Below are positions 1 to 38,927 of a stretch of DNA of 38,927 nt, piece after piece. The stretch comes from a virus. The stretch spans positions 1 through 38,927 of IMG/VR virus record IMGVR_UViG_3300006923_000058; one strand, written 5' to 3'. The translations under genes were made by a program, and so were the position numbers. The notes under the pieces are model-generated. The model was given only the letters and a program-made list of their open reading frames with translations. It was not told the origin of the DNA and did no database searches. The number at the start of each line of letters is the position of its first letter. Within the stretch, counting starts at the first letter, position 1.

Positions 1-290
1 AAGCAGAGCAGCAAGCAAGCAGCCTAGGGCGCGTTTCTAGGGGGGGGTCAAAATGGAGGTATCTGCAGTCGAAAAAAAGCTAGGCGCTCTTTCTAGGCCC
101 CCTCTCGCTGATCCTATGGGGGCTATAGTGGCGCAGTATCCCACCAAAAGACAGCCTAGCCCCAAAAAGTCCCTATTTTAGGGGGGTCGAAAAGGCGTTT
201 TCCCAAGCAGCAAAAGAGCGAATTTTAGCCCCCCCTAAATGGGGTAGGGGCTGCGCGTTTGTCCTATTAATAGGCGAAAAAGCGGGGGGG
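1..290. other. Non-coding left end with G and C tracts
   Basis: No credible gene is seen. The stretch has runs of 5-8 G or C, often as CTAGGGGG. A short motif A-G(5-8)-T occurs at 39-48 and 180-187 and recurs at 1113-1120, 1202-1209, 1261-1267 and 1302-1309. Near-repeats of the form CTAGG-n-GCGC-n-TTTCTAGG are visible around 24-41 and 81-98. G-quadruplex or pausing roles are possible but not shown. Short reading frames on the minus strand here are low-complexity shadows. Confidence 0.5.
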
Positions 291-436
291 CGAGAGCAGC
301 AAGAGCAGAGCGAAAAGAGCGAAAAGCAGCAAGCAAGAGCAACCCAAGCAACCTAGGGGGCAAGAGCAGAGCAGAGCAGAGCAACCCAAGCAACCCAAGC
401 AGAGCAAGAGCAGCAAGCAGAGCAGAGCGCAGAAAC
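290..436. repeat. AGC-rich degenerate short-unit repeat tract
   Basis: This tract is built from degenerate 4-9 nt units: AAGC, AGAGC, and AACCCAAGC (three copies, near 341, 383 and 392). A smaller copy of the same texture occupies bases 1-22. The + strand is strongly purine-rich. It has no start codon or ribosome site that would support a gene. A replication slippage product or a junction-proximal repeat are both possible. Confidence 0.6.
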
Positions 437-533
437 TGCGCATGCATGTACAATACATAAGCTTAATCGCGCGGGGGAATATCTCTCATGAACAATAGAT
501 AGAATACATAAAGAAAAGCTTATTAGTTCTAAT

Positions 534-557
534 GGGGTACTACCAACTAGCTACCCC
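534..557. repeat. Perfect 6-bp hairpin GGGGTA/TACCCC
   Basis: The inverted repeat GGGGTA (534-539) and TACCCC (552-557) flanks a 12-nt loop in a non-coding region. No T tract follows, so it is not a typical terminator. It may be an operator or a structured leader element. Confidence 0.4.
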
Positions 558-582
558 CTCTCATGGATTTTCACCCATCAAC

Positions 583-607
583 GTGCGCTGATACTACGCC
601 CGCGCAC
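583..607. promoter_or_regulatory. Inverted repeat GTGCGC-n13-GCGCAC
   Basis: Six-base arms at 583-588 and 602-607 are perfectly complementary. They share the TGTGC/GCACA flavour of the two palindromes at 626-641 and 659-674, so the three may be related protein-binding sites. Function is not known. Confidence 0.35.
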
Positions 608-625
608 ATCGAAATCGAAATCGAC

Positions 626-674
626 TGTGCACATTCGCACACCACCTAAATGGCGAACTGTGCGTATATGCACA
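626..674. promoter_or_regulatory. Two tandem palindromes TGTGC-N6-GCACA (operator-like)
   Basis: Two copies of the same palindrome, TGTGC-N6-GCACA, lie at 626-641 and 659-674, with different 6-nt cores. Their centres are 33 bp apart, about three helical turns, which would put bound dimers on one face of the DNA. This is what a repressor or replication-initiator binding array looks like. No cognate protein can be named; the helix-turn-helix protein at 6693 is only a candidate. Confidence 0.45.
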
Positions 675-689
675 CCCCCCGCACGGTGG

Positions 690-1156
690 CGAAAAAAAAC
701 TAAAAAAATCTAAAAATTCGACTGACAGTGTACGGATGTGAAGATCCGTAACAGCAATTCTGCACATTTTTATTTTATTTTTTTTCTGCAACTCCAAGGG
801 GCATAAGGACTTACGTGAAACTGAAAATGCTGGGGGTCCTGAGCAGACAGAGGGTCCAGGGGTCGCTGTGAAGCCGAGGTTACTGCGTCCACCTGCACTC
901 GCTGAAGGACCGAAGGGCTGAAAGACAGCACTAGAAGACCAGCATAAAGCCCCGGAATAATTTTCGAGCGGGCTTTACACAAGTATCCGTTTATCTGTTC
1001 ACCTCTGTTTCACTGCACGGTAACAGGCTCGGTGTTACTGTTCACCACCGCTTCACAGGGGCAGCTTATATACATATAACTTCCAATCGCGGCGGCTTAT
1101 AAAAATTCGTCGAGGGGGGTTTTGCCATTCCCGGAAGCTTAAACCTGGGAAAATCG
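690..1156. other. Non-coding stretch with hairpins
   Basis: No gene is supported. Visible elements are AAAGCCC/GGGCTTT arms (946-952 and 970-976), the perfect GTAACA/TGTTAC hairpin (1020-1038), a repeat CTGTTCACC near 997 and 1038, and an A/T-rich segment around 690-720 and 767-786. Minus-strand reading frames here lack ribosome sites. The region could hold the leader of the downstream array, an origin or a control region. Confidence 0.4.
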
Positions 1157-1343
1157 TTGCTTTTGGTGGATTCGGGGCTCCAGAACGTCGATATATCCAG
1201 TAGGGGGGTATGCCGAGTCACCGTCAGCAAACGACTTAGGGTCCCTTTTTCACTTTCTCTAGGGGGTCAGAGACTAACTTCTCAGAGATGGGACCCCCAT
1301 CAGGGGGGTATAGGGAAAGAGGGTATTATTCTTCCGATGCCGG

Positions 1344-1372
1344 TTGACTTAATCGCAAGAGATCGCTATGCT
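1344..1372 (+). promoter_or_regulatory. Promoter TTGACT-N17-TATGCT before array gene 1
   Basis: The -35 TTGACT (1344-1349) and -10 TATGCT (1367-1372) are 17 bp apart. The -35 lies exactly 35 nt upstream of the ATG at 1379, so transcripts would be nearly leaderless. The flanking sequence CTTCCGA-n-n-CCGGTTGACTT is repeated before array gene 9 at the same distance from its start. A GGAG just before the ATG could also serve transcripts from further upstream. Confidence 0.5.
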
Positions 1373-1378
1373 GGAGCC

Positions 1379-1525
1379 ATGAGAGTTAACGACTGGACCT
1401 ACCGATCTGATTGGCAAGAACACTACAACGCCAGCCGGGAATTTGACCTTGGTCTCTTCCCCCTCAAGCGGCTTTATAGTGGAGACGCCCAGAACTGGTT
1501 CTACGCCAGCCGAAACCTTTATTAG
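1379..1525 (+). CDS. Array protein 1 (P-x-K-x-L-Y family), 48 aa
   Basis: First member of the array. It has the N-terminal YRSDW, then FPLKRLY near residues 27-33 and NWFYA after it. The ATG at 1379 was chosen because GGAG sits 3 nt upstream and the family layout starts here. A longer reading from 1157 runs through G-tract DNA and the promoter and is not supported. Function is unknown. Confidence 0.7.
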   Translation: MRVNDWTYRSDWQEHYNASREFDLGLFPLKRLYSGDAQNWFYASRNLY

Positions 1526-1533
1526 GAAACCCC

Positions 1534-1701
1534 TTGAATAAGACCTCCCACCAGTACAAAGAAGTTAAGATGAATCTCTGTATGGCTCGCTGCCGCAGGG
1601 GAATCGTCCCTGTTAAGAAGCTCTATGCTCCTAAGTCAGCAAGAGCCTATGGACAGTGGGTTTACTGCCGAGACTGGGATCATTGGGAGGAAGACGAATG
1701 A
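1534..1701 (+). CDS. Array protein 2, 55 aa, TTG start
   Basis: Carries VPVKKLY and then QWVYC. No ATG gives the full family layout. A TTG at 1534 has AGGAA 4-8 nt upstream, overlapping the stop region of gene 1. An internal ATG at 1570 is the alternative and would remove the N-terminal part. The C-terminal tail after the Trp motif is acidic (WEEDE). It overlaps gene 3 by 4 nt (ATGA). Confidence 0.65.
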   Translation: MNKTSHQYKEVKMNLCMARCRRGIVPVKKLYAPKSARAYGQWVYCRDWDHWEEDE

Positions 1702-1838
1702 CCCCCGACGAATCCTACAGAGAACTTTGGCTGCTGTTCTGCCCCGCAAGAGGCGAGGGAAGCTCAGTCATCCCCGTTAAATTCCTCTACTCCGGAAATT
1801 GGGCCTATTGGACCTGTACAAACCTCACCAGATATTAG
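1698..1838 (+). CDS. Array protein 3, 46 aa
   Basis: Has YRELW near the N-terminus, IPVKFLY in the middle and YWTC after it. It starts in an ATGA overlap with gene 2, which argues against the in-frame start at 1656 inside gene 2. Function is unknown. Confidence 0.7.
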   Translation: MTPDESYRELWLLFCPARGEGSSVIPVKFLYSGNWAYWTCTNLTRY

Positions 1839-1851
1839 GAGAAGCTGCCTA

Positions 1852-2001
1852 ATGGACGAGAAATACTCCCGCCACCATAAAGACACATGTAAACAGCGAT
1901 ATAGCTGGGAAATGGTTATCCCTGTTAAGAAGCTTTATACAAGCTGGAGCCATGACTGGTGCTATGCTGCAAGAGCTATTACCATCGAGAGTACCTCTTA
2001 G
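1852..2001 (+). CDS. Array protein 4, 49 aa
   Basis: Has IPVKKLY followed by DWCYA. The ribosome site is TTAGGAG within the stop codon region of gene 3, about 13 nt before the ATG. The N-terminus is His/Lys/Arg-rich. Gene 5 begins 2 nt after its stop. Confidence 0.7.
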   Translation: MDEKYSRHHKDTCKQRYSWEMVIPVKKLYTSWSHDWCYAARAITIESTS

Positions 2002-2003
2002 AG

Positions 2004-2123
2004 ATGACGAGAGTCCGGGCGAAGTTCCTCTACTCTTCGCGGATCTGTCTCCCGCAGAAGAGGCTTTATGTAGACGTTTCCTATGGTTGGTACGCTTGCA
2101 GTATTTACAAGGAGGTCGAATGA
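2004..2123 (+). CDS. Array protein 5, 39 aa, two motif halves
   Basis: One of the shortest members. It contains VRAKFLY close to the N-terminus and LPQKRLY twelve residues later, followed by GWYAC. The doubled signature looks like a fusion or internal duplication of the conserved segment. No N-terminal Trp motif is present. It overlaps gene 6 by 4 nt. Confidence 0.65.
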   Translation: MTRVRAKFLYSSRICLPQKRLYVDVSYGWYACSIYKEVE

Positions 2124-2299
2124 CGTTCAGAGAACCTTGTTGCCGAGTAGACTGGCAATCACATAAGGACCTTATCGAATGTGAGAGGGCTGAAGATAAG
2201 AGGTACGGCTACTACTTTGCAGTCATCCCTGTCAAGAGGCTATATGTTCAGGCGAACTATCGCTGGGACTACCTAAGAGTCACCGGAGACCTGGAATGA
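2120..2299 (+). CDS. Array protein 6, 59 aa
   Basis: Has CRVDW near residue 10, IPVKRLY around residues 37-43, and RWDYL after it. AAGGAGG lies about 6 nt before the ATG, inside the end of gene 5, a strong ribosome site that fixes this start. The acidic and charged linker is unique to this member. Confidence 0.75.
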   Translation: MTFREPCCRVDWQSHKDLIECERAEDKRYGYYFAVIPVKRLYVQANYRWDYLRVTGDLE

Positions 2300-2475
2300 G
2301 AGATACCGAGTATTATAACGGCCAAGACATAAAGCCTTGCTATCCCGATTACCTGGAGGAGCGGAGAATCTCCCGAGGTTGGCGTAGATTCTCCGCTAAA
2401 GTCTGTCTCCCTATCAAGAGGCTCTACGGCGATGATCCCTACTACTGGTTCGCCTACGCAGTAAGGAGACGCTGA
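2296..2475 (+). CDS. Array protein 7, 59 aa
   Basis: Has LPIKRLY then YWFAY. It starts in an ATGA overlap with gene 6 and ends in a TGATG overlap with gene 8, so it should be translationally coupled to both. The N-terminal half is Tyr- and Arg-rich. Confidence 0.7.
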   Translation: MRDTEYYNGQDIKPCYPDYLEERRISRGWRRFSAKVCLPIKRLYGDDPYYWFAYAVRRR

Positions 2476-2651
2476 TGGTTAAATGGGGAGAGGCAGAATG
2501 TAAGAGAAGCTATAGGGCTCGCGTTGATGCGGTTCGTCAGGGCCTAGACTACGATAAAACACAGCAACAGGTCTTCGGAGTCTATCCTCTCAAACTCTTG
2601 TACAGCAATAAAGGTACAAGTGAGTGGCGATACTACTGCCTTAATAAATAA
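2475..2651 (+). CDS. Array protein 8, 58 aa
   Basis: Has YPLKLLY followed by EWRYY. It starts one base into the stop of gene 7, with AAGGAG upstream in gene 7. A 50-nt gap follows, which contains the second copy of the promoter-like element. Confidence 0.7.
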   Translation: MVKWGEAECKRSYRARVDAVRQGLDYDKTQQQVFGVYPLKLLYSNKGTSEWRYYCLNK

Positions 2652-2666
2652 ATCTTCCGACCCCGG

Positions 2667-2695
2667 TTGACTTGTTATGAGGATGTTGCTAAGGT
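2667..2695 (+). promoter_or_regulatory. Repeated promoter-like element before array gene 9
   Basis: TTGACT (2667-2672) lies 35 nt before the ATG at 2702, the same distance as the element at 1344. The sequence around it (CTTCCGA-n-n-CCGGTTGACTT) matches the first copy except at two bases. The -10 candidate TAAGGT (2690-2695) is weak and doubles as the AAGG ribosome site, so a sequence role other than sigma70 binding is possible. Confidence 0.4.
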
Positions 2696-2701
2696 GCTTA
2701 T

Positions 2702-2884
2702 ATGAATGAACGCATTTACAAAATGGACTGGGAAGGGGTCACAGAGTCTATCCGCGAGGACGTTGACTACGACCGAATAGATGGGAGCCTTTTTATTGGG
2801 GTTCCCGCCAAGCTCCTTTATTCCAAGTCTGTAATGAGATTATCTAAATATGTGCATTGGCGTTATATTTGTGTGGGTCGGTAA
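2702..2884 (+). CDS. Array protein 9, 60 aa
   Basis: Has YKMDW at the N-terminus, VPAKLLY in the middle and HWRYI near the end. An AAGG site precedes the ATG. A 20-nt segment (2831-2850) inside its 3' end is repeated exactly at the start of gene 10 (2882-2901), so its tail contains a copy of the next protein's first residues (MRLSKY). Confidence 0.7.
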   Translation: MNERIYKMDWEGVTESIREDVDYDRIDGSLFIGVPAKLLYSKSVMRLSKYVHWRYICVGR

Positions 2885-3042
2885 TGAGATTATCTAAATA
2901 CCTGTATTCGGATTGGAAAGCCTTTATGCACACCCGCAGTGTAAATAACAGGGCAGCGCTCACGGTGATCCCAACCAAGGAACTCTATACCGCCCACAGT
3001 ATGGGGTCTTGGACTTTCGCTTACTTTCCAAAGGGGAGCTAG
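2884..3042 (+). CDS. Array protein 10, 52 aa
   Basis: Starts in a TAATG overlap. The N-terminal MRLSKY is the duplicated segment also found inside gene 9. It has YSDW, IPTKELY and SWTFAY, so it is a complete member. Confidence 0.7.
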   Translation: MRLSKYLYSDWKAFMHTRSVNNRAALTVIPTKELYTAHSMGSWTFAYFPKGS

Positions 3043-3044
3043 AG

Positions 3045-3185
3045 ATGAAGTGGAGTAGAAGTTTCTACAAAGCGGAGTGGCGATACTTCAACACGTATAA
3101 GGGAGATAGTCTGGTTGTCCCCTACAAAAGTCTTTATGCAAAGGTGGGTATGCCTTGGTCCAAACTGCGGAGGCAGGTGATATGA
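3045..3185 (+). CDS. Array protein 11, 46 aa
   Basis: Has YKAEW, VPYKSLY and PWSKL. GGGGAG lies about 8 nt before the ATG. It overlaps gene 12 by 4 nt. The C-terminus is basic. Confidence 0.7.
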   Translation: MKWSRSFYKAEWRYFNTYKGDSLVVPYKSLYAKVGMPWSKLRRQVI

Positions 3186-3322
3186 TAATTCTCCGCGACT
3201 ACATAGATCTTAAAGCTCGACGAGCGGGGTACGCCCACGTTACCACCAAGATGGCGGTGGTCCCTAACAAGCGTTTATACAGCAGTCGTTTCCGTTACTG
3301 GGCCTACCTTACCTTCGTTTGA
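3182..3322 (+). CDS. Array protein 12, 46 aa
   Basis: Has VPNKRLY then YWAYL. It starts in an ATGA overlap with gene 11, behind GGAGG in gene 11. The N-terminal Trp motif is replaced by an Arg/Asp/Tyr-rich start. Confidence 0.7.
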   Translation: MIILRDYIDLKARRAGYAHVTTKMAVVPNKRLYSSRFRYWAYLTFV

Positions 3323-3327
3323 GAATT

Positions 3328-3492
3328 ATGACAGAACGCCACTGCTATACAGACTGGTGTGTTTGGAAAGAGGACGCCCACCACAATTTCCCAAAGGAGG
3401 ACCCCTCCCGGTATCGCCATGGGTTCGTGCCTGTTAAGCATCTCTATACTCGCAAGAGATTGTATTGGACCCACGTACTTCTCACCGGATAA
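3328..3492 (+). CDS. Array protein 13, 54 aa
   Basis: Has YTDW, VPVKHLY and YWTHV. The linker is His- and Asp-rich. A reading frame from 3359 in another phase overlaps it but has no motif and is rejected. Gene 14 starts after an AATAGGAGAA ribosome site at its stop. Confidence 0.7.
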   Translation: MTERHCYTDWCVWKEDAHHNFPKEDPSRYRHGFVPVKHLYTRKRLYWTHVLLTG

Positions 3493-3503
3493 TAGGAGAA
3501 CCG

Positions 3504-3680
3504 ATGCCGCCGAATCTTGTACCTTTCAAATCCGTCAAGCAACTTTATGTTGATCGATTAGGGCTGATAAAGGCAGCACCCCCTAGTTTATCGAGAAGAG
3601 GTGTCATGCCTGTGAAGCGAGTCTACTGCGAGAAACCTTTTCGACACTTTAACTGGAAGATACTTCGGCTCAAAAAATGA
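3504..3680 (+). CDS. Array protein 14, 58 aa, doubled motif
   Basis: Contains a first motif-like segment VPFKSVKQLY near the N-terminus and a second, MPVKRVY, around residue 37, followed by NWKIL. The ATG at 3504 sits 5 nt after TAGGAGA. Like gene 5 it seems to carry two copies of the docking segment. Confidence 0.65.
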   Translation: MPPNLVPFKSVKQLYVDRLGLIKAAPPSLSRRGVMPVKRVYCEKPFRHFNWKILRLKK

Positions 3681-3844
3681 ACCCAAACAACCTTACCCAA
3701 CAAGTCTACTACCAAAACTGGTTCGGGTATAACTACCAGCGGGACAAGAACTCCAGAGTGTGGAGACGTATGGTCATTCCGGGGAAACGCCTCTATATCA
3801 ACATAGAACACAACTGGTTATGGATCACCTTTAGAAAACCATAG
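3677..3844 (+). CDS. Array protein 15, 55 aa
   Basis: Has YYQNW, IPGKRLY and NWLWI. It starts in an ATGA overlap with gene 14. The N-terminal part is Asn/Gln-rich. Confidence 0.7.
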   Translation: MNPNNLTQQVYYQNWFGYNYQRDKNSRVWRRMVIPGKRLYINIEHNWLWITFRKP

Positions 3845-3855
3845 GGGAGACCCGG

Positions 3856-4038
3856 ATGCGTAACGATAGAGCTTACCGAAAGCGGTGGAGGACTTACCAC
3901 TCCTGCGCACGCGATAAGATAGAAGGGGAAAGGGACGTATACATAGCAATCCCTTACAAGAGACTCTACGCCCAAAGAGGCTCCGTCAGCGGTAGGACGT
4001 GGCGACTAATCCATACCACAAAGGAGATTTTGTTTTAA
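3856..4038 (+). CDS. Array protein 16, 60 aa
   Basis: Has YRKRW, IPYKRLY and TWRLI. GGGGAG lies about 8 nt before the ATG. Highly basic and charged. It overlaps gene 17 by one base (TAATG). Confidence 0.7.
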   Translation: MRNDRAYRKRWRTYHSCARDKIEGERDVYIAIPYKRLYAQRGSVSGRTWRLIHTTKEILF

Positions 4039-4208
4039 TGTCACGCAACCCTTACGCCGATACTGATTTCGGTGATTACCTTTATGAGCGGGAGAGGCTA
4101 CGAACGGAAGGCGAGAGTCAAGTTCTCTTACCGATCAAAAGGCTCTACTCCCATCACCTATTTTGGTGGTTCTCCCACCTCATACCAAAAACGTACATCA
4201 ACGACTAA
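4038..4208 (+). CDS. Array protein 17, 56 aa
   Basis: Has LPIKRLY then FWWFS. The start at 4038 (TAATG) fits array spacing and has GGAG upstream; an in-frame ATG at 3999 inside gene 16 is less likely. The N-terminal half is acidic. Confidence 0.7.
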   Translation: MSRNPYADTDFGDYLYERERLRTEGESQVLLPIKRLYSHHLFWWFSHLIPKTYIND

Positions 4209-4217
4209 GAGGATCAC

Positions 4218-4415
4218 ATGGTTACACCTGACAGACGAAGACGTTACCGATTGCGGATGTTGAAAGAACGTCGCTGCATACGATGCGGGAAGACCCCGCG
4301 ACCTCGAAGAGACGGAACACCTTCTATTTACTGCGAGTACCATCACCAGAAAACCCTGGAAGGTATGCGTAGGTATCACCTTCGACAGCGGGAGAAAAAC
4401 CAATCAACGGATTAG
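4218..4415 (+). CDS. Small zinc-finger-like protein inside the array, 65 aa
   Basis: The one gene in the array that lacks the shared signature. It has C-x-x-C (RCIRCGK, residues 20-23) and a later C-x-x-H-H, a plausible four-ligand zinc site, within a very Arg-rich chain, which suggests nucleic-acid binding. AGAGGA lies 7 nt before the ATG. Its last codons overlap the open frame of array protein 18. It may be an insertion into the array or its regulator; function is not known. Confidence 0.65.
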   Translation: MVTPDRRRRYRLRMLKERRCIRCGKTPRPRRDGTPSIYCEYHHQKTLEGMRRYHLRQREKNQSTD

Positions 4416-4447
4416 ACTACGTTTGCCGCGAGCAGTACAAATCAGCA

Positions 4448-4567
4448 GTGCAGTGGAGCGATGCTAGACATATCCTTATGCCTTTAAAAAGGTTGTACTA
4501 CCATGAGGAATATTTTCACACCCGAGGTCACTGGGGTTCCTTCTTCGTAGGAGGGAAGAATGAATAA
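4448..4567 (+). CDS. Array protein 18, start uncertain
   Basis: Has MPLKRLY and HWGSF, a clear family member. The frame is open from 4373, but the only usual start upstream of the motif is GTG at 4448, which has no clear ribosome site. The family layout (a Tyr/Trp motif, here near AVQW) suggests the true N-terminus lies further upstream, near 4403, behind GGGAG but without ATG, GTG or TTG. A non-standard start or a frameshift from the zinc-finger gene are alternatives. It overlaps gene 19 by 8 nt. Confidence 0.5.
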   Translation: MQWSDARHILMPLKRLYYHEEYFHTRGHWGSFFVGGKNE

Positions 4568-4763
4568 GACTTACAAAGATAAGAGACAAGCCCGCAAATC
4601 GCGAGAGACTTTAACCATATACTACCTCAAGAAGCAGGTTAGGGATCGTGACCAAGAGCCGCGAAGCATAAAACTCATGCTAGTGCCTAGGAAGGCTCTC
4701 AATCAGCGTTCTAATATTGTACGCCTAGATGCCTTTACCTGTTTGGAGATTGTGAAGTGTTAG
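4560..4763 (+). CDS. Array protein 19, 67 aa, degenerate motif
   Basis: The signature is worn: VPRKALN replaces P-x-K-x-L-Y and no W-x-[YF] follows. The N-terminal two thirds are very basic (Lys/Arg). AGGAGGGAAGA precedes the ATG, a strong ribosome site. Position and size place it in the family, but it may have drifted in function. Confidence 0.6.
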   Translation: MNKTYKDKRQARKSRETLTIYYLKKQVRDRDQEPRSIKLMLVPRKALNQRSNIVRLDAFTCLEIVKC

Positions 4764-4927
4764 ATTTCAAAGACGAGGTCATGGTTCGCCGCGACTACGA
4801 ACAGACGCTCGACCTCCTTAGCGTGGATGAAAAACTCTTTCGGGCTGTAGTAGTCCCTTTGAAGCGACTTTACAAAACTAATGAGCGGGAATACCCCTTT
4901 AACCTTGTGAGGGTTTTTAACCTTTGA
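4757..4927 (+). CDS. Array protein 20, 56 aa, GTG start
   Basis: Has VPLKRLY and an ending YPFNL. GTG at 4757 has GGAG 8 nt upstream inside gene 19; ATG at 4781 is the shorter alternative. It ends CTT-TGA with GAGGG upstream, the same codon pair as the bacterial RF2 (prfB) +1 frameshift site, although the spacing is longer here. Shifting would extend it into the next member. Confidence 0.65.
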   Translation: MLDFKDEVMVRRDYEQTLDLLSVDEKLFRAVVVPLKRLYKTNEREYPFNLVRVFNL

Positions 4928-5075
4928 TTACCACCCCCGCTCTTACCGAAAAATCTGGCAAGCAAAATTCATAGCAAAGCAAATAAACTCTGCTACTAGG
5001 TTGGCCTTGATCCCTATAAAACAACTTTACCGTTTTGATGCGTACTCCTGCTCAAGTTGGATTTACCTACGATGA
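4926..5075 (+). CDS. Array protein 21 segment without its own start codon
   Basis: This frame encodes YRKIW, IPIKQLY and SWIYL, a full family layout. It is open from 4911, but no ATG, GTG or TTG lies ahead of the N-terminal motif; the only TTGs sit directly at the P-x-K-x-L-Y motif. A +1 slip at the end of gene 20 would enter it exactly at 4926 (GAT). It ends with an ATGA overlap with gene 22. Coordinates give the shifted continuation only. Confidence 0.5.
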   Translation, partial: DYHPRSYRKIWQAKFIAKQINSATRLALIPIKQLYRFDAYSCSSWIYLR

Positions 5076-5260
5076 AAACGTACAGAGACAATCGCGTGAA
5101 AGGTCACTTCTATCGCAAGAGGTATCTTAATCTCTACCGGCATAAGAAGAAGGTAGGATGCCGGGCTATTATCATCCCTTACAAGAGGATGGGGTACGAC
5201 TATAATGGAAACTGGGCCGTTGCTTGGACTCTTGTTTTGCAAGGGAGTTCCGGGTGGTAA
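5072..5260 (+). CDS. Array protein 22, 62 aa
   Basis: Has IPYKRMGY, a variant with an extra residue, then NWAVAW. It starts in an ATGA overlap; an ATG at 5057 adds five residues. The N-terminus is very basic and Tyr-rich. Confidence 0.65.
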   Translation: MKTYRDNRVKGHFYRKRYLNLYRHKKKVGCRAIIIPYKRMGYDYNGNWAVAWTLVLQGSSGW

Positions 5261-5484
5261 AACGCTTTGGGGGTGGAGGTCACTTTAGAGCAAGGCTTAG
5301 ACCTTGGATTACTGTGGCTATACCTGACATGTGCCGGAACCTGCATACACGTTACCCCGAAGGCAACTCCAATGTAAAGATTCCGGCGAAGATAAACTCG
5401 AACGCGGGAACAGCAATAGAAGAGATCCTCAACTTTAATTGGAACGATATACCGATTGATGTAAAGAACTCACCTGATGAATGA
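5254..5484 (+). CDS. Array protein 23, 76 aa, degenerate
   Basis: GTG at 5254 has AAGGGAG 7 nt upstream and overlaps the stop of gene 22 by 7 nt. The signature is reduced to AIPDMCRNL followed by a longer, acidic C-terminal half that no other member has. Possibly a diverged member or a fusion with another short reading frame. Confidence 0.55.
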   Translation: MVKRFGGGGHFRARLRPWITVAIPDMCRNLHTRYPEGNSNVKIPAKINSNAGTAIEEILNFNWNDIPIDVKNSPDE

Positions 5485-5635
5485 CGATACTTATAAAACA
5501 GATTGGAATAATGCGGTCTTCCTGCGGAGAATGTCACCCGCGAGTTATACTGTTGTTCCGTTAAAAATCCTTTATGTAACCTCCCGCTGGGAAGACCCAA
5601 CGTACCTCTGGGTCTTAACCGGCTCTAGCCGCTGA
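5477..5635 (+). CDS. Array protein 24, 52 aa
   Basis: Last member of the main array. It has YKTDW, VPLKILY and YLWVL. The ATG at 5477 overlaps gene 23 by 8 nt. A second ATG, at 5481 in another phase, gives a short unrelated peptide and is rejected. Confidence 0.7.
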   Translation: MNDDTYKTDWNNAVFLRRMSPASYTVVPLKILYVTSRWEDPTYLWVLTGSSR

Positions 5636-5670
5636 TATGGAAGTCACTCAACCTACTCCAGGAGAACAAG

Positions 5671-5877
5671 ATGTTCGCAGGTTTACCAGATGCTCTTTTG
5701 ATTGTGGGATCAGGCACTCTGATCTCTCTCGCCGTTTCCGCTTTCTGTAAGGAGTGGGGTGATACCTACTGCCCTTACAAAGCACTTATGCTAGTTGCGC
5801 TCGCAAGCTCCGCTGGTCTTCTCTCTGCCATATTCGTGGCAACTTGGTTAGCACCGATCTCCTCGGCTTTCCGCTAA
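5671..5877 (+). CDS. Small two-pass membrane protein, 68 aa
   Basis: CAGGAGAA lies 5 nt before the ATG. Two hydrophobic stretches (about residues 7-25 and 38-64) flank a short polar loop with Cys, Lys and Trp. Alternatives include a holin-like or inner-membrane accessory protein. The family is not recognised. Confidence 0.65.
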   Translation: MFAGLPDALLIVGSGTLISLAVSAFCKEWGDTYCPYKALMLVALASSAGLLSAIFVATWLAPISSAFR

Positions 5878-5966
5878 CCAAATTCATCTAGCTCTGAGCC
5901 CCACCGTAAGGTAGAGTGGGTAGGAGATTTGGAAGGAAGTCTACCCCTCACCGAGAGGACGCAGCT

Positions 5967-6356
5967 ATGCACGCAATTTCTATTACGTTTGGCAAAATCA
6001 ATCATCTCTTAATAGGTTTAGAGCAGGACGAGGTTGATCTTCTTCGAGAAGAGAAGCTCTTGGAAATCGGGGGGAACGCCTTCGATGACCGTATCTATAA
6101 CGAAGCCTACTTTACCCTCTGTATGCTATCAAAGGAGGGTCACTGCATCACACCCGAGGATAACGAGGATCTTCTAGGCTACGCCACGTTTACCGACGAG
6201 GACTTGGACTTCATGTTCAATGAGCCCGTCATGCTCGAAGAGGTGATCGTAGATCACACTATCTTTGTCTTTGGTGTCAACATTCCCCGCGCTCCAACGA
6301 TGGACATAGATCGCGCAATAGCTTACGCTACGACTTTCATGGATCACCCTTGGTAG
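5967..6356 (+). CDS. Hypothetical acidic protein, 129 aa
   Basis: The ATG at 5967 is preceded by AGAGGA. An upstream in-frame start at 5916 would add basic residues over a CCCAC/GTGGG hairpin and is less likely. The protein is acidic, with Asp/Glu-rich loops and a conserved-looking hydrophobic C-terminal half. No family is recognised. The next gene starts 9 nt after its stop. Confidence 0.65.
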   Translation: MHAISITFGKINHLLIGLEQDEVDLLREEKLLEIGGNAFDDRIYNEAYFTLCMLSKEGHCITPEDNEDLLGYATFTDEDLDFMFNEPVMLEEVIVDHTIFVFGVNIPRAPTMDIDRAIAYATTFMDHPW

Positions 6357-6364
6357 GAGTAGCA

Positions 6365-6649
6365 ATGGCCGACGACACAGCCGTATACGAAACGATTTTG
6401 ACAAGCTTGACAATGGCCGGAGTTCCCGGTCCCCCGCTGGACTTCGTTCGCCCTTTACTCCGAAACGAGTATGAGCTGCGAGCCACGCTGGAGACGTATA
6501 GAACTCTGCAAGACCCTGCACACAACGAGAAGCTCCAGGCACTGGAGATTTATCACGCATCTTTGGTGTGCTGTTTGAAGGTCTGGTTACGACAGGTCCA
6601 GGTGGATATACCCGCCGCCGCCGGAGAGCTATTGGAGAGTCTAGAATAA
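6365..6649 (+). CDS. Hypothetical helical protein, 94 aa
   Basis: The start at 6365 has TAGGAG 4-9 nt upstream; the in-frame ATG at 6350 overlaps the previous gene and is less likely. The protein is mostly helical, rich in Leu, Glu and Arg. No family is recognised. Confidence 0.65.
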   Translation: MADDTAVYETILTSLTMAGVPGPPLDFVRPLLRNEYELRATLETYRTLQDPAHNEKLQALEIYHASLVCCLKVWLRQVQVDIPAAAGELLESLE

Positions 6650-6659
6650 GTGTTATAAT
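6632..6659 (+). promoter_or_regulatory. Promoter TTGGAG-N16-TATAAT
   Basis: A perfect -10 TATAAT (6654-6659) lies 16 bp from TTGGAG, 34 nt before the helix-turn-helix gene. The -35 overlaps the end of the previous gene. Confidence 0.55.
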
Positions 6660-6692
6660 GCCGAGATAGGTAACTTTCTCTGGAGCTTTAAC

Positions 6693-6923
6693 ATGACGCG
6701 AAACTATCAGTCTGCAGCAGACGCTGCTCGTATATTAGGAGTGTCCGACCGTACCGTCCGCAGCTATGCGGAGAAGTACGAATGGTTCGGATGTAAACTA
6801 GGTCATTCTGAGACTTGGGTATTTACCAAGGACGAGATCGACCGGATGTTTATTCTTCCCCGACCAGGGCGAGGACGTCCTAAGAAGATCAAGCCGGTCG
6901 AACCTGTCGAATCGGTAGAGTGA
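6693..6923 (+). CDS. Helix-turn-helix protein with AT-hook, 76 aa
   Basis: Residues 5-52 match the MerR/excisionase type of small winged helix domain: an SAADAARILGVS-like first helix, a recognition helix with RTVRSY, then a wing and KDEIDRM. Residues 59-65 are GRGRPKK, an AT-hook, followed by a Pro/Glu/Val tail. It should bind DNA through both parts. It has its own promoter and a terminator directly after, so it is a single-gene unit, as expected of a regulator or architectural protein. Confidence 0.8.
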   Translation: MTRNYQSAADAARILGVSDRTVRSYAEKYEWFGCKLGHSETWVFTKDEIDRMFILPRPGRGRPKKIKPVEPVESVE

Positions 6924-6930
6924 ACCTCGG

Positions 6931-6955
6931 GCCGGAGAAATCCGGCTTCTTCTTT
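6931..6955 (+). terminator. Rho-independent terminator
   Basis: GCCGGA-GAAA-TCCGGC, a 6-bp stem with a GNRA loop, is followed by TTCTTCTTT. It ends the helix-turn-helix transcript. Confidence 0.75.
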
Positions 6956-6989
6956 ACACTAGAATTCTCTTACCCGCGAGAATACCAAT

Positions 6990-7193
6990 ATGGCTAAAGC
7001 CAAAGACAATTATGACACACTCACCGACCGCGAGCTTATAGAAGAGCTGGCGTACTACGACGAGGACGAGGAGACCGTTCTGAGCCGTTGGGAGTGCGAT
7101 TTCTACTCCAACATGGTTGAGTGGCTCAAGACGTCCCCGCTGACTCCTGGGCAACGATACAAGGTACTTCAAATCATAAGGAAGCATGACTAA
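6990..7193 (+). CDS. Hypothetical acidic protein, 67 aa
   Basis: Short, acidic and helical, with a run of Asp/Glu in the middle. Upstream GCGAGAA gives a weak ribosome site. Its stop overlaps the next start (TAATG), so the two are co-translated. No family is recognised. Confidence 0.6.
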   Translation: MAKAKDNYDTLTDRELIEELAYYDEDEETVLSRWECDFYSNMVEWLKTSPLTPGQRYKVLQIIRKHD

Positions 7194-7564
7194 TGCACCA
7201 AACCCAATGGACGACAGAACTCGTCCTAACTTATCGCGTTTACCTCCGGCAAGCCACAAACACCGACGACATGGTGCGGGCTATTTCGGAGAAAATTGAT
7301 TATCCCCATAAAGTTGAGGACTCCGGCGAGACGATAACTTGGCCTATGGACCCCAAGGACTACCAAGTCTGCAGGGACAAGGGTTTTCTGATCGTCGATG
7401 ATGGGGCTCCCAAGCTTCTGATTGACACCAAGACCTTTATTATCCCCGTAGCCACCCACGAGGATGCAAAGAGGATTTACAGCGACATCCAGGGTCTGGT
7501 AGGTGACGTCTTTGTCAAAGCCGAGATCCGGCAGGTTGCCGACATTGACCTAGGACCTCAGTGA
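7193..7564 (+). CDS. Hypothetical protein, 123 aa
   Basis: AAGGAAG lies 7-13 nt before the ATG. Mixed alpha/beta composition with alternating hydrophobic strands in the C-terminal half. No recognised family. It is the last gene before the promoter at 7608. Confidence 0.6.
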   Translation: MHQTQWTTELVLTYRVYLRQATNTDDMVRAISEKIDYPHKVEDSGETITWPMDPKDYQVCRDKGFLIVDDGAPKLLIDTKTFIIPVATHEDAKRIYSDIQGLVGDVFVKAEIRQVADIDLGPQ

Positions 7565-7607
7565 TTCCCCTATTATTAGGCGAATCAAGAATTTTGGAAA
7601 ATACCCG

Positions 7608-7636
7608 TTGACGGAAGAATTGATTTAGTCTAGACT
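7608..7636 (+). promoter_or_regulatory. Promoter TTGACG-N17-TAGACT
   Basis: The -35 (7608-7613) and -10 (7631-7636) have ideal spacing and drive the ligase-like pair. The -10 TAGACT is shared with the promoters at 24795 and 25418. The motif CCTATTATTAGG lies just upstream at 7569-7580. Confidence 0.65.
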
Positions 7637-7678
7637 CCCTTTATCTGAAACAACCAACACCAACCGGAGACCCAAAAA

Positions 7679-8224
7679 ATGCCAAACGTAATTCCAAGCA
7701 CTCTGACCTACCCAGTTATCTCTTTCTACATGATGGACGGCATCAAGGTGGCAGTCGATCAGTACGGCATACGCCATCTCCAGTCGGTTGCCGGTAGAAT
7801 CTGCGGCGACCTTCTGCCCATTTTCGTACAAGAGAGGTTTGCTTCCGTTATCGAACAAGTAAAGAAGGACAAAGTCACTCTGCGAGGTTACATCTGGAAT
7901 CACGAGATTTCCAACCAGCAGATGCAAGACACTCTCCAGACCGGCGATAACGTCGAGGACTGGGGAATGTTCATCTACGATTTCCGACAGAAGGGGTCCG
8001 ACGACGGTTTCAAAGCCCGCATCGATCTCTGTGAGGCTTGGTGCGAAGCTACTCAGCATGAGCATCTCTATGCCATCGACACTATGGAATTGGAAACTCC
8101 CAAGATGGTGACCCAGATGTACGACCAAATCCGCGATGCGGGGCATCCAGGGATAGATCTCTACAGCCTCGAAGGCAAACACCTTGGTCACCTACGTCAA
8201 GCAGAGATGCACGCCACTTCCTAA
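7679..8224 (+). CDS. Degenerate DNA-ligase-like protein A, 181 aa
   Basis: Aligns by eye with the N-terminal part of the next gene: FYMMDGIKV matches FDGIRV, and LRGYIWNHEIS matches LEGYLWSPDIS. These positions correspond to nucleotidyltransferase motifs I (K-x-D-G) and III of ATP-dependent DNA ligases. The catalytic Lys of K-x-D-G is Met here, and motif IV (E-G-x-V) is reduced to PGID. There is no OB domain. It therefore looks like a catalytically dead paralogue. CCGGAGA lies about 11 nt before the ATG. Confidence 0.6.
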   Translation: MPNVIPSTLTYPVISFYMMDGIKVAVDQYGIRHLQSVAGRICGDLLPIFVQERFASVIEQVKKDKVTLRGYIWNHEISNQQMQDTLQTGDNVEDWGMFIYDFRQKGSDDGFKARIDLCEAWCEATQHEHLYAIDTMELETPKMVTQMYDQIRDAGHPGIDLYSLEGKHLGHLRQAEMHATS

Positions 8225-8267
8225 TAAACCAAAACACCCCCTTTTTTACCCAGGAGACTATTACCAC

Positions 8268-9143
8268 ATGAGTAACCCTACCCCACACGAATCGAACGAG
8301 GCTCGCCTCCAACTTTGGCCCATGGACTTGATCGAGGTGAACGACACCAGGATCACGTATCCCATTACAGGATGTGCCTTGTTTGATGGCATCCGGGTCC
8401 TCTTCACAAAGGACGGGATCTTCGACCAACAGAACGTACAGTTCCCCGACTTCGTGGACGACCGTTTCAGCGAACTACTCGCTGCAGTCAAAGAGAGTGA
8501 CTGCGTCTTGGAAGGCTACCTCTGGTCTCCCGACATTTCCTACCAGCAAATGCTGGAAGCTCTTCAGTCATCTGACAAGGTGACCCAGCTCCACTTCCAT
8601 GTCTACGACATGCTCTCGTCATCCGAGTGGAACGATGACGACGGAGCGGGCCAACCTTACATCGCTCGCTTTGAGGAATACACCCAGTGGGTCGAGAAGC
8701 AGCAACTCGATTACGTCTACCCCGTTGACCAGATGATGCTGGACAACGAGAAGATGACCAACCAGCTCATTGAGCAGTGCGTCGATGCAGGTCACGAGGG
8801 GATCGTCCTTCGCAACCCCATGAGCCTTTACCACCATGGTCAGGTGGAGTTGGACGACCGTTTGGTCTTCCCCTTCAAACGCCCCAAAGAGGGTGAGGCT
8901 GCTGTCCAGAAGCTGGTTAATATTGAAGGACACCCCTTCTACCCAGACGGGCCTGGAGCCGTTGTCAAGTTCACCAAGGAAGGTGATAAGACAGAGTGTC
9001 TGCTTGCCATCTCGAATGAAGTGCAAACGAGTCCCAAGTGGAAATCCTTGCAGAAATCTCCTCTAGGGGTGAAGGTGCAGACGTCTTTCACCCACTTCGG
9101 GCGTAAGGATATTCCCCGCTTGGGAACCATCCAAGAACTTTAA
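8268..9143 (+). CDS. DNA-ligase-like protein B without catalytic lysine, 291 aa
   Basis: The layout is that of a small phage ATP-dependent DNA ligase: FDGIR (39-43, motif I), LEGYLW (81-86, motif III), FHVYDML (110-116, motif IIIa), HEGIVLR (176-182, motif IV), FPFKRPKEGEAAV (201-213, motif V) and a C-terminal OB-like part (225-291). The motif I Lys that forms the AMP adduct is Leu, and the motif III Glu is Tyr. It could bind nucleic-acid ends without sealing. CAGGAGA precedes the ATG; a start at 8184 overlaps gene A and is less likely. Confidence 0.65.
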   Translation: MSNPTPHESNEARLQLWPMDLIEVNDTRITYPITGCALFDGIRVLFTKDGIFDQQNVQFPDFVDDRFSELLAAVKESDCVLEGYLWSPDISYQQMLEALQSSDKVTQLHFHVYDMLSSSEWNDDDGAGQPYIARFEEYTQWVEKQQLDYVYPVDQMMLDNEKMTNQLIEQCVDAGHEGIVLRNPMSLYHHGQVELDDRLVFPFKRPKEGEAAVQKLVNIEGHPFYPDGPGAVVKFTKEGDKTECLLAISNEVQTSPKWKSLQKSPLGVKVQTSFTHFGRKDIPRLGTIQEL

Positions 9144-9154
9144 ACCATCGGTGT

Positions 9155-9196
9155 GAGGCTGTCCTGCTCTGGTGCGGGTGGGACAGCCTCTGTTTT
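9155..9196 (+). terminator. Rho-independent terminator
   Basis: A perfect 10-bp stem, GAGGCTGTCC/GGACAGCCTC, has a 16-nt loop and a TGTTTT tail. It ends the ligase-like operon and shows that an upstream GTG at 9153 is not the start of the next gene. Confidence 0.8.
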
Positions 9197-9212
9197 AGAT
9201 TTGGAACACAAA

Positions 9213-10316
9213 ATGCAAGACTCTGCCTATAGCCCCTTGAAGGTCTTCCACCAGCAGGAGACTCTTCAAGCTCTGGCATTAGAACAACAACCCAATCCCC
9301 GCCATGTCCAACTGATTATCTCGGACCTGTGCAATCAATCCTGCGGATTTTGTAGTTATCGCATGGATGGCTATGCCTCTAACCAACTGTTCACGCTAGG
9401 TGCAGATCTGGCTAAAAGCGGAACCAACAACCCAAAGCGGATGATGGACTTTGACAAGGTCCAAGAGATCATCGACGACTGCAAGGAGATGGGAGTAGGT
9501 GCGATCCAGTTGACAGGAGGTGGAGAGCCTACGGTGCATCCCCGCTTCCAGGAGACTTGCGAACAGATTATAGATCTTGACATGGACCTTGGTCTCGTCA
9601 CCAATGGGCTCCTCTTAAAGGAAGGGACTCGTGAGCTTCTTATGGATGCCTCTTGGGCGAGAGTGTCTATTGACTCAGGAACCCCAGAGACTTATGCAAA
9701 CGTGCGAAGCGTCCCCGCCATACAGTTCGACAAAGTGTGGGGCAACCTTGAGGCACTCTGCAAACTCCGAGACGAAAAGAAATCGGACCTTATCGTAGGT
9801 GCAGGCTTCGTAGTCACCAAAGACAATTGGAGGGAGATTCCCCTCTTCGCTAAACGCGCGAAGGAGACGGGTGTGGACAACATCCGCTTCTCTGCAATCT
9901 TCCAGAATGGAGGTAGCCGATACTTCAACAGCTTCTTTGACGAGGCTGCTGAGTTGTGCAAAGAAGCTGCGGATCTGGCCGAAGGAAAGTTCACCGTCTT
10001 CAATGGCTTTGGTGATCGCGTAGCAGATCTCGCCCAGAAGGCTCCTGACTACGACTTCTGCGGCTACCAGCATTTCACAACATACATCGGAGGGGACCTT
10101 AACGTCTATCGATGTTGCGGGTATGCTTACAATGAAAGGGGTTTGATTGGCTCCCTTGAAGGGCAGACCTTCAAACAGCTTTGGGCCTCCAAAGAGAAGA
10201 AAGAAGACTTCGACAACTTCTGCGCATCAGAGTGTGGAGTTTGTCAATTCAACCACAAAAACAAGGCTATCCTTTATGCCTTGGACCCTAACCCTCGACA
10301 TGTGGATTTCATATGA
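9213..10316 (+). CDS. Radical SAM enzyme with C-terminal cysteine domain, 367 aa
   Basis: C40-x3-C44-x2-C47 (DLCNQSCGFC) is the radical SAM 4Fe-4S site, followed by a GGGEPT-type SAM motif (LTGGGEPTVHP). The C-terminus has a second Cys set (YRCCGY, then C-x3-C-x2-C in ASECGVCQ), like SPASM or twitch domains that hold an auxiliary cluster. It should cleave SAM to a deoxyadenosyl radical; the substrate is unknown. It opens a run of overlapping glycosyltransferase genes, so a sugar, lipid or nucleotide substrate is plausible. Confidence 0.85.
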   Translation: MQDSAYSPLKVFHQQETLQALALEQQPNPRHVQLIISDLCNQSCGFCSYRMDGYASNQLFTLGADLAKSGTNNPKRMMDFDKVQEIIDDCKEMGVGAIQLTGGGEPTVHPRFQETCEQIIDLDMDLGLVTNGLLLKEGTRELLMDASWARVSIDSGTPETYANVRSVPAIQFDKVWGNLEALCKLRDEKKSDLIVGAGFVVTKDNWREIPLFAKRAKETGVDNIRFSAIFQNGGSRYFNSFFDEAAELCKEAADLAEGKFTVFNGFGDRVADLAQKAPDYDFCGYQHFTTYIGGDLNVYRCCGYAYNERGLIGSLEGQTFKQLWASKEKKEDFDNFCASECGVCQFNHKNKAILYALDPNPRHVDFI

Positions 10317-11113
10317 TTGCTGATGGTTTTATATTTTTTAATGAGTTCGAGCTTTTGGAACTTCGACTTCAAGAGTTAGAAGACACCATAGACGTCCATA
10401 TCCTAGTGGAGTCTGCTCACACCCACACAGGTATACCAAAGCCTTATTACTTCGAGGAGAACAAGGAGAGGTTCGGCAAGTGGCTTAATAAGATTAGGCA
10501 CATTAAACTTGAGCTGCCCCCTAAACTTCTCAACAGCGATCTACCCGCGAGAGATGCTGCCTTCGCCCGTGAGGCTTGGCAGAGAGACCAGATAGCGCAG
10601 GGTTTCTGGGGGTTAAAGCAGAACGATTGGGTAATCCTCTCGGATGTTGATGAGATCCCTCGCCCCGACCTAGTAAAATGGGTAGCAACTAAGATGGACG
10701 GAAAACCTGTCACTCTTATACAGAAACTCCATTACTACTACGTGAATCTCGTTCAGCAACAACCTTGGTATGGCTCAACAATGAGTACACGCGCCTTTAC
10801 ACCCTCCTGCCAAGAGGTAGCAGGTAATCGAGCCCTACACCCAGGCATCCGAGACGGAGGGTGGCATTTCTCTTTTCTAGGAGGGGCCGATTCCATTATG
10901 AAGAAGATACGATCTTACTCAGAAACTCAAACTGATACAGAGAGGACACAAAACAAAGAGTTCATAGAGCAGTGTTTAAACTCAGGAGCGGACATCTTTG
11001 GCCGACCGCAGGAGGAGTTTAAAAAGACCTTCGTAACTTTAGATGCTTCCTATCCCGCAGCCCTTCCTGCGTTTTTAGAAAAATACCCACACTTTGAAAG
11101 GAAAGATTTCTAA
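10313..11113 (+). CDS. Glycosyltransferase, GT17-like, 266 aa
   Basis: The N-terminus IADGFIFFNEFELLELRL and the following LVES-x-x-THTG segment are typical of family GT17 (beta-1,4-N-acetylglucosaminyltransferase-like). A DVDEI metal-binding motif is at residues 111-115. It overlaps the radical SAM gene by 4 nt (ATGA) and the next gene by 1 nt. It should transfer a sugar from a nucleotide donor; the acceptor is unknown. Confidence 0.75.
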   Translation: MIADGFIFFNEFELLELRLQELEDTIDVHILVESAHTHTGIPKPYYFEENKERFGKWLNKIRHIKLELPPKLLNSDLPARDAAFAREAWQRDQIAQGFWGLKQNDWVILSDVDEIPRPDLVKWVATKMDGKPVTLIQKLHYYYVNLVQQQPWYGSTMSTRAFTPSCQEVAGNRALHPGIRDGGWHFSFLGGADSIMKKIRSYSETQTDTERTQNKEFIEQCLNSGADIFGRPQEEFKKTFVTLDASYPAALPAFLEKYPHFERKDF

Positions 11114-11709
11114 TGCGACTTTCTATCCTGATCCCAACTTTGTCCTCCCGTTTTGATTTGTTCCAACCTTTGATACAGAAGTTGGAGAAGCAGATCGCAG
11201 ACGTAGGAACCGATCAAGTAGAGATCCTTGGTTTACTTGACAACAAGAAGAGTAGCGTTGGTAGGAAGAGGAACCAGCTACTAGATTTAGCACAAGGAGA
11301 GTTCTTGCTTTTTATAGATGACGACGACGACGTCTCCGACGATTATATTAGTCAGCTACTCTTTGCCTTAACTGTACCTGATGTAGATCTCGTTCTCTTT
11401 GACGTTCTTCTTCAGTATCAACAAGAGCCTCCTCGAAATCAAGCAAAGGAGGTTCGGTGCCGATATGACCAAGGTCTTAACAACGGTCGTAACATTCGCC
11501 CATCCTTTTATGAGGGACCTCCTGCGCATACGCATGCGTGGCGAGCTTCTAAGATCCAACATCTAAGGTTCCCTGACAAAAACTTCGGAGAAGATTCTGA
11601 CTGGTCTCTTCGGGCAAAGACCTTTGTAGAGAAGGTAGTCCGTATTGATAAGACTCTTTATTTTTACAAATTTGACAAGGCACGAACGGAGACACGAGAT
11701 GGTAGATAA
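11113..11709 (+). CDS. Glycosyltransferase, GT2-like, 198 aa
   Basis: A GT-A fold start (LSILIPTLSSR), a GRKRNQLLDLAQGE stretch and IDDDDD at 68-73 (the DxD metal site) mark a GT2-type enzyme. It is shorter than most GT2 proteins and ends soon after a GEDSDW motif. It overlaps the methyltransferase gene by 11 nt. Confidence 0.75.
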   Translation: MRLSILIPTLSSRFDLFQPLIQKLEKQIADVGTDQVEILGLLDNKKSSVGRKRNQLLDLAQGEFLLFIDDDDDVSDDYISQLLFALTVPDVDLVLFDVLLQYQQEPPRNQAKEVRCRYDQGLNNGRNIRPSFYEGPPAHTHAWRASKIQHLRFPDKNFGEDSDWSLRAKTFVEKVVRIDKTLYFYKFDKARTETRDGR

Positions 11710-12217
11710 GTTTGAGTCACCCCCACACTCTAAGCTTGTAGCTTCCTTGGCAGAGTCCCTGCAACCCTCTCTTTATTTAGAGCTTGGCATACAGGAAGGT
11801 TACACCTTCAATTTGGTGAGTAGACATGCGAACCGCTCAGTTGGGGTCGATCAGACCAAAAGGCTGTATGGAGGTGAGGTTTACGTGGAGAGTACCGATT
11901 CTTTCTTTGCGGCTGAGAGGTTACAAAAGTCTTCCGTTGATTTAGTTTTTATTGACGCAGACCACAGCTATGCTGCTGTGGCTTCTGACTTTGCGAATGC
12001 CCTGAAGCTCTTAGTTCCTGGGGGTTGTATTCTCTTGCACGACACTGATCCTAGGGAGAAAGGTCTAATGGTTAACCACCGTTGTGGGGACGCTTATAGA
12101 TTTGCCCACCAACTGGAGAGTAATCCAAACTTTAATGTAGTCACCCTTCCCGTTGCCGAGGCGGGACTTTCCCTAGTTACCCGAGTCGAAGACTCAAGAG
12201 TTCACCGACTATTATAA
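11699..12217 (+). CDS. SAM-dependent methyltransferase (class I), 172 aa
   Basis: The YLELGIQEG segment is the SAM-binding glycine loop, and FIDADHSY followed by LLVPGGCILLHD is characteristic of small O-methyltransferase-like enzymes (Methyltransf_24 type). The ATG at 11699 was chosen because the alternative at 11645 lies deep in the previous gene. Within a glycosyltransferase cluster it may methylate a sugar or a modified base. Confidence 0.75.
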   Translation: MVDKFESPPHSKLVASLAESLQPSLYLELGIQEGYTFNLVSRHANRSVGVDQTKRLYGGEVYVESTDSFFAAERLQKSSVDLVFIDADHSYAAVASDFANALKLLVPGGCILLHDTDPREKGLMVNHRCGDAYRFAHQLESNPNFNVVTLPVAEAGLSLVTRVEDSRVHRLL

Positions 12218-12229
12218 GGAATCCTACCC

Positions 12230-12964
12230 ATGGACGTTGAATGCTCAATTGTCATAGCTACCCGAGAGAAGGAGGTGGAGCTTCGACGGACTCTGACCAC
12301 CATCTTCCGACAGAAGCCCCCCTTTAATTTTGAGGTGATTGTTGTAGATGATGGCTCCCCCGGCGATACCGGTTTTGTCTGCGAGAACTTCCGAAGCTAC
12401 GGAAATCTGATCCGATACCACCGGTTGGAAAAGGAGAAGTATGGTAACCCTGCACACGCGCGTAACGTAGGCTACAAGATGGCAAGAGGGAAGGTAATTA
12501 TTGCCCAATCCGATGATGTCATCCATGGCGAAAAGACTACCATAGAACGACTTGCACTTGCTGACAACACAGAGAAGTTCACTATAGCCCTCGTTCATAA
12601 TGCTGTGGTGAACCAGGAATGTCAAGTAACTCGAAAGCTGCCGTTGTTTACAGGACCTGACAACCCTCGCCCCCTCTTCTTCTTAGGCTCTCTTCTACGA
12701 GAGCATGTCTATGAGATTGGCGGGAACTCCGAAGACTTCACTGAGCCTGGGTATGAGGATGATTGGTTTGCACAATGCCTGATTCACGGCAGAGGTTTGA
12801 CGCCCATCTTCCGAACTGACATAACAGGTTATCACCAACGGCATACAAGAGCTTGCGTTCAAGTCTCTTACGCAAAGATGAAAGAGTTATTTGAGTGTAA
12901 GTATAAGGCGGCGTCCGAAGGAAAAGCTCCCTGGCAAGGAGGACCCCCTTGGGATCTGGAGTAA
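12230..12964 (+). CDS. Glycosyltransferase family 2, 244 aa
   Basis: A typical GT2 layout: CSIVIATREKEVELRRTL, EVIVVDDGSPGD and AHARNVGYKMARG, with a QSDDV metal site, then a long acceptor region with GYEDDWF. ATAAGGAA precedes the ATG. It ends 15 nt inside the next gene. Confidence 0.8.
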   Translation: MDVECSIVIATREKEVELRRTLTTIFRQKPPFNFEVIVVDDGSPGDTGFVCENFRSYGNLIRYHRLEKEKYGNPAHARNVGYKMARGKVIIAQSDDVIHGEKTTIERLALADNTEKFTIALVHNAVVNQECQVTRKLPLFTGPDNPRPLFFLGSLLREHVYEIGGNSEDFTEPGYEDDWFAQCLIHGRGLTPIFRTDITGYHQRHTRACVQVSYAKMKELFECKYKAASEGKAPWQGGPPWDLE

Positions 12965-13647
12965 GTATAGCTGTAGCTTACCACCGACCGGAAATCCGGG
13001 ATCAAGCTTTAGCCTCTCTAGGGAAATACGACATCCCTCCTGTCTTCTCTGTAGATGGAGGCTCCCTGACGTCTTGCTCCCAGCTTTGGAATACTTGCAT
13101 TGATCGATGTGAAACGGATACACTTATCATCTGCAACGAGAAGGCTCGCCCTACAAAATATCACATAGAGAAGGTCCAACAACTTCTCGACGAAGGTTTT
13201 GGTTTGGTCGGGCTTTATCGTTTTGGTTTCTTTGGCTTCCGAAAGGATACTATAAGAAAGATAGGCTTTTTTGACGAACGGTATGTGGGAGGTCACTACG
13301 AGGACAATGACACGATCCTTCGGTTAAAGGAGGCTGATATAGCTTACTACGAAACCGAGGAGACTCCTTACATACAAATGTCAAGTGCATGGCACCATGA
13401 ACAGGCTAAGTCACATTGGAAGTCTAAGTGGCGACTTACGAAAGGTCTCTACCAACGACTTCAAGAGGAGGAAAGCTACTCCTACAAACTAGGGGAACCT
13501 GCTCCCCAAACTCTCTTGCCATGGTCGAGAAGTAAACTCCTGACTATGTCGGGAGGTCACCTAAATAGACAACTTATAGAACACCCACCTACTAATAGGA
13601 GAAACTATGGCTGCAATTTCATTCGCGATAATTCGAGTTCTGGGTAA
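12949..13647 (+). CDS. Glycosyltransferase-like protein, TTG start, 232 aa
   Basis: A TTG at 12949 is backed by AGGAGG 5 nt upstream, and no ATG fits. The N-terminal SIAVAYHRPEIRDQAL and FFDERYVGGHYEDND resemble the nucleotide and acceptor regions of GT2 enzymes, but the central DxD is not obvious (ICNEKA at that position). It overlaps the next gene by 41 nt, and its Asn/Ser-rich tail lies in that overlap. Confidence 0.65.
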   Translation: MGSGVSIAVAYHRPEIRDQALASLGKYDIPPVFSVDGGSLTSCSQLWNTCIDRCETDTLIICNEKARPTKYHIEKVQQLLDEGFGLVGLYRFGFFGFRKDTIRKIGFFDERYVGGHYEDNDTILRLKEADIAYYETEETPYIQMSSAWHHEQAKSHWKSKWRLTKGLYQRLQEEESYSYKLGEPAPQTLLPWSRSKLLTMSGGHLNRQLIEHPPTNRRNYGCNFIRDNSSSG

Positions 13648-14455
13648 TGACATCCCTACTCGACATGACCCCAACCAAACCTACACAAATTTAGACTACA
13701 TCCTCTCCCGCGAGGAGAACTTCGCAGACACCACCAAGATCTTCTGTCTTAACAGGATTGTTGATCCCGACATGTTGACGAAGTTAAAGGATCGCCTCGA
13801 TCAGGCCGGAGTCCAATACTGGGAGATCCCTTTCGATAAAGAACACTACGCCACACTCCGAACCGATGACAAGCGGAAGCATTACCTCACTAACGTCAAT
13901 CCAGCGAGGAACATGTGCCTGGACATGCCAGCTATCCGAGCAGACTACCGAGTCCTACTCGACGGGTCCGTCTTCCTAACTCAGGACGGCTGGTTTCAGA
14001 TAGAGGACATGGTCTACCAACACCGCAATCAAGAGGTGATGGGTTGTGCTGTCTGCCGGGTAGACTCCATCGAAGAGTTAGAATCGCCCAAGTTCGTACC
14101 CAACATCAAAGAAGCTTACGGATGGGGAAACAGCCAAGTAGTCTCCTCTCGGGAACCCTACCTCATTTTCAAGGACGGGTGCGAGGACCGATTTGATGAA
14201 TCCCTCACCTACGGCAAGGCAGACAAGGCAGAGCTGCTCTACCGGTTAGGGGTTCCAGGCTTCTGGGACAGATGGGAACCTCTTCTGCGATCTGAGGCTC
14301 TAAGAAAGCCTTCTCCCAACTTTGGAACGGTAACCCTCGGGGGTTATGCCGTGAGATTACCCTCCTATACCCACGGGGGCGGGGGCGGGAATAACCGCCA
14401 GAGAGGTGCCGACAGGAAGAAAGGCTTGCAGCTATTTGTTGAAAGTCTAAGATAA
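13607..14455 (+). CDS. Putative glycosyltransferase, 282 aa
   Basis: Begins with IIRVLGNDIPTRH, and KIFCLNRIVD, ARNMCLDM and RVLLDGSVFLT follow, a layout seen in uncharacterised glycosyltransferase-like proteins. A His-Gly5 stretch lies near the C-terminus. The ribosome site is AATAGGAGA with the CCT-n-AATAGG motif. Last gene of the block, followed by a terminator. Confidence 0.55.
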   Translation: MAAISFAIIRVLGNDIPTRHDPNQTYTNLDYILSREENFADTTKIFCLNRIVDPDMLTKLKDRLDQAGVQYWEIPFDKEHYATLRTDDKRKHYLTNVNPARNMCLDMPAIRADYRVLLDGSVFLTQDGWFQIEDMVYQHRNQEVMGCAVCRVDSIEELESPKFVPNIKEAYGWGNSQVVSSREPYLIFKDGCEDRFDESLTYGKADKAELLYRLGVPGFWDRWEPLLRSEALRKPSPNFGTVTLGGYAVRLPSYTHGGGGGNNRQRGADRKKGLQLFVESLR

Positions 14456-14462
14456 AGCGATA

Positions 14463-14490
14463 TTGATTCGCCCAAATTCTGCCATAAGAT
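14463..14490 (+). promoter_or_regulatory. Possible promoter TTGATT-N16-TAAGAT
   Basis: The spacing is good, and the preceding GATATTGATT matches the promoter at 28323. However, the terminator stem starts only 3 nt downstream, so the start site would fall in that stem. Confidence 0.3.
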
Positions 14491-14492
14491 GA

Positions 14493-14527
14493 AAGCTCCT
14501 AGGGAAGTTATCCTTGGGAGCTTTTTT
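14493..14527 (+). terminator. Rho-independent terminator
   Basis: AAGCTCC/GGAGCTT, a 7-bp stem with a 17-nt inner region, is followed by a T run. It ends the glycosyltransferase block. Confidence 0.75.
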
Positions 14528-14554
14528 CGTACCCTGTGATTTGGAGCGTTAGTT

Positions 14555-14887
14555 ATGTCTGAAAACGTAGCTGGTCTGTCCGCAGACATTAAAGCTTTGC
14601 TCGATGAAGAGGCAAAGCGAGTAGCCGGTGTGAGCGCTGGTGAAGATGGAGTTTTCTCCTTTCGTGATCTTATGAACGTAGTCCTGATCGTCTTTAACGA
14701 CGGTCGCGTGACCCAAGCGGACTTCGAGCCCGTGACTCAATACGTTGAGCAGTTGTTCGAGGAGTTCGTTCGTCCCTTTGATCTTCCATACATCCCCGAT
14801 TTTCTGGAAGGGAAGATCGATGACGCCATTAAGGCGAGCATTAGACCCATCCTCCAGAAGTTGTTTGATACTTACACAACTGAGTAA
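14555..14887 (+). CDS. Hypothetical helical protein, 110 aa
   Basis: An acidic, helix-rich protein with Phe- and Leu-rich amphipathic segments and no signal peptide or membrane span. GGAG lies about 8 nt before the ATG. It stands between two terminators, so it may be a single-gene unit. No family is recognised. Confidence 0.65.
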   Translation: MSENVAGLSADIKALLDEEAKRVAGVSAGEDGVFSFRDLMNVVLIVFNDGRVTQADFEPVTQYVEQLFEEFVRPFDLPYIPDFLEGKIDDAIKASIRPILQKLFDTYTTE

Positions 14888-14898
14888 GTACAGGGTTG

Positions 14899-14941
14899 CG
14901 GTGGGACGGTCTTCTCCATAGAGATCGTCCTGCCGTTTTTT
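14899..14941 (+). terminator. Rho-independent terminator
   Basis: A 14-bp stem with three G-T pairs (left arm 14899-14912, right arm 14922-14935) is followed by six Ts. Confidence 0.8.
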
Positions 14942-14964
14942 CACCTAACATCTGGAGAGCTTCT

Positions 14965-15660
14965 ATGCCTCGCTTCCTTCTGATAATGCTCTTGCTTGTG
15001 TGCATGCCCGCCACAGCACAGGAGATTCAATTGACGCACCAAGTGATTGCGTCGAGCCCTGTCGAAGCTTCAGCTTATAGCTGGACCGTACTTGTCGATG
15101 GGGTCCCCCAGTCGCAACAAAACGCAGACAAAAAAACAATCATTGTCACCTCCCACGGGGGCAAGAGCGTCGTTTTGGTTTTGTCTGTCACAACTGCCAA
15201 AGGTCTTCAAACCTTTGTCACTACAGCAACGCCTGGACCTAGTCCTAATCCGGTTGACCCTGTTACACCCGATCCTGTCGTACCTGATCCTGTAGTCCCG
15301 GATGGCGACTTCGCCAAGGCTGCACAAGGTTGGTTGAAAGCTGTTCCCGCAAAATATTACTCTAAAGAGAAAGCATTAGAGGTGTCACAGAATTACGAAT
15401 CTGTGGCTAGTCAGGGAGGAGATCCAGCACGATCCAAAGGATGGACTGTTAAAGACTTCGTGGAGCAAACAAAGTTTGGTAACACTTCCACACTCTCAGA
15501 CCCAACCGAGCGAGCCGCTTGGACCGAAGCCTTCTTCAAACCTCTCGCCCTCTACCAAGAGAAGCTCCTCGCGGACGCAAAGGTCACCACGACCGACACA
15601 GCGGGGATTGCTGAAATTTGGGGGCAGACGGCGACGGCGATAAAGAAAGGAGCTTTCTGA
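14965..15660 (+). CDS. Secreted protein with Pro/Val/Asp linker, 231 aa
   Basis: A signal peptide (PRFLLIMLLLVCMPATAQ, probable cleavage after TAQ) is followed by a small beta-rich domain, then a repeated P-V-x-P-D linker (about residues 93-111), then an Ala/Lys-rich helical domain. An export signal is unusual in phage; it suggests a role in the host envelope, such as lysis or superinfection exclusion. TCTGGAGAGC precedes the ATG. It overlaps the next gene by 1 nt. Confidence 0.7.
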   Translation: MPRFLLIMLLLVCMPATAQEIQLTHQVIASSPVEASAYSWTVLVDGVPQSQQNADKKTIIVTSHGGKSVVLVLSVTTAKGLQTFVTTATPGPSPNPVDPVTPDPVVPDPVVPDGDFAKAAQGWLKAVPAKYYSKEKALEVSQNYESVASQGGDPARSKGWTVKDFVEQTKFGNTSTLSDPTERAAWTEAFFKPLALYQEKLLADAKVTTTDTAGIAEIWGQTATAIKKGAF

Positions 15661-16157
15661 TGACACGAGTAGAAAACTACCTGGGTGACGTTCTGGACGA
15701 ATCCCTTGCCGCTGAAGATGCTAACCCCGAGGTCTACACACCCTCGGAACTGGAACTCGTCTGCGCTAAAATTGCATACGTTGCGCAGGGAGGGGATGCA
15801 GAGGACCTCGATAAATTCGAGGACTTTGAAAGCTTTGGCATCGACCCTCTTACGATCATCGCGATCTTAAATATCATCCTTCGACTCTATGAGTGCATGA
15901 AGGAACGACGGGAGCGTAGAGAGGCTCGCCGTGAGCGAAGACGAGGTTGGTTCCGTTTGCAAGAGTATGCTAACGAGATTAAACCTCTTCGCCGCATCAA
16001 AATCGACGCCCGAATTGAACGGGTTATTCGTCAACACATCGACGGGACTCCCGAAGAGGTCACACGGTTACGTGAAACCATCACTACGATGGGAACTAGC
16101 TTGACCGAGGAGCAATTCGAGGAACTCGCCCACGAACTCGCCCTGGAGAATGTCTGA
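15660..16157 (+). CDS. Hypothetical protein with Arg/Glu-rich helix, 165 aa
   Basis: Starts in a TGATG overlap behind AAGGAG. A hydrophobic helix (PLTIIAILNIILRLY) is followed by a highly charged Arg/Glu stretch and then a globular C-terminus. It also overlaps the peptidase gene by one base. It could be an internal virion or membrane-associated protein. No family is recognised. Confidence 0.65.
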   Translation: MTRVENYLGDVLDESLAAEDANPEVYTPSELELVCAKIAYVAQGGDAEDLDKFEDFESFGIDPLTIIAILNIILRLYECMKERRERREARRERRRGWFRLQEYANEIKPLRRIKIDARIERVIRQHIDGTPEEVTRLRETITTMGTSLTEEQFEELAHELALENV

Positions 16158-18574
16158 TGCAGAAACCCTTTGTCAACTCTTCGTTTGAAGAAGCACTCGC
16201 CACTGTAAGAGGCGGGAGGACGACAGCCGCAAGCCTGAACACAGGCTGCTCCCCCTCAGAGCTTCACGAGATCTACTCCAAAGGTTTTCGCGGTGTGCGA
16301 CCTGACAAGGTCACCCCCGACGAACGCAAAGCCTTTGGCGATATGATGGCAGCTCAACCGGGACTCTACGAGGTGTTCCCGTGGGCGAAGGGTATTGGCA
16401 AAGGTAAAGCCTGTGCTGCCTACCTCCCGCAACTCCACTTCGACGAAAACTTTGGTGGTGATGAAGCGCAGACCGTTGGGAGCTGCTTTTTAGCTGGAAC
16501 CCAAGTCCGTATGGGAGACGGCTCCCTTCGACCTATTGAGCAGGTTGGATTAGGGGATCAGGTGGTTACACATCTGGGTAATGTTAAAACCGTTACTAAC
16601 TTAATCGAGAAGCCCCACAACGGTCACATTGTAGAACTTGCGATAGAAGGCTGCACCCGGAAGTTAAAGGCTACCCCCGAGCATAAGTTTATCCAGTACC
16701 CTAATCTCTGGGACACTTCCATAAAGAACCATGATTCTCGCCACAAAAGGAGATCAGAGGTTACCGAGTGGAAGCGAGTGGATTCTTTAGTAACTGGGGA
16801 TTATGTCCTACTTCCTAATCAAACCGGGGAGGTAAAGGAGCATACTTTCTTCTTAGACGAGTTCCCCGAGTGCTACTCCTCTAAAAATCTCCCAGATCGT
16901 ATAGAAGCCCCCTCTCCTGGAAAGGTCCGCTGCAAGAACGGGCGATACGAGGTGAATCGGGAGATTCCCTTAGATACACGTTTAGCGTGGGTATTAGGCT
17001 TATATGCTGCGGAGGGTGGGGTGCAGCGAGGGGGGCCTAAAAACCACCCACGAAGAACCACCTTCACCCTTTGCTCTGCCCAGAAAGATGCAGGAGTTAT
17101 CCTCCAGTTGAAGTCCTTCCTCAAGGATCTTTTTGGGGACGACTTGAAGATAGAGGTTAGGAAACCAAAGGAAAGTGTGATTAGCATCAGGGTTAATAGT
17201 ATACCTCTTGGCTACTTGCTCTCTTCTTTAGTGACCGGGAATGTCTATTCTAAGAGGACTCCTTGGCAGTTAATGACTTCTTCTCCCTCAGTACGGGCAG
17301 CCTTTGTTAAAGGTTGGTTGGACGGAGATGGGCATCTAAATACCAAGAGACGCCCGGAAGCGAATTCTAACTATTGCTCTGTTACTGGAGTTTCTGTTAG
17401 CAGAGGTCTTCTGGAAGATGTCTTTGATATTCTTGTTTCCCTTGGTTATAGCCCTAAGCTTACTAACCGAAAGGCTAGAAAACAGTCTAAGAAGGCGGGG
17501 CAGGTCAATCTGTATGGTTCCGACGTCATGGGGTTGTACCCAGATGCCTTAGCTCCCACAAGAGTTAAACGGAAACACCTGAAGACCCGACTGGGTTTAG
17601 CCGCCAAGGTTAAATCTGTGACAGCCGAGCCGTTCACCGGGACTGTTTACTGTCTAGAGGTGGAGGATGACCACTCTTTCATAGCCGAAGGATTCGCCGT
17701 CCATAACTGTGTCTCCCACTCAACAGCCAATGCTGCAGCCATGGACTATTGTGCTGACGCCCTCTGGGGTGAAACCATGTACAAGGGTCGTATCGTCAAA
17801 GAGGCGATGTATAAGGCTCGTGGCTACAATTCCCATGGCTGGTACTGCGGCACTGCTGCTTCCTACATTGGTCCCGAGGGGGACGGTGGACTTCTCTATC
17901 GAAAGGAATATGGAGAAGGACGGGATTCCATCGACCTCTCTGAATTCTCCCGCGATACGGAGCGATGGGCCTCGTCAGGTAGCCGGGGTTGCCCTGCGTG
18001 GCTTGAGAAGCTCGCAGCGAAGAATAAAGCCCAATGGATCATTCCCATCAATGGTGATCTCGATGTCTATCGGGATGCCATTGCTCTGGGATTCGGAGTC
18101 TCGATCTGCTCAGGTTATGGCTATTCCAACTCGACGGATTCTAACGGGGTAGCACGTCAACAAGGTTCGTGGGGACACGCAATGGCCCATACGGCGTTCA
18201 ATGACACCAAATGGGCACACGACACCTATGGAGGCATGCTAGGCGGCGTACAGCAGTCCTGGGGACGCTGGAACCGGATTAACGGTACACCCGAGGGCTC
18301 TCCGAAGATGGCAACGGGTATGTTCTACGCCCGAGGACGAGATGTTGGTAAAATGATCAAAGGCTCTGACGACTTCGCAATCTGCGGAGTGCAAGGTTGG
18401 GACCGGATCGCTTGGCAGGATCTTGTCGCGGGAGGCTCTATCCAAGATCGCAAGGCTGCGATGGTAGACCACTTTAAAGACTCGACGATCTCTGACTACT
18501 ACAAAGAACGACAAGAGAAAGGCTTTGCGTTGGTGGACAGTCACCTCGATGGTGGCTCTCTTCTGGCTATTTAA
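16157..18574 (+). CDS. Papain-like cysteine peptidase precursor with intein, 805 aa
   Basis: Residues 110-517 are an intein (own entry). Joining residues 1-109 to 518-805 gives a 397-aa protein in which the junction reads QTVGS-CVSHSTANAAA. This matches the papain-type Q-x3-G-S-C active site, with C518 as nucleophile. H674 (SWGHAMAH) fits the catalytic His, and QQSWGRW (699-705) fits the papain NSWG region, with Gln in place of Asn. The role is unknown: lysis, virion processing or host-protein cleavage. Without splicing the nucleophile is blocked. Confidence 0.8.
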   Translation: MQKPFVNSSFEEALATVRGGRTTAASLNTGCSPSELHEIYSKGFRGVRPDKVTPDERKAFGDMMAAQPGLYEVFPWAKGIGKGKACAAYLPQLHFDENFGGDEAQTVGSCFLAGTQVRMGDGSLRPIEQVGLGDQVVTHLGNVKTVTNLIEKPHNGHIVELAIEGCTRKLKATPEHKFIQYPNLWDTSIKNHDSRHKRRSEVTEWKRVDSLVTGDYVLLPNQTGEVKEHTFFLDEFPECYSSKNLPDRIEAPSPGKVRCKNGRYEVNREIPLDTRLAWVLGLYAAEGGVQRGGPKNHPRRTTFTLCSAQKDAGVILQLKSFLKDLFGDDLKIEVRKPKESVISIRVNSIPLGYLLSSLVTGNVYSKRTPWQLMTSSPSVRAAFVKGWLDGDGHLNTKRRPEANSNYCSVTGVSVSRGLLEDVFDILVSLGYSPKLTNRKARKQSKKAGQVNLYGSDVMGLYPDALAPTRVKRKHLKTRLGLAAKVKSVTAEPFTGTVYCLEVEDDHSFIAEGFAVHNCVSHSTANAAAMDYCADALWGETMYKGRIVKEAMYKARGYNSHGWYCGTAASYIGPEGDGGLLYRKEYGEGRDSIDLSEFSRDTERWASSGSRGCPAWLEKLAAKNKAQWIIPINGDLDVYRDAIALGFGVSICSGYGYSNSTDSNGVARQQGSWGHAMAHTAFNDTKWAHDTYGGMLGGVQQSWGRWNRINGTPEGSPKMATGMFYARGRDVGKMIKGSDDFAICGVQGWDRIAWQDLVAGGSIQDRKAAMVDHFKDSTISDYYKERQEKGFALVDSHLDGGSLLAI
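16484..17707 (+). mobile_element. LAGLIDADG intein at the peptidase active-site Cys
   Basis: Intein boundaries: Cys1 (residue 110; CFLAGTQVRMGDG, block A), TPEH (173-176, block B), a C-terminal block ending VEDDHSF...AVHN, and +1 Cys. Two LAGLIDADG helices, VLGLYAAEGG (279-288) and FVKGWLDGDG (383-392), keep their acidic residues, so the homing endonuclease is probably active. Length is 408 aa, normal for a full intein. The Cys/His-Asn/Cys splice residues are all intact. Confidence 0.92.
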
Positions 18575-18587
18575 CATTCCACCAACT

Positions 18588-18610
18588 CCCCTTTAAGAGG
18601 GGTACTTTTT
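18588..18610 (+). terminator. Probable terminator
   Basis: CCCCT/AGGGG, a 5-bp stem, is followed by TACTTTTT. A short stem, so moderate strength. Confidence 0.5.
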
Positions 18611-18634
18611 CTCCTATTATTAGGACAAGTAGCA

Positions 18635-18988
18635 ATGACCTTCCCTCTCCTGGTGCAAATAGTGACAATCGCAATCCAATTCGCCGCAGTGGGGTTTTGT
18701 TTCCTGGTCTGGACTGAGAAGAGGACGACACAGTCAGCCCTCTTCACACTTGGACTCGCCTTCATCTTTTTTGAACGACTCCTCCACGTATCCACAGCCG
18801 TACAAGGCAACACGCCCCTAACCTTAGCCGCCGCAACTACAATCCCTATCGTAACGTCCGTTGTCTTTCTTGCTGCAGCTCTTGGCTGGTGGAGACACTC
18901 AACAGCAGAGACCGAAGTGTTCAAAGGATTGTCTCAACAGTTAGGGAAGAAGAATGATCAACTGGGAAAACTTGGCCGAAGTTGCTAA
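18635..18988 (+). CDS. Multi-pass membrane protein, 117 aa
   Basis: Three hydrophobic segments (about 5-25, 37-54 and 67-87) are followed by a polar Lys/Gln-rich tail. CCTATTATTAGG lies upstream and contains the ribosome site. It overlaps the next gene by 35 nt. Holin-like by topology and by nearness to the peptidase, but not proven. Confidence 0.65.
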   Translation: MTFPLLVQIVTIAIQFAAVGFCFLVWTEKRTTQSALFTLGLAFIFFERLLHVSTAVQGNTPLTLAAATTIPIVTSVVFLAAALGWWRHSTAETEVFKGLSQQLGKKNDQLGKLGRSC

Positions 18989-19340
18989 GGTCGTCGCTGG
19001 AGTCTTAGGAGGGGGTGGTCTCTTAGGTTTGCTTTATTGGTGGTCAAAGTCGCGTCCCACACAAATCCGGGGGGAGTTGCAGATCGTAAAAACGGCTGCG
19101 GACTTCTCGTCTATGGTAGTCGAGAGAGTCGAGGCTCTGGAGCTGCGAATGGATATTAAAGAAGCGGACAACGTAAGATTACGCGAGCGGGTGCGAGTCT
19201 TGGAAGATGAGAATGAAGCTCTTCACGAAGAGAACAGGGCGTTTACCACAAAGGTGGAGACTCTCCAGGCAAAAATCCAGACATTACTCAAGGGTTGTCC
19301 CCCAGATTGTGACTTCCGAGGGGAAATTGATCCCCCTTAA
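18954..19340 (+). CDS. Membrane-anchored coiled-coil protein, 128 aa
   Basis: A Gly-rich membrane span (about residues 10-30, with VLGGGGLLGLLYWW) is followed by a long heptad-repeat coiled coil (about 58-112) and CPPDC near the end. This is the layout of an i-spanin or a lysis regulator. The start at 18954 is inside the preceding gene, behind AGGGAAGAAG. The following terminator ends the unit. Confidence 0.65.
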   Translation: MINWENLAEVAKVVAGVLGGGGLLGLLYWWSKSRPTQIRGELQIVKTAADFSSMVVERVEALELRMDIKEADNVRLRERVRVLEDENEALHEENRAFTTKVETLQAKIQTLLKGCPPDCDFRGEIDPP

Positions 19341-19393
19341 ACTGCATCAAACGGGAAGATTCGGTCTTAATTGGCCGAATCCGAAAACTATTT

Positions 19394-19427
19394 AACCCCG
19401 TTTTCCCCGAGGATTACGGGGTTTTTC
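19394..19427 (+). terminator. Rho-independent terminator
   Basis: AACCCCG/CGGGGTT, a 7-bp stem, is followed by TTTC. It separates the membrane-protein genes from the structured RNA region. Confidence 0.7.
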
Positions 19428-19469
19428 TATATAACTTTGGAAAACTTTCCGAATATGGAAGAATACCTC

Positions 19470-19497
19470 TTGCAGTCTGCCGATAAATAACCATAAT
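19470..19497 (+). promoter_or_regulatory. Promoter TTGCAG-N16-CATAAT for the structured RNA
   Basis: The -35 (19470-19475) and -10 (19492-19497) place the RNA start near 19504, just at the edge of the long non-coding region. Confidence 0.5.
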
Positions 19498-19503
19498 CAA
19501 GTA

Positions 19504-20185
19504 CATGAGTCAAGCAAACGCCTGACCCAAACAAACACTTTAACCAAAGGAGACCACCATAAGTGAGGACGCGAGCGGCAGGCTGATGAGGTCTTTACTC
19601 CTCTGAAAGCAACAAGTCAAGGCGGGCAACCCTGTCTAAAGGAGTCTTGACGGAGCCGACATTCAAAAGGGTACTTAGTGCGAAGCGCGATCAACTTGGA
19701 GATTCACTTGTTGACGGTCAGGTCGTACTGAGTAATAACCGAATCGGTGGTCCTGGGACGGACAACTACTTCCTGAGTCGTAACGATAGAGTAAAGTGGC
19801 TTTATACGTGAGGGAGTGGGAAACTTTGCATCGGCTAGGCATTGGCGAGCCTAAGTGGCTGTAATCTACCCGCCTTCGGGCTGTGGGGGTTCGATTCCCT
19901 CTCGATGCACTGCGGCCTGCCCTTGGCTCCATGCCGGGGACAGTTAAGAGGTGAATCAACACCATCCGCTCCAATACAACATGGGTCTGTAAGTCTCCAG
20001 CTATATGGGAGGCTGATATATGGTATCCAACCTAATCGTTGTCGGAGGGTCATCCACCCTCCTTAGTTAGCTGCAAGGGTTAAGGGTAGTGACGACTACC
20101 TCCCTTTGGTGCGGGAGCATCGCGGCAAAGCGTCAACAGGTGATTAGGCCAATGCGAGTTCGAGTCTCGCTAGACCTGCCCTACA
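19504..20185 (+). ncRNA. Large structured RNA (about 680 nt) with embedded tRNA-Tyr
   Basis: There is no real gene between 19341 and 20223. The stretch is full of perfect helices: GTCAAG/CTTGAC near 19616-19650, AGTCTCC/GGAGGCT (19992-20014), GGAGGGT/ACCCTCC (20044-20062), GGTAGT/ACTACC (20085-20100), and a T-arm-like hairpin (20154-20170) with GGGTCTG (19983-19989) able to pair with TAGACCT just after it. A tRNA lies inside. Size, phage origin and an internal tRNA are hallmarks of GOLLD-type RNAs, and ROOL is similar. Class assignment is inference; the end point is approximate. Confidence 0.6.
19828..19909 (+). tRNA. tRNA-Tyr (anticodon GTA)
   Basis: Acceptor GCATCGG/TCGATGC, D-arm AGGC/GCCT, anticodon loop CTGTAAT with GTA, a long variable arm GCC-TTCG-GGC as expected of bacterial tRNA-Tyr, T-arm GGGGG-TTCGATT-CCCTC, discriminator A. 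CCA is not encoded. The anticodon stem has one A-C mismatch at its outer pair. It reads TAC and TAT codons. It sits inside the structured RNA region. Confidence 0.88.
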
Positions 20186-20222
20186 GCTTTAAACCTTTTC
20201 CTCTTATTAGGAGACCACTTCT

Positions 20223-20363
20223 ATGTTGACAGCCAAGCAACTCTTGGATTCTTCCCACCCCCTCCACGCCACTTTCGTTAAGTGGTGCAAGGACAAGACG
20301 CCCACAAAGCGTCAGGCATCCCGTTTTCTTCAGAAGTACCCAGCGTACAGAAAGGCGGCATAG
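20223..20363 (+). CDS. Small basic protein, 46 aa
   Basis: TTATTAGGAGA lies 6-10 nt before the ATG. A basic, helical protein with Lys/Arg/Gln and aromatic residues in the C-terminal half. No family is recognised. It opens a chain of four very small genes. Confidence 0.55.
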   Translation: MLTAKQLLDSSHPLHATFVKWCKDKTPTKRQASRFLQKYPAYRKAA

Positions 20364-20364
20364 T

Positions 20365-20508
20365 TTGGACTATTCCCAACGCATCCTCATCCTCCTCATT
20401 GCAGGAATAATGACAAGTGTAGGAGTCGGTTGTCTCACCCACAGTGAGCCAGCAGGTTTCCTTACCTTCGGAATCCTTCTCGTTTACCTCTCCAACATCA
20501 AACCATGA
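20365..20508 (+). CDS. Micro-membrane protein, TTG start, 47 aa
   Basis: TTG at 20365 follows AAGGCGG by about 7 nt and 1 nt after the previous stop. There are two hydrophobic stretches (RILILLIAGIMTSVG and FLTFGILLVYL). An ATG at 20410 would remove part of the first span. It overlaps the next gene by 4 nt. Confidence 0.5.
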   Translation: MDYSQRILILLIAGIMTSVGVGCLTHSEPAGFLTFGILLVYLSNIKP

Positions 20509-20660
20509 GGTTCCTAGAACCTTGGATCTACTCCGCGTTCCCGGCTGTATTGGTAGCAGTTGTCTTAATTGAGGTTCTGTTTCCAATACAACCTGACGTG
20601 GACCATCCCCCACATAACTATCACCTTTCACAAGAATGGAAAGATGCTAATGCCCTTTAA
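20505..20660 (+). CDS. Single-pass micro-membrane protein, 51 aa
   Basis: Starts in an ATGA overlap. A hydrophobic segment (about residues 7-28) is followed by a polar His/Pro/Asp-rich tail, consistent with a cytoplasmic N-terminus and an external tail. Its end overlaps the next start. Confidence 0.5.
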   Translation: MRFLEPWIYSAFPAVLVAVVLIEVLFPIQPDVDHPPHNYHLSQEWKDANAL

Positions 20661-20724
20661 GAACACAATCGCAATCATCTTAGCCACGGTAGCAGGCATG
20701 GTCGTCTGCTCCTGGCTCTCTTAA
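20650..20724 (+). CDS. 24-aa membrane peptide
   Basis: The ATG at 20650 overlaps the previous gene by 11 nt. Almost all residues after PFKN are hydrophobic, ending in CSWLS. This is the size of toxin-like or regulatory membrane peptides. Support is context only. Confidence 0.4.
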   Translation: MPFKNTIAIILATVAGMVVCSWLS

Positions 20725-20736
20725 AAAGGAACCCGC

Positions 20737-21516
20737 ATGCCCAAATTCAAAAATGACGTCACCGTAATTTTTAACCCCGATACCGACGCTTACACCCGCT
20801 CACGGCAGGTCCTAACTCTTCTAAATCTAGCGGCAGAGAGAGGCTATAAGAGAAGTCCATATTGCAAGAGAACCGGGGTGAAGTACATCAAGGTTATTCT
20901 CTTTGAGTCTGGGAAGGGAACTTGGCAGATCTTTGGAAACATGCAAGACTACCGGGAGTTTCAAAAATCACCCTTCTTGGTCCCTTCTGTGGCTATCCAG
21001 AAATTCAGTATAGAGGAGGAAGCACATGTCAGGGCTAAATCTAACGAAACTAATAGCGGGCCTGATTTTAGAGGGACTCTTCCTGGGCCTGATCTGGTTT
21101 CTCCTAAACTTGGACTTCTTAATCAAACCCTCCTCGTACTGATACCCGAGACTCTAAGCAAAACTCTCTACAACTCTTTGATCGAGGCTGGAAGGGCTTG
21201 TGGTTATGTCCCGATCTGTGTCCAAAGCTCAGAGTATCTAACCACCCACGCTTTTTCTTTCTCTAAGACAGGGTCGATCTCCGTCGTAGACAGTCACTGG
21301 GCAAAGACGCAGCCCGACTTCCCAACCTTCACCCCCGAGACTATGCTCAAGATTCTCCGGGGAGAGCTTTATCAAGAGCATTATCGGACGGTTACAATCT
21401 CCAACGAGGACGTCTTGGCTACAGGACCTATCTTGAAGCTAATCGAAGACTTAGTGCAGAAGAGGGTCAAGGTCGAGGTCCGAAAGAAACTCCAAGAGAT
21501 CTTGGAGGCTCTTTGA
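20737..21516 (+). CDS. Hypothetical protein, 259 aa
   Basis: AAAAAGGAACC precedes the ATG. It has two folded-looking halves (1-95 and 130-259) joined by a Ser/Pro/Gly-rich linker (about 97-130). That linker coincides with a second open frame that encodes a membrane peptide (21026-21142). No family is recognised. Its stop overlaps the exonuclease start (TGATG). Confidence 0.65.
   Translation: MPKFKNDVTVIFNPDTDAYTRSRQVLTLLNLAAERGYKRSPYCKRTGVKYIKVILFESGKGTWQIFGNMQDYREFQKSPFLVPSVAIQKFSIEEEAHVRAKSNETNSGPDFRGTLPGPDLVSPKLGLLNQTLLVLIPETLSKTLYNSLIEAGRACGYVPICVQSSEYLTTHAFSFSKTGSISVVDSHWAKTQPDFPTFTPETMLKILRGELYQEHYRTVTISNEDVLATGPILKLIEDLVQKRVKVEVRKKLQEILEAL
21026..21142 (+). CDS. Embedded membrane peptide in a second frame, 38 aa
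   Basis: GAGGAGG lies 6 nt before this ATG, inside the 259-aa gene but in another frame. The product is one hydrophobic helix (KLIAGLILEGLFLGLIWFLL) with short polar ends, a coherent single-pass protein. It falls in the linker of the host gene, which can absorb the coding constraint. It could also be chance. Confidence 0.4.
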   Translation: MSGLNLTKLIAGLILEGLFLGLIWFLLNLDFLIKPSSY

Positions 21517-22094
21517 TGCACATCTTCCACACACCTGTAGTCTTGGTGGACATTGAGACGACTGACATTTTGTTGGAGAATGTAGAAGGCCACTTTGCCC
21601 CCCAGATAATCCAACTCGCCGCACTAGCCCTTGATGAAGGGTTTGACCCTCTGTGTGATAGGGGTGTTTTTGATGTGGATATTCGTCCCAAGTTTCCTGG
21701 CTTCGTCTCACCCTTCATCGAAACCTTGACCGGGATCTCAGAATCTTCCCGGCGACTCTGCCACACCTGGGATACCCATTGCAAAGATTTCTGGAAATAT
21801 ACCTCAGAATCTCGGCTACCCCTGATGTCTTGGAGCAGCCCCTTTGATAAACTGGTCCTGGAGAGGGCGTACAGAGACCTGGGTACGAAGAACCCACACT
21901 CACCTAAGTTCTTTTGTGCAATGTCCTATGCTCGCTGCATGGCTAATGTAGTCGGTCTTAACCCCAAAGGAGATTCCCTCAAAGCCTTTTGTGAAGCCTT
22001 GGATATTGAGCCCGAGGAGTCGCATACAGCCCTTAGTGGAGTGACAAAAATGTGGGAGGTCTTGACAAACCTCCAAGCTTTAATAAAGGAGTAG
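21516..22094 (+). CDS. DEDDh-type 3'-5' exonuclease-like protein, 192 aa
   Basis: Motif Exo I is VDIETTD (D12, E14) and an Exo II-like SPFDKLVL is present, as in DnaQ/RNase T exonucleases. Exo III is HTALSG, with the His present but Gly where the family has Asp (H-x4-D). Metal binding may be lost or supplied elsewhere. Possible roles are proofreading, RNA trimming or nucleic-acid binding only. It starts in TGATG. Confidence 0.7.
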   Translation: MHIFHTPVVLVDIETTDILLENVEGHFAPQIIQLAALALDEGFDPLCDRGVFDVDIRPKFPGFVSPFIETLTGISESSRRLCHTWDTHCKDFWKYTSESRLPLMSWSSPFDKLVLERAYRDLGTKNPHSPKFFCAMSYARCMANVVGLNPKGDSLKAFCEALDIEPEESHTALSGVTKMWEVLTNLQALIKE

Positions 22095-22095
22095 T

Positions 22096-22836
22096 ATGGA
22101 AATCTTTAAGGAAGAGAAACAGCCCTGGAGGTATTCAGTACCTAAGCCTCTAGAGTTTGATGATTGGACCCAAGAGGAGCGGGTTGAGTGGCATCTAGGG
22201 CGATCCGAGAAGGAGTCTGCCCGTTACGAGTTGCTTACAGCTCACGGCATGGGTCTTGACCGGCGAGAGGTAGAAGACCGGCTCGTCCAGGTACAAGATG
22301 CAATCTTTAAAATTGGTAAGCTCCTAGAGCTTCACCAGAACGAAGCGTTCGCCACCAACTGGCACTCCTTAAAATGTAAACTGGCTTCCCTGTTGCTCTT
22401 GGATAAAGAGCAGAGGCAGATAAAGATTAAGCAATTCAATCGCAAGACCTTTAAGCTGGCACCTGAAGAAGCCGAGCGTCTTATCAAAATCCGTCAGCAA
22501 AAGGATACACTATTAGAGACCGGCGAGGAAATCGAACTTGCCATTCTTGAAGTATGTTCAATCTACAAAGTAGATGCTGACCCAATGATGTTAATAGAAA
22601 GGTATATGGATGCACATCCTAATGAAAACAACGATGGGGGACTTTCTGGATCGTCTGACAGTCCTGGAACTAAAAATGGCAAGGTGCCAAAAAGAAGAAG
22701 CCCGAGTCGAAGCGAAATCCGTCTACGAGCTGATGTTGCTGGATCTAATTCAGTTTCGAGCCCAGTGGTCGATCCAGAACGACTCCTTCCCGGAGGAGGA
22801 GTTTCAAGCTGGCAAGAGGGTATTGCTAGAAATTAA
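22096..22836 (+). CDS. Hypothetical coiled-coil protein, 246 aa
   Basis: Mostly charged helices and coiled coil up to about residue 178, then a Ser/Gly/Pro/Arg-rich tail from residue 179 that lies over the next gene in another frame. That tail reads like out-of-frame translation, so the functional protein probably ends near 22640, unless a frameshift joins the two. It starts 2 nt after the exonuclease stop. Confidence 0.6.
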   Translation: MEIFKEEKQPWRYSVPKPLEFDDWTQEERVEWHLGRSEKESARYELLTAHGMGLDRREVEDRLVQVQDAIFKIGKLLELHQNEAFATNWHSLKCKLASLLLLDKEQRQIKIKQFNRKTFKLAPEEAERLIKIRQQKDTLLETGEEIELAILEVCSIYKVDADPMMLIERYMDAHPNENNDGGLSGSSDSPGTKNGKVPKRRSPSRSEIRLRADVAGSNSVSSPVVDPERLLPGGGVSSWQEGIARN

Positions 22837-23017
22837 CGGTGAGTTGTGGGTTCTCGAAGACGAGATCCGAGCGTTACAAACCAACCACCCAACTGAAGTC
22901 TCAGTCATCTCTTACAAGAACAAACGGATCATTGAAAAGAATGCTGCACGCTCTCGCGCGAAGCGAATTCTCGATGGTCACTTTGGTCAAGTAGGCGAAG
23001 TCAAAGACTATCTCTAA
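22622..23017 (+). CDS. Hypothetical helical protein, 131 aa, long overlap
   Basis: MGDFLDRLTVLELKMARC resembles the start of small proteins with a DRLTILE-type helical motif, and the rest is charged helix. ATGs at 22610 and 22622 are both possible. The frame is +1 relative to the previous gene, with about 215 nt of overlap. Either the overlap is real or the two are one protein joined by a frameshift. Confidence 0.6.
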   Translation: MKTTMGDFLDRLTVLELKMARCQKEEARVEAKSVYELMLLDLIQFRAQWSIQNDSFPEEEFQAGKRVLLEINGELWVLEDEIRALQTNHPTEVSVISYKNKRIIEKNAARSRAKRILDGHFGQVGEVKDYL

Positions 23018-23040
23018 TCCTATTTAGAAAGAAAACTGAT

Positions 23041-23469
23041 ATGGCAAAAACAAAATTGATGTTGGCAACCGTCTACACCCTCAAACCTCTTCCACAAGAG
23101 TTACGAGGGACCTTTCAAATCCCCGCTTACCCCTTCAGTAAAGACGGAGGGGAAGTCAACCCAAAGTTTCTAGAGTGGGCCAAGGAGTTGGGCATCGTCC
23201 ATTACCGAGACTCAGTTCTCAACAAAGGGTTGATTATTGATCCCGACGAGGACACCGATATGGAAGAACTTTCAGGCTTCGATTGTTACAAGTCTCAGAT
23301 GCGTTTACTTTACAAAGGTATGAAAATCTGGGAATGGACCGCTGGTGACGAGCCTCGAAAGTTGGAGAAGATCCGCAAAAAGCATGGGGACATCTTCGCG
23401 TGGGACGAGTGGAATAACTTGTTAGTCATCGGGAAGATGACGACCCAAGCTGTACAGATAGCGAGGTAG
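23041..23469 (+). CDS. Hypothetical protein, 142 aa
   Basis: Upstream AGAAAG gives a weak ribosome site. Mixed alpha/beta composition with several Trp and an acidic middle (residues about 69-80). No family is recognised. The next gene starts 4 nt downstream. Confidence 0.6.
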   Translation: MAKTKLMLATVYTLKPLPQELRGTFQIPAYPFSKDGGEVNPKFLEWAKELGIVHYRDSVLNKGLIIDPDEDTDMEELSGFDCYKSQMRLLYKGMKIWEWTAGDEPRKLEKIRKKHGDIFAWDEWNNLLVIGKMTTQAVQIAR

Positions 23470-23472
23470 CCC

Positions 23473-23991
23473 ATGCCTCCGGAACACGATCCCATACTCA
23501 CCGAAGAGATCGAGATAACTCTCGGTCCCTTTGAGTGGACTAACCAGTTTAAAAAGAAGAAGGACCAGCCCTGCGACTTATGCTCAACGCAGGGCGAGTT
23601 CCTCCTCCACTTCAAGAGCCTCGCTCCGAAGTACCATGGCACTAATAAGAGAGTCTACTGTTGCCTCAACTGCGGTGGCGTAACTCACCTTCTTAGACGC
23701 TCTCGCATAAGTGTAGCAGAAATTCATCTTGACATCGCGTCTAAGACTGCCGGAGAGATGGACAAGTTTGAGGAGGGTGCTGTATCTGTAAGTAAAGCTC
23801 CCGCACAAAACTGTGCTGACTCCCTCAAACAAGCTAAGAGGCAGAAACTAGCCATCGAGCAGTTTGAAAAGCACGGTGAGCAGAACTGGAAGATCATGCC
23901 AGATCTCTACAAGCAAATGAAGTCGGGGAGAATGATGTCCCCAAAGCAAATGAACATTGTTGAACGATACCTTAGATCCCTAGGAGGCTAA
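23473..23991 (+). CDS. Zinc-ribbon-like protein, 172 aa
   Basis: C34-x-x-C37 and C64-x-x-C67 (CDLC and CLNC) form a likely four-Cys zinc ribbon with a Lys-rich approach, pointing to nucleic-acid binding. The C-terminal part is a basic helical tail. It ends one base before the next gene. Confidence 0.65.
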   Translation: MPPEHDPILTEEIEITLGPFEWTNQFKKKKDQPCDLCSTQGEFLLHFKSLAPKYHGTNKRVYCCLNCGGVTHLLRRSRISVAEIHLDIASKTAGEMDKFEEGAVSVSKAPAQNCADSLKQAKRQKLAIEQFEKHGEQNWKIMPDLYKQMKSGRMMSPKQMNIVERYLRSLGG

Positions 23992-23992
23992 C

Positions 23993-24448
23993 ATGCCCGC
24001 ATTTAAACCGCTCCCTACCGAACCTGACGAACTCCGCGAACTTCTTGCAAAGCTAAAGGACAAAGAGCTGAAGCTTGAAGCTGATCTTGCAATCCGAGAT
24101 CACTCACCCCTCGAAGACGAGATCACCACTATCGCGTTGGCGATGGGTGAATTAAAGAAGATCGATGCAGCCGCCTACAAGCACCTCTCGTGTACCGAGA
24201 ACTTAGGTGAGTCGGAAGTCGCTTTAAACCTAGCGGTCGCCGCACGCATCAAACTGGACGCTGCTATGGCTGTTCTGGGAAAGAAGACAGACAAGGGTAA
24301 ACTCCTGGTCGAAAACAAACTGAACCGACGTCAAGCATTGCTCCAATTGAGTAACTCCGTCGATTCGGCCCAAGAGCAGTTCAAGGATGCAAACCTTGAC
24401 ATGAAGACGATCATCCCCTCGGTGACAAACTTCGTGAAAGGGTTGTAG
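23993..24448 (+). CDS. Hypothetical coiled-coil protein, 151 aa
   Basis: AGGAGG lies 3-8 nt before the ATG. Long Leu/Glu/Lys heptads run over most of the length, with no membrane span. A structural or adaptor role is possible. Last gene before the dispersed array member. Confidence 0.6.
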   Translation: MPAFKPLPTEPDELRELLAKLKDKELKLEADLAIRDHSPLEDEITTIALAMGELKKIDAAAYKHLSCTENLGESEVALNLAVAARIKLDAAMAVLGKKTDKGKLLVENKLNRRQALLQLSNSVDSAQEQFKDANLDMKTIIPSVTNFVKGL

Positions 24449-24472
24449 TGAGTTATTACGAAGGTTGGGAAC

Positions 24473-24637
24473 ATGCACACAGTGGACGACTATAGTTACT
24501 ACGTTAATTGGAAGTGGCATTGGAAGTCCCGCTGTAAAATGGGGTATCGCTCGCTCTGCCTTCCTCGAAAAGCGTTGTACAGTTCAACGAAGTGGCAAGG
24601 CAATAAGTGGCGATTACGACCTATAATTCTCTCCTAA
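24473..24637 (+). CDS. Dispersed array protein d1, 54 aa
   Basis: Has YYVNW, LPRKALY and KWRLR, the same layout as the array at 1379-5635, 19 kb away. AAGG/GGGA precedes the ATG. Its stop codon lies inside the stem of the terminator that follows, so termination could respond to its translation. Confidence 0.65.
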   Translation: MHTVDDYSYYVNWKWHWKSRCKMGYRSLCLPRKALYSSTKWQGNKWRLRPIILS

Positions 24638-24657
24638 TAATAGGAGAGGCCCTTTTT
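24629..24657 (+). terminator. Rho-independent terminator
   Basis: A perfect 8-bp stem, CTCTCCTA/TAGGAGAG, with an ATAA loop, is followed by GCCCTTTTT. The stem contains the reverse complement of the CCTATTATTAGG motif seen elsewhere. Confidence 0.8.
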
Positions 24658-24665
24658 CCCTTATC

Positions 24666-24700
24666 GAAGCTTATGGTTTTTACTATAAGCTTCTTTTTTT
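24666..24700 (+). terminator. Second strong terminator
   Basis: GAAGCTTATGG/CTATAAGCTTC, an 11-bp stem with one G-T pair, is followed by seven Ts. It is only 9 nt after the first terminator, so the boundary is doubly insulated. Confidence 0.85.
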
Positions 24701-24945
24701 ATGCAAAAATGTCTGCGGCGAACGAAACAAATCTTATACAACTTCCTCCAAACCCGAGAGAAAATGCAAACCACCAAATCAATGCTCAACACGTTTGACA
24801 GATCCAAAAAAAGGCTTAGACTGTCAGTCCTTGGCCCTGCCCGGTTTTCTAACCCATGGAAAGAGAAGACAGCACACACATGGAGAGAGGGGGGTCTGGG
24901 GGGAGAGAGGTTTCTTGACTTGTGTGTGGTGTGTAGGAGGAGAGT
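24701..24945 (+). promoter_or_regulatory. Untranslated leader rich in GGA motifs
   Basis: After the promoter at 24795, the leader from about 24830 to 24945 carries repeated GGA (GGAAAG, GGAGAG, GGGAGAG, AGGAGGAGAG) and GT-rich tracts. CsrA proteins bind GGA in loops near ribosome sites, and a csrA gene lies 530 nt downstream, so autoregulation or titration is plausible. Reading frames across it start before the promoter and lack motifs. Confidence 0.4.
24795..24822 (+). promoter_or_regulatory. Promoter TTGACA-N16-TAGACT
   Basis: A consensus -35 TTGACA (24795-24800) and -10 TAGACT (24817-24822) open the d2-d3 transcript. Confidence 0.7.
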
Positions 24946-25113
24946 GTGTTAAGGCGGCAGACGTATTTAGAGCGGTGGGGGATTTGTAACTCCTCTCTTT
25001 CATCCGGCGGGTGGAAGGGTTATATTTGTCTCCCTGTGAAGCAGCTCTTCCGCGAGGAGGAAGGGGTAGGCAAACGAGGTTGGTATCTCTTCCAGGTTGT
25101 AGAAGATGTTTGA
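24946..25113 (+). CDS. Dispersed array protein d2, 55 aa, GTG start
   Basis: GTG at 24946 has AGGAGG 5-6 nt upstream. It has YLERW, LPVKQLF and GWYLF, a full family layout. It overlaps d3 by 8 nt. No ATG exists in this frame before the motif. Confidence 0.65.
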   Translation: MLRRQTYLERWGICNSSLSSGGWKGYICLPVKQLFREEEGVGKRGWYLFQVVEDV

Positions 25114-25357
25114 CAAGCACCTAGCTAAACGCAAGGCCCAAGGATGGGGTGACTTAGAAATCTCCGACGCTGTACTACATAGGGGTTGGCCTAAGTGGGA
25201 AGACTACCCAGCACGTATGAAACATGTTCCTCCCCGCTGGCTTGTTCTCTATCCCGCCGCACCCGAGTCCTCTGTCTACAGTGTCTCCGCTGTTAAAATT
25301 CTAAAGAGAGTCTCAAAGTCGGTTGTCATTCCCCGCAAGTTTCTTTATGCCAAATAG
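25106..25357 (+). CDS. Dispersed array protein d3, 83 aa
   Basis: A longer member with a basic, Trp-rich N-terminal part and IPRKFLY at the very C-terminus; translation stops two residues later, so the W-x-[YF] part is missing. It may be truncated, or the motif alone may suffice as a C-terminal tag. Confidence 0.6.
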   Translation: MFDKHLAKRKAQGWGDLEISDAVLHRGWPKWEDYPARMKHVPPRWLVLYPAAPESSVYSVSAVKILKRVSKSVVIPRKFLYAK

Positions 25358-25417
25358 CTCTCCGGATAATAGGCGAAACCTTGTAAGAATAAAGTCAAGA
25401 AAAACCTCTTCCCCCAT

Positions 25418-25446
25418 TTGCAAGTTTTTACCCAACGGACTAGACT
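25418..25446 (+). promoter_or_regulatory. Promoter TTGCAA-N17-TAGACT for csrA
   Basis: The -35 (25418-25423) and -10 (25441-25446) have ideal spacing. The start site would be about 20 nt before the csrA ATG. Confidence 0.65.
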
Positions 25447-25474
25447 GCCTTTAACCAAAGAAAGGAGTTCTGCT

Positions 25475-25678
25475 ATGCTTGTACTGTCCCGCTTCCGCGA
25501 CCAAAAAGTTATGATCGGAGATGACATCTCCATTACCGTTGTAGACATTCGTGGAGATAAAGTACGTCTTGCCTTCTCTGCACCCCGTGATATAATCATA
25601 CATAGACAAGAGGTTTATGATAAGATCCAAAAACAGAAAGACGAAGATGCCAAGCAAAAAGACCAGGACGCCCTCTAA
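25475..25678 (+). CDS. csrA: CsrA-like translational regulator, 67 aa
   Basis: MLVLSRFRDQKVMIGDDI, then VRLAFSAP and RQEVYDKI are the CsrA signature. The RNA-binding residues at the N-terminal strand (LSR) and near the C-terminal strand (R in HRQEV) are present. An acidic/Lys tail follows. AAGGAG lies 7 nt before the ATG; an in-frame start at 25418 overlaps the promoter. CsrA binds GGA motifs in mRNA leaders to alter translation; a phage copy could redirect host or phage mRNAs. Confidence 0.9.
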   Translation: MLVLSRFRDQKVMIGDDISITVVDIRGDKVRLAFSAPRDIIIHRQEVYDKIQKQKDEDAKQKDQDAL

Positions 25679-26309
25679 TTTCATCGATCTAACTGGAAAG
25701 AGGTTTGGCCGTCTGCTAGTACAATGTCGTGCTTCCCCAAGAAGGAAAAAAGATAAGCCCAGGTGGGCTTGCCTTTGCGACTGCGGAACTGTGCTTGAAA
25801 CTCAAGCAAGTCAGTTGAGAAGGGGGCAAACGAAAAGTTGTGGTTGCCTACAGGTGGAAAGGACTAAAGAGGTCAACACTACCCACGGAAAAAAGGGAAC
25901 CCGCGTTTACAGGATTTGGAGTAATATGCTCACTAGGTGCCGGAATCCAAGATCCAAAGATTATGCCCAGTATGGCAAGCGTGGTATACATGTTTGCCAA
26001 GAGTGGTACAGTTTTGAGTCCTTTTACGAGGACATGGGAGAACCTCCGACAGTTTCCCATGAAATTGAAAGAGTGGATAACTCCCTGGGTTATAAGCCGG
26101 GCAATTGTGTCTGGGCAACCGACACCCAGCAGTCGCGTAATCGTCGATCCAATGTTCTCCTTACATGGTGTGGTAAAACTCAATGTATTTCGGCATGGGA
26201 GCAAGAACTTGGGTTCAAGGCGGGCCGACTTTCTCGACGACTCCGATCAGGATGGGACTTAAAACGGGCGATTGAAACTCCTATAAATCACAACTTGTCA
26301 AGATACTAG
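25647..26309 (+). CDS. HNH-type endonuclease, zinc and AP2-like layout, 220 aa
   Basis: An N-terminal DLTGKRFGRLLV segment, a CLCDCG...SCGCL zinc region, then YRIWSNMLTRC, YGKRGIHVC, ERVDNSLGYKPGNCVWAT and QSRNRRS are typical of phage free-standing HNH endonucleases. It overlaps the end of csrA by 32 nt, which suggests it is an inserted selfish gene. Homing into intronless alleles is the likely role. Confidence 0.8.
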   Translation: MPSKKTRTPSNFIDLTGKRFGRLLVQCRASPRRKKDKPRWACLCDCGTVLETQASQLRRGQTKSCGCLQVERTKEVNTTHGKKGTRVYRIWSNMLTRCRNPRSKDYAQYGKRGIHVCQEWYSFESFYEDMGEPPTVSHEIERVDNSLGYKPGNCVWATDTQQSRNRRSNVLLTWCGKTQCISAWEQELGFKAGRLSRRLRSGWDLKRAIETPINHNLSRY

Positions 26310-26317
26310 CAGCAAAG

Positions 26318-26345
26318 TTGACAAGAACGCTTGACTTAGTAAACT
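26318..26345 (+). promoter_or_regulatory. Promoter TTGACA-N16-TAAACT
   Basis: The -35 (26318-26323) and -10 (26340-26345) stand just before the structured RNA at 26350-26546. Confidence 0.55.
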
Positions 26346-26349
26346 ATGT

Positions 26350-26546
26350 GCTGTGTTTCTTAGGGGCCGAGAGGACGTTTTATGCGGGCGTCCTCTCGGC
26401 AACCCCTCACCGCTCACGACCGCAGACCACCACTTAACTTGTTTTTATTATTTTTTGAGACACCTACCTTTGATACCTTCGTACAGTATCGCCAAGTGAC
26501 TTGAAATGAGAGGATGATAAGAACTTTACGGTGGTCTGCGGTTTTT
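26350..26546 (+). ncRNA. Structured RNA or attenuator leader, about 195 nt
   Basis: There are two strong elements: a 12-bp hairpin with arms near 26366-26377 and 26389-26400, extended by AGGGG/CCCCT, and a perfect long-range 12-bp helix between 26420-26431 and 26530-26541, directly followed by TTTTT. Inside are GATAC/GTATC and CACTT/AAGTG pairs. It ends 25 nt before the next gene. It could be a small RNA with its own terminator or a riboswitch-like attenuator. It matches no class I can name. Confidence 0.6.
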
Positions 26547-26571
26547 ACCTTTTCTAAACAGGAGCTATCCT

Positions 26572-26865
26572 ATGCCTGAGACAGTCTCTACTCTCCCTGC
26601 AACAGCCGATGGGGTCCCTATCACGCCAGGGATGACGTTGTATTATTTTGCTGGGTATCAACCGGCCTCCCCCAACTCCTCAAAGGTAGGGAAAGTCAGT
26701 GAAACCTGTTGGTATCAAGAGGGTGCCACCAAGCCTGTCACAAAAGTTTGGCCGGAAGGTTCCCCCTTCTTTGCTAGTGAGGCCACAGCCCTTCGCTATC
26801 GAGCAAACTTCCTTCGGGAAGTAGCAGACGAAGCTGAGAGTTTAGCCTTGCAAGCTGAAAGTTAA
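26572..26865 (+). CDS. Hypothetical protein, 97 aa
   Basis: CAGGAGC lies 7 nt before the ATG. ADGVPITPGMTLYY resembles small phage proteins with a beta-rich DGVPxxPGM start; the C-terminal half is an Ala/Glu helix. It follows the structured RNA, which could control it. Function is unknown. Confidence 0.6.
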   Translation: MPETVSTLPATADGVPITPGMTLYYFAGYQPASPNSSKVGKVSETCWYQEGATKPVTKVWPEGSPFFASEATALRYRANFLREVADEAESLALQAES

Positions 26866-26903
26866 CTAAACACTTGGAGCCGACAGGGCTCTCCGCAGCC
26901 GAT

Positions 26904-26938
26904 CCTGTTTCCCCTTAAAAAAGGGAAGCAGGGTTTTT
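26904..26938 (+). terminator. Rho-independent terminator
   Basis: CCTG-n-TTCCC pairs with GGGAA-n-CAGG across an A-rich loop, followed by TTTTT. A smaller GAGCC/GGCTC hairpin lies just before. Confidence 0.7.
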
Positions 26939-26953
26939 AAGACAGGAACCGAA

Positions 26954-27388
26954 ATGAATGAGATCCCCGATGCCGACGAGATTGCCGAAGAAGCTTTGGA
27001 GTCTGAGATCCAAGAGCTGGAGAAGAAGATCGAGCTAATTCGATTAAGAATCCACACTCTTATTGCCACGTCCCACTCCAACATTAAGATCCCTGTCTTA
27101 GACACAGGGAAGGGAAACGCGGTAGAGGCTCAAGGCTTTGCGCAGATCTTGATTGAGATGAAGACCAGCCTAACACAGCAAGAGACTCTCAATGCTATCA
27201 ACAGTGCAACTCTTCAAGCCTTCATGGACATTCTGCCTTCCGAATTCTTGGTGAACTTTCCGGAGAAGCTTGAGAAGAATCTGAAGCTGACTGCAGACGC
27301 TTTAGAGCAGCAAGCAGAGGACCGGGAAGAGGCCGCGAAGAAGCCAGGAATCCTTACCCCTGAATCAAAGAAGTTGATCAAGCTTTGA
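26954..27388 (+). CDS. Hypothetical helical protein, 144 aa
   Basis: Strongly acidic N-terminal coiled coil, then amphipathic helices and an Ala/Glu tail. Overlaps the next gene by one base. Possibly a scaffold-like or adaptor protein; the family is not recognised. Confidence 0.6.
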   Translation: MNEIPDADEIAEEALESEIQELEKKIELIRLRIHTLIATSHSNIKIPVLDTGKGNAVEAQGFAQILIEMKTSLTQQETLNAINSATLQAFMDILPSEFLVNFPEKLEKNLKLTADALEQQAEDREEAAKKPGILTPESKKLIKL

Positions 27389-28320
27389 TGAGACCCTACA
27401 CCGAAGACCAACGCATGGAGCTAGGGGACGACGTCTACGACCTAGCAGCCTCTGCCTTTGTGAAGTGCGCTCGCCGCGACTCGCATCGAGCAGAGAACTT
27501 TGCTAGGGTCGCTTGGTGCTTGGAGCCTCTCTTATTTGAGAAGAGGCTCTGGTCCTTTCTTTGGCAGGACGCAGCCCGAGACGTCACCGCGCTCCTGGCC
27601 TTCTATCGGTTTGAGCATGACAACACCTTTGAAGCTATCCAACCTCTGATCAAGGCACTCACCAAAGCTAGGAAGTCCCGTGAACCTTGGGCAGTCGGAA
27701 GGCTCATCACCTCCGATCTCCCTTTGGATGAATCCCGAGTGGATTCTAAGATCCTGGAGATCAAAGAGAGGTGGAAGAGACACTCCTATGGGTCCTACGA
27801 CATTTGGGATTTCGGAGTGGGACGTACCAACTATGACTGGCTCCTTGAGTTAGCAGACCGAGACGGGGACTCAGGGGCAGGAGTCCCCTACTTCTTCCTT
27901 CCAGGTTTCTACGAGGATGCTAAAGCTGTGGAGGAGGAGAAGTCCCTAGGACGCCTGCACGAGGGCTGGTTCCCTTATTGTGCAGTAGATGCCCAAACTC
28001 GTCCGGGAGCGGAGTGTATACGCCTTGCTAACGAACGTAAGGCACCTTTCACAGGAAGTGGGGAGGGCTTTGTAGACATGCTCTGCCTTTATGATGGTTA
28101 TAAGTCGAAGAGGAAGCTGAACTTTTCTAAGACCTTCGATCCTTATTGGCGAGAACTCGCAGGGCTCCCCGTCTACAACGAAGCCCACGACCGGATCTAC
28201 AAGAGACACACCATCCCGATGTTCAACGATATTCGAGGCTGGTACTTCAGCAACAAGCTCCAAGATCAGATGCCAGCCTTCCAAGCGGCCTACTCCTGTA
28301 CGGGAGTCTTCTCTGAGTGA
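27388..28320 (+). CDS. Hypothetical protein, 310 aa, possible RarA C-terminal-like region
   Basis: The N-terminal part (AFVKCARRDSHRAENFAR, then LFEKRLWSFLWQDAARD) recalls the C-terminal domain of RarA/MgsA-type proteins, where a KxxRRxD segment is followed by helices. The rest is unrecognised and has many Trp and Tyr. Starts in TGATG. It precedes the terminase genes. Confidence 0.5.
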   Translation: MRPYTEDQRMELGDDVYDLAASAFVKCARRDSHRAENFARVAWCLEPLLFEKRLWSFLWQDAARDVTALLAFYRFEHDNTFEAIQPLIKALTKARKSREPWAVGRLITSDLPLDESRVDSKILEIKERWKRHSYGSYDIWDFGVGRTNYDWLLELADRDGDSGAGVPYFFLPGFYEDAKAVEEEKSLGRLHEGWFPYCAVDAQTRPGAECIRLANERKAPFTGSGEGFVDMLCLYDGYKSKRKLNFSKTFDPYWRELAGLPVYNEAHDRIYKRHTIPMFNDIRGWYFSNKLQDQMPAFQAAYSCTGVFSE

Positions 28321-28322
28321 TA

Positions 28323-28350
28323 TTGATTTCCGAGACCAGCAGTTTAAAAT
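28323..28350 (+). promoter_or_regulatory. Promoter TTGATT-N16-TAAAAT for the head genes
   Basis: The -35 (28323-28328) and -10 (28345-28350) lie just before the terminase small subunit gene. The same GATATTGATT opening occurs at 14460. Confidence 0.55.
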
Positions 28351-28367
28351 AACTCTCGGAGGAATCT

Positions 28368-28997
28368 ATGACATCACTTACCGACATGCTGAAAGACCTG
28401 AGTGCTTTCCCACCCCCACCGACTACGCCGGAGGAGGATTATAAGCACACCCAGCAGACGCTCCCCGAAGAGGAGAAGCATCAGAAAGCCTGGGAGTGGA
28501 AGATGCAGGGGGTTGGCCTCGAACGCATCGCCAAGGTCTTCAACGTCTCTACAAGGACCATCCAGGTCTGGCAGAAAAAGCATCGACAACGCTTTCGGGA
28601 CGAACTCGAAGGCGAAACCGTAGTTGATCTTCTCGCAGGGCACTTCTTGTCCCTTGAGAATATAGAACGCACTGCCCTCTATGAGATTGAGCAGCTTACG
28701 GCAGAAGGCTACAGCTACGACCACAAGACCGGTAAGGTTGTTGCTCGAAACCCTGATGGGGACAAGGTCAAGAACCTCAAAGCCATGATGGACGTCGCCC
28801 TCAAGGCGAGGAAGATGTCAATCGAGCTGGGCATCACCACAGGTATTCTCCCCACCGACGTGAAAGGTATTCACCAGACAATAGGAGAGAAGTCCGGAAA
28901 ACACGACGAGGACGAAGGTCCCGTCAAGGTTGTGGACAAGGAAATGCTCGTTGCTGACATTATGAAGCAATACGGAAGTCGGAGGTCAGTCACCTAA
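28368..28997 (+). CDS. terS: Terminase small subunit (predicted), 209 aa
   Basis: A helix-turn-helix (about residues 42-72; GLERIAKVFNVSTRTIQVWQ) is followed by helical oligomerisation segments and a Lys-rich tail. Directly ahead of the large terminase, with a one-base overlap, it fits the subunit that recognises phage DNA for packaging. GGAGGAA precedes the ATG. Confidence 0.8.
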   Translation: MTSLTDMLKDLSAFPPPPTTPEEDYKHTQQTLPEEEKHQKAWEWKMQGVGLERIAKVFNVSTRTIQVWQKKHRQRFRDELEGETVVDLLAGHFLSLENIERTALYEIEQLTAEGYSYDHKTGKVVARNPDGDKVKNLKAMMDVALKARKMSIELGITTGILPTDVKGIHQTIGEKSGKHDEDEGPVKVVDKEMLVADIMKQYGSRRSVT

Positions 28998-30691
28998 TGG
29001 TAAAGGAAGACTACGACGACCAGTTCAAGAATCTCTCGCTCCGCGCGTTGAAGCAAATCAACAAGCTGGAAGCGATCCGCAACGATAGGTTGCGTTTTGT
29101 CCAGGATCACCACACGAACACTCGTGGGGAAAGAATGACCCTGGACAACTGTCCACACATCCATGCGTTATACGACTCGTCAGCAGCAGTCATTATCGTC
29201 ATGGGATCTGTTCAGTCTTATAAGTCTGAGTGGTTAATCATCGACCATTTTGCCGCTGCCTTCAATGGACTCAATGTCTTTTTCGTGCTACCCAAATTTG
29301 ATATGCGTAATGCCTATGTGCAGAACCGAATTAACAAACGGGTAAACGAAGTCAAAGAGTACAAGAAGATCATCGGCAATGGTTTTTTTGATTCAATCCA
29401 ACTGAAAGACTTTGGGAAGGGAACCGTAAAGTACGTGGGATCTAATGTCCCTGCCGACTTTACAGAATTCCCAGGTGACATTCTCTATGTAGAGGAAGTT
29501 GACCAGTGTGATAAGAAGAACGTCGAGATGGCATTGGATAGGCTCCGCGCATCGGACTACCAATTCAAACGCTACCTTGCCAACCCTTCTATCAAAGGGG
29601 AAGGCATCCACGCTTTCTTTTTGAAGTCGAACCAGAAAGAGTGGTATATTCCTTGCACAAAGTGCGGGGAGTTCGCAGAGCTGGACTGGTTTGACACCAT
29701 TGTCGAGGAGGTCTTAGATAAGTCTGGGAACATTGTAGACTACATCCTTCGAGACAAGGAATGGAAACCTGGAATTCGCAGGGACGTCCATTGCATGTGT
29801 CCAAAGGAAGGCTGCGGGGGTGTTCTAGAGCGAGGCTCCAACGATGGTAAGTGGGTAGCCCAGAATCCCGAATCAGACATTGACGGCTTCCACATCTCCA
29901 TGATGTGCAGCCCAATCAATGCTATCGCTGAGATGTGGGAGAAGTTTCGAGAAGCCCTCAACGATCCAGGGGTGTTGAAGCTTTTCTACAACTCCTACCT
30001 AGGACTCCCTTTCGACGCAGCAGGGAATAAGGTTACAGAAGCTATGCTGGAGCGTTGTGTAAAGGATGACCATGAATTCCTTATTCGTCCAAACTGTGCA
30101 TATATTCCCGAGGACGAATCGTATGAACCCTGCTCAATGGGGATCGATGTTGGGCAAACCTGCGACGTGCGAATCTCGCAGCCGGGAGCCCGAGGTGTTA
30201 GGAAACTGGTCTACTCCGGGAAGATCTCAGCCCATAGAATGGATGAGGTCCACGAGCTTATCGAAAGATACAACGTGGAGGTAGCTGTAATTGATGCAGG
30301 TCCAGAGCTTATGCTGTCCTTGGATTTCCAGGATAATGCAGACTGCCAAGTTTGGCTCTGCAGGTATGGAGCAGAAGGTGGTGAGCGAGGACGCAAGTTC
30401 AACACTAGCGACTACGTGATTAACATCGACAGGACGGAAGCTTTGGATAGGACCTACGGGTGTATCCGAAGGCAGAAGGTAATTCTCCCCCACAACTTCA
30501 AGGCAATCTTGAGTGGGCAGATGGTTGACGAACTTTGTGGGCCTGTGAGACAGATTACAGAAGACGCTCGCGGAAATCCTAAGTACGAGTGGACAAAGTG
30601 CGTGGATCACCAGAGGCATGCAGACGTATATGACTTCCTAGCCGCAGAGGTTATGGGAGATAGCATTATTGGAGACATAGACATTGGATAA
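28997..30691 (+). CDS. terL: Terminase large subunit, GpA type, 564 aa
   Basis: The ATPase has a Walker A-like GSVQSYKS (70-77) and a Walker B-like ILYVEEVD (around residues 160-167). A zinc-like Cys cluster follows (CTKCGE and CPKEGCGG), then the nuclease part (SMGIDVGQT and VIDAGPE). It cuts concatemers and drives packaging. It overlaps the HNH gene by 8 nt. Confidence 0.88.
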   Translation: MVKEDYDDQFKNLSLRALKQINKLEAIRNDRLRFVQDHHTNTRGERMTLDNCPHIHALYDSSAAVIIVMGSVQSYKSEWLIIDHFAAAFNGLNVFFVLPKFDMRNAYVQNRINKRVNEVKEYKKIIGNGFFDSIQLKDFGKGTVKYVGSNVPADFTEFPGDILYVEEVDQCDKKNVEMALDRLRASDYQFKRYLANPSIKGEGIHAFFLKSNQKEWYIPCTKCGEFAELDWFDTIVEEVLDKSGNIVDYILRDKEWKPGIRRDVHCMCPKEGCGGVLERGSNDGKWVAQNPESDIDGFHISMMCSPINAIAEMWEKFREALNDPGVLKLFYNSYLGLPFDAAGNKVTEAMLERCVKDDHEFLIRPNCAYIPEDESYEPCSMGIDVGQTCDVRISQPGARGVRKLVYSGKISAHRMDEVHELIERYNVEVAVIDAGPELMLSLDFQDNADCQVWLCRYGAEGGERGRKFNTSDYVINIDRTEALDRTYGCIRRQKVILPHNFKAILSGQMVDELCGPVRQITEDARGNPKYEWTKCVDHQRHADVYDFLAAEVMGDSIIGDIDIG

Positions 30692-31157
30692 TGAAATCTG
30701 GAAAGATGTAGTAGGCTACGAAGGTCGTTATCAGGTTAGCAACCAGGGGCGGGTTAAGAGTACACGATTCAACAGATTGTTGAAACAAAACTTCTATAAG
30801 AAATACATGTATATAGGTTTGCGAGTGAAGGGTAAATTTAAAAACTGCCTAGTTCACACCTTGGTTTTAAACGCCTTTGTAAGCAAAAGGCCCGAGGGTA
30901 AGGAGTGCTGTCATGGGGATGGAAATCCCCGGAACAATACCTTGGAAAATCTAAGGTGGGGCACTAACGCAGAGAACGTACAAGATCGAATCCTACATGG
31001 TATGAGTGGGAGAGGTGTAAAACACTCCCAAGCCAAACTCACCCAAATTCAAGTAACCTATATAAGGTCCTCTCCTAAAACAGGGGTAGCCTTAGCTAAA
31101 CAATTCAACATGAGTCCAGGACATATCTCCCGGATCAAACGAGGAGAGGGTTGGTAA
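30684..31157 (+). CDS. NUMOD4/HNH endonuclease, TTG start, 157 aa
   Basis: EIWKDVVGYEGRYQVSNQGRVKS is split here as NUMOD4 (EIWKDVVGYEGRYQVS) and a following NQGRVKS; HTLVLNAFV and CCHGDGNPRNNTLENLRWGT are the HNH core. The C-terminal helix-turn-helix (TGVALAKQFNMSPGHISRIK) targets DNA. TTG at 30684 with GGAG upstream fits. A free-standing homing gene wedged between terminase and portal. Confidence 0.85.
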   Translation: MDNEIWKDVVGYEGRYQVSNQGRVKSTRFNRLLKQNFYKKYMYIGLRVKGKFKNCLVHTLVLNAFVSKRPEGKECCHGDGNPRNNTLENLRWGTNAENVQDRILHGMSGRGVKHSQAKLTQIQVTYIRSSPKTGVALAKQFNMSPGHISRIKRGEGW

Positions 31158-31158
31158 C

Positions 31159-33711
31159 ATGCCACTAGGACCGTATCAGGACTTTGAATCATGTATTGTC
31201 GATCAACAAAACAAGGGCAAGAGCGAAGGTGCTGCCCATCGCATCTGCGGTGCGCTCAAAGAGCGTGTGGAGAAGCAAGCCTCGGAAGACGGCAACTGGA
31301 CAGCCGAAGAAAAGAAGCTTCGCAAAAAGGCTGCAGCCGAAGGTGTCTTCGACCCCGCTCTGATGACAGAGCAGGAGATTGAGGAATACGCCAACATCCG
31401 TAAAGGTCTTGAGGGCATAACCGAGGATGAAGTAGACGTTCTAACGAAGGGTGAACTTTATGAGGCAATGCAAGCTCTCGCCTTTGATCCTGACGCAGAC
31501 CTCTCCGAGCCTGAGATCACCGAGGCATTCATCACCGAAAATGAAGAGGGTGACGAGCTGGAGTATGCCTCTGATGTTCTTTCTCGCATGTGCCGAAAAT
31601 CTCTCCCCTCTCTCCAAGCCCATTCGGTCAAAACCGAGAATCAAGCAAAGACTGAAGAGAAGGCTCTTATCCAGCGAACGACTCGTGGAACAACCCAGCA
31701 ACAGAGCGAGCTAGGCGGCAGCAAGTTTACTGCCGACATCTCCAAAGTTGACATCATTGAAACTCCTTACCCGCCTGAGTTGATGATGGCTTTTCTAGAG
31801 GCAGACGAAACGCATTATCGATGCTGCCGAGCAAAGTCTATCGACGCAGTTGGACGTGCATTCAACGTCGTACCAACCTCCACGGTTCGTCCGAAAGAGG
31901 CAGGCGACAAAGAGAAGACAGATCGGGATGGAGTTAAGACTCCCGCAACCGAATCGGACGACGACATTCGTGATAAGGATGGACGTCCCGTTCCAGGCAA
32001 AGAGCAGCAGGACATCATGTTTGGGGTTCCCGTGGGACCCGACGCAATCGCACTACAAGGCTTAGGTGCTACTCCCGCAGGCGAGGGTCCAGGTGTTCCC
32101 GGCATGGAAAACCTTCAAGCAGCTAGTGGTATTGGAAACATCAAATCCGCTAACAATGGAGGTGGAGTTGCTACCATCTCAAAGGCAGTAGCCGACACTT
32201 TGAAGAGCGTCCTGAAGAACCCCTTCAAAGGACCTGCACGAAAGAAGATCGTTGAGCAGAAGACCATCGACGAGGAGACGCAGATCGTCAATGACTTCCT
32301 GCGGGATGCCAACGACATGATCGGAATGGAAGGCGTCCTGGAGCGAGCCGCCATGGATTATGAATCCATAGGGTGGGCCGCAATTGAAGTCATCCGCTCT
32401 GTTAACATGAAGGTAGCCCGAGTGGCCCACGCTCCTGCGCTCCGCATGCGAGCCCTTAAAGCATGGCAAGGTTTCGTGGAGATCGTTTCCAACGACCGCT
32501 CCGATGGCTCCCGAGTTACCTCGGGCAAATACATGTACTACCAGCCCTTTGGCAGCAAGGTGCTATCCAAGAAGCGGGTTGATCCTATTACCATGAAGAA
32601 CCTTCCTTATGATCCAGAACTCGACGGAGAGCTTTCCCCTGCAAATTGTGTATGGAACTACATCGACCGATCTACGGGCAAGCCCACCACCGATCCAACC
32701 AGGGCCGCCAATGAAATTCTTTGGGTGCCACGGCATCACAACAACACCATATACTACGGAGTTACCGACGTACTCCCCTCTCTCGGATGGTTGTTGGCAA
32801 ACATACATATCCGGGACTACCTCTTACAGTTCTTTGAACATAACTGCGTACCCCGTTACGCAGTGGTAATTGAAGGTGGACGCCTTTCGGAAGGTGTGAA
32901 GAAGCTGATCAAAGCTTACTTCTCAACCGGTGTAAAGGGTAAAGCCCACAAGACGCTGATCATTCCAATTCCTGCTATGCGTGGAGAGGTGAAGGTACGC
33001 TTCGAGAAGCTTGATGCAGACAACAACGAAGGTGGTTTCCAAGAGACCAAGAAGAATAATGCTGCGTCGATTCGTACTGCTCATGGTATTCCTGCTGCTG
33101 TCCTTGGTGTTTCTGAGAACAGTGAACTTGGTTCCGGTAAAGGTCTGTCCCAGGCTGAGATTTACAAAGATCGAATCGTCACACCGAATCAGAAGTATTG
33201 GGAACGTAAACTCAACAAGCTCATTCGTCATGGCTTAGGTCTTACGCAAGTCCAACTCGAATTCTCCCCGCTCGACATCCGGGATATGGAGATCGAGAAG
33301 AACGTGATGATTGCATGGCTCCAGACGGGAGCCTTGACTTTGAACGAAGTCCGGAAGAAAGCAGGACTAGGGGACCCACTTCCAGGTGGGGACCGAGCCT
33401 TCATCATCATCGGAAACCAGATCTACTTCGTAGACGAACTCACCACCATGAGTGGTCCGGAGAAGGAAGAGATGGAAGCCGAGATCGAGAACTTAAAAAT
33501 CCAGGCTGACGTCAAGAGCAAGGTTGACATGGCAACCAGAGCCGCGCAAGTGGGAGGTCCGGGTCAGCCAGGGGTGAATGGTAACAAGCCGAAAGCTGGG
33601 GAGAGAACCTCGGGCGTGACTCCAGGAAAAGATCCCGGCAAGAACAAGCAAACCGATGCTACCCAAGCGGGAGCAGCAACCCGTAAGAATTCTAATGTCG
33701 CGAAGCGCTAG
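31159..33711 (+). CDS. Portal protein, PBSX-type, 850 aa
   Basis: An N-terminal Cys- and Lys-rich segment (FESCIVDQQNKGKSEG) is followed by an acidic spacer. The portal core begins near residue 190 (ELMMAFLEADETHYRCCRAK) and includes the YYGVTDVLPSLGWLLA and ASIRTAHGIPAAVLGV segments. It is longer than usual (about 450-550 aa) because of insertions at about 1-190 and 240-340. It forms the dodecameric vertex for DNA entry. Confidence 0.85.
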   Translation: MPLGPYQDFESCIVDQQNKGKSEGAAHRICGALKERVEKQASEDGNWTAEEKKLRKKAAAEGVFDPALMTEQEIEEYANIRKGLEGITEDEVDVLTKGELYEAMQALAFDPDADLSEPEITEAFITENEEGDELEYASDVLSRMCRKSLPSLQAHSVKTENQAKTEEKALIQRTTRGTTQQQSELGGSKFTADISKVDIIETPYPPELMMAFLEADETHYRCCRAKSIDAVGRAFNVVPTSTVRPKEAGDKEKTDRDGVKTPATESDDDIRDKDGRPVPGKEQQDIMFGVPVGPDAIALQGLGATPAGEGPGVPGMENLQAASGIGNIKSANNGGGVATISKAVADTLKSVLKNPFKGPARKKIVEQKTIDEETQIVNDFLRDANDMIGMEGVLERAAMDYESIGWAAIEVIRSVNMKVARVAHAPALRMRALKAWQGFVEIVSNDRSDGSRVTSGKYMYYQPFGSKVLSKKRVDPITMKNLPYDPELDGELSPANCVWNYIDRSTGKPTTDPTRAANEILWVPRHHNNTIYYGVTDVLPSLGWLLANIHIRDYLLQFFEHNCVPRYAVVIEGGRLSEGVKKLIKAYFSTGVKGKAHKTLIIPIPAMRGEVKVRFEKLDADNNEGGFQETKKNNAASIRTAHGIPAAVLGVSENSELGSGKGLSQAEIYKDRIVTPNQKYWERKLNKLIRHGLGLTQVQLEFSPLDIRDMEIEKNVMIAWLQTGALTLNEVRKKAGLGDPLPGGDRAFIIIGNQIYFVDELTTMSGPEKEEMEAEIENLKIQADVKSKVDMATRAAQVGGPGQPGVNGNKPKAGERTSGVTPGKDPGKNKQTDATQAGAATRKNSNVAKR

Positions 33712-34780
33712 ATCCATAGCGATAGCAGAAGTCCAAAGTCCTTTCCGCTTGAATGTGGAAAAGGCTTTGGAACGCAAGATCCGAAAGATCCTTGAGAGCT
33801 GGTTGAAGGAAGTCCTCCAACAGATCCAAAGCTTTGGTGTGTACCAGACGCTGGAGAGGTTTAACCGGACTATCCACACACGAGGTTTAACTCCCCAACA
33901 ACGGAGAGAGGCATCAGATCTTTTTCTGTTGGATTTGCTGGATGGAATGGAAGCCTTAGCAAAGGAATCCAAATACCGCCGCCAACTCGAAACATTACTC
34001 TTTAACCACTCTGTCTTGATCTACAACGATGGTATCCGTACAGCTAATCTACAGATGGGGTTCCCTGCGAAGCTCTCCTATTATGTGGCGAAGAAGGAGA
34101 ACATCCGAAGAGCAGCGGACGACGAGGAGAGTGGGGTAGCCTCCTTCTTCCGATCAGCCTTAGCCAGCGTAGGAGTAGTCCCATCCGCAGGCGCAGGCTC
34201 AACCGCTCCCCCACCGTCTGGAGGTGGGGCTGCTGTAGCAAGCTCTCCCCCTCCCATAGAAATAACAGCCGGGCTCACAGACCCAGAGGTTATCTTTCAA
34301 CTGGAGAATCGCACTCTCGTTGTTGGAGCCCGAACTTCTGTAGCCACTATCAAAGAAGCCAGGAAGCTTATAAAGGACGTCATCATCTTAGGAGGAGGGT
34401 CCGTCCGCGACGTGGAGAAAGCTCTCTTTGCTACAGGAGGTATGCCTGTTTGGAAGGCAAAACAGATCGCTAGAACAGAGATGCACTCCATGTATGAGCA
34501 GGCGATGTATGACACCTACCTAAGATCCGGGGTGCAGTACATGTCTTGGATCACTGTAGGGGATCATCGCGTTCGACCCGAACACTCAACGAATGAAGCA
34601 CATGGACCTGTCAAGCTAGGAGACGAATTCCCCAATGGTGCAATACATCCGGGTGAGGAAGTAAACTGCAGATGTACGTTAGAGCCCGATCTCTCAGATC
34701 CCAACATACTTTTGGAATCTTGGCAAGGAGGTCCTGTACCAATGTTGGGAGGCTTCAACCCCAAACCTTTGGGTATTTAG
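33695..34780 (+). CDS. MuF-type minor head protein, 361 aa
   Basis: The C-terminal half has IARTEMHSMYEQA, ITVGDHRVRPEH and a final HPGEEVNCRCTLEP, the SPP1gp7/Mu F domain. The middle is a Ser/Pro/Gly linker. The ATG at 33695 overlaps the portal by 17 nt; an upstream start at 33656 is also possible. It helps head assembly or DNA ejection. Confidence 0.82.
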   Translation: MSRSARSIAIAEVQSPFRLNVEKALERKIRKILESWLKEVLQQIQSFGVYQTLERFNRTIHTRGLTPQQRREASDLFLLDLLDGMEALAKESKYRRQLETLLFNHSVLIYNDGIRTANLQMGFPAKLSYYVAKKENIRRAADDEESGVASFFRSALASVGVVPSAGAGSTAPPPSGGGAAVASSPPPIEITAGLTDPEVIFQLENRTLVVGARTSVATIKEARKLIKDVIILGGGSVRDVEKALFATGGMPVWKAKQIARTEMHSMYEQAMYDTYLRSGVQYMSWITVGDHRVRPEHSTNEAHGPVKLGDEFPNGAIHPGEEVNCRCTLEPDLSDPNILLESWQGGPVPMLGGFNPKPLGI

Positions 34781-34783
34781 CTC

Positions 34784-34811
34784 TTGCATCCCGGTTTGGC
34801 TGATTTAAAAT
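34784..34811 (+). promoter_or_regulatory. Promoter TTGCAT-N16-TAAAAT before protease and capsid
   Basis: The -35 (34784-34789) and -10 (34806-34811) lie 22 nt before the protease ATG, giving the capsid genes a separate strong start. Confidence 0.5.
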
Positions 34812-34832
34812 CGAAGGAACTAGGAAAACTTT

Positions 34833-36434
34833 ATGCCATTATCTCCAATACGCGAACTTCTACATTTCACAAGCCCCTTCGATTTTCGTGTCGAAGGCGA
34901 GGGCGATGGTGAAGCGTTAGAGTCAGCCGTCATCAAAGGTTTTGCCTCCATCCATTCGATGGATCGAACGACAGATATTGTCGATCCGAATGAGTTTAAC
35001 TTAGATACCTTTATGGCAGCGCCCACGCTGCTCTTAAACCACAAGTTCTGGAACGACCCTTACGGTAATCAGGTTCCAGCAGGTGCAGTCACCTCGGCCA
35101 ATGCCGCTGTGATTAAGAAGCACAAAGACAAAACACTTTGGTCTATCGTTGACATGAAGACCAAAAAAGAAATCAACACTTACCCCAAGGCGTCTGTTCC
35201 TGATCTAGGAGCTGGAACCGAGGGGTTGTTTATTACTGCTGAGATTGAGATCCCCGAGATTATCTCGATGATCGCAAAACGCGAACTAGGTGGACTCTCT
35301 TGGCAGGGAATGGTCGTCGTTAATATAGAGATCGGACCTAACGGTCGATCACGGCGACGTTTTTCAAACATTGATCTCTATGAGATCAGCGTAGTCTCGA
35401 AGCCGAATCACAATCAATCAACCTTCGTAGTTGGTAAGAATGTGGATGGTGAATTTCAGGAGACGGGAGAAATGGGCATCCAGGATGTACAGCTTCTGAA
35501 TGTTCAGCTACCTAAGAGTAGCTTTCCAACAGAAGATGTGGCGAAAGCCTATCTAAAGGAGCATGATCTCTCGTCCACTCTGACGGGGCAGGACAAAAGT
35601 TCGTATTATGCGAACCAGCAGCCTGCCGACGATTTTGATGTAGAAAAGACTGTACGAATTCAAATGGGCAAGTCATTCATGTGGATGGCTCCTCCTCTTG
35701 TTGAGGAAGACGTCCAGCAGTCAAAGGTACTTCTTGAAGAAGAACCTTCAACCATCAGTAGGCTAGTCGCTGAAGTTATCGGCGTAGCCAAATCCCTCGG
35801 AGATCCTAGCATGGCTAAGGAAGCAACCGGGTCGGCTACGACCCCCGAAGAAGAAGTCAAAGAAGAAGTCGAAAAGAAAGTTCCCCCACAGTTTGAAAAA
35901 GACGGTGGCGAGGAAAAGGGCAAAGAGAAGGACGGCAAAGGCAAAGAGAAAGAAGAAGTTGCCAAGTCTGCCGATCAACTCTCTCAGTTGGGTACAGCTC
36001 TAGGCACGCAAGTCGCCGCACAGTTGGCTCCCACCTTTGAAGCGCTCAATACCAACATGACGTCGATGGGCACTGCCCTAACCGCCATCGTTGAAAAGAT
36101 GACGCCTGCTGAAGAAGTCAAGCCAGCCGGTGAGGAAACGGAACCGAATACGGATACGAAACTGAATGTGGAAAAGTCAGCACCAGCTCTTGGTGATCTC
36201 GTGGGTAATATTGCCCAAGGTCTTGCTAACCAGCAAGCTGCAAGCGAATCGTTGGCGGGTCAACTGCTAGAGATCGCAAAAAGTGTCGATGCGATGGGAA
36301 GTTCCATTGCTACTCCCGAAGCTACCCGCGACGAAGTCGTAGAGCAGAAGGAAAGCGTTGAGAAGTCTGTTAGTGATGATCCAAACGATTGCATGGGTAG
36401 CTTGTTTACCTTCGTTGATCCTCCCCAAGGCTAA
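34833..36434 (+). CDS. Prohead protease with scaffold-like tail, 533 aa
   Basis: Residues about 27-205 look like a U35/HK97-type prohead protease with GFASIHSMDRTTDIVDP, LLLNHKFW (likely catalytic His) and GGLSWQG, followed by DLYEISVVSKPNHNQ. An XkdF-like stretch follows. The C-terminal third is Lys/Glu-rich and coiled coil, like a scaffold. A single gene therefore likely supplies both protease and scaffold. No separate scaffold gene is seen. Confidence 0.78.
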   Translation: MPLSPIRELLHFTSPFDFRVEGEGDGEALESAVIKGFASIHSMDRTTDIVDPNEFNLDTFMAAPTLLLNHKFWNDPYGNQVPAGAVTSANAAVIKKHKDKTLWSIVDMKTKKEINTYPKASVPDLGAGTEGLFITAEIEIPEIISMIAKRELGGLSWQGMVVVNIEIGPNGRSRRRFSNIDLYEISVVSKPNHNQSTFVVGKNVDGEFQETGEMGIQDVQLLNVQLPKSSFPTEDVAKAYLKEHDLSSTLTGQDKSSYYANQQPADDFDVEKTVRIQMGKSFMWMAPPLVEEDVQQSKVLLEEEPSTISRLVAEVIGVAKSLGDPSMAKEATGSATTPEEEVKEEVEKKVPPQFEKDGGEEKGKEKDGKGKEKEEVAKSADQLSQLGTALGTQVAAQLAPTFEALNTNMTSMGTALTAIVEKMTPAEEVKPAGEETEPNTDTKLNVEKSAPALGDLVGNIAQGLANQQAASESLAGQLLEIAKSVDAMGSSIATPEATRDEVVEQKESVEKSVSDDPNDCMGSLFTFVDPPQG

Positions 36435-36491
36435 GACGTAGTCGATACCACAGTTTCGTAACCAATCTTTTTACTATTCGGAGACATTAAC

Positions 36492-37517
36492 ATGTCCTTA
36501 GAAGCCTCAATTCGGTTGCCTCTACAGCAACTGATGCAGAAGTCGGTAGTTGACAGCAACTCGCTGCCCAACTCCGTCTTGTCTCGCCAACAGGCAGATC
36601 GTTTTATCGATCTCGTCGTTGACGAGTCTGTCCTTATGAAGGAAGTTCGCGTTGTGCGAATCGACCACCAAAAGGGCGAAGTCAACAAATTGGACCTCGG
36701 CGGTATCGTGACCGAAGGTGCGCACACGACGTACCAAGCGTCTACGCATACCCCATCAGAACGTATTATGACCTATGATACTGAAAAGTATCGTTCGGCA
36801 TTCGATCTGAAGACCGACTTCACCGAAGACAATATCGAAAAGGGTGGCATTCGTGATCGCCTTCTCTCGATGTTCACCAAGCAGATCTCAAACAACGTCG
36901 AGTTGGCTGCGATCAGTTCGGATGACAGTCTTCCAACCGGCGATGCTCAGACCGCAGAGAACAACCTCTACGGTGTGAACAACGGCTTCCAGAAGATTCT
37001 GGAAACCATCGTTCCAAGTGCGCAGGTTATTGATGCTGGTGGAGCTGCTCCATCGAAGCGTCTCTATTACGATATGAAGCGACAGGTGCCTAGCCGGTAT
37101 CGCGCGGCTCTTCCAGATTACATCTGGATCTGCCCCAGCGGACCCGCCGACAAGTGGTCGCTCGATGTGAGTGATCGTGAAACGGGTATGGGCGATGCAG
37201 CTATGGGTTTCAACAACCTGAAGTCTCGCCGTCAAGTTGGTCCTTGGGGCATTCCAATGCTCGAAGTACCTTTGATGCCTGAAGATCTCTCCTATGGTAC
37301 TCTTGGTGCCGTAGATGGTTCGCAGATCTGGCTAACGCCAACCCAGAACTTGGTGTACTTCATCCAACGCGATATTACTATCGAGTGGGATCGCAAGCCA
37401 CGCCAAGATATGTGGGAGGCAACTATTCATTTCAGGGTAGACTTCCAAGTAGAAAATGGAGATCTTGTGGTAATGGCCGACAATGTCGCAATGAGCGGCT
37501 CGGATTACACTGGGTAA
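36492..37517 (+). CDS. Major capsid protein, HK97 fold, 341 aa
   Basis: Position after the protease and the layout fit an HK97-type capsid: helical N-terminal arm, QADRFIDLVVDESVLMKEVRV, a central beta region, and a C-terminal WEATIHFRVDFQVEN. CGGAGA precedes the ATG. It forms the shell after protease-driven maturation. The terminator at 37551 ends this transcript. Confidence 0.82.
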   Translation: MSLEASIRLPLQQLMQKSVVDSNSLPNSVLSRQQADRFIDLVVDESVLMKEVRVVRIDHQKGEVNKLDLGGIVTEGAHTTYQASTHTPSERIMTYDTEKYRSAFDLKTDFTEDNIEKGGIRDRLLSMFTKQISNNVELAAISSDDSLPTGDAQTAENNLYGVNNGFQKILETIVPSAQVIDAGGAAPSKRLYYDMKRQVPSRYRAALPDYIWICPSGPADKWSLDVSDRETGMGDAAMGFNNLKSRRQVGPWGIPMLEVPLMPEDLSYGTLGAVDGSQIWLTPTQNLVYFIQRDITIEWDRKPRQDMWEATIHFRVDFQVENGDLVVMADNVAMSGSDYTG

Positions 37518-37532
37518 GATTCTTTAGAATCT
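37517..37532 (+). repeat. Perfect hairpin AGATTC/GAATCT after capsid stop
   Basis: A 6-bp stem with a TTTA loop lies at the end of the capsid message. Together with the terminator it may protect the 3' end. Confidence 0.4.
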
Positions 37533-37550
37533 CCTTGACTTTAAATAAGA

Positions 37551-37584
37551 GATGCGGTATCCTTTGGGTATCGCATCTTTTTTT
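37551..37584 (+). terminator. Strong rho-independent terminator after capsid gene
   Basis: A 12-bp stem (37551-37562 and 37566-37577, two G-T pairs) with a TTT loop is followed by seven Ts. It isolates the capsid message from the endonuclease gene. Confidence 0.88.
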
Positions 37585-37603
37585 ATACACCAAGGAGCTA
37601 CGA

Positions 37604-38833
37604 ATGGTTGCTGCAAACGTCTGGATCGCTGAGAAATTCCCCAACCCCACAACCTCTCCTGAGCAGGATTACTGGTTGGGGTTCCTAATGTGTGATGGTT
37701 ACATCCAAACCACAGACCCTGCTAAGACTTGTTTCTCCCTCCATCTAGAATTGGCCGAGGTTGACCTAGAGACTGTCCACGCTTTCGCGGAGTTTATTGA
37801 GGCTCGCACCCGCAAGCCAAAAGTAAACCGGAAGCGAGTACGAGTAGGAAAAGCCTGTACCAAAGAGATGCACCTTCTGGCCGAGCATGGGATAGAGCAA
37901 CGCAAGACCGGGAATGAAGTCTATCCAGAGAGTATCACCAACCATGCCGCATTTGTCCGAGGGGTTATGGATGGAGACGGAAGTGTCAATGTGAATCCAA
38001 AGAAAGCCAGGAGTTTGGAGCTTGCCTTCTACAGTCAATCAGTTCCCTTCCTGGAGAAAGTAGCAGTCCGACTTGAAAAGGATTTAGGATTCCCTATTCC
38101 CAAGCTGGGAAATGCGGATGGGTGCAAACGGGTCTCCTATTCTCTAGGGAAGCAGCGAGCCAAAGACCTATATAACTATCTGTACTCCGATGAATTTCAC
38201 CGGCTTGATCGCAAGCAGGAGATCATTCGTAAGTTTGCGGATGGACCTCTCCCGCCAGTAGGACGTCCCGCGACTAAAGAAGTTGTGACCGTTGTCGTAG
38301 AGGATGCCAGCTTCCTCCCCGAGACCCTCACCTGTAATACCTGCGAGGTTACCAAACCTCTGGCAGGATTCCCCAACAACAAGAAAGCCAAATACGGGAA
38401 GGAGAAGAAGTGCAAGGAATGCACCAGCGTTGAACAGAAACGACGTAAAGCCTCCCCGCGAGCGAAAGCCCAGGAAGAGGCCCGGAAGCTGAAGAGGGAA
38501 GAGGCTCGTTTGACAACCCCCGCTCCTACAAGTAAGGTGTGTGGGGACTGTAAGTTCAAACTACCCATTGGACAATTCACCCGCAATGCCGCTACCAAAG
38601 ACGGCTATGCTCTTCGTTGTTCTCACTGCCAACACATCTTCAGGAATACCGCAGAGGCTAAGGCTTCCCAGAAGATCAGCAAAGAGAAGTACCTTGCCTC
38701 AGAGAAGGGGCAAACCTGGAATGAAGCCTACCAGCAAACACCTGAACGTAAAGCCTCGAAGAAGTTAGCCAACGCCCGATACCGAGCCAAAGTGAAAGCC
38801 CGCTCCTTAGCAGATAACCCGGAGGAAAAATGA
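37604..38833 (+). CDS. LAGLIDADG homing endonuclease with zinc fingers, 409 aa
   Basis: Two LAGLIDADG helices (YWLGFLMCDG and FVRGVMDGDG) are followed by two C-x-x-C zinc ribbons (CNTCEV...CKEC and CGDCKF...CSHC) and a basic tail. CAAGGAGC lies 6 nt before the ATG. A free-standing homing gene placed just after the capsid terminator. The zinc parts probably aid DNA binding. Confidence 0.85.
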   Translation: MVAANVWIAEKFPNPTTSPEQDYWLGFLMCDGYIQTTDPAKTCFSLHLELAEVDLETVHAFAEFIEARTRKPKVNRKRVRVGKACTKEMHLLAEHGIEQRKTGNEVYPESITNHAAFVRGVMDGDGSVNVNPKKARSLELAFYSQSVPFLEKVAVRLEKDLGFPIPKLGNADGCKRVSYSLGKQRAKDLYNYLYSDEFHRLDRKQEIIRKFADGPLPPVGRPATKEVVTVVVEDASFLPETLTCNTCEVTKPLAGFPNNKKAKYGKEKKCKECTSVEQKRRKASPRAKAQEEARKLKREEARLTTPAPTSKVCGDCKFKLPIGQFTRNAATKDGYALRCSHCQHIFRNTAEAKASQKISKEKYLASEKGQTWNEAYQQTPERKASKKLANARYRAKVKARSLADNPEEK

Positions 38834-38834
38834 G

Positions 38835-38921
38835 ATGCTACTTACTTTGTTAATTGGATTAGTTATTGGTGGTTTAGTGGGGATACCTTTAGGGATGGTG
38901 ATTGGAGATATTTACTTGTGA
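38835..38921 (+). CDS. 28-aa membrane peptide with glycine zipper
   Basis: The ATG at 38835 follows GGAGG at 38821-38825. The peptide is almost entirely hydrophobic, with G-x3-G spacing (LIGLVIGGLVGIPLG), which favours helix packing. It resembles small phage membrane peptides. The ATG at 38830 gives only a seven-residue peptide. Confidence 0.5.
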   Translation: MLLTLLIGLVIGGLVGIPLGMVIGDIYL

Positions 38922-38927
38922 GTGTCC

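Follow-up and report, generated by a model that had tools for sequence, protein, structure and literature searches.

The window analyzed here, a stretch of 38,927 nt from a tailed phage, carries at positions 1379–5635 an array of 25 open reading frames (ORFs), all on the + strand and covering 96% of that region with coding sequence, among which ~23 micro-genes of one family lie side by side within 4.26 kb. This agrees with an earlier sequence-only reading, which had noted about 25 tiny genes in 4.3 kb, although its statement that nearly all of them overlap was too strong, as overlaps, of 1–8 nt, were found at only 13 of the 24 ORF junctions (≤17 nt at 22 of the 24). Shine-Dalgarno sites were found 5–8 nt upstream of many family ORFs, and for 23 of 28 ORFs the own frame outscored the other two forward frames. 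A 21-bp repeat heads the array and recurs before family gene 9; these two sites, in the 1330 region and at 2653, were the only ones, and none occurred in shuffled sequences. The first element (1330–1378, +; TCTTCCGATGCCGGTTGACTT) reads TTGACT-N17-TATGCT-N6-ATG at the first array gene, and the second (2653–2701, +; TCTTCCGACCCCGGTTGACTT) reads TTGACT-N17-TAAGGT-N6-ATG at gene 9, suggesting that they are putative promoters forming two heads of the array.

Between the two promoter-like elements, genes 1 (1379–1525; LFPLKRLY), 3 (1698–1838; VIPVKFLY), 4 (1852–2001; VIPVKKLY) and 7 (2296–2475; CLPIKRLY) matched the family profile, and gene 6 (2120–2299; VIPVKRLY) gave the top profile score in the window. 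Gene 2 (1570–1701; IVPVKKLY) would include the N-terminal helix part only with a start farther upstream, the short gene 5 (2004–2123; CLPQKRLY) has a second motif-like sequence, RAKFLYSS, and gene 8 (2475–2651; VYPLKLLY) is the closest paralog of gene 9 (2702–2884; GVPAKLLY), the loop of which contains a copy of the gene 10 start. Downstream, profile matches were obtained for genes 10 (2884–3042; VIPTKELY), 11 (3045–3185; VVPYKSLY), 12 (3182–3322; VVPNKRLY), 13 (3328–3492; FVPVKHLY), 16 (3856–4038; AIPYKRLY), 17 (4038–4208; LLPIKRLY), 20 (4781–4927; VVPLKRLY) and 22 (5072–5260; IIPYKRMG, a worn motif). Gene 14 (3504–3680; VMPVKRVY) carries a second motif-like sequence, VPFKSVKQLY, at its N terminus, which suggests a fusion. 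Genes 15 (3677–3844; VIPGKRLY) and 23 (5477–5635; VVPLKILY) were modeled with AlphaFold2 (pLDDT 75 and 77, respectively). Genes 18 (4412–4567; LMPLKRLY) and 21 (4929–5075; LIPIKQLY) have no ATG, GTG or TTG start that takes in the conserved N-terminal part: the frame of the former is open from 4373 with none of these codons before 4448, and that of the latter has an in-frame stop at 4908 with no start codon after it. Gene 19 (4560–4763; VPRKALN) is doubtful or worn, with a leave-one-out score of 3.9 bits. Two ORFs within the array are outside the family, one (4218–4415) encoding an unrelated 65-aa protein with two Cys/His pairs and a weak match to phrog_1588 (E 0.003), of unknown function, and the other (5254–5484) a 76-aa protein with no PHROG match, whose VKIPAKINS is merely motif-like.

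The signature was then counted. P.K.[LV]Y occurred 21 times on the + strand of 1379–5635 versus a mean of 0.09 in 300 dinucleotide shuffles, in which no shuffle had more than 1 match; the count lies far above the level of random frames, a comparison that the sequence-only reading had proposed. That reading had assigned the signature to 24 genes; the signature is real, but the family ORFs number 23, comprising the 21 matches and two worn forms (VPRKALN and IPYKRMG in genes 19 and 22), with gene 19 doubtful. Likewise, the W-x-[YF] said to follow the motif was recovered as an enrichment of W-x-[YFWH], but in half of the ORFs (14 of 28 versus 6.1 in shuffles), and the N-terminal Y-x-x-[DEN]-W said to be frequent was enriched as Y-x-x-[DEN]-[WY], yet in a minority (7 of 28 versus 1.5). 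The Pro, Lys, Leu and Tyr codons of the motif vary freely among synonyms, indicating conservation of the motif at the amino acid level, and its frame changes along the array together with that of the ORFs.

Kinship of the members was assayed by leave-one-out profile scoring against controls in which the motif was kept and the flanks were shuffled, and for 24 of 30 proteins no more than 4 of the 100 controls scored as high. In an all-against-all BLASTP comparison, 32 of 253 pairs reached E≤1e-3, and none did among shuffled pairs. Partial duplications and truncations among the family genes were visible as well, including an internal duplication in genes 9/10 (a 32-nt repeat of 88% at 2827/2877). 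The weak similarity beyond the motif, the BLASTP pairs and these partial copies together indicate, at the sequence level, that the family genes are paralogs from one ancestral gene and not the many independent small proteins first proposed; nor does everything outside the motif differ, as had been stated, given the leave-one-out result. The view that held was that of a genuine protein family in which one site is strongly conserved and the rest has diversified, the column identity of the diverged copies being ~22%. Adjacent members were overall no more alike than random pairs (p 0.22), and recent tandem duplication was accordingly rejected as the source of most members.

Further members were found outside the array. 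The array-built profile detected members that had not been used for training in a related phage, L017 (E 2.5e-7 and 2.9e-5); its matches in a second cluster of the window (24.4–25.4 kb) were weaker. This cluster, on the + strand, contains a remnant of a family gene (24449–24493; GTG start, MSYYEGWEHAHSGRL*), which ends early at TGGGAA in the junction alignment with L017, gene C (24473–24637; profile match), gene E (24946–25113; GTG start, profile match) and gene F (25106–25357), a weak member of 83 aa that ends in VVIPRKFLYAK (E 0.003). Because no relative covers the array itself, selection was measured on the second cluster only, and the dN/dS values versus L017, from two phages and few changes, were 0.17, 0.11 and 0.22 for C, E and F, respectively. 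This sequence comparison showed that the second-cluster members are under purifying selection, the point across related phages on which the sequence-only reading had made the family depend. In the window, though not in L017, an HNH endonuclease gene adjoins the second cluster. L017 carries genes A, B and D, which are absent or truncated in the window, with breakpoints in the junction alignment at short shared sequences, e.g., TGGGAA and GAGT, which showed from sequence that whole members are gained or lost between close relatives.

Such microhomology breakpoints, along with a 20-nt element repeated around some stop codons, would fit a DNA-level cassette store or recombination repeats, in which the shared peptide is a by-product of repeated DNA; however, this is disfavored by the motif codon pattern, synonymously scrambled as it is, and also by the motif frame following the ORFs from gene to gene and the purifying selection in the second cluster, and we regard it as highly improbable. 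The gain and loss of whole members, together with one conserved site and a variable remainder, also bears on an antitoxin- or immunity-like array, as this is the pattern expected of orphan immunity arrays. Each member would then neutralize one toxin variant, the common site recognizing the shared toxin fold, and candidate targets would be host toxins, from toxin–antitoxin or abortive-infection systems, or those of competing phages. We consider this unlikely, as no toxin gene was recognized nearby and no database match was obtained, although sequence does not separate it from the host-interference explanation preferred below.

The family proteins have 39–67 aa (mean ~53 aa), are soluble by composition and contain ~17% aromatic residues. 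Net charge was positive in 24 of 30 members, with a mean of +4 on 53 aa, whereas the other proteins of the phage are mostly acidic. AlphaFold2 models of two members predicted, with moderate confidence, one helix and two strands (pLDDT 75–77, pTM 0.37–0.51), placed in gene 15 at residues 3–25 (helix), 29–36 and 46–53 (strands). In both models hhP closes the first strand and K-x-L-Y opens the loop or turn that follows, so the motif, first read as a docking site, might serve for contact, for folding or for both; the two models disagree around K-x-L-Y. No structural match was significant: the best, to GnsA (Z 4.3), was not trusted, and Foldseek matches had E≥0.66.

The basic charge amid a mostly acidic phage proteome and the aromatic content are consistent with small nucleic-acid binders, which would contact RNA or DNA (host mRNA, tRNA, the ribosome or phage DNA) via the invariant Lys and exposed aromatics, with divergence tuning the target sequence and a role in expression regulation rather than in host-protein inhibition. 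Gp49 of the SPO1 takeover module is indeed a small novel-fold RNA binder (PMC10531801), and a double-stranded-RNA-binding domain was matched weakly, below significance (Z 3.1). However, six of the 30 members carry no net positive charge, being neutral or acidic, one Lys is the only basic feature conserved, and the fold matches were not significant, so that nucleic-acid binding is a tentative candidate. A SPASM/twitch-like radical SAM gene (9153–10316) lies 3.5 kb downstream of the array, which raises the alternative that the members are precursor peptides whose conserved Lys, Tyr or Trp is modified by this protein or by nearby glycosyltransferases. This appears very unlikely, as the alignment has no conserved leader, the motif sits mid-protein, flanked by predicted strands, and the enzyme sits among glycosyltransferases and gave no peptide maturase model above the cut-off.

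No significant match to the family was found in Pfam, PHROGs, PADLOC, the PDB or fold searches; isolated weak matches in the family libraries concerned one member each. No described anti-defence family, including anti-CRISPR, was matched in Pfam, PHROGs or PADLOC, the content of which is mainly defence models, nor in NCBIfam, for which three members were scanned, and neither the PDB sequence search with the family profile nor Rfam gave a match. The public family databases searched thus hold no description of the family, in line with the sequence-only reading, which knew of no described phage family with this signature, and no relevant account of a comparable phage array emerged from the literature searches. 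When viral contigs and bacterial and archaeal genomes were scanned with degenerate motif pairs and triplets, there were either no matches or chance ones only; the A2 scan for further arrays had none confirmed, and gene F and the L017 genes A and B, used as queries, led back to the two already-known contigs alone. Searches of a phage collection by tblastn with three proteins and by blastn with the whole array gave nothing significant, and no relatives were found for a ligase near the array. The positive control for the profile search of virus records worked; the family profile had no match in 398 genomes of one phylum, which carries little weight, as the host may lie outside that phylum.

Beyond the demonstrated kinship, coding and turnover of the members, the explanation that we prefer, with a probability of roughly one half, is a paralogous host-interference family, for takeover or anti-defence, that grows by duplication and recombination. 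One gene would have been repeatedly duplicated, recombined and diverged into a family of small soluble proteins, now maintained as a small second cluster and a dense array headed by two promoter-like elements. Each member would probably form one helix and a two-stranded hairpin, as the models predict, with hhP-x-K-x-L-Y and a later W as constant scaffold and contact site and the helix and loop as variable parts. The members would be made together, probably early in infection, and may form a panel of binding proteins by which host machinery or defence proteins are inhibited or redirected; the whole would amount to a phage host-takeover or anti-defence island built from a single family. Counted against this explanation, no member matches a known function, defence or anti-defence family, the selection values come from the second cluster, and the structure models are of moderate confidence and disagree around the motif. 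In a more specific and rather doubtful form, the one constant hairpin site would dock on a shared host component, the rest would recruit or block different clients, and recombination would refresh the panel.

Clusters of tiny uncharacterized phage genes tend to be regarded as unrelated orphans. Where one gene has been copied and diversified ~23 times in 4 kb, one structure or one binding partner might account for all of them, and the natural paralog set is a ready mutational series. The family profile provides an annotation handle on genes often missed owing to their size, and if the members are inhibitors, they would constitute a compact natural library of host-targeting mini-proteins.

Among known systems, the takeover module of the Bacillus phage SPO1 consists of small, packed genes with their own promoters (PMC6873191), and the small size, dense packing and own promoter-like elements of the array match that module as reported. 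The SPO1 module (genes 37–60, NC_011421) comprises ~24–26 mostly small genes in a terminal region, most without known homologs; the array is similarly a dense run of small genes (25 ORFs in 4.26 kb, 96% coding) with two promoter-like repeats, its members being smaller and more densely packed. Unlike the array, the SPO1 module is not one family, with 3 of 378 pairs at E≤1e-3 versus 32 of 253, and a motif search found no P.K.[LV][YF] in its proteins. In phage T6, a homing endonuclease (SegB) is reported to amplify anti-defence genes (PMC13096335). As at those loci, gene number here changes by short-homology recombination with a homing-type endonuclease nearby, but the T6 copies are identical and raise dosage, whereas the array copies are diverged, at ~22% column identity. 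Tandem diverged paralogs with gain and loss are also found in large eukaryotic DNA viruses, in the multigene families of African swine fever virus and the gene accordions of poxviruses, which the array resembles in this organization, though the viruses and the proteins are different.

The stretch at 1379–5635 holds 25 plus-strand ORFs of 39–76 aa that cover 96% of it, which bears out the sequence-only reading of a packed array of tiny genes with a shared signature, hhP-x-K-x-L-Y. Searched as P.K.[LV]Y, the motif was found 21 times, whereas 300 shuffles that preserved dinucleotides gave 0.09 on average and never more than 1, so that chance matches in random frames, the check named in that reading, do not explain it. 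The motif shifted among the three frames together with the ORFs and its codons were scrambled (Pro: CCT 12, CCC 4, CCG 4, CCA 1; Lys: AAG 13, AAA 8; Tyr: TAT 11, TAC 10; Leu: five different codons), indicating that the peptide rather than the DNA is conserved. The proposed frame was the best forward frame by codon preference in 23 of 28 ORFs. Instead of the 24 signature genes proposed, 23 family ORFs were counted, two of them with worn motifs; the one at 4560–4763 is doubtful. The dense packing was confirmed, with all gaps but two at most 17 nt, but "nearly all overlapping" was too strong, as 13 of 24 junctions overlap, by 1–8 nt and often as ATGA.

Two family ORFs, at 4412–4567 and 4905–5075, lack an ATG, GTG or TTG start. 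Near the former, an ATC at 4403 lies 8 nt downstream of GGGAG; at 4922, gene 20 terminates in CTT TGA, where a +1 shift would lead into the frame of gene 21. The record belongs to a public collection of viruses, largely metagenome assemblies, so single-base errors could account for both ORFs, and an assembly error is equally possible as an unusual start or +1 shift.

Exactly two copies of a 21-bp element, TCTTCCGAYSCCGGTTGACTT, were found in the window (1330 and 2653) and none in shuffles, and both yield TTGACT-N17-TAnnnT-N6-ATG at the next family gene. These copies may be promoters whose transcripts would have a very short leader or none, and genes 1–8 and gene 9 onward would form two operons; a generic promoter scan did not rise above chance. 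The sequence upstream of the array (1–1378) is of low complexity, apparently non-coding and rich in AGCAGAGC-type repeats, and possibly lies near a genome end.

The members had been regarded as many independent small proteins, a view that the comparisons among them contradict: judged by sequence, the array genes are paralogs. All-pairs BLASTP linked 32 of 253 array pairs at E≤1e-3 and none after shuffling, and for 24 of 30 proteins leave-one-out scores exceeded those of flank-shuffled controls that retained the motif (reached by at most 4 of 100 controls). Beyond its training set, the array profile matched genes A (E 2.5e-7) and B (E 2.9e-5) of L017, the contig of a related phage, and, more weakly, members of a second cluster in the window at 24.4–25.4 kb. 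With the motif masked, scores fell to about zero for many members, so most of the signal sits in the motif; aromatic positions on both sides of it are also enriched.

Two related contigs (~90–97% DNA identity) span the second cluster, the array lying outside their coverage. The L017 counterpart has six genes, A–F, whereas the window has three of them (C, E and F) plus a remnant of 14 codons. Breakpoints fall at the short common sequences GAGT and TGGGAA, the latter coding for the W-E found in the conserved N terminus. Selection on the motif had been proposed as a check; as run on this cluster between the two phages, dN/dS was 0.17 (C), 0.11 (E) and 0.22 (F) from a small number of changes (7–33 in each gene), and by these ratios the common members are under purifying selection. 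Within the array, the loop of gene 9 holds a copy of the gene 10 start, and genes 14 and 5 each contain another motif-like stretch. An HNH endonuclease gene (25617–26309; phrog_374, E 3e-69) adjoins the second cluster and is absent from the related contigs, L017 included. A 20-nt element, CTCACCRGATAWTAGGAGAA, lies around family-gene stop codons in both clusters (1824, 3481, 24629 and 25358), the copy at 24629 forming a perfect hairpin, CTCTCC-TAATAATA-GGAGAG.

Pfam and PHROGs yielded no significant match for any member, those tested had none in NCBIfam, PADLOC gave one isolated match to one member (E 0.0047), and the family profile found nothing among PDB sequences. Two AlphaFold2 models based on the alignment of the family (pLDDT 75 and 77, pTM 0.37 and 0.51) both predicted an N-terminal helix and two strands, the first strand ending with hhP and a loop or turn starting with K-x-L-Y; fold searches of a viral library (first model) and the PDB (both) returned no significant match. 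Docking of the motif on a common partner, as originally proposed, is possible, and the same conservation would be expected if the motif merely held the hairpin together. Pro and Lys are nevertheless invariant across 30 proteins with a mean column identity of 22%, which points towards a role in function for the Lys at least.

Tailed-phage genes for terminase, portal and capsid-type proteins are present in the 38,927-base window. The terminase is ~24–29% identical to its counterparts in phages of Listeria and other Firmicutes, and capsid and portal are similarly close to those of some archaeal viruses and of large Streptomyces phages. The window also carries a radical SAM gene with several genes of glycosyltransferase type after it (9153–14455), possibly a glycan-modifying cassette; an 805-aa protein (16157–18574) in which Pfam recognises an intein and a LAGLIDADG-like domain, inserted in a protein of unassigned family; a 76-aa excisionase-like helix-turn-helix protein (6693–6923; phrog_1840, E 1.3e-6); and a single tRNA-Tyr gene (19828–19910). 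Phage tRNA-Tyr is reported to counter defences that cut tRNA-Tyr (PMC13096335).

The family proteins are soluble by composition, with a mean charge of +4 and ~17% aromatic residues, while the larger proteins of the phage are mostly acidic. Nucleic-acid binding by the members is possible but less likely than the host-directed role proposed below, and antitoxin-like neutralisation is less likely again. Phage genes for host takeover and anti-defence are typically small, dense, under their own promoters, devoid of recognisable domains and quickly gained or lost (PMC6873191; PMC13096335). Because the array resembles them in size, packing, putative promoters, absent domains and rapid turnover, we propose, at roughly even odds (about 0.5), that it is a diversified panel of host-directed binders.

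Dense blocks of small interference genes are known as a kind. One that consists of a single diversified family seems to be new within the open-access text, shallowly covered, that was consulted; the array is known from one phage, and scans of the accessible collections turned up no second of this kind. In the host takeover module of Bacillus phage SPO1, only 3 of 378 pairs reached E≤1e-3 by BLASTP, against the 32 of 253 in the array.
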